Assembly: GCA_004296455.1 (NCBI GenBank)
Contig: AP018280.1
Span: 186,001 to 250,000 of the forward strand
DNA: 64,000 bases
Direction of reading: 5' to 3'
Source: Calothrix sp. NIES-4101
GTDB taxonomy: Bacteria > Cyanobacteriota > Cyanobacteriia > Cyanobacteriales > Nostocaceae
Shown: positions 1 through 64,000 of the stretch, in pieces
Layout: every line of letters starts with the position of its first letter
Numbering within the stretch: the first letter of the stretch is position 1
Made by a program: the position numbers and the translations under genes
Notes under the pieces: model-generated
What the model was told of the DNA's origin: nothing
Database searches by the model: none
What the model saw: the letters and a program-made list of their open reading frames with translations, nothing else

Positions 1-391
1 TGAACACATAGTAAATTACACCAATACCTAATAGCAGAACCGCAAGACTAGAAATAATTATCCAACGATCAGCAGGTTCGTAGGTATCTTCATCAATATC
101 CCAACGCACAGCAAAGTAGTGTTGAGTAGAGAGTATTACTGTTAACAACCCAACTACTCCAAAAGCTAGTCCTAACTTCCAGCCAATACCAGGAGGTTGA
201 GGTGCAAAGGGAGGACGCAGAATACGTAAGCGCACAATCAAAACACCAAATCCTAATAGTGCGATAGCACTTCGCATCCAGGCTAAATAAGTACGTTCAT
301 TTGCCAAGTGGTCGCGTACTCGACTAGAATTTCTTCGTTTTGCTTGTTCTGAATTTATCTCGCCTATTTTTACAGGTCTAAAAAAACCCAT
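1..391 (-). CDS. DUF202 / YidH-family membrane protein (3' end outside window)
   Basis: Reading the minus strand from the ATG at 391 gives an open frame of 130 codons that runs off the left edge. It contains the motif NERTYLAWMRSAIALLGFG, the hallmark of DUF202 (YidH-like) proteins, followed by two further hydrophobic stretches, so three membrane segments are visible. The function of the family is unknown. The gene is divergent from nothing nearby; its promoter must lie in the spacer 392-811, which ends at the 3' end of the Rrf2 gene. The family call is secure; the protein end cannot be seen. Confidence 0.85.
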   Translation of the reverse strand, partial: MGFFRPVKIGEINSEQAKRRNSSRVRDHLANERTYLAWMRSAIALLGFGVLIVRLRILRPPFAPQPPGIGWKLGLAFGVVGLLTVILSTQHYFAVRWDIDEDTYEPADRWIIISSLAVLLLGIGVIYYVF

Positions 392-811
392 GAATCATAA
401 ACCTCAAACTTTATTCTCAACTCAAAATCTTTATTAAAAAACATTTAGTTTTATCTACCAAAACTAAATGTTTTATGACCGATTGGTAATGTACGAATTA
501 CAATTTGTAAATTATCAATATTTTAATCTACTTAACTCTAATTTTGATGATTCTTAATTAAATAATTACTCAAAACTACTCAATCAGTCTCATATCTAAA
601 TGAATGTATTCAAAAATGAGAAAGCAATCTACCTAAAGAGGTATTTATTTTACTTTATTCCCGATCTCATACCAACAAATATAATTTATCAACAATAGAA
701 AATTTAGTTTTCTTAAACAAGAAACCGATTTTCCTTTAATCTAAAGCTGCTTAGACAAAATCACAAAAATAATCTGGAGATGATTAAGCACTTTAAATTA
801 GCTAAAAATTG
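392..811. other. AT-rich spacer
   Basis: No gene is visible. The stretch is very AT-rich. Near 479-495 it holds GACCGATTGGTAATGTAC, which recalls the CGGTC/GACCG half of sites found elsewhere in the window. It would contain the promoter of the DUF202 gene to the left and the terminator of the Rrf2 gene to the right, but no clear hairpin with a T-run was seen. Confidence 0.4.
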
Positions 812-1246
812 CTAAATATAATACATCAGTGGCAAGTGTGAATGCTTGCTATATAAGTCGCACAAATCTTGCAAAGTATACTCTTGCAACACTTTATACA
901 AAGCCTGGCGCGCTTCTTCCCAAACTTCTTCAATCACCTTAATACCTACAGAATTATTGCTGTTTGTACTAGGTAAAGTTGCTTCTAATCCCTCAATGCA
1001 GTTTAAAGCATCCAAAACATTTATTTGGTGTGGTTCTCTTGCCAAAACGTAACCACCCCTTACACCCCGTGTACTTTTTATTAAACCCCCACGTCGTAAT
1101 GTCGCGAGCAACTGCTCTAAATAGCGTTTAGGTATATCTTGAGCATCCGCTATCTGTTGAATCTGCAGAGGTTCACCACTCTCGTAAGAGTTGGCGATTT
1201 CCAGTAATGCTAAAAGTGCATATTCTAATTTACTTGACAATTCCAT
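812..1246 (-). CDS. Rrf2-family transcriptional regulator (first copy)
   Basis: About 144 residues. The N-terminal winged helix is typical of Rrf2 proteins: MELSSKLEYALLALLEIA, then IADAQDIPKRYLEQLLATLR as recognition region and TRGVRGGYVLA as wing. The start at the ATG at 1246 is preferred over an in-frame GTG at 1270 because it matches the start of the second copy at 12020. The three closely spaced cysteines that bind Fe-S in IscR and NsrR are absent (one Cys in the middle, one near the C-terminus), so it resembles the cluster-free CymR/CysR-type members, which control sulfur metabolism. That role is inferred from the neighbourhood. It is divergent from the TPR gene at 1604. Confidence 0.85.
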   Translation of the reverse strand: MELSSKLEYALLALLEIANSYESGEPLQIQQIADAQDIPKRYLEQLLATLRRGGLIKSTRGVRGGYVLAREPHQINVLDALNCIEGLEATLPSTNSNNSVGIKVIEEVWEEARQALYKVLQEYTLQDLCDLYSKHSHLPLMYYI

Positions 1247-1538
1247 AGGCGTAACTCTACTAATTAACACCTACAGCAATAAAGTGTTTAATATTGCTGT
1301 CTTTACAGATGCAAATGAGAAACTCCCGTCTTAACTACGATCGTCTGATCTCACCTTAAAACTTCCTATCCATAAAATCAAATACTTTTTATTGTCGTTT
1401 TAAAAACTTTTATTTATGGAAACAGTATATACATGTATCCTCTAACACTGTTATATCGCCGAGTTAACCTCTTTTTCTTGACCCCTTCTCTGACTTGCAA
1501 TTCAATATTAGCTATGTCATACTCAAAGTACAGTATAT

Positions 1539-1558
1539 CTATCGAGTAACAGTAGATT
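1539..1558 (+). promoter_or_regulatory. Candidate regulator site upstream of the TPR gene
   Basis: CTATCGAGTAACAGTAGATT lies 46 bases before the ATG at 1604. By eye it matches 14 of 20 positions of the site before the second Rrf2 gene (11967). It is one of six similar sites upstream of separate units in this window. Immediately before it, AAAGTACAGTATATC adds a second half-palindromic element. No regulator has been shown to bind here. Confidence 0.4.
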
Positions 1559-1603
1559 ATCTAGGAATAATTTGACAACCCCTGCAACATCAGGAAGTAA
1601 ATT

Positions 1604-2854
1604 ATGTTAAAAGACACTCAAGGACTTGAAGTTTCTACCGATTCACCTGAAGCAATAAATGCGATCGCCGCTTTCACAAATCAAGCCCTTAGTTATGGTA
1701 AACATACTGAAGCCGTAATTTGTCAAGGAATAGCGGCAGACCCAAACTGTGCGCTACTTCACGCCTATGCTGCTGCTTATTATCTCTCCCAAGAAAATGC
1801 TGTTGCCAAGAAACAAGCAATTTCACACTTAGAATTTGCTCAAAAATATTCAGTAAATGTTACCGAGCGGGAGTTATTGTACATACAGGCTATTTCCGCT
1901 TGGCAAGTTGGGGCAATTAACCGCGCGATCGCACTTCACGAAGCACTTACAGATTTGTTTCCCCAAGATTTAATTTCAGTACAACAGGGGCAATACCATT
2001 ACTTCTATTTAGGTGACAAAACAAGATTGCTCAAAATAGCTGAAAAAGTTTTACCAGCAAATACAAAAAATCATTTTCTCTATGGAATGGTTGCCTTTGG
2101 ATTGGAGCAGTGTGAACATCTCAAGCAAGCAGAAGCAATGGGAAGAATGGCGACAGAAATGAACCGTCATGATCCTTGGGCACATCATGCAGTCGCTCAC
2201 GTGATGGAAACTCAAGGAAGAGTAGATGAGGGTATCACTTGGATGGAGAGTATTGCGGATACCTGGGAAAGTTGTAATTCCATGCTCTACACTCATAACT
2301 GGTGGCATGTCGCCCTCTATTACTTAGAGCAAAAAGACATCAACAAAGTATTGGAGTTGTACGATAATTACATTTGGGGAGCTGCTCAGAAAGAATCCCC
2401 TAAAGACCAAGTTGGAGCAATTTCGCTGTTAGCACGGTTAGAATTGCGCGGGATAGATGTAGGTAAACGTTGGCAAGAATTAGCAATCTATCTTTTCCCT
2501 AGATTGCATGAACATGCATTGCCTTTTCAAGACTTGCATTATATCTACGCATTAGCACGCTCAGGTTACTCAGATTGGGTAAACGAGATGCGTTTGAGTA
2601 TGCACAAACACGCTCAATCAGTAAACCCGTACCTGCGACAGAATTGGTTAGAAGTGGCGATTCCTACAGCCAGAGGTTTGATTAGCTATGCCAATGGTGA
2701 ATATTTTAGCGCGATCGCACAACTCAAATCTGTATTACCAAGATTGCATGAAATTGGTGGTAGTCATGCTCAAAGAGCTTTGTTTGAGCAGATATATATG
2801 GATGCTCTATTACGAGTAGAAAAACAAAGTCAAATTTACTTAGCTGTGGGTTAG
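1604..2854 (+). CDS. TTC38-like tetratricopeptide repeat protein
   Basis: 416 residues, all helical in character, no signal peptide and no membrane segment. The middle (about residues 185-260) carries RHDPWAHHAVAHVMETQGR and a downstream HNWWHVALYY, which are signatures of the TTC38/StaR-like TPR family. The function of the bacterial members is unknown; they are probably scaffolds or binding proteins. The start is supported by AGGAAG eight bases upstream. It stands alone, divergent from the Rrf2 gene, with a candidate regulator site in its promoter region, which suggests it belongs to the same regulon as the sulfur genes. Confidence 0.8.
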   Translation: MLKDTQGLEVSTDSPEAINAIAAFTNQALSYGKHTEAVICQGIAADPNCALLHAYAAAYYLSQENAVAKKQAISHLEFAQKYSVNVTERELLYIQAISAWQVGAINRAIALHEALTDLFPQDLISVQQGQYHYFYLGDKTRLLKIAEKVLPANTKNHFLYGMVAFGLEQCEHLKQAEAMGRMATEMNRHDPWAHHAVAHVMETQGRVDEGITWMESIADTWESCNSMLYTHNWWHVALYYLEQKDINKVLELYDNYIWGAAQKESPKDQVGAISLLARLELRGIDVGKRWQELAIYLFPRLHEHALPFQDLHYIYALARSGYSDWVNEMRLSMHKHAQSVNPYLRQNWLEVAIPTARGLISYANGEYFSAIAQLKSVLPRLHEIGGSHAQRALFEQIYMDALLRVEKQSQIYLAVG

Positions 2855-2904
2855 AAACACTTGCACCAAATGTTATATCTAAGCTTATTAGCTGATGAAA
2901 TAGG

Positions 2905-3699
2905 TTATGGAGAATACCTCGCTTCATACATCTGCAATAACACCCGATAATCCTCCAACTTCACAGGTACAAAATAAGATATACCTACTTTCCTCATTGC
3001 AGTCTGAAGTTCTTCATCTGGACATAATAAGCAAGTACAAATTTGTGTAATTAAAGATGAACCGAGATGTGTAGCCGCAACTAATGGAGGTATGGGAGAA
3101 TTTCTCAACACCTCTACCACTCGTACATGTTGGGCTAACTCTGGAAAATCGTGCAATTCCTGCTCTAACACGATACTATCAATTGCCGCGCAGTCAGCGA
3201 TTCCCTTAGCTACCCAACGGATTGAAGTTTGATGAGAACCCGATTGCATTTCCTTGCTAAAAAAGGGTTGAGAATATTTATCCTGAATTAATTTATATCG
3301 TAGTAGATTATAGCCACTGTTAGAACCTAAGTCGTTATAGCAAAAAAGTTTTTCTTGCAAATCTGAAAATTGATGAATCTGACTTGCTGAATTCACAATA
3401 ACATCTGCAAAGTAAATTGGGCGTTGCTGATAGCGTGGGGCTGCCATAACTGGTGCAACTAATGTCTGCAATTGATATGGTGCTGTTTGGCAATAGCGAA
3501 TCAATGGTAAACCACATATAAATGCTAAATCAAGTCGATCTTTTAATAGTAAAGGGTCTACCAATGAATCGACTTTCCCTTGGGATAAATCTATTTCCAT
3601 TCCCAAAACACGACCCAAATAAGACGCAACTGCTTGATAAAAAATAAACCAATTAGGCGCTAAATAAGAAACAACTTCAAGATACTGTTTTTGAATCAT
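2905..3699 (-). CDS. PhnD/SsuA/transferrin-type substrate-binding domain protein without signal peptide
   Basis: 264 residues. The pattern fits the periplasmic binding protein type 2 fold of the PhnD group: an early VSYLAPNWF strand, DRLDLAFICGLPLIRY, then LFCYNDLGSNSGYNLLRY, which matches the phosphonate-binding family segment around its ligand loop, and a late SPIPPLVAATHL. It has no signal peptide or lipobox, so it may be cytoplasmic, a sensor rather than a transporter subunit, or be exported by another route. It lies 15 bases after a small membrane-protein gene on the same strand. No permease or ATPase is next to it. Ligand unknown. Confidence 0.7.
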   Translation of the reverse strand: MIQKQYLEVVSYLAPNWFIFYQAVASYLGRVLGMEIDLSQGKVDSLVDPLLLKDRLDLAFICGLPLIRYCQTAPYQLQTLVAPVMAAPRYQQRPIYFADVIVNSASQIHQFSDLQEKLFCYNDLGSNSGYNLLRYKLIQDKYSQPFFSKEMQSGSHQTSIRWVAKGIADCAAIDSIVLEQELHDFPELAQHVRVVEVLRNSPIPPLVAATHLGSSLITQICTCLLCPDEELQTAMRKVGISYFVPVKLEDYRVLLQMYEARYSP

Positions 3700-3714
3700 T
3701 TATCATTAAGTGAT

Positions 3715-3900
3715 TTACTTGCTAACACTTAATCTATTTTCTACTGGAGATTGTCTCAGTTTACGATTTAACGAATTCACATACAAAAACACCATACTTG
3801 CCAATAGTAACAACATCATCCCCAAAATTGTTCCATAACCTTTGAGATGCCACCAAAGACGAATTGTCAGTACTGCAAATATTTCCCTAACTCTATTCAT
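3715..3900 (-). CDS. Small single-span membrane protein
   Basis: 61 residues. After a basic N-terminus there is one clear transmembrane stretch (ILGMMLLLLASMVFLYV, about residues 26-42), then a polar tail. AAAGGG stands about 10 bases before the ATG. It precedes the PhnD-like gene by 15 bases and is probably cotranscribed with it, so it might anchor or partner that protein, but this is a guess. No family recognised. Confidence 0.5.
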   Translation of the reverse strand: MNRVREIFAVLTIRLWWHLKGYGTILGMMLLLLASMVFLYVNSLNRKLRQSPVENRLSVSK

Positions 3901-4396
3901 TGTGCGATCGCCCTTTATTTACTACTGTAATCCTATCGATTTTAAGTATTTTAAAAGTATCACATACTTTTGCCTAAGAAGCAACTCCACATTTTTGTGA
4001 TTAATATCGAGCCTAGAGATAGTACAATCATGCTGGATTTCATCAGAGCTAAAAACGAATAAATAAATCAAAATTCAGTACTTTAGCTACTAAAATAAGT
4101 ATATTAAATATCAATTTTTACAATTTAAATCCAATAAATATACTATTTTCCGATAGGGATACAGTATTATATATTTAGATACAAGCGAAATAGCTTGCAC
4201 TGCCATTCTTCGGACATGAGCAAAAATCTCCTTTCCTTTGCATCTTGTGTCTCTAATAGGCAGCTTAACGTCACATCTACTGCGTAATAATTTTTATTAA
4301 TCAAGTAGATAATGTACCTTCCAATTAGTAGATACAAGATGTAATTTTCCCCGTAAGACTTTGCTAACTCCTTGCACACCCAACAGCTTAAAAGTT
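3901..4396. other. AT-rich spacer between divergent genes
   Basis: No convincing gene. An open frame of 70 codons on the minus strand (4167-4379) has no good start signal, poor codon character, and overlaps the VOC gene start region, so it was not called. The spacer should hold the promoters for the gene pair to the left and the VOC gene to the right. CCTATCGATTTTAAGTATTT near 3931 resembles the first half of the motif described elsewhere but faces no gene closely. Confidence 0.35.
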
Positions 4397-4804
4397 ATGC
4401 AGTTACAAGAGAATATTCTTCTCAGACAAATTGAGGCTCGTCCTTCTGCCGCAATTGGACACATAAAGCTATTAGTCAGTAACGTTTCCTACGCCACTGA
4501 TTTTTTTATCAAACTTGGGTTGCGATACATCCATCAATCTGAAGATGTTGCTGTTTTAGAGTTAAGAGGTGGGACACATTTAGTTTTAATAGAAACGACA
4601 AAATATATTATTGCGGCTGGAGCAACTGCACATTTTGATTTAATGGTTGATGATATTGTCTTCACAAGAAAATGCTATATTCAATTAGGTCTTTTCCCTT
4701 CGGAAATTCAAACTGATAAACTCCACAGCTATTTTATTATTAGTGGACCAGATGGTTATTCCATTAAAATTATTTCTTCTCACATCGCTGGGAGATTTGT
4801 ATAG
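4397..4804 (+). CDS. VOC-superfamily (glyoxalase-like) protein
   Basis: 135 residues from the ATG at 4397; an in-frame alternative start lies upstream at 4361. The order of elements fits a single VOC module pair: GHIKLLVSNVSYATDFFIKLGL, a VLELRGGTHLVL strand, AHFDLMVDDI at the second half, and SGPDGYSIKI at the end. Possible metal ligands are the His in GHIK, the His in AHFDL and a late acidic residue, but the usual Glu is not clear. The family includes glyoxalases, ring-cleaving dioxygenases and resistance proteins. Substrate unknown. Confidence 0.7.
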   Translation: MQLQENILLRQIEARPSAAIGHIKLLVSNVSYATDFFIKLGLRYIHQSEDVAVLELRGGTHLVLIETTKYIIAAGATAHFDLMVDDIVFTRKCYIQLGLFPSEIQTDKLHSYFIISGPDGYSIKIISSHIAGRFV

Positions 4805-5079
4805 TTATACTATCCCTAATTTTTAACTAAAGTTGGGGATATCAATTTAGATTATAAAAATTTATATTAAGCTAATCATCCGACCGAAACCAGATATTTG
4901 GAGTTTTGTAGATTATTTATGTTTGGGAATTAGTAAAATATGACCATTCATTAATCGTAATATTCAGATCGCGCATTCCTGGTAAAGTTGTGATCGCAAT
5001 ATGTTGGGTTTCGTCGGATCATATATGTTGGCATAAATATGCAATGCGATCGCAACAGTGTCTCTCAGCATCGTATATC

Positions 5080-5556
5080 TTAAAAATCATCGTCCACATA
5101 TGATGACTCTTTTGTATTTATCTCTTCTCCGCGACTTCCCCTAAATCCAACCGCACGGCTTAACCGCTTTACCCCACTTAGTGTTACCAAAGTTAATACT
5201 CCTGCCATTAAACCCATCTGCCATAACCCACAACCAATAGCAGCACCCAATCCTGCCGAAATCCATACTGATGCTGCTGTTGTCAATCCCTTTACTTTTG
5301 GTGATGCTGACTCCCGTGGTGATTCTTGCAAAATTAATCCAGCCCCAATAAATCCGACTCCCGTAGTCACTCCTTGAATCGTCCGACTGAGAGCGTTTGT
5401 GGTTGCAAAAAGGTTTTCACCCTCTGCTTGGAGAGGAATCATTACAAACAAGGCTGAACCCATACTCACCAACATAAATGTTCTCATTCCTGCTGGTCTT
5501 CCACCTTTTTGACGATTTAGTCCAATTAAGAGGTCTCCACAGAATAATTGATCCAC
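5080..5556 (-). CDS. MgtC/SapB-family membrane protein, N-terminus probably truncated
   Basis: 158 residues from a GTG start. GLNRQKGGRPAGMRT, GVGFIGAGLIL and KGLTTAASVWISAGLGAAIG are the core signatures of MgtC/SapB proteins, which are inner-membrane regulators linked to magnesium stress. Family members usually begin with a full membrane helix before the GRPAGLRT motif; here only about 20 residues precede it and an in-frame stop lies shortly upstream. The transposase gene starts 47 bases away on the opposite strand, so insertion of that element probably removed the original start. It may be a non-functional remnant. Confidence 0.75.
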   Translation of the reverse strand: MDQLFCGDLLIGLNRQKGGRPAGMRTFMLVSMGSALFVMIPLQAEGENLFATTNALSRTIQGVTTGVGFIGAGLILQESPRESASPKVKGLTTAASVWISAGLGAAIGCGLWQMGLMAGVLTLVTLSGVKRLSRAVGFRGSRGEEINTKESSYVDDDF

Positions 5557-5602
5557 TAATAAGGGATGATAGAAAAAGGGTAATTAAACGTGTACAGTCT
5601 GC

Positions 5603-6729
5603 ATGAAGTCTCCAAAATCCATGATTGAGCTAAGCAAGAGCCTCAAATCTCTGTACATTAAAACAGCGCAAAAGCTTAAGGCAAGCGACCGGCGGCAATT
5701 TATGGCAGAAGTTGTCAAAGGTTTTGGGATTGGTGGACAAACTTTGGCAGAAAGAGAGTTGGGGTGGAATAGACGCACTATTCGTAAAGGGATGAAAGAG
5801 TTGGAGAGTGGTGAACCAATCATTGATGCATTTGCCAATAGTGGTCGCAAACGAATTGAGGAAAAATTGCCTCATCTACTAGAGGATATGAAATCATTAG
5901 TAGACCCACAAAGCCAAACTGACCCGAGTTTTAAAAGTACTCGTTTGTATACTCGTATGACTTCATCGGAAGTACGTCGGCAACTAATTGAACAAAAAGG
6001 TTATAGGGATGGGGAATTACCATCAAACGAAACAATCAGAAGGCGGTTAAACGAGTTAGGCTACACATTAAAAAGAGTGATAAAAGCCAAGCCAATAAGG
6101 AAAATTCCAGAAACAGAAGCAATTTTCCAAGAATTAGAAAAAATTAATACTAAAGCAGATAATGAACCCAATACTTTACGTATATCAATTGATGCAAAGG
6201 TGGCAGTAAAAGTTGGTGAGTTTGACCGAGGGGGGAAAACTCGTATACCAACTATTTCATTGGACCATGATTTTGCAGAGGCTATAACTGTTACCCCTTA
6301 CGGAATTTTTTACCTCAGTACAACGAATTATTCCTATTTTTTGTAACTTCAAAATTGACTGCTGATTGTATTGTTGATTTGATTGAAAACTGGTGGCAAA
6401 GAGTAAAACATCGATTTAATCACATTAATAAACTGGTTATTAATCAAGACAACGGACGAGAAAATCATTCTCGTCGTACTCAGTTTATGAAACGAATATT
6501 AGACTTTTCTTCATCATCAAACCTGAATTTACAGCTAGCTTACTATCCCCCCTACCATAGTAAGTATAATCCTGTAGAACGTAGTTTTGGTTGGCTAGAA
6601 CAGCATTGGAATGGTAGTTTACTCGACACCGTTGAATCAGTCCTGTATTTTGCAAGAACACTTACTTTTAAAGGCCAAAATCCGGTTAACGACAAATTCT
6701 TACTACTCCTACATTTAAATAGCAACTAA
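5603..6729 (+). mobile_element. ISAzo13-like transposase gene, split by a -1 frameshift
   Basis: The first part (5603-6346, 247 residues) has the N-terminal helical domain (ERELGWNRRTIRKGMKELESG) and the first catalytic strand (ISIDAKVAVKVG). The second part (6355-6729) carries VINQDNGRENHSRRTQF and AYYPPYHSKYNPVERSFG, the second Asp and the final Glu region of the DDE domain. At about 6303-6310 the sequence GGAATTTTTTACC allows a slip of one base back on the T run; reading then continues as LPQYNELFLFFVTSKLTAD, which joins the halves perfectly. This is either a one-base deletion, a sequencing error, or slippage. Terminal inverted repeats were not recognised. The insertion lies next to a shortened mgtC. 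Confidence 0.8.
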
Positions 6730-6735
6730 AAGATA

Positions 6736-7014
6736 ATGAACAAAGAAAACAAAGAAAATGAATTTTCGCTAAATTCTTCACCAAGTTTATCAGAATTTAT
6801 CTATCCTCGTTTTCCCTATCGTGGTAAATTCAAACCAGAATATTTGGTTTTTAATGCAAATTTGCAAGAATTTGCTCAACGAGTTAGCTATATTTCGAGT
6901 TTACAAACGGGAGGTAAGCTATCTCCAGAAGAAGCTTACACACAAATTAAAATTCTTTGGAAACAGTTAAAGCATACTAAAAAAACACTCAATATTCCGA
7001 ACTTTGAGCGCTAA
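6736..7014 (+). CDS. Small conserved cyanobacterial protein (DUF7219-like)
   Basis: 92 residues, soluble. The core EFIYPRFPYRGKFKPEYLVFNANLQEFAQRVSYI and SPEEAYTQIKILWKQLK resembles a family of small cyanobacterial proteins that I associate with DUF7219, from memory. Function unknown. It starts seven bases after the stop of the transposase gene, so it was either brought next to it by the insertion or lost its own promoter. The Asn- and Ser-rich first 15 residues are probably not conserved. Confidence 0.55.
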   Translation: MNKENKENEFSLNSSPSLSEFIYPRFPYRGKFKPEYLVFNANLQEFAQRVSYISSLQTGGKLSPEEAYTQIKILWKQLKHTKKTLNIPNFER

Positions 7015-7411
7015 AATATGGAGAAAAAGTATATATTTTGGTAATAGATGAAACGAGAATTCAGCAAATGTATATCTTGAAGAATATTGGCGATATGCAA
7101 ACAAGATTAAAATAGTTACTTGATACGATTATTGGGACAGTAAAAAATTAAATTCAATCAAAAAAATAATCTAGTACAACAAAGTAAAAGAAATAAAGAT
7201 TATTTTATCGGCTTTTCAGATATTTTATAGACGCGGAGCGGCTACCTTTGGAAGCCATTTCGTGTCTACCCACAGGGTATAGTAGCTTTATTTCCGCCGT
7301 TCTGTACTAGATATTTTTTAAGGCGGAATAAAATCCGCCTTGCTTCTCAATGATTAAGGGAATAAAATCAGCATCTCGATTTATACTTAATCCGAAATTG
7401 AATATTAACTC
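7015..7411. other. Spacer with hairpins, possible element remnants
   Basis: No gene seen. Two inverted repeats are visible: ATCTAGTACA at 7169-7178 with its complement TGTACTAGAT at 7303-7312, which could bound a degraded 144-base element; and a compact hairpin with arms AAGGCGGA (7320-7327) and TCCGCCTT (7334-7341), a possible terminator though it lacks a T run. The spacer ends at the target duplication of the small element at 7412. Confidence 0.35.
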
Positions 7412-7579
7412 CTTGGTGGTGCAGAAAACTTTTCTGAGTCTCATGACGGACTGCGTAGATGGTCAAAATAGCGCCTGAAAGCTATTATCCTCGTTCCATT
7501 TTTTGAGAAACGCTAAAATATCCGTCTCGTCGAAAATCCTTTATTTATAAGGATTCCAGGACTTTTCTGCACCACTAAG
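7412..7579. mobile_element. Small non-autonomous element (168 bp) after cysA
   Basis: The ends are inverted repeats of CTTRGTGGTGCAGAAAA (7412-7428 and 7563-7579, one mismatch in 17). They are bounded by a perfect 9-base direct repeat TATTAACTC (7403-7411 and 7580-7588), the expected target duplication. The interior codes for nothing. The duplication contains the cysA stop codon, so the insertion hit the last bases of cysA without changing the protein. No full-length relative lies in the window. Confidence 0.75.
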
Positions 7580-7581
7580 TA

Positions 7582-8604
7582 TTAACTCTTCAGTGAATAC
7601 TCAAGAGGAAAAGATTTTGCCTTTTTCGGCTTGACAAATACCCTTTGTTGGGGTTGTAAGTTTAATTTATCATACTCGTCGCGGGTAAGATTTGCCGTTA
7701 TAGTTTCTCCATCTTCAAAGGTTAATTCCACTAAAATTTCCCAACCCAGGTGAATCAAACGTAACACTTTTGCTGGCACTGAATCTTCACTTTTATTTGC
7801 TTCGATCAAGATATGGTGAGGACGCACAAATACATCATTCGCAGCAGCATCAAATCTACTATTTTTAACTAATTGGGAATGCCGAGGTAGAACGTTCACA
7901 GGACCAATAAAGCTCATAACAAACGGTGTCGCCGGATTGTCATATACATCTGCGGGAGTTCCCACCTGTTCAATTCTTCCCTGACTCATCACTACAATTT
8001 CATCGGAGACTTCCATTGCTTCCTCTTGATCGTGGGTGACAAATACCGTCGTTACCCGAACTTGCTCAATTAACTGACGCAACCAGTTTCTCAAATCCTT
8101 CCTCACTTTGGCATCCAATGCACCAAAAGGTTCATCCAATAAAAGTACTTTCGGTTGCACTGCTAAAGCACGAGCTAAAGCTACTCGCTGTCTTTGTCCT
8201 CCCGATAATTGGGATGGATAGCGGTTTCCTAATCCTGTTAATTGCACTAATTCTAGTAGTTCATCTGCTCGTTTATGAGCTTGTGACTTCGGTGTTTTGC
8301 GGATATCCAAACCAAAAGCAATGTTTTCTCTGATGGTCAAATGTTTGAACAAAGCGTAGTGCTGGAACACAAAGCCGATATTCCGTTCTTGCACTGTCTG
8401 GTAGGTGGCATCCCGACCCGTTAAGTAAATACGACCTGTATCTGCTTGCTCTAATCCTGCGATCGCACGCAACAAAGTTGATTTCCCTGAACCTGAAGGA
8501 CCCAATAAAGCCACTAAGGAACCAGTATTGATCTCCAAATTAATGTTATCTAAGGCAAGAAAACTACCAAACCGCTTTGTTACGTCTTCGACTCTGATTC
8601 CCAT
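7582..8604 (-). CDS. cysA: Sulfate/thiosulfate ABC transporter ATP-binding protein
   Basis: 340 residues. It has all ABC motifs: Walker [10 protein letters not shown] (about 35-43), Q-loop in [10 protein letters not shown], signature LSGGQRQR, Walker [13 protein letters not shown] and the H-loop [10 protein letters not shown]. The C-terminal TOBE-like region (about 240-335) contains VRPHHI, usual in CysA. It energises sulfate/thiosulfate import at the cytoplasmic membrane. The membrane subunits CysT/CysW and the binding protein are not next to it, so it works with partners encoded elsewhere. It is divergent from the rhodanese gene across 480 bases. A molybdate or Fe(III) ATPase is less likely given the context. 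Confidence 0.85.
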
Positions 8605-9083
8605 CTCTTATTAACTCCCTTGTAGAAAATTAACCGTAAAAGTTTAGCCAAAATTAACTAAGGGACTTCCAAAACATAAAATATCCTATTCAGATTGATC
8701 TGTCCCTGTTTTTACTGCGTAGAAGCAACACCTCTCCGAGTTGCAGAGGAAGCAATTTATTCCTCAGTGTTCCCTAATATCCCTTATTTACCCATACTTC
8801 TTCCATCATCACCTATTACTCGGTAGATTTATTGTAGTTTTTGTAACTAATGTACTTTTTTGACCAATAACCTTATATTATTATTGAAATCTACTTAATC
8901 TCTATCTGGTTTTAGTTAATTTATTTAGCAGTATATCTGAAATCTACATAACAGTCTACATAAGTAGCCATCATGAACTGATTTACACCAGGAAGAATGA
9001 ACAAACATGCCATGTATCTATATCGATAAACATCGAAGTAGTATTGTCCGGTCAGTCATCAAATAACACTTTGGAGCATCACC
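8605..9083. promoter_or_regulatory. Divergent promoter region cysA / rhodanese
   Basis: No gene seen. On the minus strand, facing cysA, CAAAAAAGTAC (8862-8852) is preceded by TTGGT; the identical 11-mer faces cysE at 11867-11857. Facing the rhodanese gene, GTAGTATTGTCCGGTCAG lies around 9037-9054, combining the GTAGTAT and CGGTCA pieces seen in other candidate sites. These are eye-level matches only. Confidence 0.35.
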
Positions 9084-10031
9084 ATGAAATTAAAATTTTT
9101 TCAGACAAGGCTGAAAATGCCTGTATTGTTTGCTTTAGTAACGGTCATTTTTACTTGCTTAATTATTATTCCTTTGACACCATCTGTTGGATTTGCTTCC
9201 AGTCAAAAAGCAAACATTCAGTTTGTTTCACCTAATTGGGTTGCTCAACAGGCAAAGAATTCTAACTTGCGTATTTTAGATGTGCGTAATGGACCATTAG
9301 ACTATATAAGCGGACACCTGCCCAATGCAGTACATATTGCTGATATAGCTTTTCGAGGACCACGAGAAGGCTTACCTTTCCAATATTGGAACAGTGAAAA
9401 ACTCAGTGAAATATTCACTAATTCTGGTGTAACGAATAATAGTAAAGTATTGGTTTACTCAGATAATCGGGATGTTTTAGGCGCAACAATGGTGGCGTAT
9501 CTGCTAGAACGTTCTGGGCTGCGAGATATTGCCGTATTAGATGGCGGTTATAAAGAATATCAAGCAACGCAAAATGTAACAAAAGAATTTCCCAAGTACA
9601 AGCCTAGTAAATTTGTGATTCGGGATAATCATTCAGTGCGGGTGAATTTAGATGAGATCAAAAAACTAATTGGGAAACCAGGAATTACTATCATCGATCC
9701 CCGACCAGAAAAGCTATTTGCAGGGGAGGAAAATTTGTTCATCCGCAACGGACATATTCCAGGTGCAGTTAATATTCCTTGGATAACGTTTACTGAAGCT
9801 GAAAATCCTCACAAGTTAAAGTCACTAGAAGAAATTCAGCAAATTTTGGCAGATAAAAAGATTAATAAATCGAGTGACATCATTGTTAGTTGTAGTACTG
9901 GGAGGGAAGCAACACTGCAATATGTTGTTTTAAAACATTTGCTGGGTTATCCCAAAGTCAGAATTTATGAAGGTTCTTGGACTGAGTATAGTTCTTACCC
10001 CGATTTACCTGTTGCTACTGGAATTAATTGA
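9084..10031 (+). CDS. Exported two-domain rhodanese (thiosulfate/3-mercaptopyruvate sulfurtransferase)
   Basis: 315 residues. A signal peptide or membrane anchor spans about residues 12-40. Two rhodanese domains follow: an inactive-looking N-terminal one (ILDVRNGPLDYISGHLPNAVHI) and a C-terminal one (IIDPRPEKLF, IRNGHIPGAVNIPW) with the active-site loop VSCSTGREAT, whose Cys carries the persulfide. Such enzymes move sulfane sulfur from thiosulfate or mercaptopyruvate to thiol acceptors. Outside the cytoplasm it could process thiosulfate during sulfur limitation. GGAG lies before the ATG. It is cotranscribed with the small gene at 10058 and divergent from cysA. Confidence 0.85.
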   Translation: MKLKFFQTRLKMPVLFALVTVIFTCLIIIPLTPSVGFASSQKANIQFVSPNWVAQQAKNSNLRILDVRNGPLDYISGHLPNAVHIADIAFRGPREGLPFQYWNSEKLSEIFTNSGVTNNSKVLVYSDNRDVLGATMVAYLLERSGLRDIAVLDGGYKEYQATQNVTKEFPKYKPSKFVIRDNHSVRVNLDEIKKLIGKPGITIIDPRPEKLFAGEENLFIRNGHIPGAVNIPWITFTEAENPHKLKSLEEIQQILADKKINKSSDIIVSCSTGREATLQYVVLKHLLGYPKVRIYEGSWTEYSSYPDLPVATGIN

Positions 10032-10057
10032 GTGAATCAAGAGAGGAGATGGAAAAC

Positions 10058-10219
10058 ATGAAATTAGGATTTTTTTGGCTAGGAATATTACTTGTCAATC
10101 TTAGTTTTAGCTATGCAAAATTAGCTATTACACAAAATCAAGAAATATTTATCAGTTGTACTACTAGCGAACCTCAACCAGAAAAAAAAGAGGCTAATGG
10201 GGGTAATCAAAAAACCTAA
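10058..10219 (+). CDS. Small exported protein of unknown function
   Basis: 53 residues from the ATG at 10058, chosen because GAGAGGAG stands about ten bases upstream; earlier in-frame starts exist at 10028 (GTG) and 10049. A hydrophobic N-terminal segment (FFWLGILLVNLSFSYA) looks like a signal peptide or anchor, followed by a short polar Lys/Glu-rich tail with one Cys (IFISCTTSEP). It follows the rhodanese gene closely and ends at a strong hairpin. No family recognised. Confidence 0.55.
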   Translation: MKLGFFWLGILLVNLSFSYAKLAITQNQEIFISCTTSEPQPEKKEANGGNQKT

Positions 10220-10261
10220 AAATTGATTAGAGAAGATTAAAAATCTCCTGAATTTTTGCAC

Positions 10262-10298
10262 TAATATACTTAGTACATGAACTGTACTAAGTATATTA
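10262..10298. terminator. Bidirectional hairpin between convergent units
   Basis: A perfect 15-base stem: TAATATACTTAGTAC (10262-10276), 7-base loop, and GTACTAAGTATATTA (10284-10298). It lies between the end of the rhodanese unit (+) and the end of the crp-like gene (-), the right place for a terminator serving both strands. It is AT-rich and lacks a clean T run, so another role as a symmetric protein site cannot be excluded. Confidence 0.6.
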
Positions 10299-10399
10299 AT
10301 CTATTACATATCTAGAATCTTTATAACTTGAAAGTCAAAATTAAAGCTAACTTCAGATAGAAATAGCGGGTTTGATTAAATCAAAAATATTAACATCCT

Positions 10400-11002
10400 T
10401 TATATTTCATAATGCCATAATTCTTGCACTTGTACGAGAGTCATATGCATAGGTAAACGCTGAATTATACCTTGTTCTTCCAACTGAGATAGAATACGTG
10501 TAACTGTAACGCGAGTAGAACCAGCAATTTCAGCGATATCTTGATGTGTTAAACGTAAATCAATCAGATGACCATTTTCAACTGCATGACCAAATTTTTT
10601 AGCTAACCAAGCAAGCAATTTAATGATGATTAAATCTACAGTTCTATAGCTACGAATAATCGTTAAATCCTCGGATTGCTGAATATGCTCCAGTAATACT
10701 TCTGGCATTGATAAAACATCATGTAAATATATTGCTGTAACTTCAACTTTAGTCAAGCACTCTATCTCAAAAGCCTCTGTTTTTGAAAGTTTTCTTCCAA
10801 CTATATCTCCCTCTCCCCATAATCCTAAAGTTACAATTGTGCCATCTTCTAACCATGTCAATGTTCGCACAACTCCTTTGTCAATTTTCCAGAGATAATT
10901 TTCCTCTAAAGGTAGGTAGCTCCTTCTTGGAAATATTTTATTATGAGATAGGGGAGCAAGTTTTAACTCTCCAATTATTGATTTGTTGGTCGAATATTTC
11001 AT
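10400..11002 (-). CDS. Crp/Fnr-family regulator, CysR candidate
   Basis: 200 residues. The cyclic-nucleotide-binding-like beta barrel is at about 20-95 ([33 protein letters not shown]), then the dimer helix, and a C-terminal helix-turn-helix [20 protein letters not shown]. The residues that bind cAMP are not conserved, so it likely senses another signal. Its gene overlaps the stop of cysE by four bases, so the two form an operon. In Synechococcus the sulfur regulator CysR is a Crp-family protein encoded among sulfur genes; by family and context this is a good candidate for the same role, but other cyanobacterial Crp types are possible. Confidence 0.8.
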
Positions 11003-11715
11003 ATTCCTGCACCATCTAAAAATTCTTCAATCAGTAAATTTGCAGCATCTGAAAAAACAGATTTTTGCTTGTTGTTAGGAGTTAAATAGCTTTCTGCACT
11101 ACTGAATCCCTGCTGTAACTGTTCTATTTCCCGTTCTAAATCTTTAATTCGATTAAATAATACTTGAATGACTTGAGCTTCTAAATCCGGTATCACCTCA
11201 TGCTGAAGTGATTCTAGAGTATCTTGTTTGCGAAAAATAGTTCTACCAGGTATACCTAACACAGTCCGATTTGCTGGAATATCTCGTAACACTATTGAAC
11301 CAGCAATAATCTCCACATTATCTCCAATATTGATACTGCCCAGAACTTTAGCACCAGCTCCAATAACAACATTGTTACCAATAGTGGGATGACGCTTTCC
11401 TGTCTCTTTTCCAGTACCACCTAACGTTACCCCTTGATAGATTGTTACGTTATCTCCAATTACAGTAGTCTCCCCAATCACTACTCCCATACCGTGGTTG
11501 ATAAAAACTCGTTTAGCAATTTTTGCTCCCGGATGAATTTCAATCCCAGTCAGAAAACGACCGAAATGGGATACTAAACGAGGTATTACTGGAATATCTA
11601 ATGAATGCAATTTATGTGCTACTTTATGCAAGAAAAGCGCATGAAATCCAGGACAACAAAACAGCATTTCCAACCAATTACTGACTGTTGAGTTGCCACG
11701 TATATCCATCAACAT
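10999..11715 (-). CDS. cysE: Serine O-acetyltransferase
   Basis: 238 residues from the ATG at 11715, chosen because GAGAGAGG stands upstream; a GTG at 11760 and ATGs at 11742 and 11709 are alternatives. The left-handed beta-helix hexapeptide domain is clear: [41 protein letters not shown] and [13 protein letters not shown], with the catalytic His in INHGMG. It makes O-acetylserine, the carbon skeleton for cysteine synthesis and often an inducer of sulfur regulators. The N-terminal helical domain is short, and a coiled C-terminal tail (about 180-210, [17 protein letters not shown]) follows, as in other cyanobacterial CysE. It overlaps the crp-like gene downstream. Confidence 0.9.
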
Positions 11716-12019
11716 CTTCAAACTACCTCTCTCTTTCAGCATTTGCGTCCACAAAGTCACTCCGTGGCTGTCTTCTTTCTTTGGGGTAGGACTATCCCTA
11801 ATTTACATTTCAACTTATACTCATCTTTAAATCTACATTAAGTCGGTCAGTTTACAGTACTTTTTTGGCAAAATTACTATATGAAACTTAATATTTGTCT
11901 CGATTCCTCGATTAGCTATTGCCTACAGGCCTCTTACTTTAAGAATTTTTCAAAAATACTAAAATCCTATCAACCAACCGTAGTATATTAATGTAGAACA
12001 TTTAAATTTAGTTACTGCT
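11716..12019. promoter_or_regulatory. Divergent promoter region cysE / second Rrf2 gene
   Basis: Facing cysE, GTACTTTTTTG (11857-11867, plus strand) equals the 11-mer upstream of cysA, and CGGTCAGTTTACAGTAC overlaps it at 11844-11860. Facing the Rrf2 gene is the site CTATCAACCAACCGTAGTAT at 11967-11986. Two nearby operators are consistent with coordinated control of cysE and the regulator. No gene is visible between. Confidence 0.45.
11967..11986 (+). promoter_or_regulatory. Candidate operator upstream of the second Rrf2 gene
   Basis: CTATCAACCAACCGTAGTAT ends 33 bases before the GTG start at 12020. It matches the site before the nitroreductase gene (minus strand 32736-32717) at 17 of 20 positions. 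Its position overlapping or just upstream of the likely -10 (TATATTAAT) would suit autoregulation by Rrf2. Binding is an inference. Confidence 0.5.
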
Positions 12020-12457
12020 GTGGGATTATCTTCAAGAGTAGAATATGCATTTTTGGCGCTGATGGAGCTAGCTGATAATTACAATACCCAAAACCCTCTC
12101 AAAATTAGCGAAATTGCAGAGCGTCATTCCATGCCAGAGCGCTACTTAGAGCAAATTCTTTCTGCTTTGCGAAAGGAGGGAATTATCCAAAGTATGCGGG
12201 GAGCCAAAGGTGGATATGTTCTGGTACAAGAACCTTGGAAAATTACTTTGCACTCATGTATCACAATTGTTGATGGTGAGGAAAACTCTAAAGAAATTGA
12301 GAGTTCTGATTCTTCCAATATAGAAAAGAGTGTAATTTATGAAATTTGGGAGCAAGCTCACCAAGCTTCTCAAGGTGTTTTTAAAAGCTTTACCATTCAA
12401 GATTTGTGCCAGCAAAGAGATACATATCGACAAAACGGCACAATGTATTATATTTAA
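12020..12457 (+). CDS. Rrf2-family transcriptional regulator (second copy)
   Basis: 145 residues from a GTG. It parallels the protein at 812: GLSSRVEYAFLALMELADNY, IAERHSMPERYLEQILSALR, MRGAKGGYVLVQEP as wing, and a C-terminal IQDLCQQRDTYRQNGTMYYI very like the other copy. It also lacks the three-Cys Fe-S motif. The two are paralogues and probably respond to related signals. It is divergent from the cysE-crp operon and lies upstream of the SsuA-like gene, so sulfur control is likely by context. Confidence 0.85.
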   Translation: MGLSSRVEYAFLALMELADNYNTQNPLKISEIAERHSMPERYLEQILSALRKEGIIQSMRGAKGGYVLVQEPWKITLHSCITIVDGEENSKEIESSDSSNIEKSVIYEIWEQAHQASQGVFKSFTIQDLCQQRDTYRQNGTMYYI

Positions 12458-12874
12458 CACATATATCCAAAGTCAGGAATACCTAAAAGACTATAATTCT
12501 TGACTAAGTCAAGTTTTGATGACTTTTTAAGTACATTTGTACCTAAAATTTGGACAAAAACTAATTACAAATAGTGCAAGATTCGTTCATAAAAGTTTTC
12601 TAGAGTTATAAATGTCCTGCAATCAATCCTCCTTCCAACATTTACAAAAAAGGCACATACAACTTCCTGAATCTTTCAGTTTCATATTTCAGCAAAAAGT
12701 TAAATAGTCCTTTTTCTCTGGACAGCTTGTCTCAAGTTTTGCAGTTTTTTGTCAAAAATTGCTCTAAAGATATTTAAAATCATCAACTACACTTGCTTTT
12801 CAAGCTTTTTCATGCAATATTTCTGTTTATTAAAACTACGACAAATTGATAGACTTGCAGTAGTTAAATAACTT
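12458..12874. other. Spacer upstream of the SsuA-like gene
   Basis: No gene seen. TAAGTACATTTGTACCTAAA near 12528-12547 contains a short inverted repeat (GTACATTTGTAC) and resembles the GTAC-containing pieces before cysA and cysE. The rest is AT-rich and should hold the promoter of the binding-protein gene. Confidence 0.35.
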
Positions 12875-13996
12875 ATGAATTATGTATTTACCCTTAATCA
12901 CAAAGTAGCTATGTTGACAAATATATCTTTAGGGTGGCGGTTGAGTGATTTATCAGACTTCCTTCGGAGATATAAACGGCAAAGAATTCGTGCCTTTTCT
13001 TTACTATTTGCAATAGGGTTTAGTTTCACTCTGGCACTATCTGCTTGTTCTTCTAAGACAAGCGATAATTCAGTGGCAACACAAACAACCCCAACGGCAA
13101 ATCCAACCCCAACCTCAGAAGTAACTGGTAAAGTGGTTCGCATTGGTTATCAGAAAGCAGCAACAATCCTCTTTTCTCTAAAGGCAAAAGGAGATTTGGA
13201 GAAAGCTTTGACAGCTTCAGGTGCTTCCGTAGTGTGGAATGAATTTCCTGCTGGACCACCATTATTAGAAGCGATAAACTCAGGAAGTGTTGATTTTGGT
13301 TATACCGGAGAAGCTCCACCTGTATTTGCTCAAGCTGCGGGTACACCTCTGCTTTATGTTGCCTATGATCCTTTAAGCACAAAGGCTGAAGCTATTGTGG
13401 TTCCCAAAGATTCACCAATTAAAAATGTGGCTGATCTCAAGGGGAAAAAAGTAGCCTTCGCGAAAGGTTCTAATGCTAATTATTTAGTAGTAAAAGCCTT
13501 AGAAAAAGCTGGACTCAAGTACACTGACATTACACCAGTCTTTCTCACACCTGCCGATGGACGCGCTGCTTTTGAAGGCAAAAATGTTGATGCTTGGGCA
13601 GTATGGGACCCTTATTTAGCTGTAGCTGAGAAAGCTTTAGGCGCAAGAATTCTCACCGATGCGACAGGAGTTGCTCCCAATCGTGGATATTATCTTGCAG
13701 CCAAGTCTTTTGTAGATAATAATCCCGCAGGATTGAAAACAGTTCTGGATGAAGTGAAGAAAACTAGCGACTGGGCTAAAGGCAATCCCACTGAAGTGGC
13801 ACAGTTACTTTCTCCAGTGTTGGGTATAGATGCTGCGGTATTGGAGACAGCAGAAAAACGCCGCGATTATGATGTGCTTCCTCTCACTGATGAAGTGATT
13901 ACCAAACAACAAGAAGTTGCAGACACATTCTACAAAATTAAATTGATACCTAAGCAAATTAATGTGAAGGAAATCGTTTGGCAGGGCGATAATTAA
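12875..13996 (+). CDS. Aliphatic sulfonate ABC transporter substrate-binding lipoprotein (SsuA-like)
   Basis: 373 residues. The N-terminus has a basic region, a membrane segment and a lipobox FTLALSAC (Cys near residue 58), then a low-complexity Thr/Pro linker typical of cyanobacterial lipoproteins. The mature part is SsuA/TauA-like: VRIGYQKAATILFSLKAKGDLEKAL, WNEFPAGPPLLEAINSGSVDFGYTGEAPPVFAQAAG, and GKKVAFAKGSNANYLVVKAL. It should bind alkanesulfonates or related compounds outside the membrane. No SsuB or SsuC gene is adjacent, so the permease is elsewhere. It is followed by a hairpin terminator. Alternatives are nitrate- or thiamine-precursor-binding relatives, less likely. Confidence 0.85.
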   Translation: MNYVFTLNHKVAMLTNISLGWRLSDLSDFLRRYKRQRIRAFSLLFAIGFSFTLALSACSSKTSDNSVATQTTPTANPTPTSEVTGKVVRIGYQKAATILFSLKAKGDLEKALTASGASVVWNEFPAGPPLLEAINSGSVDFGYTGEAPPVFAQAAGTPLLYVAYDPLSTKAEAIVVPKDSPIKNVADLKGKKVAFAKGSNANYLVVKALEKAGLKYTDITPVFLTPADGRAAFEGKNVDAWAVWDPYLAVAEKALGARILTDATGVAPNRGYYLAAKSFVDNNPAGLKTVLDEVKKTSDWAKGNPTEVAQLLSPVLGIDAAVLETAEKRRDYDVLPLTDEVITKQQEVADTFYKIKLIPKQINVKEIVWQGDN

Positions 13997-14008
13997 CTTG
14001 GAAAAGTT

Positions 14009-14035
14009 GGTAGAGACGAGATTCACGTCTCTACC
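14009..14035 (+). terminator. Hairpin after the SsuA-like gene
   Basis: GGTAGAGACG (14009-14018), 7-base loop, CGTCTCTACC (14026-14035): a perfect 10-base stem 13 bases after the stop. The TAGAGAC arm also builds the palindrome at 30632, so it belongs to a repeat family widely used as a terminator-like spacer. No T run follows. Confidence 0.55.
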
Positions 14036-14083
14036 TAAGCGCCAGCAAAGAAGTTTTTTCAAATCTGGAAAATGCTGGGTCAG

Positions 14084-14770
14084 CTACTTTGTCGCAGTCG
14101 CATAAATAAAATAGTTATCTGTTATTTTGATATCAGCTTGAAAGCCAGCCTTGTTGAGATGCGATCGCAACGTATCTGGTTGATAAAAAACTTTAACTAT
14201 TTTATATTCTTGACCATCATTTAGTTTACGATTTTGATATATACTTTTCTCATTTTCAAGGATATGATTTTTAGCTGTTGATGTCGGCTCAAAGCGAGAA
14301 TCAATCATAAATAATTTCCCCCTAGCACTCACAGATTTATAAACTTTATTTAAAAATAAATCCAGTAATTCAGGCGGTACATGGGATAACCAAAATGAGA
14401 AAAATACTAAATCATATTCAGCCTCTGGTTCCCATGCAAATAAATCAACTTGGGAATACTTAACATTCGGCGAATTTAATTTATGACGATTAATTTCGAT
14501 TACTGCTTGAGATGCATCAAGAGCAGTGATTTTATTCCCAATTTTTAAAAGTTCTTGCGTCCAAATTCCCGTTCCTGATGCCAATTCTAAAATTGTATTT
14601 ACTGTTGGAATTTGCTATAATGCGTTTTTAACTATATCAACCTCCTGGAACCAGCGTTTGTTTATTTCCTCTCCACGGTCATAGCGTCCTTGTCTATAAA
14701 ACCATTCATCATATTCGCTAGCTCTAGCACAATAGTAATTAATTTGTTGTTGAATAATATTATCTATCAT
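14084..14770 (-). pseudogene. SAM-dependent methyltransferase with an in-frame amber stop
   Basis: From the ATG at 14770 the frame reads MIDNIIQQQINYYCARASEY and continues to a TAG at 14617-14615, then stays open in the same frame to 14084. The joined product would have 228 residues. After the stop it has the class I SAM-binding motif ILELASGTGIWTQEL, ALDAS (acidic end of strand 2) and YDLVFFSFWLSHVPP. The stop lies just before motif I, so the N-terminal piece is useless alone; a restart downstream would give a 166-residue protein lacking the first helix. It is converging on the SsuA-like gene. Substrate unknown. Confidence 0.75.
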
Positions 14771-14935
14771 TACATATTTATCCTTGTTAATAATATCACT
14801 TTGATTTAGACTTTGTTCGACGATATTACTATGCTTATTCTGAAAGACTGCAACACTTATATTAATACATCAAACGAAAATTTACTTATATCATTCAATC
14901 TTTTTACTATATTTATTCGCCATATGAATTAAAAT

Positions 14936-14955
14936 CGGTCAACTTATCGTAGTAT
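14936..14955 (+). promoter_or_regulatory. Candidate operator upstream of the AprA-like gene
   Basis: CGGTCAACTTATCGTAGTAT, matching the site at 11967 in 15 of 20 positions, including the whole CGTAGTAT end. It lies 149 bases before the GTG at 15105, followed by ATAGATAATATAT which could serve as a -10 region. Confidence 0.45.
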
Positions 14956-15104
14956 ATAGATAATATATGGTGAACAATGTCAGGCTCAAGTGAGTCCCAT
15001 CCCCTAGTGTGACAACACCAAAACCATAATTAGTGGAGTTTTTGGTATCGTCTCATGGAGATTCTGTTATTACCTGAATCCAAAGTCCAAAATCCATTAA
15101 CAGG

Positions 15105-16832
15105 GTGACAAACGTGAATACTCAAAAGATAAATACACAACAGATTAAAACGGATGTCCTCGTCATTGGTGGTGGAACTGCGGGAACAATGGCAGCCATC
15201 AAAGCTAAACAAGCTAATCCTAGTTGTGAGGTATTGATTCTCGAAAAAGCTAACATTCGTCGTAGTGGTGCGATCGCTATGGGAATGGATGGGGTAAATA
15301 CAGCAGTGATTCCCGGATATTCGACACCAGAGCAATATGTACGGGAAGTCACCATTGCTAATGATGGCATTCTCCACCAAAAAGCCGTCTACCAAACCGC
15401 ACTATTAGGTTATGAAACCATTCAAGAATTGGAAAGTTGGGGTGTCAAGTTCCAGAAAGACCCCCAAGGAAATTATGATGTTAAGCAAGTGCATCGAGTC
15501 GGCAAATATGTACTACCGATGCCAGAAGGTAAAGACCTCAAAACCATTCTTACCCGACAAGTAAAACGCCACAAAGTCCAAGTAACCAATCGTGTGATGG
15601 CAACCAGGGTGATGGTGAAAGATGGGAGAGTGATCGGTGCAGTTGGCTTCGATGTGCGGGGTGGGGATTTTGTTGTTATTCAAGCCAAAGCAGTAATTCT
15701 CTGTACAGGAGCTTGTGGAAGATTAGGATTACCAGCCTCTGGGTATCTTTACGGAACTTACGAGAATCCTACCAATGCCGGAGATGGTTATTCAATGGCA
15801 TATCATGCAGGAGCAGAACTGACGAACATTGAAAGCTTCCAAATTAACCCACTAATTAAAGATTACAATGGTCCAGCCTGTGCCTATGTTGCTGGTCCAT
15901 TTGGTGCATACACTGCCAACGCAGAAGGATATCGCTTTATCAATTGCGATTATTGGAGCGGTCAAATGATGCTGGAGATTTGGAAAGAATTAAACTCTGG
16001 TAATGGACCAATTCAATTAAAAATGAATCATCTAGATGAAGATACTATCTCCGAAATTGAATCGATTTTATGGTCAAATGAGCGACCAAGTAGAGGACGT
16101 TTTCACGAGGGTAGAGGAGAAGATTACCGTACCCATGGGATTGAAATGAATATTTCCGAAATTGGTTTGTGTAGTGGACATAGTGCTTCTGGGGTGTGGG
16201 TAAATGAAAAAGCAGAAACCACAGTACCGGGATTATATGCAGCAGGAGATATGGCGAGTGTACCCCACAATTATATGATTGGGGCATTCGTTTTTGGTCG
16301 TTTGGCTGGGATTAATGCTGTTGAATATATTCACAATTTAGAGCATTTAGAGCCAGATACAGAATTTTTAGAAACAGAAAAAGCTCGTATTTATGCACCC
16401 TTAAATCAGCCTCATGGTATACCCCACACTCAAGTCGAATACAAGTTGCGACGTTTAGTTAATGACTATTTACAGCCACCAAAATCCAGCCACAAAATGG
16501 ATATTGGACTCAATCATTTTGTTCGCTACCACGAGACTTTAGCGCAAATGGGAGCCAGGGATGCTCACGAATTGATGCGTTGTATGGAAGTACATTTTAT
16601 TCGTGATTGTGCGGAAATGGCAGCACGAGCATCTCTGTATCGCCAGGAAAGTCGTTGGGGTTTATATCACTATCGTCTTGATTATCCAGATAAGAATAAT
16701 CAGGAATGGTTCTGTCATGTAAATTTGCAAAAAAATTCTCAAGGAGAAATGGTTTTATTTAAGCGTTCTGTAGAACCTTATGTAGTGGAGGTAGATTTAG
16801 ACAGAGAAGTTTATGATGTAGTAAAACAATAA
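15105..16832 (+). CDS. AprA-like FAD flavoprotein (fumarate reductase/APS reductase superfamily)
   Basis: 575 residues from a GTG, no signal peptide. The FAD-binding motif DVLVIGGGTAGTMAA is at 17-31, NAGDGYSMAYHAGAEL at about 225-239, GHSASGVWV near 358-366 and VPGLYAAGD near 374-382. The domain order is that of adenylylsulfate reductase alpha, and GHSASG aligns with the active-site His segment of AprA. An AprB-like ferredoxin (18234) and a HEAT-repeat protein follow after a GNAT remnant and a GST. Cyanobacteria assimilate sulfate through PAPS or APS reductase of another type, so this protein probably acts on a different sulfur compound. Succinate/aspartate oxidase-type activity is an alternative. 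Confidence 0.8.
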   Translation: MTNVNTQKINTQQIKTDVLVIGGGTAGTMAAIKAKQANPSCEVLILEKANIRRSGAIAMGMDGVNTAVIPGYSTPEQYVREVTIANDGILHQKAVYQTALLGYETIQELESWGVKFQKDPQGNYDVKQVHRVGKYVLPMPEGKDLKTILTRQVKRHKVQVTNRVMATRVMVKDGRVIGAVGFDVRGGDFVVIQAKAVILCTGACGRLGLPASGYLYGTYENPTNAGDGYSMAYHAGAELTNIESFQINPLIKDYNGPACAYVAGPFGAYTANAEGYRFINCDYWSGQMMLEIWKELNSGNGPIQLKMNHLDEDTISEIESILWSNERPSRGRFHEGRGEDYRTHGIEMNISEIGLCSGHSASGVWVNEKAETTVPGLYAAGDMASVPHNYMIGAFVFGRLAGINAVEYIHNLEHLEPDTEFLETEKARIYAPLNQPHGIPHTQVEYKLRRLVNDYLQPPKSSHKMDIGLNHFVRYHETLAQMGARDAHELMRCMEVHFIRDCAEMAARASLYRQESRWGLYHYRLDYPDKNNQEWFCHVNLQKNSQGEMVLFKRSVEPYVVEVDLDREVYDVVKQ

Positions 16833-16850
16833 GTTTTGGACTACTGAATT

Positions 16851-17436
16851 ATGACTAATAAAATTGCGATCGCCAAACAAGTTACAATTAGAAAAGCTGA
16901 GATTAAAGATGCAGAAAGAATTACTCATCTGTGCAAACAACTTGAATATTCTGTGACGCAGTTACAAATAGAGCAATGCCTTACCAAAATTAAAAATGAT
17001 GATTCTAAGATAAGTAAGTCGGCACGATAAAACCAAGGTATGTTGAGTTTTGTAAAAAGCCTGGAACGATTCTTTTATAAGCTCTTTGTTGGCTTTACAC
17101 TTCGTTACATAGGTTGATTTTTTAACGCCGACTTACTTACTATACGTTGCAGTTCTAGCAAATGACCATGTAATTGGTTTAGTACAAGCATATATCCGTA
17201 ATTTGATACTTTGTCCTACTCTTGCATTTGTTCATTGTTTAGTTGTAGATAAAAATTATCGACATCATGGATTGGGAAGACTTTTAATGAAACATATTGA
17301 AGAGTGGATTTCTTTTGTTGGATATGATGGAACTTTGCTGCGTTCTGACATTAAACGTGAAGAATCACATTTATTTTACGAGAAGATTGGCTACACAAAT
17401 ACCAAACAGCAAAAGACATTTCATAAGGCATTATAA
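16851..17436 (+). pseudogene. GNAT acetyltransferase gene interrupted by a small element
   Basis: The first part reads TIRKAEIKDAERITHLCKQ from the ATG at 16851 and is broken after SKI by the 125-base element at 17013. The second part continues VAVLANDHVIGLVQAY, DKNYRHHGLGRLLMKHIE (acetyl-CoA loop) and SHLFYEKIGY to 17436. Removing the element with one TA copy leaves exactly 153 codons in one frame. GNAT proteins transfer an acetyl group from acetyl-CoA; substrate unknown. It starts 18 bases after the AprA-like gene, so it was probably in that operon, and its insertion may affect expression of the genes behind it. Confidence 0.85.
17013..17137. mobile_element. MITE (125 bp) with TA target duplication
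   Basis: Ends are perfect 11-base inverted repeats AGTAAGTCGGC (17013-17023) and GCCGACTTACT (17127-17137), flanked by TA on both sides (17011-17012 and 17138-17139). TA duplication and short non-coding body are typical of elements mobilised by IS630/Tc1-mariner-type transposases. It splits the GNAT gene. No transposase with these ends lies in the window. Confidence 0.85.
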
Positions 17437-17538
17437 ACGCTTCATCACATAACCAATTACAAAAACACAAATATCATTGAAAAACATAGTAGGGAATTTC
17501 TGAGTAACAAATGAACTTTACTATCCCAAGGGAAAAAG

Positions 17539-18210
17539 ATGCTAGAGTTATACAGTTATTATCGCTCCACAGCTTCCTACAGAGTCAGAATTGCATTGGA
17601 ATTAAAAAAGATTCCCTATAAATATAAAAGTGTTTATAAATTGCGAAAGAATGACCCTATATTCACAGAAGAATATAGTAAAATCAACCCACAAAAATTA
17701 GTGCCAACACTAATTGATGGCAACGCTCATATCAGCCAATCTTTAGCCATAATTGAATATCTAGAAGAATGTTATCCTCAGCCATCACTTTTACCAAATG
17801 ATGCTTTATCACGTGCTTATGTGCGTCAAATAGCGTTACTCATAGCCTGTGATATTCATCCTTTAAGTGTAATGAGAATTCGTCGATATTTCACCTCAAA
17901 TATGAGCCTGAATTTTGCACAAAAAATGCTTTGGTATCGTCACTGGGTGAACGAAGGTTTGCAAGCTTTGGAAGAAATTATGAGCAATAGTAAATTACGT
18001 GGTAGTTTTTGCTGTGGAGATGAGCCAACTATCGCAGATGCTTTTCTGATTCCTCAAGTCTATAATGCCGAGCGATTTCAATGTTCTTTAGAACCATATC
18101 CAATTATTCGCCAAATATATAATATATGTCTAAATCAGCCTGCATTTATCGCTGCACAACCACATTTACAGCCAGATGCTTCAGAGTATAGTCCTACTGA
18201 TGAATATTAG
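17539..18210 (+). CDS. Glutathione S-transferase, zeta class (maleylacetoacetate isomerase-like)
   Basis: 223 residues. The zeta signature YRSTASYRVRIALELK (active Ser region) stands at the N-terminus, followed by KINPQKLVPTLIDG and the helical C-terminal domain with GDEPTIADAFLIPQVYNAERF. Zeta GSTs isomerise maleylacetoacetate or maleylpyruvate and dechlorinate alpha-haloacids with glutathione. AAGGGAAAAAG precedes the ATG. It lies between the AprA-like gene and its ferredoxin, 23 bases from the latter, so it probably takes part in the same pathway rather than tyrosine breakdown. Confidence 0.85.
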   Translation: MLELYSYYRSTASYRVRIALELKKIPYKYKSVYKLRKNDPIFTEEYSKINPQKLVPTLIDGNAHISQSLAIIEYLEECYPQPSLLPNDALSRAYVRQIALLIACDIHPLSVMRIRRYFTSNMSLNFAQKMLWYRHWVNEGLQALEEIMSNSKLRGSFCCGDEPTIADAFLIPQVYNAERFQCSLEPYPIIRQIYNICLNQPAFIAAQPHLQPDASEYSPTDEY

Positions 18211-18233
18211 TATTCGATAATTAAGGATATTTT

Positions 18234-18461
18234 ATGGCTTTAACAACACAAAGAATTGATGTTCCGGTAATAGTTGATGAATCAAAATGTTTAGATAAAT
18301 GTGTAGCTTGTATTGAAGTTTGCCCGTTAGATGTGTTAGCCAAAAATCCAGAAACAGGTAAAGCTTATATGAAATATGATGAGTGTTGGTTTTGCCTACC
18401 TTGTGAAAAAGAATGTCCTACAAATGCAATTACAGTACAAATTCCCTTTTTATTGCGCTAG
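18234..18461 (+). CDS. AprB-like 2[4Fe-4S] ferredoxin
   Basis: 75 residues. Two cluster motifs: CLDKCVACIEVCPLDVL and CWFCLPCEKECPTNAI. The spacing and the phrase YDECWFCLPCEKECP are like the beta subunit of APS reductase, but the protein is shorter and lacks the long C-terminal tail that wraps AprA. It would carry electrons to or from the flavoprotein at 15105. RBS AAGGA before the ATG. The HEAT-repeat gene follows by 10 bases. Confidence 0.85.
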   Translation: MALTTQRIDVPVIVDESKCLDKCVACIEVCPLDVLAKNPETGKAYMKYDECWFCLPCEKECPTNAITVQIPFLLR

Positions 18462-18471
18462 AGGCTTAAAA

Positions 18472-19464
18472 ATGTCAATCAATATCTCAAATAATCTAAA
18501 TTTCAGTAATAATCCTGAATTAAGTCAATGGTTGGAAATGTTGCGATCGCCTAACCTAAATGACCGATTAGTAGCGGTGAAAACTCTACAGCATTTAGGG
18601 GAAGAAGAAGCTATAGATGCTTTAATTATTGCTCTAGAAGATGAAAGCATATCTGTACAAAGAATAGCGATTAATGCCCTCTGGGAAATTGCTAATCCTG
18701 TTGCTATTCCTGCTTTATTAAAATCCCTTGGTTCCCCAGATGTAGAAATTCGTAACGAAGCATTATCAGCTTTAGGTGAATTGATATCTTCAGAACATTT
18801 ACTACTATTATTAGATGCTTTACAGCAGGAAAATATTGATTTACAGCTTAACGTTTTAATCCTCTTACGCAAAATTCATGATGTCCAGTCCTTACCTGCG
18901 GTACTGGGCTTTTTTGATTCTCAATATCCCCAACTTCGAGAAGCCGCAATTACTACCCTCAGCTATCTCAATCAAGTCAAAATATCTCCTCCGGCTCTGG
19001 CTCTCATGGCGGATGATGATGATTCTGTACGTCGTGCTACTGCTCTAACTTTGGGGCATTTGGCAGATACAGAGATAGTCGATTTATTAAGTAACGTATT
19101 AATTAAAGATACTGATTGGCAAGTTCGCCGAAATGCTGCAAAATCTCTGGCACTTCATGCTGATGCTAAAGCAATTCCATTTCTTGTTGCTGCACTCAAG
19201 GATGAACATTGGCAAGTGCGAAAATTTGTATTACAGGCACTCCATAAAATACCAACAGTTGAGTCTTTATCCGTAGTAATTAAAGCGATGAATGATGAGT
19301 ATTCAGATGTTAGGAAAGAAGCTGTCATTGCACTTAGTAGCTTGATTAGTTGTGAATCTATTCCTCAAGCTATCAGTGCCCTACAACAAGCCTTAGATGA
19401 CCCCGATAGGGAAGTTAGTATTTATGCAGAGAGGGCAATTAAAAAAACTCAAGTCTACAAATAA
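18472..19464 (+). CDS. HEAT-repeat protein
   Basis: 330 residues from the ATG at 18472 (an upstream frame inside the ferredoxin gene is not used). About nine HEAT/PBS-lyase-type repeats of some 31 residues are visible, e.g. DALIIALEDESISVQRIAIN, ALLKSLGSPDVEIRNEALSA and FLVAALKDEHWQVRKFVLQA. Such solenoids are protein-protein scaffolds; phycobilin lyases share them but the chromophore-binding features are not evident. Placed directly after the ferredoxin, it may hold the flavoprotein-ferredoxin pair together, which is an inference. Confidence 0.85.
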   Translation: MSINISNNLNFSNNPELSQWLEMLRSPNLNDRLVAVKTLQHLGEEEAIDALIIALEDESISVQRIAINALWEIANPVAIPALLKSLGSPDVEIRNEALSALGELISSEHLLLLLDALQQENIDLQLNVLILLRKIHDVQSLPAVLGFFDSQYPQLREAAITTLSYLNQVKISPPALALMADDDDSVRRATALTLGHLADTEIVDLLSNVLIKDTDWQVRRNAAKSLALHADAKAIPFLVAALKDEHWQVRKFVLQALHKIPTVESLSVVIKAMNDEYSDVRKEAVIALSSLISCESIPQAISALQQALDDPDREVSIYAERAIKKTQVYK

Positions 19465-19662
19465 CCTCTCACTAAAAATAAGCCTTTAAAGACCATCTAT
19501 AAAAATAAAATTGATAAAGTAAATATTTTGTACAGTTCGGCAGAGAGAAACACTATTCCTCATCAAAAAGGTAAGATAATTCTCAATACTTCAATGCTAG
19601 AAACCGATTTATTTCGTCTTCAAGCGTACTTTATACATACCTTTTAAACATGTGCTTAATAT

Positions 19663-20328
19663 ATGAAAATTACAGTAGATTTCTACTACGGATTAGGTAG
19701 CAGATACTCATACCTCGCAGCATCGAAAATTTCTCAACTTGAGCGAGAAAACAATTGTCAATTTATTTGGAAACCTATTTATAGTGGTGACTTAATCCAA
19801 CTTCGGGGACAAATCCCATTCACTCACAAGCCAGTTTCTGGACAGTATAATCATTTATATCGCCATTGTGATGCAAAACGCTGGGCAGATTACTACAATA
19901 TACCTTTCCATGAACCAAAAATTTCATCTTTGCATCCCCAATATTTAGCATTAGCAACTTTAACTGCTGGAAAATTCAATTTATTAGTTGAATATAGCCA
20001 AGCAGTATTTGATGCTATTTTTGCCAAGGGAATTGATATAGACGAAAAATTTGCGATCGCAACAGCTACAAATCTTGGTATCCCTCAGGAAGATTTTACC
20101 GCAATTCTCAGTTCGCAAGATGCGATCGCTCAATTAGAATCTCTAACTCAAGAGGCATTTCATCGAGGAGCATTTGGTGTGCCAACATTTTTTGTGGGAG
20201 AAGAAATGTTTTGGGGTAACGATAGACTTGTTTTATTGACACATTACTTAAACAAAATCTCTGCAAACCTCTACAAAACCTCACGTTGTAACTCTGGAAA
20301 AACCTTCGACACCTTACCCAACACATAA
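19663..20328 (+). CDS. 2-hydroxychromene-2-carboxylate isomerase-like protein (DsbA / GST-kappa fold)
   Basis: 221 residues. DFYYGLGSRYSYLAASKI carries the catalytic Ser of the family; RWADYYNIPFHEP and the cis-Pro segment GAFGVPTFFVGEEMFWGNDR complete it. Enzymes of this group isomerise 2-hydroxychromene-2-carboxylate in naphthalene (and naphthalenesulfonate) breakdown using glutathione; others are GST-kappa. The last 20 residues overlap the end of the convergent dioxygenase gene by 58 bases. A decayed copy lies at 39331-39607. A role in an aromatic pathway is inferred. Confidence 0.8.
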   Translation: MKITVDFYYGLGSRYSYLAASKISQLERENNCQFIWKPIYSGDLIQLRGQIPFTHKPVSGQYNHLYRHCDAKRWADYYNIPFHEPKISSLHPQYLALATLTAGKFNLLVEYSQAVFDAIFAKGIDIDEKFAIATATNLGIPQEDFTAILSSQDAIAQLESLTQEAFHRGAFGVPTFFVGEEMFWGNDRLVLLTHYLNKISANLYKTSRCNSGKTFDTLPNT

Positions 20329-21284
20329 TCTCCATACGTCCCACAAAAATTATAAATGTTAGCGCCATCCCAACGTTCTTCCCTATCATCATTGATTGCC
20401 TTACCTAAATCAATCGGTTTAACTTCAGCATCAAAATTGGGATCAAAAAAGAAGGGAAATGAAAAACGATTTTTCTCTGAGAAATTCTGCACACGATGGG
20501 GTGTAGAACGATATAAACCTCTAGTCATCCTGTCCAACATATCACCAATATTACATACAAAAGCACCTGGAATAGGAGGGGCAGCAATCCAGCCTGAATT
20601 CGATTTTATCTGCAATCCACCTAAATTATCCTGTTTTAAAATTGTCAAAACTCCATAATCTGTGTGTTCTCCCACACCCCATCTTTCATCATCCAACCGT
20701 ACAGTATCAGGAGGATAATTAAAAATACGAAATAATATTAATGGATTTGAAGTGTAGCGGACAAAATATGACTCTTCCAAACCCAAACTCAAAGCAATAC
20801 CAGTCATGAGAATATGCCCCAATTGCGTCATTACTTCCATATATTCCAGTACAGTCTCACGGAAATGAGGAATACTTGTAGGAAAAAGATTACAACCATG
20901 CATAGGAACACCAGCTTTTACTAACGGATGCTCCTCTCCCAGTTCCGCACCAAAATAAATCCCTTCCTTTAAGTCGGGTTTCCCAGATGTGAGTTCACTA
21001 CCAACTGGAAAATATCCACGCCATGCCCTACCACCTAAAGCCATGCGAATTTTTAGCTTTGTTTCTAAATCTTGAGCAAAAAATTGACGACTGAATTCTT
21101 CTAAACTTTTCTGTAATCTTTCATTCACACCATGTCCGACAATATAAAAAAATCCCGACTCACGACAAGCTTTTCCAATTTGAGATGCAACAGAATAACG
21201 CTCATCACCGCCAGAAACCAAACCACTAATATCAATTATTGGGATTTGGGAAAATCCTTCATTCACAACTTCCCTACTTTGCAT
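20271..21284 (-). CDS. Isopenicillin N synthase-family 2OG-Fe(II) dioxygenase
   Basis: 337 residues from the ATG at 21284, with AAGAGG upstream; an ATG at 21305 lacks such a site. N-terminal DIOX_N domain (IPIIDISGLVSG, GFFYIVGHGV) and C-terminal double-stranded beta helix with GEHTDYGVLTIL (His-X-Asp) and STPHRVQN (third His), then RFSFPFFFDPN (Arg-X-Ser, 2-oxoglutarate binding). The family hydroxylates, desaturates or closes rings on diverse small molecules. It is convergent with the isomerase gene and divergent from mrp. Substrate unknown. Confidence 0.85.
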   Translation of the reverse strand: MQSREVVNEGFSQIPIIDISGLVSGGDERYSVASQIGKACRESGFFYIVGHGVNERLQKSLEEFSRQFFAQDLETKLKIRMALGGRAWRGYFPVGSELTSGKPDLKEGIYFGAELGEEHPLVKAGVPMHGCNLFPTSIPHFRETVLEYMEVMTQLGHILMTGIALSLGLEESYFVRYTSNPLILFRIFNYPPDTVRLDDERWGVGEHTDYGVLTILKQDNLGGLQIKSNSGWIAAPPIPGAFVCNIGDMLDRMTRGLYRSTPHRVQNFSEKNRFSFPFFFDPNFDAEVKPIDLGKAINDDREERWDGANIYNFCGTYGDYVLGKVSKVFPELQREVL

Positions 21285-21345
21285 AAATAAACCTCTTCTT
21301 TCCATCCCAATATCAAGTTTGCCCTTTATTCTTCACAAATTATCA

Positions 21346-22416
21346 ATGTCAAACCATCAATCCCCTTTCCAACCCCCAAAAACAGACATACCAACCTCAC
21401 CTCCCGACTCCCTTAGTGTAATTCGTCAGCAAGAAGTTATTCAATTATTTAAACAAATCATTGAACCAACCTTAAAAAATGACATCATTAGCCTGGGAAT
21501 GGTACGAAATCTGCGTATAGTTGATGACTATGTTTACCTGCGTCTCTACATTGGTTCCCATCAATATGAATTACAAACAGAAATTCAAAACCTACTATCA
21601 TCCCTGACTTGGTGCAAAAAAACTTACATCCAACTCTGCACAATTCCAGGAGTCAGAACTGCGATCGCAGTTTCCAGTGGTAAAGGTGGCGTAGGTAAAT
21701 CCACAACTTCTGTCAACCTTGCAGCAGCTTTACATATAGCTGGGGCAAAAGTTGGTCTTTTAGATGCCGATGTTTATGGTCCAAACGTTCCCCAAATGCT
21801 AGGACTAGGAAAATCTGAGATTAAGGTCATTGATACCCCCAACGGTAAAAGATTTCTACCCCTTGAATCTCAAGGAATAAAAGTTATGTCGGTCGGCTTA
21901 TTAGCAGAACCCGACCATCCTTTAGCATGGCGTGGCCCCGTTTTACACAAAATCATTACTCAATTTATCAATGAGGTGGAATGGGGAGAACTCGATTATT
22001 TGCTGATCGATCTCCCACCAGGCACAGGTGATGCTCAAATTACTATTATTCAGGAAAGTCCGATTTGTGGGGTGATATTAGTGACAACCCCTCAACAAGT
22101 TGCTATTTCTGATGTTCGTCGTAGTATTCATATGTTCCGCCAAGTAGGGCTTCCAGTTCTCGGTATTATTGAAAATATGAGTTATTTCCTTAGTAAGGGT
22201 GGAGAAGAAACACCAATTTTTGGTAGCGGTGGTGGGCAAAAATTAGCTGAAGAACTTCAAACTCCTTTACTTGGTCAAATTCCCATTGATCCTCGTATTT
22301 GTGCTGGTGGCGATGCCGGAGAACCATTAACGCTTACCGAGCCACATTCCTCTGTAGGTGAGATATTTAGGCAGATTGCCGGGGCACTAAATACAACTTT
22401 TTCTCCTTTTGCATAA
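21346..22416 (+). CDS. mrp: Mrp/NBP35-family Fe-S cluster carrier ATPase
   Basis: 356 residues from the ATG at 21346; an in-frame TTG at 21319 is an alternative. The N-terminal MIP18/DUF59 domain (about 1-90, ISLGMVRNLRIVDDYVYL) precedes the P-loop SSGKGGVGKST and DADVYGPNVPQMLG. It ends with MSYFLSKGGEETPIFGSGGGQKLAEEL. The CxxC pair used for cluster binding in other Mrp proteins is not visible. Mrp proteins insert Fe-S clusters, so it could serve the local ferredoxins and may be a second, specialised copy beside a housekeeping Mrp. Confidence 0.85.
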   Translation: MSNHQSPFQPPKTDIPTSPPDSLSVIRQQEVIQLFKQIIEPTLKNDIISLGMVRNLRIVDDYVYLRLYIGSHQYELQTEIQNLLSSLTWCKKTYIQLCTIPGVRTAIAVSSGKGGVGKSTTSVNLAAALHIAGAKVGLLDADVYGPNVPQMLGLGKSEIKVIDTPNGKRFLPLESQGIKVMSVGLLAEPDHPLAWRGPVLHKIITQFINEVEWGELDYLLIDLPPGTGDAQITIIQESPICGVILVTTPQQVAISDVRRSIHMFRQVGLPVLGIIENMSYFLSKGGEETPIFGSGGGQKLAEELQTPLLGQIPIDPRICAGGDAGEPLTLTEPHSSVGEIFRQIAGALNTTFSPFA

Positions 22417-22603
22417 GTTGGGGCAAAATTCAACTCAATCTTAGTCCTAATTTTAGCTGAGATGAGAAGTTGCTGTCGCATCAGCTTTTAGATTTGGCAC
22501 AATCAAAAAATCACAAATATTTGAGTATTGATACACATCTGCAAAATATCTCTTGCTTTTAAGCAAAATTTATGTGATTCTCTATATATAAACTACGATA
22601 ATC

Positions 22604-22623
22604 CGACCGAATTACCGTAGTTT
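22604..22623 (+). promoter_or_regulatory. Candidate operator upstream of the SDR gene
   Basis: CGACCGAATTACCGTAGTTT: 13 of 20 positions match the site at 11967, including ACCGTAGT in full. It stands 154 bases before the ATG at 22778. The partial repeat AACTACGATAAT just before it gives a loose inverted pair around the centre. Confidence 0.4.
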
Positions 22624-22777
22624 TACTAGGAATCAGGTTATTGCCTGGAAATTCACAGCTAATTATCTACCGAGATTGAAGACCTCAAAAAGTTTGGCAG
22701 ATAAGCAAGCAAGTTTATATATTTTTTGCCCACTTCTGTTACATACCGCAACAGCAAAAATCAAAAAGGAGTGACTG

Positions 22778-23527
22778 ATGGCAGGTAAATTAGATGAAAA
22801 AGTGGCAATTGTTACCGGAGCTTCCTCCGGGATTGGAGAAGCAACAGCAATTGCTTTAGCGGCAGAGGGGGCGCAAATCGTCATAGCGGCAAGACGTGCA
22901 GACCGTCTCGATGCAGTGGCAAAACGTATTGAAGCCATTGGTGGTAAGGTGTTGCCCATTATTACAGATATTACAGATGAAGCTCAAGTTGAAAGCTTAG
23001 TGCAAAAAACCAACGCCAAGCTAGGACAAGTAGATATTCTCGTTAATAATGCAGGGATTGGTGTACTTGGCACAATTGACACAGGAAATCCCGCAGATTG
23101 GCGACAAGCATTCGATGTAAATGTTCTGGGTGTTTTGTATGCAACCCATGCAGTCTTGCCTCTTCTTAAAGCCCAAAAATCAGGACATATCGTTAATATT
23201 TCTTCTGTCGCAGGACGGACAGCACGCGCAGGTGTTGGAGTTTATAATGCGACCAAATGGGGTGTGAATGCTCTTTCCGAAGCTTTGCGTCAAGAAGTAT
23301 ACAAAGATAACATTCGTATCACCATTATCGAGCCAGGATTAGTAGATACAGAATTCAGCGACTTGATTTCCGACCCCATTGCCAAACAACGTAGTGAAGA
23401 ACGACGTAAGACAATAACGCCTTTGCAAAGCGAAGATATTGCAAATGCCATAGTTTACGCAGTAACGCAACCCCAGCATGTAAATGTGAATGAAATCCTA
23501 ATTCGACCGACTTCACAAGATAATTAG
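22778..23527 (+). CDS. Short-chain dehydrogenase/reductase
   Basis: 249 residues, classical SDR: cofactor motif TGASSGIGE (14-22), NNAG at about 89-92, catalytic Ser in ISSVAGR and the YxxxK pair YNATK, then EPGLVDTEF. The Arg pair AARRAD after strand 2 suggests NADP(H). AAAGGAG stands just before the start. A candidate regulator site lies in the long leader. The family oxidises or reduces carbonyls; related cyanobacterial proteins are annotated as serine or 3-hydroxy acid dehydrogenases. The exact substrate is unknown. Confidence 0.9.
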   Translation: MAGKLDEKVAIVTGASSGIGEATAIALAAEGAQIVIAARRADRLDAVAKRIEAIGGKVLPIITDITDEAQVESLVQKTNAKLGQVDILVNNAGIGVLGTIDTGNPADWRQAFDVNVLGVLYATHAVLPLLKAQKSGHIVNISSVAGRTARAGVGVYNATKWGVNALSEALRQEVYKDNIRITIIEPGLVDTEFSDLISDPIAKQRSEERRKTITPLQSEDIANAIVYAVTQPQHVNVNEILIRPTSQDN

Positions 23528-23578
23528 AAGTGTTTATCTCTTCCTTAATTGAATTGCCATCAAAAAAATGCACGAATA

Positions 23579-24022
23579 ATGCACGAAATTTTTATGCTGG
23601 CAGCTTTGGCTGAAAGTAAAAAAGCTCTACCAGAATGCTTGCCAAATCCACCAGTCGGATGTGTCATCGTTAATGCTGAAGAGATAGTTGCACGAGGATA
23701 TACACAAGCTCCAGGAAAACATCATGCCGAAGCTGAAGCCCTAAGCCAGATTCAAGGTAAAGCATTCAAATTTTTGGATTCAACATTTTTTAGAATGTAT
23801 GTAACTATGGAACCATGTTCTTTTCATGGACGCACACCCGCATGTGCAAAAACAATTGCTGAAAATTCTCGTATCAGTGAGATATATGTATCTATCCTCG
23901 ATCCAGACCCACGCAATAATGGTAGAGGTTTAAATATTCTCAAAGAAGCAGGAAAAAAGGTTTATTTGGGACTATGTGCCACGGAAGTGAAGAGCTTTCT
24001 TTACCAATATCTGTTGAAATGA
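23579..24022 (+). CDS. RibD-like deaminase domain protein
   Basis: 147 residues from the ATG at 23579. The zinc site of cytidine/riboflavin-type deaminases is clear: KHHAEAEAL (His and catalytic Glu) and TMEPCSFHGRTPACAKTI (two Cys). PNPPVGCVIV is the RibD-type N-terminal motif. Only the deaminase domain is present; the C-terminal reductase of RibD is missing, so it may be a stand-alone deaminase of another pathway or a partial paralogue. It follows the SDR gene by 52 bases and ends before a hairpin. Confidence 0.8.
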   Translation: MHEIFMLAALAESKKALPECLPNPPVGCVIVNAEEIVARGYTQAPGKHHAEAEALSQIQGKAFKFLDSTFFRMYVTMEPCSFHGRTPACAKTIAENSRISEIYVSILDPDPRNNGRGLNILKEAGKKVYLGLCATEVKSFLYQYLLK

Positions 24023-24069
24023 ATATCTCCTTCTGAGATTGAACTAGTTTGTAGAGTCAACTCTCACGA

Positions 24070-24099
24070 GATTCCCGATTTTAGAAAAATTCGGGAATC
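24070..24099 (+). terminator. Hairpin after the RibD-like gene
   Basis: GATTCCCGA (24070-24078) pairs with TCGGGAATC (24091-24099) around an AT-rich loop, 48 bases after the stop. A usable intrinsic terminator shape, without a long T run. Confidence 0.5.
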
Positions 24100-24248
24100 C
24101 AATTCCAACAAAAATTTACTTACCAGAAATTAACTACCATTCAACCGAAATACTGAGTTTGTAGTAATACAATTTACTGCAAACCCAGGCTATTTCTCAT
24201 GCCAAAAATTATTACCCCTAACCCAGCCAAAAAATAAAAACTTCAGTC

Positions 24249-25139
24249 ATGAAACATCATCAAGGAAATTTCACAGGAGTTGGAAAAATAAATCTCTATT
24301 ATCAAAGCTGGCATCCACAGACTAATCCATGCGCGATCGCAGTAATCATACATGGATTGGGAAGTCATAGTGGTTTGTTTGGTAACGTAGTTAAACATCT
24401 TGTCAAAGCTGGTTATGCTGTTTATGCTCTAGATTTACGCGGACATGGACGCTCACAAGGTCAACGCGGACACATCAATGACTGGTCAGAATTTCGCCAA
24501 GATATCAAGGCATTCCTGAAATTGATTGAAGCACAAGAACCGGGATATCAACGCTTTCTCCTGGGTCACAGTCTTGGTTCAATAATTGTTTTGGACTATG
24601 TTCTGCATTATCCCAAAGCAATACAAGGTGCGATCGCAATGGCTCCACCTTTGGGACAAGTAGGTGTTTCACCTGTGAAATTAACTTTGGGACGTACACT
24701 GTCGTTAGTAATGCCAAGATTTGCAGTCAATGTTGGTTTTGCAGGCAATCAAATTTCCCGTGACCAAAACGTGCAGGAAACCTTTACTCAAGATTCACTT
24801 ATGCATTCCCTAGGTAGCGCACGTCTAGGAACTGAATATTTAGCCACAAAAACTTGGATACATTCCCATGCAGCTAATTTAGAAGTCCCAATTCTCATGC
24901 TGCACGGGGGAGCGGATGAAGTCGCACGTCCTGAAGGTAGTCGTGCTTTCTTCAAACGGATAGTTTTTCCAGATAAGGAATATTATGAATATCCCCAGAG
25001 TCGCCACGCAATTCATCGAGATTTAGATTATCAGGAAATGTTAGCCGATTTAGAAGACTGGCTGCAAAGACATGTGCATGGAGGAACTGTCTTACCTTTC
25101 AAACGACGAGCAGAAGCCGATGAATACATGTTTGGCTAA
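24249..25139 (+). CDS. Lysophospholipase / monoacylglycerol lipase-like alpha/beta hydrolase
   Basis: 296 residues, no signal peptide. The family pattern is VIIHGLGSHSGLFGNV (oxyanion), LDLRGHGRSQGQRGHI, the nucleophile elbow LLGHSLGS, LHGGADEVARPEGS (acid) and YPQSRHAIHRDL (His). These enzymes cleave monoglycerides or related esters. It has a 225-base leader with a possible weak regulator site near 24140 (TTCAACCGAAATACTGAG). It may release acyl or aryl chains from a compound handled by the cluster. Confidence 0.85.
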   Translation: MKHHQGNFTGVGKINLYYQSWHPQTNPCAIAVIIHGLGSHSGLFGNVVKHLVKAGYAVYALDLRGHGRSQGQRGHINDWSEFRQDIKAFLKLIEAQEPGYQRFLLGHSLGSIIVLDYVLHYPKAIQGAIAMAPPLGQVGVSPVKLTLGRTLSLVMPRFAVNVGFAGNQISRDQNVQETFTQDSLMHSLGSARLGTEYLATKTWIHSHAANLEVPILMLHGGADEVARPEGSRAFFKRIVFPDKEYYEYPQSRHAIHRDLDYQEMLADLEDWLQRHVHGGTVLPFKRRAEADEYMFG

Positions 25140-25324
25140 AGTTGTATTGGTGGATTCCCTATTGAGGTGTAAAATCTGTGGAAGGAAAGTATACATACCT
25201 TGCCACTAATGTGCAATAGCGCGGAATCTGGAGAAAACTGGTTATGGGCGAATTTTCTTCAGCTTTTGCTAAAAGCACTTCGCCTAATACTTTCAAGTCC
25301 CCATTGTGATTGGTACTAAAAGCG

Positions 25325-25672
25325 ATGACAGAGGATAGCACTGAAATTACTAGTTTTCATGCTCACGTATATTATGATACTAATAACCGTGATGTAGCTG
25401 CCTATATCCGCGAAGAACTAAGTACTAAATTTGAGGTAGAAATGGGGCGTTGGCGAGATGAACCCGTTGGTCCACACCCAAAATCAATGTATCAAGTTGC
25501 ATTTTTACCGAATCAATTTGCTGAAGTCGTTCCCTGGTTAATGCTTCATCGTCAGGGGTTAGATGTTCTTGTTCATCCAAATACAGGTAATGCGCTGGCT
25601 GACCATACTGTACATTCCCTATGGTTAGGAGAAAAATTGAGTCTGAATATTGAGGTTTTAAAAGCGGTTTAA
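25325..25672 (+). CDS. DOPA 4,5-dioxygenase-family protein
   Basis: 115 residues from the ATG at 25325. The short fold with FHAHVYYD (two His), GPHPKSMYQVAF, WLMLHRQGLDVLVHPNTGNALADH is characteristic of the DOPA 4,5-dioxygenase family known from fungal and plant pigment synthesis and present in bacteria as extradiol cleavers of catechols. The conserved His residues are present, so it is probably active. It lies 185 bases after the lipase gene. An aromatic ring-opening role would fit the isomerase and dioxygenases nearby. Confidence 0.8.
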   Translation: MTEDSTEITSFHAHVYYDTNNRDVAAYIREELSTKFEVEMGRWRDEPVGPHPKSMYQVAFLPNQFAEVVPWLMLHRQGLDVLVHPNTGNALADHTVHSLWLGEKLSLNIEVLKAV

Positions 25673-25738
25673 GCAAATTTAAACAAATTTAAAGCAAATT
25701 TAATCACGAGTAAGGTGATTAATTATTCAAGTTCTTGA

Positions 25739-25945
25739 TCATGTTTTTGGAGTTTGGGAATTTTTGAATTTCCATTGCATGTATGCTGCAAACGAAGGGA
25801 AAAACTGGACTATTCCATCTAGTCCTTCTGGTCTTCCTTGGAGATAAGCTTCTATATATATCGAATCTTGCATTTTCGGCAAACATCCAGCATCGCGATC
25901 GCGACAACCTTGTTGATAACGAATTTCTCTTAAACGATTTAGCAT
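25739..25945 (-). CDS. Small conserved-looking protein, unknown function
   Basis: 68 residues. A strong ribosome site, GGGAGG five bases before the ATG, and balanced composition argue it is real. Features: LREIRYQQGCRDRDAGCLPK at the N-terminus with two Cys, then YIEAYLQGRPEGLDGIVQFFPS. No family recognised. It stands alone between the DOPA dioxygenase gene (convergent) and the CmcJ-like gene. Confidence 0.6.
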   Translation of the reverse strand: MLNRLREIRYQQGCRDRDAGCLPKMQDSIYIEAYLQGRPEGLDGIVQFFPSFAAYMQWKFKNSQTPKT

Positions 25946-26203
25946 ACCAGCCTCCCATGGGAAATGTATATCCAGCTATACTCTCACTGTATGCTTTGTT
26001 TTGGTTCAGAGCAAATACTTCTAATATTTAAATCGATAAATATAGGTTATCAACTGTGTGATTTGAGGTGAAATATGAATTTGGAATCGGTATAGGAGTT
26101 AGAAAACTGAAATGACTTGTTGGTGTGTAACACTACAAATAAGTTGCAGCATCACACCCAACACAATTTACCTGCCAATTGCGTAACTTCTAAGTCGAAC
26201 TTG

Positions 26204-27067
26204 CTATGCGGGGTAAAAAACCAGCGTTCTTAACTCTATACTCTCACGTGGTGGAGCATCTACTGAGCTAGTCGGGTCATCAAAACCAGTATGAGCAGCA
26301 AATCTTGCTCTTCCATCCTCCGCAGAATCAAAGCATTTGATTAACAAAGCTTCATCTGGTTGCATTTGCGGAAAATAGAACCATTGATGTGTCGGATTGT
26401 ACGTGACTGCATAAGTCTCGCCAATGCGATCGCGGTACACAAGATCACCTGCTACTAGGTCTGTTGGTGCAATGCTGCGAGCGTCGCAGACTGTTAATGG
26501 TGATTCTGCAACTAGTGTAATCGGCCGCCAAATATTAATTATGGCAAACCTTTGTTGCAACAGTTCATCAATGTGATCTATTCCTCTGGCTGCCAACTCT
26601 CTACGAGCGCGAGTATAACCAGATTTGGCGGTAAAGTCGTTGTGTACACGCTTGACTGGTTCCTTAATCCAGGTATCACCATCCTGCAAGCGTTGAGCAT
26701 TGCGGAGCGTGTGATCAAAAATCACTACCTGAGTTGCACCTGTCACTTCTTTTAAAAGTTGTTCGGCTTCGGGATAATAGACATGCTGTATCTCCAAATC
26801 GTCATAGAAATCGCGGACATGGCTGTGATGAGCAACAAATGCAAAGCCCTCCCTATCTAGAGAAAGATTTTGCGATATTTCCCGAGCATTTCTGATTGGT
26901 AGTTTACGTGTTTCATACTGACCATTATGTCGGCGAATTCCTGGTGGTGGCTCATAGGTGTAGTTGACAGGTTTTTCTACCATGGGAATCAGGTAGCTAA
27001 GTTCTGCCTCAACCTGAGTAAGTCTCTCAAAAACTGGGCTGTCTATAACTTGAGTGTTTAAACTCAT
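26204..27067 (-). CDS. CmcJ/NvfI-family oxidoreductase
   Basis: 287 residues from the ATG at 27067, which has AGGA eight bases upstream; an ATG at 27076 is possible. The family pattern is EGFAFVAHHSHVRDFYDD, VVIFDHTLRNAQR, VKRVHNDFTAKSGYTR (the His-X-Asp of the non-haem iron site), INIWRPITLVAESPLTVCDARS and YFPQMQPDEALLIKCFDS. CmcJ acts in cephamycin synthesis and NvfI is a fungal endoperoxide-forming enzyme, both 2OG/Fe-related oxygenases. The substrate here is unknown; a GST gene follows upstream on the same strand. Confidence 0.8.
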   Translation of the reverse strand: MSLNTQVIDSPVFERLTQVEAELSYLIPMVEKPVNYTYEPPPGIRRHNGQYETRKLPIRNAREISQNLSLDREGFAFVAHHSHVRDFYDDLEIQHVYYPEAEQLLKEVTGATQVVIFDHTLRNAQRLQDGDTWIKEPVKRVHNDFTAKSGYTRARRELAARGIDHIDELLQQRFAIINIWRPITLVAESPLTVCDARSIAPTDLVAGDLVYRDRIGETYAVTYNPTHQWFYFPQMQPDEALLIKCFDSAEDGRARFAAHTGFDDPTSSVDAPPRESIELRTLVFYPA

Positions 27068-27217
27068 AAATGACATCCTAAAAGTATGTAGAAAACTAAT
27101 CTTGAAGATTCAAAACACGCCACTTGTGACAACGGAGGAAAGCTACACCGCTAACTGACTTACCGCAGCCCAGTAGCACCAAAATTTCAGTCCAAAATCT
27201 CAAAACTCAAAATTGTA

Positions 27218-27901
27218 TTACTTTTGAGCCGTTCCCACTGCAACAGGTTCACCAAGAATCTTGCTAAATCTTTCTATATAGAATTCCACAGGATTTGCAA
27301 CAGCTTTCACAGAATCGCGATCACGTACTGTATTCCACCATGTCTGTAAGCGAGGTGTTTCTGTTGGTAAGTCGAATTTGCGGAAGTGTTGGAGAACGGG
27401 CAAACGTTCAAACCAAGGATAGAAACTGATATCAACTAAACTCAGATCATTACCCAAGAAATAAGCACCATTACCAGATAACTTTCCTAATCCTTCTTGT
27501 TCTATATATAAAAGAGCTTCTGTAAACTCTCTTCGTCCCTGCTCTTGTTCTGCAACATCTTTACCACGTAAGAATTTGTTAAATGCAGGTACAAGACGTG
27601 TATTCGCATAGTCAATCCAGATACGAGCGATCGCTTTTTTACCTGGTTCACTTGGTAACAGGGGTGGTTCTGGGAAAACCTCTTCTAAATATTCATTGAT
27701 GACAGCAGATTCATAAATTTCAATATCCCCATGTTCGATGGCAGGGACTTTGCCATAGCGCGAAATCTGCGTAAAGTCTGCGGGTTTATTTTGAAAATCA
27801 ATTTCTGTAGAAGTAAACTCAATCCCCTTTTCTAGCAAGACAACGCGGGTACGCTGGGAAAAAGTAGAAGGTTTAGCGAAGTAAAGATGTACTGTACTCA
27901 T
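27218..27901 (-). CDS. Glutathione S-transferase
   Basis: 227 residues. N-terminal thioredoxin fold with [42 protein letters not shown] (cis-Pro and glutathione gamma-glutamyl site) and the all-helical C-terminal domain with [16 protein letters not shown]. No catalytic Cys at the N-terminus; the Ser/Thr near residue 13-15 is a likely active residue. GGGAGTAATGCC precedes the ATG. It may act with the CmcJ-like oxygenase, whose gene follows 150 bases on. Confidence 0.85.
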
Positions 27902-28357
27902 GGCATTACTCCCTGGCGAGAATTACAAGTATTATGTTGGCGAAGCGATCGCTCTAAAATATTGGACAATCTAAATATTCAGATAAAAGCCCCATACAGC
28001 AGTAATCAGCCTAACTTGTAAGGGGCAAATAATCTATAGCGGCTATTCTTCAACAGATGGACGGATACTACTCTTTCTCAATCAACTTGTCGTATTTTAA
28101 TTATTGCACGGTGTTAAATGAAAAACAAGGTCTTTTACAAAAATATATGTCTATCTAATTGTTAGATTTTCTAAATAAATTAAGTTACTTGTGATATTAT
28201 TTTGACGAATAAATTAGTTACACAGGGGATAGGGGACAAGGGAGATAGGGCAGATAGGGTGAGTATGTTTTAATTTTCGTGCCGTGGATATTTATCAAGT
28301 GGATTTCTGTGGAGCTATAGATAAAGAATTACCTAGTTTTCACCGTAATCATGTTTT
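27902..28357. other. Divergent spacer GST / MFS
   Basis: No gene seen. At 28224-28262 there is a degenerate G-rich stretch (GGGGATAGGGGACAAGGGAG) of the same kind as the 9-base tandem arrays further right. The rest is AT-rich. The promoters of the GST and MFS genes must lie here, but no motif is clear. Confidence 0.35.
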
Positions 28358-29689
28358 ATGAGTTATCAGCCATCAGGGAGGCATCAGAAATTGAATTACT
28401 GGCTAGAAAACAATATTTACCAGAAAATTTATCTACATTTTCCTGCATTCAAATCCCGTAACTTTCGACTCTTCTTTAGCGGGCAAACCCTATCTCTATC
28501 GGGAACTTTCATGACCCAGGTGACAATTTCCTGGCTAATATATGACTTAACTCATTCTGCCTGGTTATTGGGTTTAACCGGTTTTCTGCAATTTGTACCC
28601 ACATTAATTTTGACACCTTTTTCAGGAGTTTTGTGCGATCGCTGGAGTCGGCGAAATCTGCTGATACTGGTGCAGGTGTTAGGCTTTATTGTTTCGTTTG
28701 CCCTCACCACACTGACTTTTTTAGGATTTGTAGATTTCCGAATATTAATATTTGCGGCTATCCTGGGGGGATTACTGAAAGGATTGGATATGCCTGTGCG
28801 CTATGCAATCGTGATTGAAACAGTCGATGAACGGGAACATTTAAGTAATGCGATCGCATTATATTCTGCCATACTTAGCAGTTCTATGCTGATTGGACCA
28901 GCAATTGGTGGTGCATTACTAGCCACTGTAGGAGCCAAATATTGCTTTTTGTACGATAGTCTCAGCTATCTTGCCGCTTTATTAAGCCTAGCAGCAATGA
29001 AACTGCGATCGACTGCAAAATTAGATATAAACCAAACTAACAATACCTGGCAAAAGTTACAAGAAGGATTGGATTATGTCTACAATCTATTACCGATTCG
29101 CATTATTTTAATACTGTTAGCTTGGCATGGTATCGCCGGAATTTCCTACATGGCGTTACTCCCCATATTTGCAGCAGATATTCTTAAAGGTAATGGGGGC
29201 ACAATGGGACTATTGAGTGCTGCAAGTTCTGTGGGTTCAGTTATTGCCTGTGTTTATCTAAGTTTGCGTCGGCAAGTTTTGGGATTAGAAAGACTCATGG
29301 CATTATGCCCAGTTGCAATTGGCATTGGACTAATCGCCTTTGGATTATCTCGAGAAATTTGGCTGTCACTATTGATTTTGCCAGTTATTGGTGGTGCGGG
29401 CATTCTTAAGGTTTCTTGCGGCAACACGATTATTCAAGCCTTGGTGGAAGATGATAAACGGGGCAGAGTTATGAGTCTGTACTCATTAGCTGTGATTGGT
29501 ACGCTACCCTTGGGTAACTTATTTGCAGGTACTTTAGCGCAGCAAATTGGCGCACCAACTACAGTAATTGGGTGTGGCATTGTTTGCTTATTGGAGGCAG
29601 TTTGGTTTGCCAGAAAGTTACCACTTTTGAGAAGTTGGATTCGGTTAAAGACACATCCGCCTAAAGAGTTATCTAAAACTGCCCTGTGA
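28358..29689 (+). CDS. MFS transporter (MFS_3/EntS type)
   Basis: 443 residues with 12 probable membrane helices. NFRLFFSGQTLSLSGTFMTQVTISWLIYDLT at the start and DRWSRRNLLI in the first cytoplasmic loop are typical of the EntS-like MFS_3 group of drug and siderophore exporters. The C-terminal half has the matching EDDKRGRVMSLYSLAVIG. Likely an exporter of a small molecule. It stands alone. Its neighbours make GST conjugates, so conjugate export is possible. Confidence 0.85.
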   Translation: MSYQPSGRHQKLNYWLENNIYQKIYLHFPAFKSRNFRLFFSGQTLSLSGTFMTQVTISWLIYDLTHSAWLLGLTGFLQFVPTLILTPFSGVLCDRWSRRNLLILVQVLGFIVSFALTTLTFLGFVDFRILIFAAILGGLLKGLDMPVRYAIVIETVDEREHLSNAIALYSAILSSSMLIGPAIGGALLATVGAKYCFLYDSLSYLAALLSLAAMKLRSTAKLDINQTNNTWQKLQEGLDYVYNLLPIRIILILLAWHGIAGISYMALLPIFAADILKGNGGTMGLLSAASSVGSVIACVYLSLRRQVLGLERLMALCPVAIGIGLIAFGLSREIWLSLLILPVIGGAGILKVSCGNTIIQALVEDDKRGRVMSLYSLAVIGTLPLGNLFAGTLAQQIGAPTTVIGCGIVCLLEAVWFARKLPLLRSWIRLKTHPPKELSKTAL

Positions 29690-29784
29690 TTCAGTTTTGA
29701 TCAGGAGTTACCTATGAATATACTTCGTGTTTCAATGTCCTAAATATTCATCATTTGCTTGTACTTGATTGGTCTATATTTTAG

Positions 29785-30525
29785 TTAGCCTACCTGATGT
29801 ATGTATGCTTTATCTAATAATATCGATAATGTCGAAGTTAGCGTCGGAATACAATTGCTCACATCTAATTCGGCGGCTAAATTCACATCTTGCTCAAATC
29901 CTTTTCCAATCAGTTCTATACCGGAAGCACATTGTTTCAGAAGGTCTTTAATATTGCGTTGAGCATGACAATAAGCTGCTAATGCAACTTGTGCTTCTGG
30001 CGACAAATTACCTGGGAGATAGTTGATAATAGCTCCTGCACCAATCAAATCCTCAAAAGATGGACGAAGACTACCATCATGCCATTTTTCACCTGCTGGT
30101 ATAACAGCAATACAATTTCCATAGTTCTTAGCAGCTAAAGCCACAGATCGACAATTTCTCAAACATCCAGCCAAAGTAGGAGTTTTCCCCGTTCCCAAAC
30201 TCAGAGAGGAACCATTTGGTGAAGGAAGCACCAACCGAGTATTTTCAGGTATATGAATCAAGGATGCGGGAGAAAGCGAATAACCACTACCACCTCTTCT
30301 AGTTGCCAATTTTGCATTAACTGATTTAGCAAATTCTTGTGCTGATTCATTCTTATAATCATAGGGGAAAATAATAACACCCCTATTATTAGCAATTTCA
30401 ATGCAAGTCGAAAAAGAAAGGATATCAACAATTATTATAACATCGCTAATTGGGGCTAATTGTTCAACTCCTTTTTTCCCCCATTCACAGCGAATATCAA
30501 AGTTAGTTTGATTGTAGTAAGTCAT
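29785..30525 (-). CDS. 2-phosphosulfolactate phosphatase-like protein (ComB family)
   Basis: 246 residues from the ATG at 30525; an open frame extends upstream but has no family match. Motifs: VIIIVDILSFSTCIEIA, TRRGGSGYSLSPASLIHIP, LVLPSPNGSSLSL, GNCIAVIPAGEKWHDGSLRPSFEDLIGAGAII, which fit ComB. In archaea ComB dephosphorylates 2-phosphosulfolactate to sulfolactate in coenzyme M synthesis; bacterial members are widespread with an unproven role. Its presence here supports a sulfonate theme. It lies behind the GST gene, separated by a palindrome at 30632. Confidence 0.85.
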   Translation of the reverse strand: MTYYNQTNFDIRCEWGKKGVEQLAPISDVIIIVDILSFSTCIEIANNRGVIIFPYDYKNESAQEFAKSVNAKLATRRGGSGYSLSPASLIHIPENTRLVLPSPNGSSLSLGTGKTPTLAGCLRNCRSVALAAKNYGNCIAVIPAGEKWHDGSLRPSFEDLIGAGAIINYLPGNLSPEAQVALAAYCHAQRNIKDLLKQCASGIELIGKGFEQDVNLAAELDVSNCIPTLTSTLSILLDKAYIHQVG

Positions 30526-30631
30526 ATTTTTTATTAATTGCAAAAACAAATATTTTATATAAAATAGGTTGTTAAATAAATTATTAATAAATACAACTTT
30601 TTCAGCAAGTTTAATTATGTATTGCTCGAAT

Positions 30632-30657
30632 AGAGACACGATATATCGTGTCTCTAC
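30632..30657. terminator. 26-base perfect palindrome after the GST gene
   Basis: TAGAGACACGATA (30632-30644) is followed directly by its complement TATCGTGTCTCTA (30645-30657). It stands 10 bases past the stop of the omega-type GST gene (minus strand) and shares TAGAGAC with the hairpin at 14009. It probably acts as a terminator and belongs to a short dispersed repeat family. Confidence 0.55.
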
Positions 30658-30667
30658 ATTTATGTTA

Positions 30668-31885
30668 TTAATAAATTGCTGCCAAAAGCTTATCGGCAGC
30701 AGCCCGGAATGCACTTGCAGCACCTGCACTCATATCACGTGGGGCACAAATGCGATTCCTTACATAAGCGAGCGCGATCGCTCCTACAGCAGATATTAGG
30801 GGATCGGCATGATCTTGACCACCCACACGTCCCCAGGGAAGGACTATTTCATTTCCATGAATCAGATAATCAGCCAGTAGTCGGAGGTGAAAATCAATCG
30901 CTTCTTGAATGGGTGCAATATCCCCATCTTTCACCAAAGCCTGGACTCCAGAGTTTTTCAGGATATCACCAATTGCAACTTCCCGATTATCGCTCAATCT
31001 CTCCGCAGCTTCGGCTCTAAATTGAATGGTCTCTGTATATTCTGGATTGGGAGGTAATAAATTTCCTTTGGCTTCCGCACCCCATCGACGACGCAGGAGT
31101 AAATTATTGGTGATATCGTCAGATTTAACGCGGTGATAGGCTGGGCGTTGTTTCAGTGCTTCAAACCAAGCATTTATCCGTGGATAGCGAGGATTTCCTT
31201 TAATATGATAACCACGGTATACAGGTAAATTAGACGCCAATCTATCGAGATGGGGGCTGTACATGATATCCACCAAGCTAAAAGTTGATAGAAAGTAGGA
31301 ACCAGGATATTTTCCTAAGAGTTGCTCTAGTTCATCTAACTTCGCTTCAAATTCTGTCTGTAAGTTAGCTAGTTCATTGGGGTCTTCCGGTGGTTGTCTG
31401 AGGAATTGATAGGCAATATCTCTAATACCATTAGTTTCAGCTTCATCAATCCACTGTCTAGCAACAGCATTTTCCTCTGGGTCTTCTGGAAGCAGAGTTT
31501 GACCAAATTTTTCTTCCAATTCCAAAAGAATATCTTTGGATTCATAGACCAGCTTACCCTCGATTTTTGCCCCTGGAACCTTAGCAGTGGGAACTAAATC
31601 TGTATACCATTTGGGCTTGTTACTCAGGTCAATAAACTCCGTCTCAAAGGGAATTTCCTTTTCTTCTAAGGCAAACCACACCCTTTCGCAAAAAGGACAC
31701 CAGGAATTAGCATCACGATATAGCAGAACTGGAGGTTTTGTATCCGGTGAAAGTTTGTGTAGACTATTGGGGATTGGTGCTGTAGAAGGATGCTGTCCTG
31801 GTCTACGCACCCGTCGAGCATCGGTATTTTTTCGGGCAATCTCTAGTAGTTGCTCCCAACCGGATACTGTGTTTTGAATCGGCAT
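30668..31885 (-). CDS. Omega-type glutathione S-transferase with C-terminal extension
   Basis: 405 residues. A 45-residue leader, then a thioredoxin-fold domain with the CxxC motif YRDANSWCPFCERVWFALEEK, VPTAKVPGAKIEGKLVYESKDI, a helical GST domain (FLSTFSLVDIMYSPHLDRL), and a C-terminal part of about 130 residues (TETIQFRAEAAERLSDNREV, LLADYLIHGNEIVLPWGRVGG) not part of standard GSTs. Enzymes with WCPFC reduce glutathione mixed disulfides or dehalogenate. AGGTG precedes the ATG. It is cotranscribed with neither neighbour with certainty, and the tail could be a stabilising or partner domain. Confidence 0.85.
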   Translation of the reverse strand: MPIQNTVSGWEQLLEIARKNTDARRVRRPGQHPSTAPIPNSLHKLSPDTKPPVLLYRDANSWCPFCERVWFALEEKEIPFETEFIDLSNKPKWYTDLVPTAKVPGAKIEGKLVYESKDILLELEEKFGQTLLPEDPEENAVARQWIDEAETNGIRDIAYQFLRQPPEDPNELANLQTEFEAKLDELEQLLGKYPGSYFLSTFSLVDIMYSPHLDRLASNLPVYRGYHIKGNPRYPRINAWFEALKQRPAYHRVKSDDITNNLLLRRRWGAEAKGNLLPPNPEYTETIQFRAEAAERLSDNREVAIGDILKNSGVQALVKDGDIAPIQEAIDFHLRLLADYLIHGNEIVLPWGRVGGQDHADPLISAVGAIALAYVRNRICAPRDMSAGAASAFRAAADKLLAAIY

Positions 31886-31997
31886 TTTGCACCTGTGGAT
31901 TTAACTAAATTTTTGAATTTCTGAGAACTTACACAAATCAGCGATCGCTAATTTTATTAGTTACTCTCAGGTCATATAAGGCACCACATATATTCGT

Positions 31998-32603
31998 TTA
32001 TTTTGCTAATACAGGTAAGGTATTTCCCCATTTGCCCGTAAATACAAATTCTTTCAAGGGTTTACGGATGCGAGCCGCTAGTTCTCTTTCCCGTAGTCCA
32101 TCAGATAGATTCTCTGGGTTCCCAGCATAACCAACTACAATTGCAGTGACAGCTTCATAGTCTTCGGGAATTTGGTATTCTTTCCTCGCAGCATCTGCAC
32201 TAAATCCTGCTATTTGATGCACAGACAAATCTAAAGCAGTTGCCTGAATCGCCAGGTTTTCGATCGCCAATCCCACATCATGGAATGCATGTCGATTTGT
32301 TTTCCCATCATCTGTACGTGTTTTTGCAACTGCGAGTATCAATACAGGAGCGCTTTTTGCCCACCCTTGATTGAATTCCACCAGAGTCCCCAGCAGACGG
32401 TTATATTCCGTTGGATCGTCTTTAGTAGCAATAATGAAACTCCAAGGCTGATGATTATAGGAAGAAGGTGCCCACCGAGCGGCTTCTAGAAGTGAAAGTA
32501 GTTTTTCCTGTTCGACTTGGCGATCGCTAAATGCTCTGGGACTCCAGCGACGACTAATGAATTCATGAACGGAATATTGTGTTTCTGCAAGTTTTTCTGT
32601 CAT
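31998..32603 (-). CDS. Nitroreductase-family protein
   Basis: 201 residues from the ATG at 32603. An open frame reaches upstream to 32780, but the family starts at EFISRRWSPRAFSDRQV, AAGGA stands before 32603, and the candidate regulator site at 32717-32736 would otherwise lie inside the gene. FMN-binding motifs: RRWSPRAF, EAARWAPSSYNHQPWSFI and VGLAIENLAIQATAL. These flavoproteins reduce nitro groups, quinones or ene bonds with NAD(P)H; some supply reduced flavin to two-component monooxygenases such as the one at 45286, which is an attractive but unproven link. Confidence 0.85.
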   Translation of the reverse strand: MTEKLAETQYSVHEFISRRWSPRAFSDRQVEQEKLLSLLEAARWAPSSYNHQPWSFIIATKDDPTEYNRLLGTLVEFNQGWAKSAPVLILAVAKTRTDDGKTNRHAFHDVGLAIENLAIQATALDLSVHQIAGFSADAARKEYQIPEDYEAVTAIVVGYAGNPENLSDGLRERELAARIRKPLKEFVFTGKWGNTLPVLAK

Positions 32604-33088
32604 CGTTGCTATATTTCCTTGGTGATATTTATTAGAGTCTTCATTGATTGCAACTTTTTTCAGCATTTCATGCAAATGCTTGCAAAACCTCAGAAATGCT
32701 TTTTGAACTATACCGCATACTACGGTATATTGATAGAATAACCGTTGTTTGCTTATCATAATGTATAAAGCAGAAGTCAATCAAGTACAGTTAACAGAAA
32801 GTAAGACAATTTCCTGTTCACGCAAGTTAAAATTGCTCGATTGAGATTGATTCGGAAAGATGGGGACGCGGAGATTTTTATCCCTGCAAATTGACTTTAG
32901 TAGAGTAATAGTATCGATAGATATAAATCACAGGATAGTTTTCTTCGGCTTTAGCGAATCTTTGTATCCTATTCGTGTAGAATACCTAATAATTAGACTT
33001 GCTAAAATTTTGTCTCGCTGATGGTGATGGATAATTTCCTAGTTCAGTTCAATTTGCCTCTGAATCGGAAAAAGGAGAAAACGAGCAA
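32604..33088. promoter_or_regulatory. Divergent promoter region nitroreductase / SDR
   Basis: Besides the operator at 32717-32736, the stretch contains AGTAATAGTATCGATAGATA around 32901-32920, which on the minus strand reads CTATCGATACTATTAC, again similar to the first half of the motif. The SDR start has AAGGAG 11 bases upstream. No gene is seen between 32737 and 33088. Confidence 0.35.
32717..32736 (-). promoter_or_regulatory. Candidate operator upstream of the nitroreductase gene
   Basis: On the minus strand CTATCAATATACCGTAGTAT, 17 of 20 positions equal to the site before the second Rrf2 gene. It is followed by GCGGTATAG, making a looser inverted repeat of ATACCG around the centre. It lies 113 bases before the chosen start. 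Confidence 0.5.
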
Positions 33089-33844
33089 ATGACAACCACA
33101 GCATTAATTGTTGGTGCCGGAAGCGGTTTGAGCGCATCCCTAGCACGTTTGTTTGCTAAAGAAGGTTTTAAAGTTGCCCTTGCAGCCAGGCAAGTTGATA
33201 AACTCAGTGGATTATCTCAAGAGATAGGAGCCATAAGTTTTGCTGCTGATGCTTCAAAGCCTGATGATGTGAATCGGCTTTTTCACGATGTCGAGCAAAT
33301 ATTAAGTGCGCCAACAGTGGTTGTGTATAATCCCAGTTGGCGAGTCAGGGGAGCGCTGATTGACCTCAACCCAGATGATGTTGCCAAAACCCTCGAAATC
33401 ACTGCATATGGAGGTTTTTTGGTGGCACAGGCAGCAGCAAAACGCCAATTAGCATTGGGTGGAGGAGCAATATTTTTTACAGGTGCTTCCGCTAGTGTTA
33501 AGGGCTATCCCCAGTCTGCACCCTTTGCAATGGGTAAGTTTGCTTTGCGGGGTTTGGCTCAGAGTATAGCTCGTGAACTAGCTCCCCAGAATATTCATGT
33601 CGCACATTTTGTCATTGATGGGGCAATTCGTTCTGATACCCGTGTGGAGTCGGAAGATAAACCCGATAGTTTGCTTGACCCCTCGGCGATCGCCCAAACC
33701 TATCTCAATATTCTCCATCAACCTCGCAACGCTTGGACATGGGAAGTAGAATTGCGTCCTTGGGTGCAATACCTTCGCCAAAATTATGAACTGCTAGAAC
33801 AAGGATCGGCAGGGTGGATACGTCCTAAATTGGTAACTCTGTGA
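33089..33844 (+). CDS. SDR-family oxidoreductase, C-terminus replaced by IS sequence
   Basis: 251 residues as read now. Rossmann start TALIVGAGSGLSASLARLFAKEGF, then FFTGASASVKGYPQSAPFAMGKFALRGL (the catalytic Tyr is replaced by Phe or shifted, so activity is uncertain) and NAWTWEVELRPWV. The last 26 codons lie inside the IS4 element inserted at 33767. Removing the element and one copy of the TGGGTG duplication gives the ending RPWVETF and a stop at 35247, 229 residues. The catalytic core is intact, so the protein may still fold. It is divergent from the nitroreductase. Confidence 0.8.
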   Translation: MTTTALIVGAGSGLSASLARLFAKEGFKVALAARQVDKLSGLSQEIGAISFAADASKPDDVNRLFHDVEQILSAPTVVVYNPSWRVRGALIDLNPDDVAKTLEITAYGGFLVAQAAAKRQLALGGGAIFFTGASASVKGYPQSAPFAMGKFALRGLAQSIARELAPQNIHVAHFVIDGAIRSDTRVESEDKPDSLLDPSAIAQTYLNILHQPRNAWTWEVELRPWVQYLRQNYELLEQGSAGWIRPKLVTL

Positions 33845-35229
33845 AAAATATTTGCGAGTAAAACTGGGTCAGGTTTTTCCGGAAGGAGTTTTATAGTTTC
33901 CTCAACATATTTATAACCTCGGAAGATTGCCTTAAGGTCTGTAATACTAAAATCAGGGTTAAATTTACGGAAGTGAGAAAGCAAAACTTGCGAAATATTA
34001 ACCATGAAAAATGCCAAATTTGCAGCGTTTGTTACTGCATTTTTCCCAACATTCATAAAGTCTTCGAGTCCAAAAAATTGTTTAGCATCGCGAAAATTAA
34101 ATTCGATTTGAAATCTCAAACTGTAATAATCAATCACATGCACATAACTTAAACTCAACTCAGTTGAAAATAAAACAGCATGAGTTCTATGTGATGTTAC
34201 AATATTTGTCCGCACTATAATTACAACATTTAATGTTTGAGAAAATTCTTTATGGAGAAGTTGAGTTTGATAAAAATCTGTACGAATATTCTCAACAGTC
34301 TCAGTTTTTTTGAGAAATTTATCTGGTATAAATGAATAGTCAATTCTATCACCGTATTTACGACGGCATTTACGACTAGGGTCTGGATTTTCATAGGGGA
34401 TATACAAGGCAGAGTCGTAGCGCATCTTAGAAATTAGTTGTAAGCCCATTTGCCGAGTCATAACCACGGCATTATTATTTCCAAAATGACCATCCAATAC
34501 CAAGTAAGTTAGCGGTAAAAATTTACTTAATTTTTTGAGCAAGTCCTGAATTAGAATACGAATACGTAGAAGCTCTGAGGTAAAAACTACTTCTGTTTTA
34601 TCTTTATTCTTACTTCCCTTTGGTCGCCCGCCCTTCTTTTTTGGGACTTCTTGATTTGGTTTTTCTTTAGGCTTTTTTGTCTCTTCTGTTAATTTTGCTT
34701 GCTTCTCAACTTTTGGTTTGATTACTTGTTCAATCCTGATAGGAAATGCTTTCCTTTGTTCAATACTGACCAAGGATAATGCAAAAAATGATAATCCCTG
34801 TATTGGTTTGTCATGCAAAGATGAATAAAATTTATCGACCCCATAACTTTTTTTTCCTGCTTTGCTTACTACTACTTCATCTCCTGCTAATAGGTATGTT
34901 TCTTTTTGGCAAAATATATGTTCTCTAAAAAATACCCAAAATAACCCTGCCCAAGGTAATGAATGAGCAAAAAATCGCTGTATTGTTCTATAGCTTCCGC
35001 CCTTTCCACACCACCGTGATATGCCCAGCATTGTTATTCTTCCACTCATTGCTAGCATTGCTGATATAATTCTGCTCCAACGTCTCAAAGTTGTTCTGGT
35101 CGTATATCGTTGCAAGCATTCCAACAGTGCTAATATATCTGGCATGGGCTTTCTGTGTTTCTTGAGTTGTGGTTGTGGTAAACAATAACTCTACTACGGA
35201 AAGCCCTCTTTATTTTGGCGAAGGTATTG
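33767..35229. mobile_element. IS4-family insertion sequence (1463 bp)
   Basis: Terminal inverted repeats CAATACCTTCGCCA (33767-33780) and TGGCGAAGGTATTG (35216-35229) are perfect over 14 bases. The target duplication TGGGTG is perfect (33761-33766 and 35230-35235). One transposase gene runs on the minus strand. Everything looks intact and recent. The same ends bound the 265-base element at 43953, which this transposase could mobilise. Confidence 0.9.
33784..35145 (-). CDS. IS4-family transposase
   Basis: 453 residues. DDE elements: LLAGDEVVVSKAGKKSYG (first Asp), TYLVLDGHFGNNNAVV (second Asp) and YSLRFQIEFNFRDAKQ, which is the exact Y-(2)-R-(3)-E-(6)-K signature of IS4-type enzymes. A Lys/Pro-rich stretch (about 145-185) lies between the first two. 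No frameshift or stop. Its last codons overlap the rewritten 3' end of the SDR gene on the other strand. Confidence 0.9.
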   Translation of the reverse strand: MPDILALLECLQRYTTRTTLRRWSRIISAMLAMSGRITMLGISRWCGKGGSYRTIQRFFAHSLPWAGLFWVFFREHIFCQKETYLLAGDEVVVSKAGKKSYGVDKFYSSLHDKPIQGLSFFALSLVSIEQRKAFPIRIEQVIKPKVEKQAKLTEETKKPKEKPNQEVPKKKGGRPKGSKNKDKTEVVFTSELLRIRILIQDLLKKLSKFLPLTYLVLDGHFGNNNAVVMTRQMGLQLISKMRYDSALYIPYENPDPSRKCRRKYGDRIDYSFIPDKFLKKTETVENIRTDFYQTQLLHKEFSQTLNVVIIVRTNIVTSHRTHAVLFSTELSLSYVHVIDYYSLRFQIEFNFRDAKQFFGLEDFMNVGKNAVTNAANLAFFMVNISQVLLSHFRKFNPDFSITDLKAIFRGYKYVEETIKLLPEKPDPVLLANIFHRVTNLGRIHPADPCSSSS

Positions 35230-35339
35230 TGGGTGGAGACATTTTAATTGGTTATTAGCTATTAGTCGTTAGTCATGAGTTTTACACAACTGACTATTGA
35301 GATTTAGTTACTGGGATTAAAAATACACAAAGGATAAGT

Positions 35340-36038
35340 ATGATTGACCTTTATTACTGGACAACGCCCAACGGTCACAAAATTACGATATTTCTAGAGG
35401 AAGTTGGATTACCTTACAACATTATTCCCATTAACATTGGTAAAGGAGAGCAGTTTCAGCCTGAGTTTCTGAAAATTGCCCCCAATAATCGCATCCCTGC
35501 AATAGTCGATCGCCAACCTGCTGATGGTGGCGAACCAATTTCTATATTTGAGTCTGGGGCGATTTTAGAGTATTTGGCTGATAAAACCGGAAAGTTAATC
35601 CCTGCTGATATTCGCGGTCGTGCAGAGGTTCTGCAATGGTTATTTTGGCAAATGGGGGGACTTGGACCAATGGCAGGACAAAATCATCATTTTAGCCAAT
35701 ATGCTCCCGAAAAAATTCCTTACGCGATTAATCGCTATGTGAATGAAACTGGACGTTTATATGCAGTTTTGGATAAACGATTGAGCGATCGCGAATTTAT
35801 CGCCGGAGATTATTCAATTGCCGATATTGCCAGCTATCCCTGGATTGTTCCTTATGAACGCCAAAACCAAAAACTGGAGGATTTTCCCAATCTAAAACGC
35901 TGGTTTGAGACAATTAAAGCTCGCCCAGCAACGATTCGAGCCTATGAAAAAGCCGAAGCGCTCAAAAATCAGCAAATTAGCCCCGAACAAGCACGGGATT
36001 TGTTATTTAATCAATCTGCCAGCACTGTTAGAGGTTGA
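35340..36038 (+). CDS. Glutathione S-transferase, nu class (YfcG/YghU-like)
   Basis: 232 residues. LYYWTTPNGHKITIFLEEVGL carries the Thr-Pro-Asn-Gly motif of nu-class GSTs, which bind two glutathiones and reduce organic disulfides and peroxides. NRIPAIVDRQPADGGEPISIFESGAIL and SIADIASYPWI follow the pattern. AAGGATAAGT precedes the start. It begins 92 bases after the point where the SDR gene would end without the IS, so it was probably cotranscribed with the SDR before the insertion. Confidence 0.9.
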   Translation: MIDLYYWTTPNGHKITIFLEEVGLPYNIIPINIGKGEQFQPEFLKIAPNNRIPAIVDRQPADGGEPISIFESGAILEYLADKTGKLIPADIRGRAEVLQWLFWQMGGLGPMAGQNHHFSQYAPEKIPYAINRYVNETGRLYAVLDKRLSDREFIAGDYSIADIASYPWIVPYERQNQKLEDFPNLKRWFETIKARPATIRAYEKAEALKNQQISPEQARDLLFNQSASTVRG

Positions 36039-36090
36039 ATCGGGTAAATATTAGAGCCTAGCGACAAAATACAATCAATCTTTAGATAAC

Positions 36091-36927
36091 ATGATGAAAG
36101 AATTAACACGTCGGGAATTTATCACCACAGCCGCGATCGCAACTGGCTTTACTTTAGCAACACAACCGATTTCTTCAGCAACAGTTATTACCACTGACAC
36201 CAAAGGAATAGTTGCAGGTGCAGTCAAAATTCCTGCCAAAGATGGCGAAATTCCTGCTTACAGAGCGCAACCAGAAACAGGGGAAAATTTTCCCATCGTT
36301 CTGGTAATTCAGGAAATATTTGGTGTCCACGAACACATTCAAGATGTTACCCGTCGTTTTGCGAAGTTGGGATATTTAGCGATCGCACCTCAATTATTTA
36401 TCCGTCAAGGTGATGTTTCCAAGTTGAGTAACATCGATGAAATCCGTCCGATTGTGGCGAAAGTTCCCGATGCTCAGGTACTTTCAGACCTCGATGCCAC
36501 AGTGGATTGGGCGGTAAAATCATCTAAAGGTAATGGCGATCGCGTGGGAATTACGGGTTTTTGCTGGGGTGGTCGCATTACTTGGTTATATGCAGCACAT
36601 AATCCGAAGCTAAAAGCTGGTGTCGCATGGTATGGGCGTTTAGTCGGTGATTCTACAGAACTTCAGCCCAAGCATCCAATTGATGTTGTTTCCACGTTAA
36701 AAGTCCCCGTTCTCGGACTTTATGGTGCTCAAGACACGGGTATTCCTGTGAACACAGTTGAGCAGGTACGGGAAAAACTCAAATCCAGCAATAGTAAATC
36801 GGAAATTGTGGTTTACCCCGATGCTCCCCACGCCTTTTTTGCCGATTATCGTCCTTCCTATCGGGAAAAGGATGCGAAAGATGGGTGGAAACGTCTGCAA
36901 GCTTGGTTTAAGCAGCATGGTTTGTAA
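36091..36927 (+). CDS. Exported dienelactone hydrolase-family protein
   Basis: 278 residues. The N-terminus [19 protein letters not shown] is a twin-arginine type signal. The hydrolase core has [22 protein letters not shown] (Glu of the family), [13 protein letters not shown] with the nucleophile Cys, [11 protein letters not shown] (Asp) and [14 protein letters not shown] (His). Dienelactone hydrolases open lactones made from aromatic rings. It follows the GST by 52 bases and is probably in the same transcript. The dienelactone substrate is inferred from family only. Confidence 0.85.
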
Positions 36928-37093
36928 GGGGAAAGGTTGAAAGGAGTGGGAAGATTGGGAATAGTAGGGTTTAGCGCAACGTAACGCACCATCTCAAATT
37001 TAATAATAAAGTGCAGATAATCAAATTTCCATTCCTTATTGTTTCTTCGTACAAACCTGTAGTATGAAAATTTATCAGAATTAGGGAAGTTGA

Positions 37094-38290
37094 GTGACTA
37101 AATTTGTTGCAGAAAAGGTAGATAACCCGCGTATTTCATTGCTATTATTAGGCGCTGTATCTTTCATTGTGATGGCAGATATGCGGGTAATCGATCCACT
37201 GCTGCGGGTGATTGCCAACGATTTTAATACTAGCGTGGGGAACACTGCTGTGATTATTTCAGCATACACAATTCCCTATGGATTATTTCAATTAGTATAT
37301 GGTCCGTTAGGCGATCGCATTGGTAAACTCAAGGTGATGACTGGGGGGATTACTATCTTTGCGGTGGGGACTGCTTTGTGTACATTTGCCCCCAATCTGC
37401 CATTGTTAATATTACTGCGATTTCTCACGGGAATGTTTGCTGCAACTGTGATTCCCCTTTCCTTGGCATATATCGGCGACAACTTCCCCTATGCTGAACG
37501 GCAAACTGCAATTGGTCGTTATTTGAGTGCTTTAATGTTGGGGCAAATTCTCAGTAGCAGTTTGGGTGGTATCTTTGGAGAATTCCTGAGTTGGCGTAAT
37601 ATTTTTCTAGTGTTTGGTGTTGCATCATTGATAGTTGCGGTGATTTTTTGGCAAGCAACCCGGAAAATCCCCCCAGAACCTAACAAACAAGAAACGAAGA
37701 ATTTTTTTGCTACCCTCAAACCCTATTTCCAACTGCTAACTAAAGCGAATGCACGTTTGGTTATTACCACAGTATTTATCGAAGGCTTTTTCTTGTATGG
37801 TGGGTTTGCTTATGTCGGTGCATTTATTCGCGATCGCTATAATTTACCCTACGTCACAATTGGTATATTACTGAGTGGTTTTGGAATGGGTGGTTTGCTC
37901 TACAGTATCTCAGTTAAATGGCTGGTTCATCGCTTGGGAGAACAAGGATTAGTTGTAGTGGGTGGTTCCTTGGTGGGTACTTGTTTTTTATCCGTCAATT
38001 TATTCCCGAATTGGATGTTGTTTATTCCTACAACCATTTTTATTGGGCTTGGTTTTTATATGATGCATAGTACCTTGCAAACTCAAGCAACAGAATTATC
38101 TCCGGAATCGCGGGGAACTGCCGTTTCGTTGTTTGCATTTAATTTATTTGTGGGGCAAGGAATTGGCGCTGTTTTTCTAGGGCAAATTGTTGATCGCGCT
38201 GGTTATACTTCTTGTTTTATTCTTTGTGGTGTTGCTGTACCATTATTAGCAATTTGGTTCGCCAGTCAAATGCGCTATTTGAAAGTTTAG
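37094..38290 (+). CDS. MFS transporter
   Basis: 398 residues from a GTG with AGGGAAG upstream; 12 membrane helices. VMADMRVIDPLLRVIANDF at the start, GPLGDRIGKLKVMTGG in loop 2-3 and LRFLTGMFAATVIPLSLAYIGD suit the drug/arabinose efflux group of MFS proteins. ELSPESRGTAVSLFAFNLFVGQGIGAVFLG lies in the second half. It is likely a proton-driven exporter. Substrate unknown. It is convergent with the broken Uma2 gene. Confidence 0.85.
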   Translation: MTKFVAEKVDNPRISLLLLGAVSFIVMADMRVIDPLLRVIANDFNTSVGNTAVIISAYTIPYGLFQLVYGPLGDRIGKLKVMTGGITIFAVGTALCTFAPNLPLLILLRFLTGMFAATVIPLSLAYIGDNFPYAERQTAIGRYLSALMLGQILSSSLGGIFGEFLSWRNIFLVFGVASLIVAVIFWQATRKIPPEPNKQETKNFFATLKPYFQLLTKANARLVITTVFIEGFFLYGGFAYVGAFIRDRYNLPYVTIGILLSGFGMGGLLYSISVKWLVHRLGEQGLVVVGGSLVGTCFLSVNLFPNWMLFIPTTIFIGLGFYMMHSTLQTQATELSPESRGTAVSLFAFNLFVGQGIGAVFLGQIVDRAGYTSCFILCGVAVPLLAIWFASQMRYLKV

Positions 38291-38356
38291 ATTTATTTTT
38301 AGACATCGTCATCGCCAAACAAACGAAATCGTATTAATTTTTCCTTTTCCCTTCTC

Positions 38357-39287
38357 CTACAAATTCTCTATATCAATACCCTTTTCCTGCAACTTTTTCA
38401 ATAAATCCTGATAACGCTTTTGTTCCACTTCCAATTGCGAAAGTACAGTATCAGCACGCTGACGCTCGGTTTCTGCACGCTGACGTTCGGTTTCCGCACG
38501 TTGACGCTCTTGCTCCCGTTGCTGTGCAAGCTCTACCGAAGTCAGAAATTTTTCCCCATCGGGACGATATATTTCTAAGGTTTGAGGTGTGAGTTGAAAG
38601 CGTATACCCAAACGGGGACTAAGCCAAGTATTTATTTCTTCAATTACTTCTAAGCGATTTTGCCCCGATTCCTGATTTTGCAACCAACCATTTAAGTCAT
38701 TTTTATCGGGGTCGTAAATATAATACTCCTCAACTCCATAGCGTTCGTAAAAGCTGAGTTTTTTTGCCATTTCTTTGAGGGTATTACCGGGAGAGAGGAT
38801 TTCAAATACTACTTGTACGGGGATATCTTCTTCTTCCCATTGCTTGTAGGAACCTCTATCTCCCTACCCCTGTTAAGGTGTACCAATAATGTACTAGCCA
38901 GAAGTCCCATTCTTACGTTCTACCTCTAATCGCAGAACCTAAATTTTTAACGCAAGCATTATTTTTTGCCTTCAATTTTTAATGGATGCGGTGCTGAAAC
39001 CCCTATAAATCGTCAGTACAAATGTTCACCTTAACAGGGGTACCTCTATCTCCCTTAGGTCTACCGAACACAACTAAAACATCGGGTGCTTGGCGGATTG
39101 TTTCTCCCGATACGGGATACCATAACAAATCACCAGCCACAAAAACATCAGGCTGCGATGCAAACAGAATTTCTAGATTTTCCTTAATGGTGACTATCCA
39201 TTGAAATTGTTTGGTATTATCAGCCATTGGTTGTCCGTCACTGTCGGGGTAGATGATAGTAGTTGGGGTTTCTGGTGTGAGTACCAT
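38357..39287 (-). pseudogene. Uma2-family endonuclease-like gene interrupted by a small element
   Basis: N-terminal part from the ATG at 39287: DVFVAGDLLWYPV and APDVLVVFGRPKGDRG. C-terminal part, after the element: SYKQWEEEDIPVQVVFEILSPGNTLKEMAKKL and YGVEEYYIYDPDKNDLNGW, then a Gln/Arg/Glu-rich coiled coil with three repeats of AETERQR-type. Together they are a complete DUF820/Uma2 protein, a PD-(D/E)XK-like fold very abundant in cyanobacteria with unknown function. Removing element and one 14-base repeat gives 247 codons in one frame. As it stands the reading ends in a stop within the element. Confidence 0.85.
38866..39041. mobile_element. Non-autonomous element (176 bp) with 14-base target duplication
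   Basis: Perfect 15-base inverted ends ACCCCTGTTAAGGTG (38866-38880) and CACCTTAACAGGGGT (39027-39041), flanked by the perfect direct repeat ACCTCTATCTCCCT (38852-38865 and 39042-39055). The interior is non-coding. It sits in the Uma2 gene. A 14-base duplication is unusually long for common IS families, so the mobilising transposase is of interest. Confidence 0.85.
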
Positions 39288-39330
39288 ATTGGGATCAACC
39301 TACGCTAAGAGTTACAGTTGGGGATTATTT

Positions 39331-39607
39331 CTAGTCTATTGGATTTCCCCAAATAATGTACCAGCAAAACCAGGCATCGTTGCCCCAAAACATTTCTTCC
39401 CCTACAAAAAAGGTAGGTACACCAAATGCTCTCCGCTCGAATGCTTCCTGGGTTAAAATTTCTAATTGTGGATCGCCTCTTTTGATCTAATTGCCTCAAC
39501 AAATTTAATTTCCGGAATACCAATATTTTTGGCAATAGCGATCGCAATTTTTTGGAGGTATGAGTATCTGCTACCTAACCCATAGTAAAGTCCGCTATTG
39601 CTGTCAT
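39331..39607 (-). pseudogene. Decayed, internally deleted copy of the hydroxychromene carboxylate isomerase gene
   Basis: On the minus strand DFYYGLGSRYSYL (identical to the start of the protein at 19663) is joined, after loss of about 125 residues, to a piece like its C-terminal third: KNIGIPEIKFVEAI, then a frameshift near 39455, then LTQEAFERRAFGVPTFFVGEEMFWGND. The first codons are also out of frame. Similarity to 19663 is visible at DNA level (GGTTAGGTAGCAGATACTCA-like stretches), so this is an old duplicate. It lies immediately after the flavoprotein-persulfide dioxygenase gene. Confidence 0.8.
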
Positions 39608-39625
39608 ATTTTTAAACTGCACCCA

Positions 39626-41803
39626 TCAAATTTGAAAATCCCAGATAGTTATAAATTTTCCACAATTTTGATTCGCAGGAACAGCCTCGTTCATTTTTTT
39701 AGGAAAGGGCAATTTCAAGTTATTCATCAACTCAATAAATTGATTTCTACTGCGTCCTGCAAATCGAGGATTCCATTGCTTTTCTTCACCAATTGTGGAA
39801 ACTGTTCGTCCTTGGTAATCATGACCCGGATATACTAATGTCTCATCTGGTAATGTAAACAACTTCTGAGTCACTGCATCGTAAAGTGAACCAGCATCTC
39901 CATTTTGGAAATCAGTACGACCACAACCACGAATGAATAATGCATCCCCAGTTAACAGATGGGTTTTGTTCACCAAGTAAGTCATGTGACTGTCAGTATG
40001 CCCTGGAGTTGCGATCGCCTGAATTTCTACGCTTCCCAATTTTAAAATATCTCCGTCTCGAATATAACGATTGCCACCAACAGCATAGGAATTTTCGGGC
40101 ACGATAGCCACACAACCCGTAATTTGTCGGAGTGTATCGGTTCCGGTAATATGATCGGCGTGAATGTGAGTTTCTAAACAATAACGTAAGGTTAATCCTA
40201 GCTCTTGCAGAATTTGCAAATCCCGTTCGACTTGTTCTAATACGGGATCGACGAGAAGGGCTGTGTGAGTTTCAGAATCGATAATTAAATATGTGTAAGT
40301 ACAAGATTCGCGATCAAATAATTGCCTAAATATCATCTGAGATTCATTTGATGCTAATACTGGTTGTTTGCTAAAGCAAATTTCCTTAATCGCAGCATAA
40401 AATTTGTCGTTGAAAGAGTTCAGTATTTCCATCGCCAAATTTGCAGCTTGAACTCGAATTTCTGGAACCGCAGTCGTTTCCCAAAGAGTACCTTTACGAG
40501 GTGTTCCTAAAGTATATAACTGCTTGGATATTTTTCCATCAGCATCAATAAGAGCACCATTTGTAGCAGTATCGACTCCTATAGATAAAGAATTGAGACG
40601 AATTAACCGTTGCTCTTGCAAGCTAGCAAGTAATGGATGCTGCATTCTCCGATAGTTACAATTTGAGCCAGTACAGTTAATAATCCGATTCACATGCAAA
40701 ACTCTATTTTTACCCGTTTTGCGATCGCGAATTGTCACATTCACACCATTTTCTAATTCTTGGCAACTTTGAATTCTGCCACCGTAATAGTTTAATTTAC
40801 CCAATTTTGTTGCTATATCCAAAGTATTGGCAATTTCCGGTGCAATCCGATGACGGTGAACTTCCCAATAAGCTTTCACATGACGTAAAAATCGCTTTTG
40901 TTCTGTTAATGGGAGTGCTTGCCAAAGCTCTTGAGTAACTGGGCGAATTGCATCGATTACTGTTCGCCAATCTTGTCCTTGAGAAGCAGCTATTTTAATT
41001 TCTTGACGCACTAAATGTAATAATTGTCTGGCTGTTTTTGGTGCAGTTGCTACATCAATAAATGCTGGATAAATATAATTTTGTTCCTGGCATAATGGCA
41101 TTAATCCATGGCGAGAAACAGCATGAATTTTTCCTTGAAAACCTTTTGCTTGGAGAGCGACAACTATATCTACCATCGTCAACCCAGTTCCCACCAATAG
41201 TATAGAATCTTCTGGATTTAGTCCTGCGATCGCATTATGCGACCATGCATCTGTAATATAATGTTCACAATTTTCCAAAGAAGCAAGTGGTTGCGGTAAA
41301 GATGCAGGAAAATTTCCCAATGCTAGTACTACCTTATGAGCAGATAAACATTCGCCTCCACTCAAATATATAGTTGTATTTTCACTCGCAGATTCAATTG
41401 CGATCGCCTCATCAAATATTTTTTCAAATCGTACGTAAGCAGGCGTATTTTCCTCTGCTTCTTTCAATATTGCTTGTACATAATCCCCATAAACCCGACG
41501 GGGAACAAAGGTAGATGCTATTACTTCTTCGTACCCATTTTTATGTAACCAATTTAAAAAATGATTCGCTTCATCGGGAAATGCACTCATTTTACCAGCC
41601 GGAACATTGAGCAAATGGGATTCTATTTGCGTACCATAAGCAACTCCCCTACCGGCTTCATGACTGCGCTCTATCAACTTAATAGTGAGTGGAATAGTCG
41701 CATTCCTGAGAAGATTTGCAGCTACCAAAGAACCGCTAAACCCACCTCCAATGATGGCAACTATCTGAGGAGAAACACTCAAGTTTAAAAAGCTTGTATC
41801 CAT
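39626..41803 (-). CDS. Fusion of an FAD/NAD(P)-binding protein with a persulfide dioxygenase-like (ETHE1-type) domain
   Basis: 725 residues. Residues 1-470: FAD-NAD(P)-binding family, with VAIIGGGFSGSLVAANLL, SHLLNVPAGKMSAFPDEANHFLNWL and SILLVGTGLTMVDIVVALQAKG. Residues about 490-725: metallo-beta-lactamase fold with THIHADH, TPGHTDSHMTYLV, LLTGDALFIRGCGRTDFQ and YPGHDYQGR, all ETHE1/blh markers, which oxidise glutathione persulfide to sulfite. The two functions are usually on separate genes. The fusion suggests the flavoprotein supplies or handles persulfide. The C-terminal few residues look divergent. Confidence 0.85.
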   Translation of the reverse strand: MDTSFLNLSVSPQIVAIIGGGFSGSLVAANLLRNATIPLTIKLIERSHEAGRGVAYGTQIESHLLNVPAGKMSAFPDEANHFLNWLHKNGYEEVIASTFVPRRVYGDYVQAILKEAEENTPAYVRFEKIFDEAIAIESASENTTIYLSGGECLSAHKVVLALGNFPASLPQPLASLENCEHYITDAWSHNAIAGLNPEDSILLVGTGLTMVDIVVALQAKGFQGKIHAVSRHGLMPLCQEQNYIYPAFIDVATAPKTARQLLHLVRQEIKIAASQGQDWRTVIDAIRPVTQELWQALPLTEQKRFLRHVKAYWEVHRHRIAPEIANTLDIATKLGKLNYYGGRIQSCQELENGVNVTIRDRKTGKNRVLHVNRIINCTGSNCNYRRMQHPLLASLQEQRLIRLNSLSIGVDTATNGALIDADGKISKQLYTLGTPRKGTLWETTAVPEIRVQAANLAMEILNSFNDKFYAAIKEICFSKQPVLASNESQMIFRQLFDRESCTYTYLIIDSETHTALLVDPVLEQVERDLQILQELGLTLRYCLETHIHADHITGTDTLRQITGCVAIVPENSYAVGGNRYIRDGDILKLGSVEIQAIATPGHTDSHMTYLVNKTHLLTGDALFIRGCGRTDFQNGDAGSLYDAVTQKLFTLPDETLVYPGHDYQGRTVSTIGEEKQWNPRFAGRSRNQFIELMNNLKLPFPKKMNEAVPANQNCGKFITIWDFQI

Positions 41804-42183
41804 AGAGTTTTAAGTTGTGCTTACTACCTTCTATTCACAACTTTATGTCAAAAACACTGAAGATTTTCGTAAGTTATCCTATGTATATTCCTTAATATAT
41901 TAAAAAACCCACTTATGGCGGCGAAAAAGTGGGAATTAATATTTAGTATCCAATATGACAAAATATCCCCATCATCAATTGCAAAACATCAGAACTCAAA
42001 TACTGATACAGCCAGCTTTGAAAATTTTCTACCCTGCCCAATGAACTATAAGGCTCTAAATCCGATGGAAATAGTAGGATTTTCAACGACGAGTACCAAC
42101 AATTGTCAAATGATAAATTGGATACAATTTTTGTTATAGAATTATAACATTAGACAGCAAAGTTGAGTTTGAGGTATCTGAGT
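41804..42183. other. Spacer
   Basis: No convincing gene. A 74-codon plus-strand frame at 41915 has no ribosome site and low-complexity composition. It should carry the promoter of the fusion gene (left) and the end of the decarboxylase-like gene (right). Confidence 0.4.
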
Positions 42184-42582
42184 TTATTGTGAGTTGTTAA
42201 ATTGCTCATCAATAGGGATTCTATAACCGTTAGCAAGCCTATTTGTCATATTTGCAGCACCAGTAATTGCCATCAATTCACCAAATACTTCATCACTCAT
42301 GCCTTTAGCACGTGCTGCTGCTGTATGGGAAGAAATACAATATTCGCAACCATTTGTGACACTGACGGCAATATAAATTAATTCTCGCGTTAACGGGTTA
42401 ATTTCGCCAGGACTTGTCATGACTTCCTTTAGTGTTTCCCAAGTGCGTCGCAAGGTGGGAGGATGATTTGCTAAAGCTTTCCAGAAGTTGTTGATATACT
42501 CAGTTTGCCGTGTTCTGCGGATATCGTCATATACTAACCGCACTTCGGCGTTTGCATCTTCGTATTCGATAAGATTAGTCAT
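42184..42582 (-). CDS. Carboxymuconolactone decarboxylase-family protein (AhpD-like)
   Basis: 132 residues from the ATG at 42582, with GGAAATCAAAACA upstream. The AhpD core is NPLTRELIYIAVSVTNGCEYCISSHTAAARAKGMS with CxxC and the following His, the redox-active site of alkylhydroperoxidase proteins. The family also includes gamma-carboxymuconolactone decarboxylases that lack the Cys pair; the CxxC favours a peroxidase or thiol-disulfide role. It follows the aldolase gene by 20 bases on the same strand and is probably cotranscribed. Confidence 0.85.
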   Translation of the reverse strand: MTNLIEYEDANAEVRLVYDDIRRTRQTEYINNFWKALANHPPTLRRTWETLKEVMTSPGEINPLTRELIYIAVSVTNGCEYCISSHTAAARAKGMSDEVFGELMAITGAANMTNRLANGYRIPIDEQFNNSQ

Positions 42583-42602
42583 TGTTTTGATTTCCAAAAA
42601 AC

Positions 42603-43643
42603 TTAAATAATTGCTTCCTTGATATCTCTAATTAATTCATCAATTCTCTCTTTAGTTGTATTCCAAGAACACATCAACCGCACTCCTCCAACACCAAGAA
42701 AACTATAAAATAACCAACCTTTTGCTCTTAAACTAGTAGCGACTGTGTCCGGTAGCTTCACATAAACAGCATTTGCTTCCCTGGGAAACATAATTTCCAG
42801 ACCTTCTATTTTCAGTAATTCATTCTCTAAGTATTCCGCAGATTGGTTAGCGTGACGGGCATTTTTGAGCCAAGCACCAGTTTCCAATAAACCCAACCAA
42901 GGAGCCGAAATAAATCGCATTTTAGAAGCCAATTGTCCAGCTTGTTTGCAGCGATAGGCAAAATCTTCTGCTAATTCTTTATTAAAGAAAATAATTGCTT
43001 CGCCCATCGCCATACCATTTTTAGTACCGCAAAAGCATAATACATCTACACCACTTTTCCAGCTAATTTCCGCAGGGCTTTTATTTAGAGCAACTACTGC
43101 ATTAGCAAAACGTGCCCCATCCATATGAATTTTTAAATCGTGTTTTTGAGCTAAATCTTGAATGGCAGCTAATTCATCAAGAGAATATAATGTTCCTAAT
43201 TCTGTAGTTTGAGTTAAGCTAATCACTTTACGCTTTGGATAATGAATATCGGCTCTTTTCCCTAATAGTAAAGCTTCGATTGACTCAGTTGTTAACTTAC
43301 CATTTTCACCCTTAGCAAGCAGCAATTTAGAACCATTAGATGCAAACTCTGGGGCACCACATTCGCTAGTTTCAATATGTGCATTTTCGTGGCAGATAAC
43401 ACTGTGGTAGGATTGACACAAGGCCGCTAATGAGAGAGAATTCGCAGCAGTACCATTAAAAACAAAAAAGACTTCGCAATCAATTTCAAATAATTCTCGA
43501 AAACCATCAGTAGCTTTTTGAGTCCAGACATCATTTCCATAGGCAGGAGCGCTACCTTGATTTGCTTGCAGCATATATTCTAATGCTTCTGGACAAATTC
43601 CAGAGTAATTATCGCTGGCAAATTGTTCTAAATTAGAGTCCAT
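42603..43643 (-). CDS. Low-specificity threonine aldolase-like PLP enzyme
   Basis: 346 residues. FVFNGTAANSLSLAALC, ICHENAHIETSECGAPEF, HMDGARFANAVVAL (Asp to pyridine N) and VLCFCGTKNGMAMGEAIIFF (PLP Lys) are typical of the beta-eliminating lyase/threonine aldolase family. It would split L-threonine, allo-threonine or phenylserine-like beta-hydroxy amino acids into glycine and an aldehyde; a C-S lyase activity is possible in this fold group. It shares an operon with the AhpD-like gene. Confidence 0.85.
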   Translation of the reverse strand: MDSNLEQFASDNYSGICPEALEYMLQANQGSAPAYGNDVWTQKATDGFRELFEIDCEVFFVFNGTAANSLSLAALCQSYHSVICHENAHIETSECGAPEFASNGSKLLLAKGENGKLTTESIEALLLGKRADIHYPKRKVISLTQTTELGTLYSLDELAAIQDLAQKHDLKIHMDGARFANAVVALNKSPAEISWKSGVDVLCFCGTKNGMAMGEAIIFFNKELAEDFAYRCKQAGQLASKMRFISAPWLGLLETGAWLKNARHANQSAEYLENELLKIEGLEIMFPREANAVYVKLPDTVATSLRAKGWLFYSFLGVGGVRLMCSWNTTKERIDELIRDIKEAII

Positions 43644-43776
43644 TTGTTGCTTATATTTGGTAAGCTGAATAACAGATATATTTATGTTAGCGAAATAATT
43701 AACGTTCGCAAATTATTTTCTTTGTATAATTTCCCAATTAAATAATTATAAATAAAGTTTACAGTTGTTAAACAAA

Positions 43777-44887
43777 ATGAATAAAAATAATTATTATGAC
43801 AAAATTTCTCAGATTTATGACCAAACACGGTGGTTGACAGAATCCATAGCGGATGAAGTTGCAGATTTTATTCTCGATCTTGTAGTTGCAACGCCTAAAA
43901 CATCTTTTTTAGAACCTGGAGTCGGAACTGGATTAAATGTTATTCCTTTAGTCAATACCTTCGCCAGATTTATGAGTGATAACGTAGCATCAAGGCTTCT
44001 GGAAGTAAGCTTTTTTCGTATAAGTGAAACAGGCTTTATAAATTCCAGATAACTTAAAAAGTACTTCCGATATTCCCGGACGGCATTTTTATGTTGTAAA
44101 GCTTGATGTATAAGGACTCTGGAGCCTTAGTTTAATAGATAAAGCCGATATTTGTTTTAGCTGAAAACCTTGACGGCAAAAACGTTTTTGCCATTCATAT
44201 TTTTGGCGAAGGTATTGTTTAGTAAAACGCGGTTATTTGGTGACAGGGATTGATATTTCTGAACAGATGCTAAATCAGTTTCGGCAGAAGTTAAATGGAA
44301 CTCCTGAGAATTTGACACTAGTTCATGCAGATGCTTCCCAGTTACCATTTGAGAATAACAGTTTTGACGTTGTATTAACCGTGCATATGCTTCATAATGT
44401 AAGCGATCGCCAAATATTTTTAGATGAAATTGATCGAGTTTTGAAACCAAAAGGTTTTTTCCTCAATTGTCGATGGATTACCCCACCAGCGAGAAGAGAA
44501 TTTGAAGCCTGTTTTCGAGCAATACAATCAAAATATGAGACTAAATCCAAAAATTATCCACCAGAAACAAAATCTCAAGAGCGAGCAATAGAGGAAATAG
44601 ATTTAGAGCAATATTTTCGCGAAAAAGGCTATCAGTCAAATTATTTTGTCCCCAAAGAATGGACAGTCACCAATACTATCGCGGAATTATTAGATTTTTA
44701 TAAATTACGAGCATATGGATTATGTTGGCAAGTCTCTGATGAAGAATACGACAAAGTAATAATCGAGCTTAAAAAGTTTTGTATGCAGCGTTATGATTCT
44801 CTGGGAAAAGTAATTTCCTCCGAAGCCAAATTTGAAATCTGGGCTTACAGCACTCCTGAATTACCGTCATACCCCCAAAATGACTAA
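43777..44887 (+). pseudogene. SAM-dependent methyltransferase gene interrupted by a small element
   Basis: N-terminal part from the ATG at 43777: YYDKISQIYDQTRWL, then motif I SFLEPGVGTGLNVIPLV. The element at 43953 breaks it there. The second part continues RGYLVTGIDISEQML, VHADASQLPFENNSFDVVLTVHMLHNV (motifs II-III) and RVLKPKGFFLNCRW to 44887. Removal of the 265-base element and one TTTAGT copy gives 280 codons in one frame. The gene is thus recently inactivated. Methyl acceptor unknown. A partial downstream protein starting near 44237 lacks motif I. Confidence 0.85.
43953..44217. mobile_element. MITE (265 bp) sharing the ends of the IS4 element
   Basis: Ends CAATACCTTCGCCA (43953-43966) and TGGCGAAGGTATTG (44204-44217) equal the ends of the IS at 33767. 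Target duplication TTTAGT (43947-43952 and 44218-44223), six bases as for that IS. Further similarity is seen inside the left end (TTATGA, then CAAGG). It has no gene, so it is most simply an internally deleted derivative moved by the same transposase. Confidence 0.85.
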
Positions 44888-45285
44888 GTTCTGAGGCTGG
44901 AAAAATAATTTGCAAGACTTAATGTTTGAAAAACTAACAGTTAGTGTATCATAATTATTGTGTTGGCAGTATACGTCCTGGGTATATGTCATGCAAACTC
45001 TATCTACCGCATACATAATATTGCAAAATATATTGCAAAATCACCTCATCAACTTGACACAAGTACCTGAAAGCGTGATGGGGGATAAATTTTCAGTGAT
45101 TGGAAGAATCTGCCAACTTATTGTGGCAGCAGTTATTTAGTCAGAAACAAAACAGCGATACTCTTACCCTTCTCCTTGTGGAAATGTTACAGGTTAATCT
45201 CAGCCTGCGTTTGCACTTACGGCAAGCTAATGCAATAGAGTCGCACTCGTCCGCAATTTTTCACAATTTTTATAGACAATAGCAG
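44888..45285. other. Spacer upstream of the flavin monooxygenase gene
   Basis: No convincing gene; a 60-codon frame at 45100 begins with TTG and shows no family features. CTATCTACCGCATACATAAT near 45000-45019 is weakly like the regulon motif (CTATC and ACCG). TATTGCAAAATATATTGCAAAAT at about 45019-45041 is a short direct repeat. Confidence 0.35.
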
Positions 45286-46650
45286 ATGAGCAAAACACGC
45301 AAGTTTCGTTTAGGTGCATTTATCCAAGCCACTGGACATCATGTCTCTGCTTGGCGACATCCCGGTTCGCAAATAGATGCTGGTTTGAACTTTGAGCATT
45401 ACAAAGAAATTACCCAAACTGCCGAACGTGGGTTATTTGATGCAGTTTTTCTGGCAGATAGTCCAGGTGTTTGGGGTGACGCTCCGGAAACCCAGAGTCG
45501 CAATGGTAAAATAGTTCATTTTGAGCCAGTGACGCTGTTTTCAGCTTTGTCGTCTGTCACCAAAAATATTGGTTTTATTGCTACTGCTTCGACTACCTAC
45601 GAAGAACCCTATACCCTGGCTCGTAAGTTTGCTTCTCTGGATCATCTCAGTCATGGTAGGGCAGGATGGAATGTTGTCACCACGGGGAATGAAAATGCCG
45701 CAGGTAATTTTGGTCACGACAAGCATCCCGAACATAGTCTGCGTTACGAACGTGCAGAAGAATTTGTCGAAGTAGTTAAAGGTTTGTGGGATAGCTGGGA
45801 AGATGACGCATTCATTCGTGACAGAGAATCTGGTGTTTACTTCGATACCGATAAACTGCATATACTTAACCACAAGGGTAAACATTTTTCTGTGAGAGGA
45901 CCTTTAAATGTTGGTCGTCCACCCCAGGGTTATCCAGTAATTGTACAGGCTGGAGCTTCGGAAGCAGGAAGGGATTTAGCTGCTCGTACTGCTGAGGTGA
46001 TTTTTACTGCTAATCAAACCCTGGCTGATGCTCAGGAATTTTATGCCGATTTAAAAGGTCGATTGGCAAAATATGGACGCTCTCCAGATGATTTAAAAAT
46101 CATGCCCGGAGCTTTTCCGGTGATTGGACGTACAGAAGCGGAAGCTCAAGAAAAGTATGAATTTCTGCAATCATTAATTCATCCTGATGTTGCCTGGGGA
46201 ATTTTAAATAAGTATTACAAAAATGTCGATTTGTCCCAATATTCCCTAGATGATTTAGCTCCTGAATTAAACAGCGAAACTAACAATAATAAGAGTCGTC
46301 TGAAACTGGTCAAAGATTTAGCGAATCGTGGTAATTTAACACTACGTCAATTGTATTTAGCATTGGCTACTGCAAGGGGGCATCGTACCATAATTGGAAC
46401 CCCTGAAAGCATTGCTGACCAACTAGAGGAATGGTTTAACAACGGTGCAGCAGATGGTTTTAATATCATGCCACCAGTTTTACCGACAGCATTAGATGAC
46501 TTTGTGAATCTGGTAATTCCAATCCTGCAAAAACGGGGACTTTTCCGTACTGAATATGAGGGTAGTACCCTGAGAGAAAATCTCGGTTTACGTCGTCCTC
46601 AAAATAATTTTGCAGCGAAACAAGTGGATGAAAGATTAGTTTTGGCATAA
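45286..46650 (+). CDS. LLM-class flavin-dependent monooxygenase (NtaA/SnaA/DszA/DmoA family)
   Basis: 454 residues. Family markers: HHVSAWRHPGSQIDAGLNFEHYKEI, GLFDAVFLADSPGVWGDAPE, SLDHLSHGRAGWNVVTTGNENAAGNFG, RYERAEEFVEVVKGLWDSWEDDA and PQGYPVIVQAGASEAGRDLAA. Members use FMNH2 supplied by a separate reductase and oxidise nitrilotriacetate, dibenzothiophene sulfone, dimethyl sulfide or alkanesulfonates. In a sulfur-scavenging cluster a C-S bond-breaking role is likely. The nitroreductase at 31998 could be its flavin reductase. It is followed by an amidohydrolase gene. Confidence 0.9.
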   Translation: MSKTRKFRLGAFIQATGHHVSAWRHPGSQIDAGLNFEHYKEITQTAERGLFDAVFLADSPGVWGDAPETQSRNGKIVHFEPVTLFSALSSVTKNIGFIATASTTYEEPYTLARKFASLDHLSHGRAGWNVVTTGNENAAGNFGHDKHPEHSLRYERAEEFVEVVKGLWDSWEDDAFIRDRESGVYFDTDKLHILNHKGKHFSVRGPLNVGRPPQGYPVIVQAGASEAGRDLAARTAEVIFTANQTLADAQEFYADLKGRLAKYGRSPDDLKIMPGAFPVIGRTEAEAQEKYEFLQSLIHPDVAWGILNKYYKNVDLSQYSLDDLAPELNSETNNNKSRLKLVKDLANRGNLTLRQLYLALATARGHRTIIGTPESIADQLEEWFNNGAADGFNIMPPVLPTALDDFVNLVIPILQKRGLFRTEYEGSTLRENLGLRRPQNNFAAKQVDERLVLA

Positions 46651-46845
46651 TCAATAAATTTTATTTTCTCCAAATGGTTAAGGCATACCAAAACAAGGAT
46701 AACTTTTGTCGATCGCCTCCTATTTCACATATTCTGATGCGATTGAGTATTCCCACAAATGTAACCAAAAAGCTAACAACTTTTGGATACAAAATGACCT
46801 AAAAGATTGAATCCTCAGCACAATCTGTAATTAAAGGAAATCAAA

Positions 46846-48384
46846 ATGACTGAATATAGCCGCTTAAAAACTTCCCGCTCTGCTGCCATCAAAGCGAACC
46901 TCGATTATCCCATCATCGATACCGATGTTCATACCAACGATTTCACACCCGCGATTGAGGATTACATTGCCAACTATGGTGGTGCAAAGCTCGTAGATGC
47001 ATTACGCAAAGCAGAATCCTCCCGTCTCAACTCGAAAACCGACGGGAAAGACTGGTATCAACAAACCCCAGAAGAACGTCAATATAACCGGACAATTCGC
47101 TCTCCTTGGTGGGCAAGAGTCACCCGCAATACCTTAGATTTGGCGACTTACACTTTGCCAGAATTATTCTATCAGCGTCAGGCAGAGCAAGGGTCAGACT
47201 ATTCTGTTCTGTTTCCCAACAATGTGCTAGCACCAACAGGAGCAGGTAAAGAACATCGTCAAGCATTGCAACGAGCAGTGAATCACTACCATGCTGACTT
47301 GTATCGCAAATATAGCGATCGCCTAACGACCGTAGCTGGTATTCCGATGAATACCCCCGAAGAAGCGATTGAAGAATTAGAATTTGCAGTAAAAACTCTG
47401 GGGTTAAAAGTAGCAAATATTCCGGGTGGAGTGAAAAGACCAATTAAGGCGATCGCGGATAAATATCCAGCCGATAAATATCCAGAAATCGCTAAACACG
47501 CCTCTTACATGGACTTCTACGGAATCGATAGCGAATACGATTACGATCCATTCTGGGCAAAAGTCGTTGAATTAGGTGTACCAGTTACTACTCACTACGG
47601 TAGCCAAGGTTGGACTGGACGCTCTTCCATCAGTAACTACATGAACAACCATATCGGTCACTTTGCCGATGGTTCCCAAGCCTTTGCTAAAGCTCTGTTC
47701 TTTGGTGGTGTTACCAAACGTTTCCCACAGCTACGGGTCGGAATGCTGGAAGGTGGAGCCGATTGGGGCGCTCATGTCTACATCCATTTGGTAGATCGTT
47801 TCTCCAAACGTAGTCTCAAAGGATTGCAGAACTACAATCCCGATTTGACCAATTCCAATGAATTGTACGAATTATTCCAGCGTTTTGGTAGCGAGTTTAT
47901 AGAAGCCTTTCCTCTCAGCAATGAGGAATTAACCAAGACTGTGCTTGGTTCTTCCTTCAATCGTTATAGCCGTCAACCAGCAGCTAACGAACTCGAAGAC
48001 TTTGCCGCAGCAGGTATCGAAACCATTGAAGATATCCGCGATCGCTGGGTTAATAGTTTCTTCTTTGGTTCCGAATCCGATGACCGCACCATTGCCACAG
48101 CTTTCAACAATAAAGCTAATCCTTTAGGTGTCAAAATTAACGCCATCTATTCCTCAGACGTTGGTCACTGGGATGTGCCCGATTTAACTGACCCCTTAGC
48201 AGAAAGCTGGGATTTAGTAGTGGAAGGTGTGATTTCAGAAGCCGACTTTAAGTCCTACGTCTTCGCTAATCCCTACAAGTTTTACACCGAAGCTAACCCC
48301 GACTTCTTCAAGGGTACAGCTGTTGAATCCAAGGTAAGTAAAATCGAATCTGCACAAGCTGATAAAGGTTTAGTAACTGCTTAA
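46846..48384 (+). CDS. Amidohydrolase-2 (ACMSD-like) family protein
   Basis: 512 residues, long for the family. IIDTDVHTNDFTPAIEDYI replaces the usual DxHxH with a D-V-H start; PVTTHYGSQGW and GMLEGGADWGAHVYIHLVDRF supply further His/Asp positions, and SSDVGHWDVPD the late Asp/His. Such metal-dependent enzymes hydrolyse or decarboxylate aromatic and related carboxylates. AAGGAAATC lies before the ATG. In other bacteria this type of protein sits beside LLM monooxygenases, so it likely acts on the product of that reaction; the exact reaction is unknown. Confidence 0.85.
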   Translation: MTEYSRLKTSRSAAIKANLDYPIIDTDVHTNDFTPAIEDYIANYGGAKLVDALRKAESSRLNSKTDGKDWYQQTPEERQYNRTIRSPWWARVTRNTLDLATYTLPELFYQRQAEQGSDYSVLFPNNVLAPTGAGKEHRQALQRAVNHYHADLYRKYSDRLTTVAGIPMNTPEEAIEELEFAVKTLGLKVANIPGGVKRPIKAIADKYPADKYPEIAKHASYMDFYGIDSEYDYDPFWAKVVELGVPVTTHYGSQGWTGRSSISNYMNNHIGHFADGSQAFAKALFFGGVTKRFPQLRVGMLEGGADWGAHVYIHLVDRFSKRSLKGLQNYNPDLTNSNELYELFQRFGSEFIEAFPLSNEELTKTVLGSSFNRYSRQPAANELEDFAAAGIETIEDIRDRWVNSFFFGSESDDRTIATAFNNKANPLGVKINAIYSSDVGHWDVPDLTDPLAESWDLVVEGVISEADFKSYVFANPYKFYTEANPDFFKGTAVESKVSKIESAQADKGLVTA

Positions 48385-48620
48385 GAAGCTTGCAAAATGT
48401 AGTTGTTGCAAACATTAGAGAATTGATTTTTGGCTTGACAAGTGTTCTCTAACAAGGTGATCGGAGGTGGAAAGGAGGCAGAAATTTTTCCCATCTCCAT
48501 CATCTCTTTCTTATCTTTCTGGTTGCGATCGCGATGCTTGATCCCAAACGCGGGCAATTTATCTAAATTAATACGTCGGCAAGATGCCTGCACTAGCTTG
48601 AAAAAGCAGGGGAACTGGGG

Positions 48621-48728
48621 GACAAGGAGGACAAGGGAGACAAGGGAGACAAGGGGGATAAGGGGGATAAGGGGGACAAGGAGGACAAGGGGGATAAGGG
48701 GGACAAGGAGGACAAGGGGGATAAGGGA
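48621..48728. repeat. 9-base tandem repeat array (12 units)
   Basis: Twelve uninterrupted units of GAYAAGGRR (GACAAGGAG, GACAAGGGA, GATAAGGGG and so on). Purine-rich on the plus strand. It lies in the spacer between the amidohydrolase and esterase genes. Such arrays are common between cyanobacterial genes and vary in copy number. No coding role. Confidence 0.9.
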
Positions 48729-48844
48729 GAAATAATTAATGCCCAATGCCTATTTTCATCTGTCCTGGTGTACGCAGTACTCGAAGAGAAGGCTAGCGCC
48801 TACATGACGGCTACTTCAATAAAAACAATTTACAGGCAATATTT

Positions 48845-49510
48845 ATGACCATCGAAAAACGTTCTCAAGATACTATCAAAGGCTCTTTACCTTATCTGTT
48901 CTCAGCAGTTTCTAATAATACCAACACACCTGCTCCTTTGGTATTGTTTCTACATGGAGCGCGAGACAGAGGAACCGATTTAAATGTATTACTAACATGG
49001 GGTTTCCCTCGTTTTGTCGATACTTCAGATTCCTTACCTTATTTCTTTGCTGCTCCCCAACTTCCTGAAGGACAAACCTGGGTAGAGCGGGAGTCAGATG
49101 TAATTGCTTTACTAGATGAATTGATAGTTTCCCATCCCATCGATCCATCCCGTGTAATTTTATCTGGGTTTAGCTTAGGTACTGCTGGAGCTTGGCATAT
49201 TGCAGCTAATTATCCTGAGCGCTTTGCTGGTTTAGTAGCAGTATCCGGTCGTGTACCTCAGAGATTAGAAGAAACCCAACTAGCTGCACTTAAGGAAATT
49301 CCCATCCAAATCTTCCAAGGTGGTAAAGACGAAAAACTGTCTATTGATGATACGCAGCAGATTGTCGATACCTTGCGAGGAGTGGGAGCAAAAGTAGATT
49401 TTACTATCCTGTCAGAAGGTGATCATTTCATTGCTGATGAAGTTTACAGCGACCCCAAATTGCAAGAATGGTTGATTTCTCAGAGTCGTCAAGCTTCTGT
49501 AGCTGTGTAG
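48845..49510 (+). CDS. Phospholipase/carboxylesterase-like alpha/beta hydrolase
   Basis: 221 residues, no signal peptide. VLFLHGARDRGTDLN (oxyanion), DPSRVILSGFSLGTAGAWHIAA with the Ser nucleophile, IQIFQGGKDEKLSID (Asp) and ILSEGDHFIADEV (His). Of the dienelactone hydrolase/carboxylesterase type that hydrolyse short esters. Together with the amidohydrolase and the aldo/keto reductase on either side it may form a catabolic unit. A short-chain ester substrate is inferred. Confidence 0.85.
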   Translation: MTIEKRSQDTIKGSLPYLFSAVSNNTNTPAPLVLFLHGARDRGTDLNVLLTWGFPRFVDTSDSLPYFFAAPQLPEGQTWVERESDVIALLDELIVSHPIDPSRVILSGFSLGTAGAWHIAANYPERFAGLVAVSGRVPQRLEETQLAALKEIPIQIFQGGKDEKLSIDDTQQIVDTLRGVGAKVDFTILSEGDHFIADEVYSDPKLQEWLISQSRQASVAV

Positions 49511-49540
49511 TTTATTATCGCTTTCTCTAAGTAGGGAGAG

Positions 49541-49576
49541 GACAAGGAAGACAAGGAAGATGAGGGAGACAAGGGG
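49541..49576. repeat. Short 9-base tandem repeat (4 units)
   Basis: Units GACAAGGAA, GACAAGGAA, GATGAGGGA and GACAAGGGG, the same family as at 48621 and 54530, in the spacer before the aldo/keto reductase gene. Confidence 0.8.
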
Positions 49577-49628
49577 GAAATATCCCTCCAATTAACCTTG
49601 ACGTAGTACTAGATGAAAGTCAGTAATT

Positions 49629-50627
49629 ATGACATTACCAACAACAAAACTCGGTAAAACTGGATTGACTGTTTCTCGTCTCTGCTTGGGAACTATGACT
49701 TTTGGATTGCAAGCAGATGAAGAAACTTCCCAACGAATTCTTGATACTGCTGCCGATGGTGGTATTAATTTTTTAGATACAGCTGATGTTTATCCCCTCG
49801 GTGGTGGAGTCGCAACAGCCGGACGTACAGAAGAAATTATTGGACGGTGGCTTAAGGGTAAACGCGATCGCTTTATCGTCGCAACTAAGTGTGTGGGCAA
49901 GGTGGGAACTGCTCCTTGGGATCAGGGTGCTTCACGCAAACATATTTTAGATGCGATCGACGCTTCCCTAAGACGACTGGGAACCGATTATGTTGATTTG
50001 TATCAATTACATTCCGATGATACCTCCACACCCCTTGATGAAACCTTAGAAGCTTTAGATACCATAGTTCGGGCTGGTAAAGTCCGCTATATCGGAGTTT
50101 CTAACTTCCTTGCTTACCGACTAGCACTGGCTCTGGGTCGGGCTGAAGTACGTAATTTAACTAAATTTATTTCCGTACAACCTCGTTATAATCTCCTGTT
50201 TAGGGAAATAGAGCGGGAATTATTGCCTTTAGCAGAGGAAGCAGGATTGGGTGTAATTCCTTACAATCCCTTGGCAGGCGGATTACTGACAGGTAAACAT
50301 AATCTTGCTCAGGGACCAACCGAAGGTACTCGTTTTACCCTGGGTGCTGCTGCTGAACGCTATCAAGAACGTTATTGGCGCGATCGCGAGTTTCAAACAG
50401 TCGAAGAGTTACGCACAGTAGCAGATTTAGCTGGATTGTCACTGACTACTCTTTCTTTGGCTTGGGTATTAGCAAATCCAATTATCACTGCTCCAATAAT
50501 TGGTGCAAGTCGTCCAGAGCAACTTGCTGATAGTTTGAAAGCAATAGAAGTAAAACTTGACGACAGCTGGAAACAAAAACTTGACAATATCACAGCTGAA
50601 TACCGCAAAGGAGATGCCGTGCGTTAG
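49629..50627 (+). CDS. Aldo/keto reductase
   Basis: 332 residues. LGKTGLTVSRLCLGTMTFG, INFLDTADVYPLGG (Asp and Tyr of the tetrad), FIVATKCVGKVG (Lys), YVDLYQLHSDD (His), VRYIGVSNFLAYRLA and NPIITAPIIGASRPEQLADSLKAIE are the full AKR pattern, close to the YajO/general-stress group. It reduces aldehydes or ketones with NADPH. It follows the esterase gene by about 120 bases with a small tandem repeat between. Confidence 0.9.
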   Translation: MTLPTTKLGKTGLTVSRLCLGTMTFGLQADEETSQRILDTAADGGINFLDTADVYPLGGGVATAGRTEEIIGRWLKGKRDRFIVATKCVGKVGTAPWDQGASRKHILDAIDASLRRLGTDYVDLYQLHSDDTSTPLDETLEALDTIVRAGKVRYIGVSNFLAYRLALALGRAEVRNLTKFISVQPRYNLLFREIERELLPLAEEAGLGVIPYNPLAGGLLTGKHNLAQGPTEGTRFTLGAAAERYQERYWRDREFQTVEELRTVADLAGLSLTTLSLAWVLANPIITAPIIGASRPEQLADSLKAIEVKLDDSWKQKLDNITAEYRKGDAVR

Positions 50628-50750
50628 CAATAAGTGGTAGTTGAAAATAAATGTTACATTTTTAAAATCCCAAACCATTGCAAATACTACACTCTGCTCA
50701 TAATCATCATGTGTAATTAATTTTCAACACCTACTTAACTGCATTCATTT

Positions 50751-51194
50751 ATGAAGTGGGAAAAAGGAGAATTCACAGTTGTCGATCGTCGGGAAGCTTT
50801 AGATGTTGAGCTGATTTACAACTTCTTAAGCAAGTCCTCATACTGGGCAAAGGGTATACCGAGAGAAGTTGTCGTTAAAGCTCTTGATCATTCTTTATGC
50901 TTTGGACTTTTTAAGGATCATCGGCAAATTGGCTTCGGTCGTGTGGTGACCGATCTCGCTACCTTTGCTTACCTCGCTGATGTTTTTATTGTTGAGGACT
51001 ATCGAGGGAAAGGGTTGGGAAAATGGTTACTTGAATGCATTCTGAAGCACCCGGAGCTTCAAGGTTTACGACGTTGGATGTTAAGCACTGCGGATGCACA
51101 GGAGTTGTATCATCAATTTGGCTTTAAATCGTTGCTCAAGCCTGAAAGATTTATGGAAAAGCATAATCCCGATATCTATCAGCATGAAGTTTAA
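50751..51194 (+). CDS. GNAT-family acetyltransferase
   Basis: 147 residues. ELIYNFLSKSSYWAKGIPREVV, LADVFIVEDYRGKGLGKWLLECI (the V-x-x-x-R-G-x-G-x-G acetyl-CoA loop) and LYHQFGFKSLLKPERFMEK are those of a small GNAT enzyme of the PA0478/YkkB type. Substrate unknown. A second GNAT gene follows 63 bases downstream. Confidence 0.85.
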   Translation: MKWEKGEFTVVDRREALDVELIYNFLSKSSYWAKGIPREVVVKALDHSLCFGLFKDHRQIGFGRVVTDLATFAYLADVFIVEDYRGKGLGKWLLECILKHPELQGLRRWMLSTADAQELYHQFGFKSLLKPERFMEKHNPDIYQHEV

Positions 51195-51257
51195 CATTGT
51201 GCTTTTGGAAATAAGCGCAGTCATTAGCGATTAACTTGGCAGTGAGAAGAATTAGAT

Positions 51258-51683
51258 ATGACAGAAATCAGACGCGCAAGACTTCTGGATATCGAAAGCA
51301 TTAGAGCTTTTTACAAGCAATGTGGATATGGAGGTGATCTGAGTGAGGAAGCTTTGACACTTATGGCTCAACTAGAGGGACAAATTATCGGGGCAGTCCG
51401 GTTATGTCCAAATATCGATTTTTTTACCCTTCGAGGAATGCAGGTATTAGCTCCGTTTCAGCGTCAGGGTATTGGTACACGACTACTTCAAGCCTGTATC
51501 GATCAACTTGCTGGACAAGTTTGTTACTGTATCCCGTGGCAGCATTTGAAATCGTTCTATCAACAATTAGGGTTTCGAGAAGTTTCACCAAACGAGGTTC
51601 CAAACCTATTGAGTGAGCGATTTAATAACTACATCTCTAGAAATATGAATGTCATTCTAATGCACCGGTTGCCAACCGCATAA
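51258..51683 (+). CDS. GNAT-family acetyltransferase
   Basis: 141 residues. RRARLLDIESIRAFYKQCGYGG, TLRGMQVLAPFQRQGIGTRLLQACID (acetyl-CoA loop Q-R-Q-G-I-G) and LKSFYQQLGFREVSP. It is one of three GNAT genes in the window (one broken, at 16851). Probably cotranscribed with the GNAT and HAD genes on either side; substrate unknown. Confidence 0.85.
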   Translation: MTEIRRARLLDIESIRAFYKQCGYGGDLSEEALTLMAQLEGQIIGAVRLCPNIDFFTLRGMQVLAPFQRQGIGTRLLQACIDQLAGQVCYCIPWQHLKSFYQQLGFREVSPNEVPNLLSERFNNYISRNMNVILMHRLPTA

Positions 51684-51713
51684 CAAGCCCTTCGTAATTT
51701 AATGATTTAATCA

Positions 51714-52382
51714 ATGGTGAAATCAGTTCTTTTCGATTTAGATGAAACATTACTCGATCGCGATACCTCGATTAAGCAATTCATCACTGCACAGTACGAT
51801 AGGTTGATTGCCCACTTAAATCACATTCCTAAAAGCAATTACATTACTCGCTTCATCGAGCTAGATTCCCATGGCTATATTTGGAAAGATAAGGTTTATC
51901 AACAGTTAGTTTCAGAATTTGGAATTATGGGGATTAGTTGGCAAGAATTACTTGAAGACTACGAAACCCAGTTTCAGTTTCATTGCGTTCCATTTGATTT
52001 CCTGAAGGAGACATTGAACTGGTTGAAACAGCAAGATTATTTGTTAGGGATCATCACTAACGGATTAGGGCATTTTCAAGCTCGTGCAATTGATGGATTG
52101 GGCATTCGAGACTACTTTGATGTCATCTTGATTTCGGAAGTTGAACAAGTCAGAAAACCCCAACTTGAAATTTTTCGGAGAGCCACAAATCGATTAGGTG
52201 TGGCAGCCCAGGACAGCATTTTTATTGGGGATCATCCTGAAGCAGACATAATCGGGGCAAAGAATGCTGGAATGATGGCGATTTGGAAACGCAGTCCACA
52301 CTGGATAGAGGCAAAAGAAGCAGATGCAGTCATCGATGAACTGAATGAGATTCCTTCTATTCTTCAAAGTAAGCATAGTTGA
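51714..52382 (+). CDS. HAD-superfamily hydrolase (subfamily IA)
   Basis: 222 residues. Motif I VLFDLDETLLDRD, motif II IITNGLG, motif III near EVEQVRKPQLEIF (Lys) and motif IV FIGDHPEADIIGAKNAGM. A helical cap lies between motifs I and II. The type is a phosphatase of small phosphorylated metabolites. The truncated gene at 52459 is a close relative. Substrate unknown. Confidence 0.85.
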   Translation: MVKSVLFDLDETLLDRDTSIKQFITAQYDRLIAHLNHIPKSNYITRFIELDSHGYIWKDKVYQQLVSEFGIMGISWQELLEDYETQFQFHCVPFDFLKETLNWLKQQDYLLGIITNGLGHFQARAIDGLGIRDYFDVILISEVEQVRKPQLEIFRRATNRLGVAAQDSIFIGDHPEADIIGAKNAGMMAIWKRSPHWIEAKEADAVIDELNEIPSILQSKHS

Positions 52383-52458
52383 AAACTATCAATTCGATCG
52401 CATTTGTTAATGCATAAGATTACACAGGTTGCATCGTATCTCCATTTTGGAGCGCATT

Positions 52459-52652
52459 ATGATTAAAGCTATATTATTGGACCTTGACGATACTTTAATA
52501 GATCATGACTCCCCAATCAGAGATGTAACAAGTGCTTTATTCGATCGTATCCTGCCCAAACGAGAACGAGAGCACATAGCATTTACAGAATGGTGGTTCT
52601 TGTTAAACAGTGAAATAGTGGCAAATTGTGATGATGTTAGGGAGAATATGAA

Positions 52653-52656
<4 letters not shown>
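52459..52656 (+). pseudogene. Truncated HAD-hydrolase fragment
   Basis: 65 codons from the ATG at 52459. IKAILLDLDDTLIDHDSPIRDVTSALFDR is the start of a HAD protein like the one at 51714, but the frame ends after the beginning of the cap domain; motifs II-IV are missing. The ABC transporter GTG at 52653 overlaps its last codons. Probably the remains of a duplicated gene cut off by a deletion. Confidence 0.7.
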
Positions 52657-54645
<1,989 letters not shown>

Positions 54646-54751
54646 TTATACTCGTACACTTTGCGGGGGATGCGTTTACACAAGACTCTGACCCAATCGT
54701 GAGGTACAAAAGGGCGATTGAGGAAGAAATTAATAACAATTCAAAGGACAA

Positions 54752-56392
54752 ATGATCATGTTTGTTAATCCTGAAAATGAACTGCAATTAACCACTGATG
54801 TATTGGTAATTGGTGGAGGTCCTGCGGCAGCATGGGCAGCTTGGTCGGCAGCTTTCCAAGGTGTGAAAGTAATTGTTGTTGATAAAGGTTTCCTTGGTAC
54901 GAGTGGTGCAGCTGCTGCCAGTGGAAACGGAATTATGGCTCCTTCTCCAGAAAATTGGGAAAAAGTTGCATCAGAACGCTACCGTGTTGGTAAAAATCTG
55001 GCTAACTTACGTTGGATTGAGCGAGTGATTGAAAAAACTTGGTTAAGTTTACCCCTGGTCGAAGATTGGGGTTATCGTTTCCCCAAAGAAAACGGGGAAT
55101 CGGTGCGCCAAAGTTATTATGGACCTGAATATATGCGAGTGCTTCGCAAAGAACTGTTACGGCTTGGTGTACAAATTCTTGACCAAAGTCCCGCTTTAGA
55201 ACTTTTATTAGCTGAAGATGGCTCGGTGGCAGGTGCAAGAGGTATACAACGACAACATCACCGTGCTTATACTATTCGTGCGGCTGCGGTAGTTATGGCA
55301 AATGGCGGTTGTGCATTCTTAAGTAAAGCTTTGGGTTGCAATACCAATACCGGGGACGGAATGCTCATGGCTGTAGAAGCGGGGGGTGAACTTTCTAGTA
55401 TGGAAGCTTCCAATCACTACGCTATCTCCACTGCCTTTAATGCCACCGTAACACGGGGTGTTCCCTTTGGTTGGGCTAGTTACAGCGATGAAGCAGGTAA
55501 TGATTTAGGTGGCTACATCAATGGTCGTCGTGACCCAGCATTTCTTCCCAATGCTCTGCTTAAGGGTCAGGTTTACGCTCGTTTAGATCGAGCCACACCG
55601 GAAGTCAAAGCAGTAATTGAAAAATCCCATTTCATCGCTTTTCTACCTTATAAAAAAGCTGGAATTGACCCCTATAGTGAACGAGTACCCGTGACCTTAG
55701 TATTAGAAGGTACAGTTCGCGGTACGGGTGGTATCAGGATTATCAATGATAATTGCGCTACTAAAGTTCCTGGACTCTACGCAGCTGGGGATGCAGCATC
55801 GCGGGAATTTTTAGCGGGGTTAGCTTCCGGTGGTGGTGGTCCCAATGCCGCTTGGGCAATTTCCACAGGACAATGGGCTGGAGAAGGTGCGGCTATATTT
55901 GCCAAAAAATTAGGAAACCATGCTCACGAAAGAATTGCCCATCCCGTTGGTCAAGCCGGATTGAGGAGTCATTCCCCAAGTTCCGAAACATGCGATCGCG
56001 AAGCCATTGTTAAGGGTGTACAAGCCGAGGTATTCCCCTTGGAAAAAAATTATCTACGTTCCGAATCAAAACTGTTAGATTCCCTCGCTAAATTAGAAAC
56101 TTTATGGCAACAGGTACAAAATAGCCCCAAACAAGATACCGTCCGCGATGTGGAATTTTCTCGACGAGCGGCTGCATTAACTGCTGTAGCCCGATGGGGA
56201 TATTTTAGCGCCCTCCATCGCACAGAAACCCGCAGCGAACATATTCGCATAGACTACCCAGAAACCGATCCCAATCAACGCTATTACCAAGCCACAGGCG
56301 GTTTAGACAAACTTTGGGTGAGACAGGATTGGATTGTAGATCCAGTTGACACACCATCAAAATTAATTACTCAAACCACAGCTTCGGTATAA
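54752..56392 (+). CDS. AprA-like FAD flavoprotein (second, divergent copy)
   Basis: 546 residues. DVLVIGGGPAAAWAAWSAA (about 16-34), ALGCNTNTGDGMLMAVEAGGEL, VRGTGGIRIINDNCATKVPGLYAAGDAAS and LASGGGGPNAAWAISTGQWAGEGAA follow the fumarate reductase/APS reductase alpha fold. The active-site His segment GHSASG of the copy at 15105 is not present here; an Arg in EGTVRGTGG takes the place, so the chemistry should differ. A dicluster ferredoxin follows after 21 bases. RBS AAAGGAC. An electron-accepting or -donating reaction on a sulfur or carboxylate compound is likely. Confidence 0.8.
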   Translation: MIMFVNPENELQLTTDVLVIGGGPAAAWAAWSAAFQGVKVIVVDKGFLGTSGAAAASGNGIMAPSPENWEKVASERYRVGKNLANLRWIERVIEKTWLSLPLVEDWGYRFPKENGESVRQSYYGPEYMRVLRKELLRLGVQILDQSPALELLLAEDGSVAGARGIQRQHHRAYTIRAAAVVMANGGCAFLSKALGCNTNTGDGMLMAVEAGGELSSMEASNHYAISTAFNATVTRGVPFGWASYSDEAGNDLGGYINGRRDPAFLPNALLKGQVYARLDRATPEVKAVIEKSHFIAFLPYKKAGIDPYSERVPVTLVLEGTVRGTGGIRIINDNCATKVPGLYAAGDAASREFLAGLASGGGGPNAAWAISTGQWAGEGAAIFAKKLGNHAHERIAHPVGQAGLRSHSPSSETCDREAIVKGVQAEVFPLEKNYLRSESKLLDSLAKLETLWQQVQNSPKQDTVRDVEFSRRAAALTAVARWGYFSALHRTETRSEHIRIDYPETDPNQRYYQATGGLDKLWVRQDWIVDPVDTPSKLITQTTASV

Positions 56393-56413
56393 AAGTTTAG
56401 TAGGAACAGTATC

Positions 56414-56755
56414 ATGATTGAACTTGTTAGTCATCAACTCTGTATTAATTGCAACGTTTGTGTTCAGGTTTGTCCAACCAATGTTTTTGACGCAGTTCCC
56501 AAGCAACCACCAGCGATCGCTCGCAAAGAAGACTGTCAAACTTGCTTTATGTGTGAAGCATATTGTCCTGTTGATGCGCTGTATGTTGCTCCCGAATCCC
56601 ATACAGAGATTGCTGTGAATGAAGATGATTTAATTGCTAGTGGCATTATGGGTGAGTATCGTCGTACTTTGGGTTGGGGATATGGTAGAAAAAACAATAG
56701 TGAGTTAGATACTGCTCATAAACTCCGCCAACTACCGCGTCCTTATCAAAGTTAA
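56414..56755 (+). CDS. Dicluster 4Fe-4S ferredoxin, partner of the second flavoprotein
   Basis: 113 residues. CINCNVCVQVCPTNVF and CQTCFMCEAYCPVDALYV bind two [4Fe-4S] clusters, and a tail of about 45 residues (EIAVNEDDLIASGIMGEYRRTLGWGYG) follows, which the ferredoxin at 18234 lacks. AGGAACAGTATC precedes the ATG. It lies 21 bases after the flavoprotein, as aprA-aprB genes do. Electron transfer to that protein is a firm inference. Confidence 0.85.
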   Translation: MIELVSHQLCINCNVCVQVCPTNVFDAVPKQPPAIARKEDCQTCFMCEAYCPVDALYVAPESHTEIAVNEDDLIASGIMGEYRRTLGWGYGRKNNSELDTAHKLRQLPRPYQS

Positions 56756-56773
56756 TTTTGCGTAGGTGTCGAT

Positions 56774-57457
56774 GTGCAATTGGTGATTTTTGATATTGAT
56801 GGTACTCTCACCCAATCCAATGATTTGGACAATGACGCATTTCTACAAACTTTATTTGATGTGTTCGGTTTTGTAGAAGTATCAAATGATTGGATTTCCT
56901 ACAGCCATGTCACCGATGCGTGTATTTTGAAAGAGGTATGTCAAAATTTTCTCAATCGGATTCCCTCTTCCCATGAAGTGACGATATTTCAAACAAGGTT
57001 GCTGAAATTATTAACTGAGAGTGCAACTAACATCGGAGGTATTCAACCGATCTCAGGAGCATCTAACATTCTATCCAAACTACTCATATCCCCTAATCAT
57101 CACATAGCTTATGCGAGTGGAGCTTGGAGAGTCTCAGCCCTTTTTAAACTTCAATCAGCAAATTTGCCAATTGAAAATATTCCTTATGCTTTTTCTGATG
57201 ATGACGAATCCCGTGAGGGAATTATCAAAATCGCACTAAATAGAGCCGAAAAACAATATGGTCAAGTATTTTCCAACATTATTTATGTCGGTGATGGAAT
57301 TTGGGATATTCGTTCTGCAAAGAAGTTGGGATATGGGTTTATTGGGATTGCATCTGGTGAGGAAGCTGAAAAATTACACATTGAAGGAGCAACTTATATT
57401 TTTCCAGGTTATGATGATGCCGAAATTTTCTTGAATGCTCTAGCTTCTACAGGATGA
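56774..57457 (+). CDS. HAD-superfamily hydrolase
   Basis: 227 residues from a GTG 18 bases after the ferredoxin stop. Motif I VIFDIDGTLTQSN, motif II YASGAW, motif III region ENIPYAFSDDDESREGIIKIAL and motif IV IYVGDGIWDIRSAKKLGYGF. It fits HAD-IA phosphatases. Close spacing suggests it is in the flavoprotein-ferredoxin operon and might dephosphorylate an intermediate. Confidence 0.8.
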   Translation: MQLVIFDIDGTLTQSNDLDNDAFLQTLFDVFGFVEVSNDWISYSHVTDACILKEVCQNFLNRIPSSHEVTIFQTRLLKLLTESATNIGGIQPISGASNILSKLLISPNHHIAYASGAWRVSALFKLQSANLPIENIPYAFSDDDESREGIIKIALNRAEKQYGQVFSNIIYVGDGIWDIRSAKKLGYGFIGIASGEEAEKLHIEGATYIFPGYDDAEIFLNALASTG

Positions 57458-57499
57458 AAATTGAGCAGATGCTCATATTTCTGTATATATTCACAACGC

Positions 57500-58159
57500 A
57501 TGAAGCCTTTTTGTGTAATTTTTGATTTGGATGGAACGTTAGTTGACAGTGAGAGACTTTGTAACCAAGCATTTATCGATTTACTACCGTTTCTGATAGA
57601 CTCAGTTGACAATTTGATGTGTCGATATCGTGGCAAAAAGCTGGCTGTAATATTAGCGGATTTAGAATTAAGATATGGCGTAAAGCTGCCGATAGATTTT
57701 GAGGCAAGATATCGTCAACGAGTAGATGAATTATTTGAATTTTACTTGCAGCCAATCATAGGCGTTCCAGAGATGCTAAAAACTCTAGAATATCCTTTCT
57801 GTATTGCCTCAAGTGCCCCCATAGCAAAAATTCGCAAGGCTCTCAATGTAACCAATCTGTCGCATTACTTTGGCGATCGCTTGTTTAGTTCCTATGATAT
57901 TAGTTCATGGAAACCCGAACCAGGTTTATTCCTATATGCAGCAAGTAAAATGGGGTTTTCACCCGAACATTGCGTTGTTATTGAGGATAGCGATGTGGGA
58001 ATTGAGGCAGCACGTTTAGCTCGAATTTATGCTTTGAAATATTCTCATAAGGAGGAAGGAAAGGAAAAAAGTAATGTATTTTCTAATATGGAATTACTGT
58101 CAAAACAGCTTGACAAAATTTATGCGATTAAATGCGATCGCTCTACCTATGATTTGTAA
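57500..58159 (+). CDS. HAD-superfamily hydrolase, beta-phosphoglucomutase-like
   Basis: 219 residues from the ATG at 57500 (the frame is open earlier but the family begins here). FCVIFDLDGTLVDSERLCNQAF, CIASSAP, SSWKPEPGLFLYAASKMGFSPEHCVVIEDSDVGIEAA cover motifs I-IV. It resembles the protein at 63264. Members act on sugar phosphates or phosphonates. It ends the run of plus-strand genes before the FGE promoter region. Confidence 0.85.
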   Translation: MKPFCVIFDLDGTLVDSERLCNQAFIDLLPFLIDSVDNLMCRYRGKKLAVILADLELRYGVKLPIDFEARYRQRVDELFEFYLQPIIGVPEMLKTLEYPFCIASSAPIAKIRKALNVTNLSHYFGDRLFSSYDISSWKPEPGLFLYAASKMGFSPEHCVVIEDSDVGIEAARLARIYALKYSHKEEGKEKSNVFSNMELLSKQLDKIYAIKCDRSTYDL

Positions 58160-58512
58160 AAATTTGCAAAACTAATCTGTTGATTACTCCTCTCTAGTGA
58201 AACTTTTTATACGCGAGACTACTCACTTGCTTGCTAGATTCACGTCTATTTTGTGAGATTCAGTAAAGTTCTTGACTTATTTTTGCTTAAGAGGTAGTTT
58301 AATCAATATCTTAGTTAAATACGGTATCTCTATCAACATACAGTATTTTAATCTTTCTAGACAAACTGAAGTTTTGTTTAGACAATTTAAGATGATGTTA
58401 ATTTTTGAGTAAAAATTGCGAAAAATCTGTTGATTTATTTACATATATAAATTTTTAAAGGCTTGATTTAGTAAATATTTGAGCGATATTTATTCTGAAT
58501 TTTAATTTCCTT
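58160..58512. promoter_or_regulatory. Leader region of the FGE-arylsulfatase operon
   Basis: No gene seen. It contains CTATCAACATACAGTATTTT (58330-58349), 15 of 20 positions equal to the site before the second Rrf2 gene, and just before it AAATACGGTATCTC, which adds an ACGGTAT half. This suggests the sulfatase operon is under the same control as the rest of the island. Confidence 0.45.
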
Positions 58513-59538
58513 TTGTTAGCATTAAATACCACTGTGTCCAGGAAAAGTTGTTTAGCACTGTTGTTGATTATAGGAATAGCAATCGCACTCATAATTCCTC
58601 CTGCTTTTGCAGCTAGTACAAATCCCTGTCCTTTAGAAATGGCAATGATTCCCGGTGGAAAATTTATGATGGGGTCAGATAATTCCACTTATATAGAAGA
58701 ACTTTCGGCACAAGAGGTGACAGTTAGTTCTTTTTGTATAGATAAACATGAGGTGAGCAATTCGCAATTTGCAGAGTTTGTCAAAGCGACAGGATATGTA
58801 ACAGTTGCAGAGCGTCCTTTATCAAAGGAGCAGTTTCCCGATTTACCAGATGAGCAAAGATTACCTGGTTCACTAGTTTTTCAAATCGCAAAACCAGGAG
58901 CAAAATACCTGAGTTGGTGGCATTGGCAAATAGGGGCGAATTGGCAACATCCATTTGGGTTAGAAAGTGCGCTTACCCATCAAGAAAATTATCCAGTTGT
59001 GCATATTGCCTACGAAGATGCCCTAGCCTATGCCCAATGGGCAGGAAAATCACTACCTACCGAAGCCCAGTGGGAATATGCTGCTCGTGGTGGATTAGAC
59101 AACGCAACTTATGCCTGGGGCGACCAATATTCTGAGAAAAAAGCCAACACATGGCAAGGAATCTTTCCCTTTTTTAATACCAAAAGCGATGGTTACGTGG
59201 GTATTGCTCCTGTTGGTTCCTTTCCATCCAACGGTTATGGTCTTTATGACATGACAGGTAATGTCTGGGAATGGACGGCAGATTGGTTTCAACCGGGACA
59301 CAACCATAAAAGCCATAGTGTTAATCCCACAGGACCAACAGCAAGCTTTGACCCCAATAAGCCTAGCGAAACAGTTCTCCATGTAATCAAAGGTGGCTCT
59401 TATTTGTGTGCGCCCAATTATTGCAGTCGCTTCCGTCCAGCAGCACGAGAATCTCAAGCCCCCGATACGGGAACTACTCATATCGGATTTCGCTTAGTGA
59501 AGAATTTGACTATAGATATAGATAAGGATGAAGAATGA
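58513..59538 (+). CDS. Exported formylglycine-generating enzyme (sulfatase-modifying factor)
   Basis: 341 residues from TTG; a GTG at 58537 is an alternative start. A signal peptide (about 12-34, [22 protein letters not shown]) is followed by the FGE-sulfatase domain: [47 protein letters not shown], and the end [19 protein letters not shown] with both active cysteines (about 299 and 304) of aerobic copper-dependent FGE. It converts the sulfatase active-site Cys to formylglycine with O2. Its stop overlaps the arylsulfatase start by four bases, so they are translated together. Secretion of FGE suggests modification outside the cytoplasm. Confidence 0.9.
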
Positions 59539-61895
59539 AGTTTAAATCAATACACTGGAATTTATTTCCAGATACAGCCAAGGCGATCGCGTTATTTTTA
59601 CTCGTAATTTTATTAACGATCGATAGCCCTGCTCTAGCAGCCACATCGCAGATTTTACCTGTTCCCGAACCAGAGTTCAAGGGGAAAATTGGTCTGACCT
59701 ACAAAGAATCACAACCAGACTTTCCCCAACCCATCAGCGCCCCAGCTAAAGCTCCTAATGTCTTGCTGGCAATTTTAGATGATGTGGGTTTCGGACAAGC
59801 CAGTACCTTTGGTGGGGTGGTGGAGACTCCCAACCTCACTCGTCTCGCGGAAAGAGGGTTGCGCTACAACCAATTTCATACCACAGCCCTATGTTCGCCG
59901 ACCAGGGCAGCTTTGTTAACTGGACGTAATCACCATTCGGTAAATACAGGAGTGGTGGAAGAATTAGCTACAGGTTATCCCGGCTACACAACAGTTTTAC
60001 CTAAGAGTGCTGCCACGGTTGCGGAAATACTGCGACAAAATGGCTATAACACCGCAGCCTTTGGTAAATGGCATAACACCCCTGACTTTGAAACTAGTGC
60101 TGCCGGACCCTTCGACCGTTGGCCCACAGGGTTAGGTTTTGAGTATTTTTACGGCTTCCTTGGTGGTGATACTAATCAGTGGAGTCCAGCTTTGGTCGAA
60201 AATACCAAACGTGTAGACAAACCCAACAAACCCGATTATCACCTAACACCTGACCTCGTAGACCATGCGATCGTCTGGATTCGCAATCAAAAATCCATTG
60301 CTCCCGAAAAACCCTTTTTCGCCTATCTGGCTACCGGAGCAACCCACGCACCCCACCATGCTCCCAAGGAGTGGATCGATAAGTACAAAGGTAAATTTGA
60401 CCAAGGCTGGGATAAATTGCGCGAGGACATCTTCAATCGCCAAAAACAACTGGGTGTAATTCCTGCCAATACCCAACTTACTCCCCGTCCCCCAGAACTA
60501 CCTGCTTGGGATTCCCTCTCGGCAGACCAGCAAAAGCTCTATGCCCATATGGCTGAGGTATTCGCGGGATTTTTAGCCCATACAGATTACGAAGTCGGTA
60601 GGCTAATCGATGCTGTTGAGCAGCTTGGCGAACTTGATAATACCCTGGTAGTTTACGTAGTTGGAGATAATGGAGCTAGCGCCGAAGGGGGATTAACCGG
60701 AAGCGTCAACGAACTGCAAGTTTTCAATGGTGTACCCGAAAATCTCCAACAACTCCTAGCTGCCTACGATGATTTGGGTAGCCCCAAAACCTTCAACCAT
60801 TTTCCCGCAGCTTGGGCATGGGCAGTTAACACACCCTTCCAATGGACAAAGCAAATCGCCTCCCACTTTGGTGGTACTCGTAACCCTCTGGTGATTTCCT
60901 GGGGTAAAAATATTCAAGACCAAGGTAGTATTCGTAGCCAATTCCATCATGTTATTGATATTGCACCCACTATTTTAGAAGTAGCGGGAATTACTGCTCC
61001 GAAGGAAGTTAATGGTGTCAAACAACAACCAATCGAAGGTACTAGCCTTGCATACACATTTAATGATCCGAATGTGTCTTCCCATCGGGAAACTCAATAT
61101 TTTGAGATGCTCGGCAATCGAGCCATTTACCATGAAGGTTGGATTGCAGCAGCGCGTCATGGTCGCTTACCTTGGGAACGGACTGTCAAAGGCAGTTTTG
61201 AGACAGATGAGTGGGAACTGTACAATATTGCCGAAGATTTTAGCGAGGCAAATAATCTAGCGAAGCAAAACCCAGATAAGCTAGAAAAACTGCAAAAGTT
61301 ATTTTTAAAAGAAGCCCGTAAGCACCAAGTACTACCATTAGACGATCGCATCGCTGAAAGATTTGATGTCAAAATTCGCCCCAGTCTCACCAAAGGACGC
61401 ACAAGATTCACCTACTATCCTGGTACAGTTGGCATTCCAGAAGGTAGCGCTCCCAACCTCAAAAATCGCTCCTTCACAATTACCGCGAATGTAGAAGTTC
61501 CAGAAAATGGAGCCGAAGGTGTTCTCCTTACCCAAGGTGGGCGCTTTGCAGGTTGGAGCTTCTTTCTCAAGGATGGCAAACCTACCTACGTCTACAACTA
61601 CGCCAATACAGCCCGTTACACCATCCAATCCCCGGAAAAATTGCCCTCCGGTAAATCCCAAATTCGATTCAACTTCGACTATGACGGTGGTGTCGGTACG
61701 GGTGGCACTGGTAAATTATTTATCGGCGATCGACAGGTAGCTGAAGGTCGAGTTGATAAAACCATTGCTTACCGTTTAGCCCTGGACGAAACTTTTGATG
61801 TGGGCAGAGATACGGGTACTCCAGTCGTGGATAGCTATCAAGTACCCTTTGCTTTCACTGGTAATTTACAACAAGTCAGCTTGGAACTCAAGTAA
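59535..61895 (+). CDS. Exported arylsulfatase
   Basis: 786 residues. Signal peptide about 15-36 ([19 protein letters not shown]). [15 protein letters not shown] gives the metal Asp pair; [15 protein letters not shown] carries the C-x-P-x-R motif with Cys120, the residue turned into formylglycine; [21 protein letters not shown] and [12 protein letters not shown] complete the active site. The last 170 residues form a separate beta-rich domain ([23 protein letters not shown]), as in large AtsA-type enzymes. It releases sulfate from aryl (or alkyl) sulfate esters. Its upstream partner is the FGE gene. Confidence 0.95.
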
Positions 61896-62005
61896 TTAAG
61901 AATTGGGGGATAGGGGAGACAGGGGGGAAATTTCTTCTTTTTCTTGCTCTCTTTCTCCTTACACTTTTCCCTACCTGATAACCTGCCCCATATTTTTCTC
62001 AAAAC

Positions 62006-62884
62006 ATGAACGAACTATTAGCAATCATCGACAAAGTTACCCTCTTCACATTTATTATTTGCACGATGTTTAGTGCAGGCTTAAGTTTAACAATAGAAAA
62101 AATTTGGGAACCACTCCGCAGTCTGAGACTCGTAATCTTGTCTCTGTTGGCAAATTTTGTATTAGTCCCACTTTTTATTTATTTGTTGGTACAAATAGTA
62201 CCTCTCAGCGAACCCCTCAAAAATGGTTTACTGATTATGGCACTGGCATCAGGTCCCCCTGCTTTGCCTAAACTTGCCCTGATTGTTAAGGGAAATATCG
62301 CCTTTTCTGTGGGATTAATGATGATGCTGATGCTCGGCACAATTTTTTATCTGCCGATAGTTTTACCGTTAGTGGTGGAGGGTGTAGAAATTAGCTCTTG
62401 GGACATCGGTAAACCCTTATTGTTGCTGATGCTTGGTCCCCTAGCGATCGCATTATCTATCAAAGCCAAATTTGCGGCGATCGCTGTTATTATTCAACCA
62501 ATTTTTGTGAAATTATCAAGCGCTGGTTTGCTTTTAGGTTTAGTAGTCCGATTAATCGTTCATACGAACGACATTATTGGCTTGTTAAAAACAGGGGCAA
62601 TTTTTGTTTGTGCAGTATTTATTATTTTTTCCTTTTGCGTTGGCTATCTTTTAGGTGGTCCCGGTATTGATACCCAGCGCGTACTCGCAGTGGGAACAGC
62701 CCAACGCAATTTTGCCGCCGCATTATTAGTCGGTACAAATAATTTTACAGACCCCAATGTGGTAAGTATTATTATGGTGACAAGTCTATTAATGATGGTG
62801 ATAGTTATAATTTTTGGCTCAAAATTTATAGAAATAGACCAATCAGAAAAAGAAGAAAGCAAACAATTAGAAGCGATAGGATAA
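62006..62884 (+). CDS. BASS-family (bile acid:sodium symporter-like) transporter
   Basis: 292 residues with about 9-10 membrane helices. ICTMFSAGLSLTIEKIWEPLRS and LLIMALASGPPALPKLALIVKGN correspond to the conserved crossover region of the BASS fold, with GTAQRNFAAALLVGTNNF as the C-terminal Glu/Gln-Asn region. Members import organic anions, including sulfonated bile acids, pyruvate and sulfate, with sodium. Following the sulfatase, it may take up an organic product or a sulfo-compound, which is inference. Confidence 0.75.
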   Translation: MNELLAIIDKVTLFTFIICTMFSAGLSLTIEKIWEPLRSLRLVILSLLANFVLVPLFIYLLVQIVPLSEPLKNGLLIMALASGPPALPKLALIVKGNIAFSVGLMMMLMLGTIFYLPIVLPLVVEGVEISSWDIGKPLLLLMLGPLAIALSIKAKFAAIAVIIQPIFVKLSSAGLLLGLVVRLIVHTNDIIGLLKTGAIFVCAVFIIFSFCVGYLLGGPGIDTQRVLAVGTAQRNFAAALLVGTNNFTDPNVVSIIMVTSLLMMVIVIIFGSKFIEIDQSEKEESKQLEAIG

Positions 62885-63263
62885 AGCAATATTTTCATTC
62901 ACAAATCAGCATGAAAATCCCAATCTAAAATTATATAATAGGTGTGTAATAACTTCAGTATAATATATCAATTTTCCAAACAATATATTTAATTGTTAAA
63001 TATATTGATTTTGATTTAAATACGATAACAAATAATATGATTTGCTATAAAAAGTCCTGCTATATTAAACATTGAATAATTCTTTAACGAAACGCATAAT
63101 ACTAATAAATAACAAATCAATTATAGCGGTTCCAAATCTGGTGAAGTACATTTTCCAAGCTAATAACCTTTTCCTACGAGACTTAAATATACCTCAGTAG
63201 CTTAGGAACGGCTATATGAATATATAATTGACTATTCTATCTGAAGATGTTGAAGTTTAAAAA
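62885..63263. other. AT-rich spacer
   Basis: No gene seen. Very AT-rich with repeated TTAAATATATT words. It contains the end of the transporter unit and the promoter of the HAD gene. No clear terminator hairpin or motif was found. Confidence 0.4.
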
Positions 63264-63908
63264 ATGGGCAAACATCAATTAGACTTGATAATTTTTGATT
63301 GTGATGGAGTATTGGTTGATAGCGAACCAATTATTAATCGCATTTTTGCAGAAACACTTACTGAAGCTGGCTTTCCTATCACCTATGCAGAAGTAACTCA
63401 AAAATTTATTGGCAAGTCCTTAAAAACCTGTTTAGAGATTATCGAGACATCTTACAACAAGCCATTGCCCAAAAACTTTATGGAACTTTGTAAAGAGCGA
63501 GAAATCGTTCCCTTGTATAAAGAACTAAAACCAGTTCCAGGAATTAGCGAAGTATTGAAGCAGATTACATTACCAAAATGTGTGGCATCAAATAGCAGCC
63601 ACCGTCATATTCAAATGGTATTAAACTTAACAGGTCTTCTACATCAATTTGCTGGAAAAATATATAGCTGTTACGATGTTCCACGTCCTAAACCTTTTCC
63701 TGATGTGTATCTCTATGCTGCCGAACAAATGAATACTAAACCAGAAAATTGTGTTGTTATTGAAGATTCTCCGACGGGTGTAGAAGCAGCATATGCAGCA
63801 GGAATGACTGTTTTTGGTTATTCCCAACATAGTGATGGTGCAGCTTTAGCTGCTGCTGGAGCCAAGATTGTATTTAACGATATGCGGCAACTTTGTCAAC
63901 TACTGTAA
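63264..63908 (+). CDS. HAD-superfamily hydrolase, beta-phosphoglucomutase-like
   Basis: 214 residues. DLIIFDCDGVLVDSEPIINRIF (motif I), KCVASNSS (motif II), DVPRPKPFPDVYLYAAEQM (Lys of motif III) and NCVVIEDSPTGVEAAYAAGMTVFG (motif IV). It is related to the protein at 57500 and of the RbsK/GpH-like phosphatase type. It stands alone at the right end. Substrate unknown. Confidence 0.9.
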   Translation: MGKHQLDLIIFDCDGVLVDSEPIINRIFAETLTEAGFPITYAEVTQKFIGKSLKTCLEIIETSYNKPLPKNFMELCKEREIVPLYKELKPVPGISEVLKQITLPKCVASNSSHRHIQMVLNLTGLLHQFAGKIYSCYDVPRPKPFPDVYLYAAEQMNTKPENCVVIEDSPTGVEAAYAAGMTVFGYSQHSDGAALAAAGAKIVFNDMRQLCQLL

Positions 63909-64000
63909 CTAAACCCGATAGTTCAATTAAAATACGCAACTGGAAGTGCTAAATTACGACCATATTGGCAAAAACTACAACCTTTACCGTCAACCCGATC

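Follow-up and report, generated by a model that had tools for sequence, protein, structure and literature searches.

A conserved flavoprotein, ferredoxin and HEAT-repeat gene trio in Calothrix sp. NIES-4101 is a candidate sulfonate-utilisation redox module

Described systems and the gene map of the locus

The asfRABC cluster of Pseudomonas putida S-313 is described, in the excerpts of two accounts (PMC4267179; PMC2864759), as encoding a reductase, a ferredoxin and a binding protein that are required for aromatic but not aliphatic sulfonates, and as complementing ssu. A second point of comparison is provided by AprAB and the PAPS reductase of Methanothermococcus thermolithotrophicus (mtPAPSR; 8a8o), in which the PAPS-binding residues K120, R121 and S122 lie in the loop 104-123 (PMC10322725). 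A third is the fusion protein family PRK13800 (NF010374), whose N-terminal part corresponds to the flavoprotein considered here and whose C-terminal part corresponds to its HEAT-repeat neighbour.

We analysed a window of 64,000 nucleotides from Calothrix sp. NIES-4101, in which a preliminary description had proposed a flavoprotein, ferredoxin and HEAT trio. All three genes were confirmed on the DNA (Table 1). The HEAT gene starts at ATG 18472; a longer open reading frame from 18376 overlaps the ferredoxin gene in a different frame. The unit was found to reach past 15105-19464, with an SsuA-type gene upstream and an Mrp/ApbC-type gene downstream. The SsuA-type protein scored 303.7 bits against PRK11553 (cut-off 299) and 245.6 bits against SsuA_fam (cut-off 163.5). 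Loci of the Nostoc type repeatedly have an SsuA gene ahead of the flavoprotein gene, on its upstream side, and an Mrp/ApbC-type gene lies directly or near downstream of the HEAT gene in many cyanobacterial loci.

Table 1 Features of the locus, in window coordinates
Feature	Position	Strand	Remarks
SsuA-type aliphatic-sulfonate ABC substrate-binding protein	12875-13996	+	373 aa; PRK11553, SsuA_fam
AprA-related flavoprotein, NCBIfam NF006131/PRK08275	15105-16832	+	575 aa, GTG start
Interrupted GNAT acetyltransferase gene	16851-17436	+	pieces 16851-17030, 17203-17436
MITE-like element within GNAT gene	17011-17139 (about)		46-nt terminal inverted repeats
GST, Zeta-class / maleylacetoacetate isomerase type	17539-18210	+	TIGR01262
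2x[4Fe-4S] ferredoxin, AprB-like, tailless, DECWxCxPC motif	18234-18461	+	75 aa, eight Cys
HEAT-repeat protein	18472-19464	+	330 aa, conserved third member of the trio
DsbA-fold protein between HEAT and Mrp	19663-20328	+	PF01323
2OG-Fe(II) oxygenase between HEAT and Mrp	20271-21305	-	PF03171, PF14226
Mrp/NBP35-ApbC type Fe-S cluster carrier ATPase	21319-22416	+	PF10609 313.9 bits, PF01883

Family and active site of the flavoprotein

The flavoprotein scored 1016.9 bits against NF006131/PRK08275 (cut-off 587) and is thus a member of that family. Against the AprA models it reached only 321.3 bits for NF005331 (cut-off 557) and 198 bits for TIGR02061 (cut-off 641.75), while AprA relatives (loci L023, L024, L028 and L029) reached 774-796 bits against NF005331. 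Scores against the SDH/FRD model (158.2 bits, cut-off 567.3) and the L-aspartate oxidase model TIGR00551 (120.3 bits, cut-off 452.75) were likewise low. The nearest solved relatives by family profile were the alpha subunit of mtPAPSR (284 bits) and the AprA of A. fulgidus (AfAprA; 208 bits). The best Foldseek match of the AlphaFold model was again mtPAPSR alpha (8a8o); this model has a mean pLDDT of 73 with weak active-site loops and was used for fold only.

Phylogenetic analysis placed the flavoprotein family as a sister clade of the APS/PAPS reductase alpha subunits, outside the AprA clade. The two clades carried supports of 100/100 and 98/99 respectively and were joined at 99/96, with a long-branch warning that includes AfAprA. 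The family grouped with neither fumarate reductases nor aspartate oxidases, which were represented by SDH and one NadB row. The suggested relation to AprA was therefore borne out by both tree and fold, and the placement with aspartate oxidases or fumarate reductases that the preliminary description had named as refuting did not occur. With at least 574 confirmed relatives, the protein belongs to a family of hundreds and is not the cyanobacterial oddity it had been taken for. In a sample of 200 genomes from the family to which an Aquabacterium genome belongs, 13 scored at least 1056 bits and the next match 216 bits; no intermediate flavoprotein class occurred among the matches listed.

Active-site residues were matched by sequence alignment to AfAprA, mtPAPSR and SdhA. 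The GHSASG segment, previously likened to the AprA active site, is indeed conserved, and its His359 aligns with mtPAPSR His346; AfAprA H398 falls outside the aligned stretch shown, the match running via mtPAPSR H346. The substrate residues of AprA we take to be N74, R265, W234 and H398 (A. fulgidus numbering). N74 is kept as Asn65, but R265 is replaced by Leu250 and W234 by Tyr219. No PAPS-binding K/R/S triplet is seen; GKYVLPMPEG stands in its place in a longer loop, so that the loop alignment is uncertain. Furthermore, the genome encodes CysH, the assimilatory PAPS reductase.

These observations bear on the proposal that the trio is an APS or PAPS reductase for sulfate assimilation, equivalent to AprAB or mtPAPSR. 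Its closest solved relatives, its best structural match and the retained Asn65 and His359 would fit such a role. The scores far beneath the AprA cut-offs, the position in a clade apart from all AprA/PAPSR rows, the PAPS loop left unmatched in an uncertain alignment, the genome's own CysH and the sulfonate-type character of the neighbouring transporters argue against it. APS/PAPS reduction by the flavoprotein appears unlikely because R265 and W234 are not kept; a true APS/PAPS reductase was rejected on scores, tree, residues and CysH, and we regard an AprAB or mtPAPSR equivalent as very improbable. The AMP/APS-type chemistry envisaged earlier is thus not supported, R265/W234 being replaced, no triplet being seen and sulfate assimilation already being served by CysH.

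A dicarboxylate enzyme of the fumarate reductase/succinate dehydrogenase kind is less credible again. The flavoprotein shares its superfamily with these enzymes, and its NCBIfam name is 'fumarate reductase/succinate dehydrogenase flavoprotein subunit'. However, the catalytic residues of E. coli SdhA, presumably Arg286 and His242, correspond to Gln287 and Asn248, both invariant among 38 aligned family members. The low SDH/FRD score and the separation from SDH in the tree speak against this rival too, as does a second protein of the genome that scores better on Succ_DH_flav_C and groups with SDH. Fumarate reductase, SDH and NadB were accordingly excluded by tree, scores and residues. The database name is misleading and would be corrected if the family proved to be AsfAB.

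Conserved partners and comparison with AsfAB

Conservation was assessed in 86 loci, comprising 80 selected by flavoprotein similarity alone, five from plasmids chosen to broaden the spread, and that of the window. The ferredoxin gene lies near the flavoprotein gene in 82 of the 86 and the HEAT gene in 81, which upholds the latter as a member of the unit; where either is missing, the contig or stretch stops short of the position at which it would be expected. This association of flavoprotein, ferredoxin and HEAT protein is far beyond chance. In a further 15 betaproteobacterial loci, two (L182 and L187) possessed the ferredoxin but no detected HEAT gene. Carriers of the module were found in three phyla (Cyanobacteriota, Pseudomonadota and Actinomycetota), two Prochlorococcus single-cell genomes among them. 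Gene order is conserved as flavoprotein-ferredoxin-(ABC)-HEAT; of the 51 plasmid records with a match, 13 were inspected for gene order. The literature searched yielded no biochemical characterisation of the three-protein module, nothing on a cyanobacterial asfA and no paper on the HEAT partner, including under HEAT with sulfonate terms.

The ferredoxin resembles the small subunits of AprAB and mtPAPSR in its two 4Fe-4S clusters and Cys-Trp pair, just as the flavoprotein resembles their FAD subunits in branch, fold and the active-site Asn and His. The trio differs from them in lacking the AprB tail, in its third, HEAT gene and in the sulfonate-type transporters alongside. All eight cysteines and the DECW motif are invariant in 82/82 ferredoxins, in support of the AprB-style double cluster motif noted earlier; the window's ferredoxin indeed has no long tail. 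Against the aprB model the window's protein scored 35.9 bits (cut-off 135.65); tailed AprB was found in the AprA-type loci L023-L029. A resemblance to HgcB-like ferredoxins (38.5 of 99 bits) was dismissed as generic 2x[4Fe-4S] similarity.

The HEAT protein was modelled as stacked helices (pLDDT 95) and is the counterpart of the C-terminal portion of the PRK13800 fusions, the window having two genes in place of one. In Tsukamurella, the one case examined, an 893 aa flavoprotein-HEAT fusion (PRK13800 1568 bits, cut-off 1196) is adjoined by ferredoxin and ABC genes. The HEAT protein had been proposed as an assembly scaffold; such a natural fusion suggests a permanent partner no less than a factor acting transiently in assembly. 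The protein also shares HEAT/PBS-lyase-like repeats with the phycobilin lyases and NblB (75 bits to NblB). All of these scores fall below cut-off, however, and its gene is partnered with that of a flavoprotein, in proteobacteria too; a phycobilin lyase/NblB role was rejected.

Comparison with AsfAB(C), as far as the excerpts of PMC4267179 describe it, revealed the same pairing of reductase and ferredoxin genes, followed in many proteobacterial loci by a sulfonate-type binding protein and ABC transporter. Hosts overlap as well (Variovorax, Cupriavidus, Burkholderia-type, Pseudomonas and actinobacteria). Those excerpts describe asfR as LysR-type, whereas a GntR gene lies upstream in 40 of the 44 loci from proteobacteria (L077-L120) and in 15/15 betaproteobacterial loci; they do not mention for asf the HEAT gene and the frequent Mrp or DUF971 gene found here. 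In the window, too, the reductase gene occurs with a ferredoxin gene and a sulfonate-type ABC binding-protein gene, the latter lying upstream. Cyanobacterial loci of type I carry a large divergent LysR gene (the single one scanned contains a domain resembling a binding protein); neither this LysR nor a GntR gene was seen near the window's flavoprotein. Vermeij et al. 1999 is reportedly the paper on the asf cluster. No AsfA or AsfB sequence record was found for comparison; P. putida KH-21-134 encodes a single NF006131 member above the cut-off (1135 bits, with the next match at 138). An identity with AsfAB would be argued from gene order, description and host range rather than from AsfA sequence.

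Sulfonate context and proposed role

Sulfonate-type binding proteins and ABC transporters accompany the module, as do sulfite/sulfate exporter-type genes (TauE, YeiH) in many cyanobacterial type I loci; two long binding proteins that we scanned were most similar to SsuA_fam, at 122 and 137 bits (below the cut-off of 163.5). The trio shares its uptake protein family (SsuA) with the SsuD/SsuE system. SsuD itself, a luciferase-fold FMNH2 enzyme, is unrelated to the trio, yet the two co-occur strongly. Across 386 genomes of the phylum, SsuD was present in 15/17 module carriers as against 16/369 non-carriers, and within the window's family in 11/11 against 11/32 (p = 2e-4), an association that may partly reflect shared lineage or genome size.

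Of the substrates entertained in the preliminary description, sulfonate is the best-supported class, given the SsuA-type genes and the SsuD link; sulfite and persulfide are less supported. Detoxification or salvage of inorganic sulfur by the trio is accordingly improbable. It would accommodate the sulfite/sulfate exporter-type genes (TauE, YeiH) of many cyanobacterial type I loci and the rhodanese-type, CysE, Rrf2/CymR-like and MBL-type genes of the window (several sub-cut-off), but it is uptake systems of the sulfonate type that recur beside the trio.

Thus, we consider it most likely from gene content that the trio assists bacteria in obtaining sulfur from organic sulfonates that they import, and rather probable that it constitutes a redox module of AsfAB type. 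Flavoprotein and ferredoxin would form an AprAB-like complex, with the HEAT protein as a permanent third subunit that may hold the complex or dock a partner, and with Mrp (DUF971 in proteobacteria) aiding 4Fe-4S cluster loading. Cellular ferredoxin or NAD(P)H might supply the electrons, which would reach FAD by way of the two clusters and the Trp. The FAD would act on the imported sulfonate or its product, or feed a C-S-breaking oxygenase; the sulfite released would enter assimilation via sulfite reductase. In this organism, in which only SsuA lies beside the unit and the SsuD gene precedes the window by some 48 kb, the trio probably gives the Ssu system access to substrates beyond the reach of SsuD alone, for which aromatic sulfonates offer a precedent.

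The trio does not everywhere act purely as an auxiliary of SsuD, because some carriers lack SsuD, namely two of the 17 cyanobacterial carriers (G121 and G197) and the two Prochlorococcus single-cell genomes. G121 (99% complete, one contig) possesses the type I unit in full, together with an ABC transporter of its own and an exporter of the YeiH type, and gave no luciferase-like or TauD family match at E 0.001. Because such a carrier exists, the trio may itself be the catalyst, cleaving the C-S bond as an oxygenase-independent sulfonatase rather than supplying electrons to SsuD. The two Prochlorococcus genomes, possibly partial, likewise gave no match to either family, and neither oxygenase type sought was a constant neighbour among the 86 loci: DmoA-type matches lay no more than 9 kb away in 10 of them, and the 2OG type of the window was present in 2. 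Conversely, SsuD is present in 12/12 cyanobacterial carriers without the LysR-type arrangement, G197 has one luciferase-family and two TauD-family proteins, and the oxygenase absence covers the luciferase-like and TauD families only. P. putida S-313 converts aryl sulfonates to phenols whose oxygen derives from O2, and a carbanion is unfavourable as the leaving group in C-S cleavage. We therefore doubt, while taking seriously, that the trio cleaves the bond itself. Its fuller form is equally tentative: a self-sufficient, APS-reductase-related FAD/4Fe-4S complex with an obligatory HEAT subunit and a nucleotide pocket remodelled for direct action on the sulfonate sulfur, whose sulfite could be exported by type I loci.

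Should the family prove to be AsfAB, the preferred reading, the HEAT protein would become a regular third partner of that module, frequently accompanied by a gene for an Fe-S carrier. Its reach would extend to cyanobacteria, the two Prochlorococcus genomes included; in at least one carrier SsuD, the luciferase family and TauD all went unmatched, and AsfAB function would become directly testable.

The remaining genes of the locus vary. The GST (TIGR01262 262.2 bits, cut-off 171) does lie inside the window's unit, as first described, but no homologue clustered with it in the other 85 loci, which places it outside the conserved unit; as cargo of the window only, it was rejected as a functional part. 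Together with the split GNAT gene, absent from that description, it separates the flavoprotein gene from the ferredoxin gene. GNAT occurs at the equivalent place in several relatives and is optional cargo. The DsbA-fold protein formed a cluster of one locus only and is thus not conserved in the unit; the 2OG-Fe(II) oxygenase is shared, among the 86 loci, only with a Brasilonema locus (L055). As a separate observation, the window is rich in sulfur genes (rhodanese-type, CysE, an Rrf2/CymR-like regulator and MBL-type), several below cut-offs. The terminal inverted repeats of the MITE-like element that splits the GNAT gene are 72% complementary, and the genome holds eight full-length copies including the window's, seven of which are 99-100% identical.

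Conservation and gene order of the unit

The flavoprotein, its ferredoxin and its HEAT-repeat partner constitute a real, conserved three-protein unit. A genome scan with a six-sequence alignment confirmed at least 574 flavoprotein relatives, of which the best 80 were kept; together with five plasmid loci chosen for spread and the window, these gave 86 loci. The ferredoxin was found close by in 82 of the 86 and the HEAT-repeat protein in 81. Both were missing at L048, L063, L074 and L085, and the HEAT-repeat protein alone at L101, loci in which the contig or stretch stops short of the expected place (L048 being judged against its close relative L046). Eight more plasmid loci (L141-L147 and L205) all carried both partners (L141-L147 by tblastn, six with annotation). 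Among 15 betaproteobacterial loci, the ferredoxin was present in 15 and the HEAT-repeat protein in 13, being undetected in L182 and L187.

Genes of the unit in the window and those lying between them
Feature	Position	Remark
Flavoprotein gene	15105-16832	
GNAT gene, broken	16851-17030 + 17203-17436	between flavoprotein and ferredoxin
GST gene, maleylacetoacetate isomerase type		between flavoprotein and ferredoxin
Ferredoxin gene	18234-18461	
HEAT-repeat gene	18472-19464	starts at ATG 18472

A longer open reading frame from 18376 into the HEAT-repeat gene overlaps the ferredoxin gene in a different frame. The GNAT gene is broken by a MITE-like element (17011-17139) with 46-nt terminal inverted repeats that are 72% complementary. 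Eight full-length copies, this one included, were found in the genome, seven at 99-100% identity to the query and one at 83%, which suggests recent activity. The preliminary description had noted a GST inside the unit, but it is not a conserved member: neither the GST nor the DsbA gene of the window has a cluster partner in the other 85 loci. The window's 2OG oxygenase clusters only with that of Brasilonema (L055) among the 86.

The window flavoprotein scored 1016.9 bits against NCBIfam NF006131 (PRK08275; cut-off 587) and 911.9 bits against NF010374 (PRK13800, an 898-position model; cut-off 1196). Positions 615-897 of NF010374 are also the best NCBIfam match of the window's HEAT-repeat protein (85.3 bits). 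Plasmid 5 of Tsukamurella tyrosinosolvens encodes a natural flavoprotein-HEAT fusion of 893 aa (1568 bits to NF010374), the HEAT part of which shares 29-37% identity with separate HEAT-repeat proteins (eight best matches).

Gene order varies by lineage. In proteobacteria, GntR is followed by flavoprotein, ferredoxin, substrate-binding protein, permease, ATPase, HEAT-repeat protein and DUF971, or flavoprotein, ferredoxin and HEAT-repeat protein come first; among loci L077-L120, 40 of 44 have GntR, as do 15/15 betaproteobacterial loci, and DUF971 leads in the alphaproteobacterial plasmid loci L039 and L142-L144. Cyanobacterial type I loci comprise substrate-binding protein, permease and ATPase, a divergent LysR, then flavoprotein, ferredoxin, HEAT-repeat protein and Mrp, frequently with YeiH- and TauE-type exporters. 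Type II loci, the window included, run SsuA, flavoprotein, variable cargo, ferredoxin and HEAT-repeat protein, usually with Mrp near.

Large LysR regulators (666-678 aa), extended at the C-terminus, were observed in L037 (6664-8679), L147 (5403-7439), L192 (8136-10133) and L193 (10829-12835); in cyanobacteria these large genes are divergent and adjoin the module. The type I regulator of Pseudanabaena (L037, 671 aa) has a weak C-terminal match to NMT1_2, under cut-off, and such regulators may sense the transported ligand directly. The module also occurs in Prochlorococcus single-cell genomes (L073, L075), where the flavoprotein is 70-71% identical and a transporter and a YeiH-type gene are present. 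In three genomes of betaproteobacteria (G587, G486, G546), the unit is present in two copies each (L177/L178, L180/L181, L184/L185) in differing gene orders, suggesting two substrate specificities. On the 65-kb mobilizable plasmid pTcM1 of Acidithiobacillus caldus (L146), the trio and GntR have no adjoining ABC genes; FdxA and then a large FAD-dependent oxidoreductase lie downstream.

Relation to APS and PAPS reductases

A phylogeny relative to AprA, fumarate reductase and aspartate oxidase had been proposed in the preliminary description. In a 45-row tree (IQ-TREE, LG+C20+F+G4 by PMSF), which carries a long-branch warning that includes Archaeoglobus fulgidus AprA and NadB, the flavoprotein family formed one clade (98/99). 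Its sister (99/96) was a clade (100/100) of A. fulgidus AprA, the PAPS reductase of Methanothermococcus thermolithotrophicus (mtPAPSR) and assimilatory-type AprA of distant phylum members; SDH and the single NadB row fell outside both. Among the control rows from those distant members (L023-L029), the four scanned reached 774-796 bits to the AprA model, and a tailed AprB-type open reading frame was present in 7/7 loci. With AprA (NF005331) and tailed AprB, this group (f38) looks like a separate branch of assimilatory APS reductases.

Foldseek with the predicted flavoprotein structure (mean pLDDT 73, pTM 0.81, active-site loops weak) returned mtPAPSR first (8a8o; E 2e-36, TM 0.79 by query), followed by E. 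coli FrdA and A. fulgidus AprA. N74, R265, W234 and H398 are substrate residues of AprA (A. fulgidus numbering). N74 is kept as N65, and H346 of mtPAPSR as H359 in the GHSASG segment. Conversely, R265 is replaced by L250 and W234 by Y219, neither of which varies among 38 family members. R286 and H242, catalytic residues of E. coli SdhA, correspond to Q287 and N248. The K120/R121/S122 loop of mtPAPSR is longer and different in the window flavoprotein, the loop alignment being uncertain; the mtPAPSR study describes a role for loop 104-123 and an N5-FAD mechanism (PMC10322725).

The separate clade and replaced residues make a true AprA/PAPSR or an SDH/NadB very unlikely, and the APS/AMP chemistry that the preliminary description proposed to test is not supported. 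The flavoprotein is related to APS reductase and has a remodelled active site. A member of the assimilatory PAPS reductase family is also encoded in the genome (PF01507, 188.9 bits).

At 54752-56392, the window encodes another fumarate-reductase-like flavoprotein, of 546 aa; of its 25 best NCBIfam matches listed, none was over cut-off. It pairs in the tree with own-genome locus L004 (C1:129331-132537), ~4 kb from the sulfonate monooxygenase gene ssuD, and is possibly another organosulfur redox enzyme.

Ferredoxin, HEAT-repeat and Mrp/DUF971 partners

Eight cysteines and a DECW segment are invariant in 82/82 ferredoxins, the tryptophan aligning with the Cys-Trp of AprB; Trp42 of mtPAPSR is a proposed participant in electron transfer (PMC10322725). 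The HEAT-repeat model consists of 20 stacked helices (pLDDT 95). Because 17 positions are invariant in 40 proteins (among them W216, R219, W247, Q248 and V249) despite only 23-31% identity between the window protein and 21 aligned proteobacterial ones, these positions suggest a binding surface. Mrp lies beside the trio in many cyanobacterial loci and DUF971 in many proteobacterial loci; as Mrp is of Fe-S carrier type, we infer a maturation role for it.

Link to sulfonate use

The module is tied to sulfonate use. Of the substrates suggested in the preliminary description (sulfite, persulfide or sulfonate type), the sulfonate type has the best support; its proposals on the trio and the substrate are borne out in part. 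In a phylum sample of 386 genomes, the flavoprotein family (over cut-off) occurred in 17 and SsuD in 31, with SsuD in 15/17 carriers vs 16/369 others (Fisher p ~1e-16; lineages not independent). The association held within the window's own family (11/11 carriers vs 11/32 others; p 2e-4) and outside it (4/6 vs 5/337; p 3e-6). NtaA/DmoA monooxygenases, in a genome subset, were found in 11/17 carriers vs 2/17 non-carriers hand-picked from the listing. The window genome's own SsuD (C1:136621-137658) lies ~48 kb before the window. The upstream binding protein of the window is over SsuA cut-offs; for two long binding proteins scanned, SsuA_fam was best but under cut-off (137 bits for type I and 122 for proteobacterial, of 163.5).

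SsuD was absent from two of the 17 carriers, both type I. In G121 (99% complete, one contig), the full unit is accompanied by an ABC transporter of its own and an exporter of YeiH type, and no luciferase-family or TauD match was obtained at E 0.001; G197 encodes one luciferase-family protein and two of the TauD family. The unit was likewise present, with no SsuD, luciferase-family or TauD match, in two single-cell genomes of Prochlorococcus (1.8 and 1.1 Mb, possibly incomplete). Therefore, the module is not everywhere a mere electron supplier for SsuD and may itself hold the catalytic step.

A precedent is found in asfRABC of Pseudomonas putida S-313, described in PMC4267179 as a reductase/ferredoxin system, a substrate-binding protein with ABC-type transporter and a LysR regulator. 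By the same account, an asfA mutant lost aromatic sulfonates and kept aliphatic ones, and the cluster is termed a tool-kit complementing ssu. A reductase-ferredoxin pair is named AsfA/AsfB in the Cupriavidus metallidurans genome paper (PMC2864759). As indirect support, a P. putida genome (KH-21-134) has exactly one NF006131 member over cut-off (1135 bits; next 138). Across 200 genomes of an Aquabacterium genome's family, 13 had members of at least 1056 bits, and none lay between 1056 and 216 bits among the matches listed. Given the single member and this gap, a fumarate-reductase-type AsfA in these hosts would have to belong to this family. By gene order, description and host range, the trio is probably identical in kind with AsfAB. 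To judge from the literature searched, which yielded nothing about cyanobacterial asfA or a HEAT partner (subscription journals lying mostly outside the search), the module is uncharacterised.

At 58513-61895, the window encodes a protein weakly matching formylglycine-generating-type families (GldK, EgtB, SenA) and, after it, an arylsulfatase-like protein, all under cut-offs. Since SsuA, CysA, CysE and an Rrf2/CymR-like gene are present as well, the window has the look of an island for sulfur scavenging. A 725-aa protein at 39626-41803 combines an N-terminus of FAD/NAD(P)-binding appearance with a C-terminal metallo-beta-lactamase part like hydroxyacylglutathione hydrolases and sulfur dioxygenases (Blh), under cut-offs.
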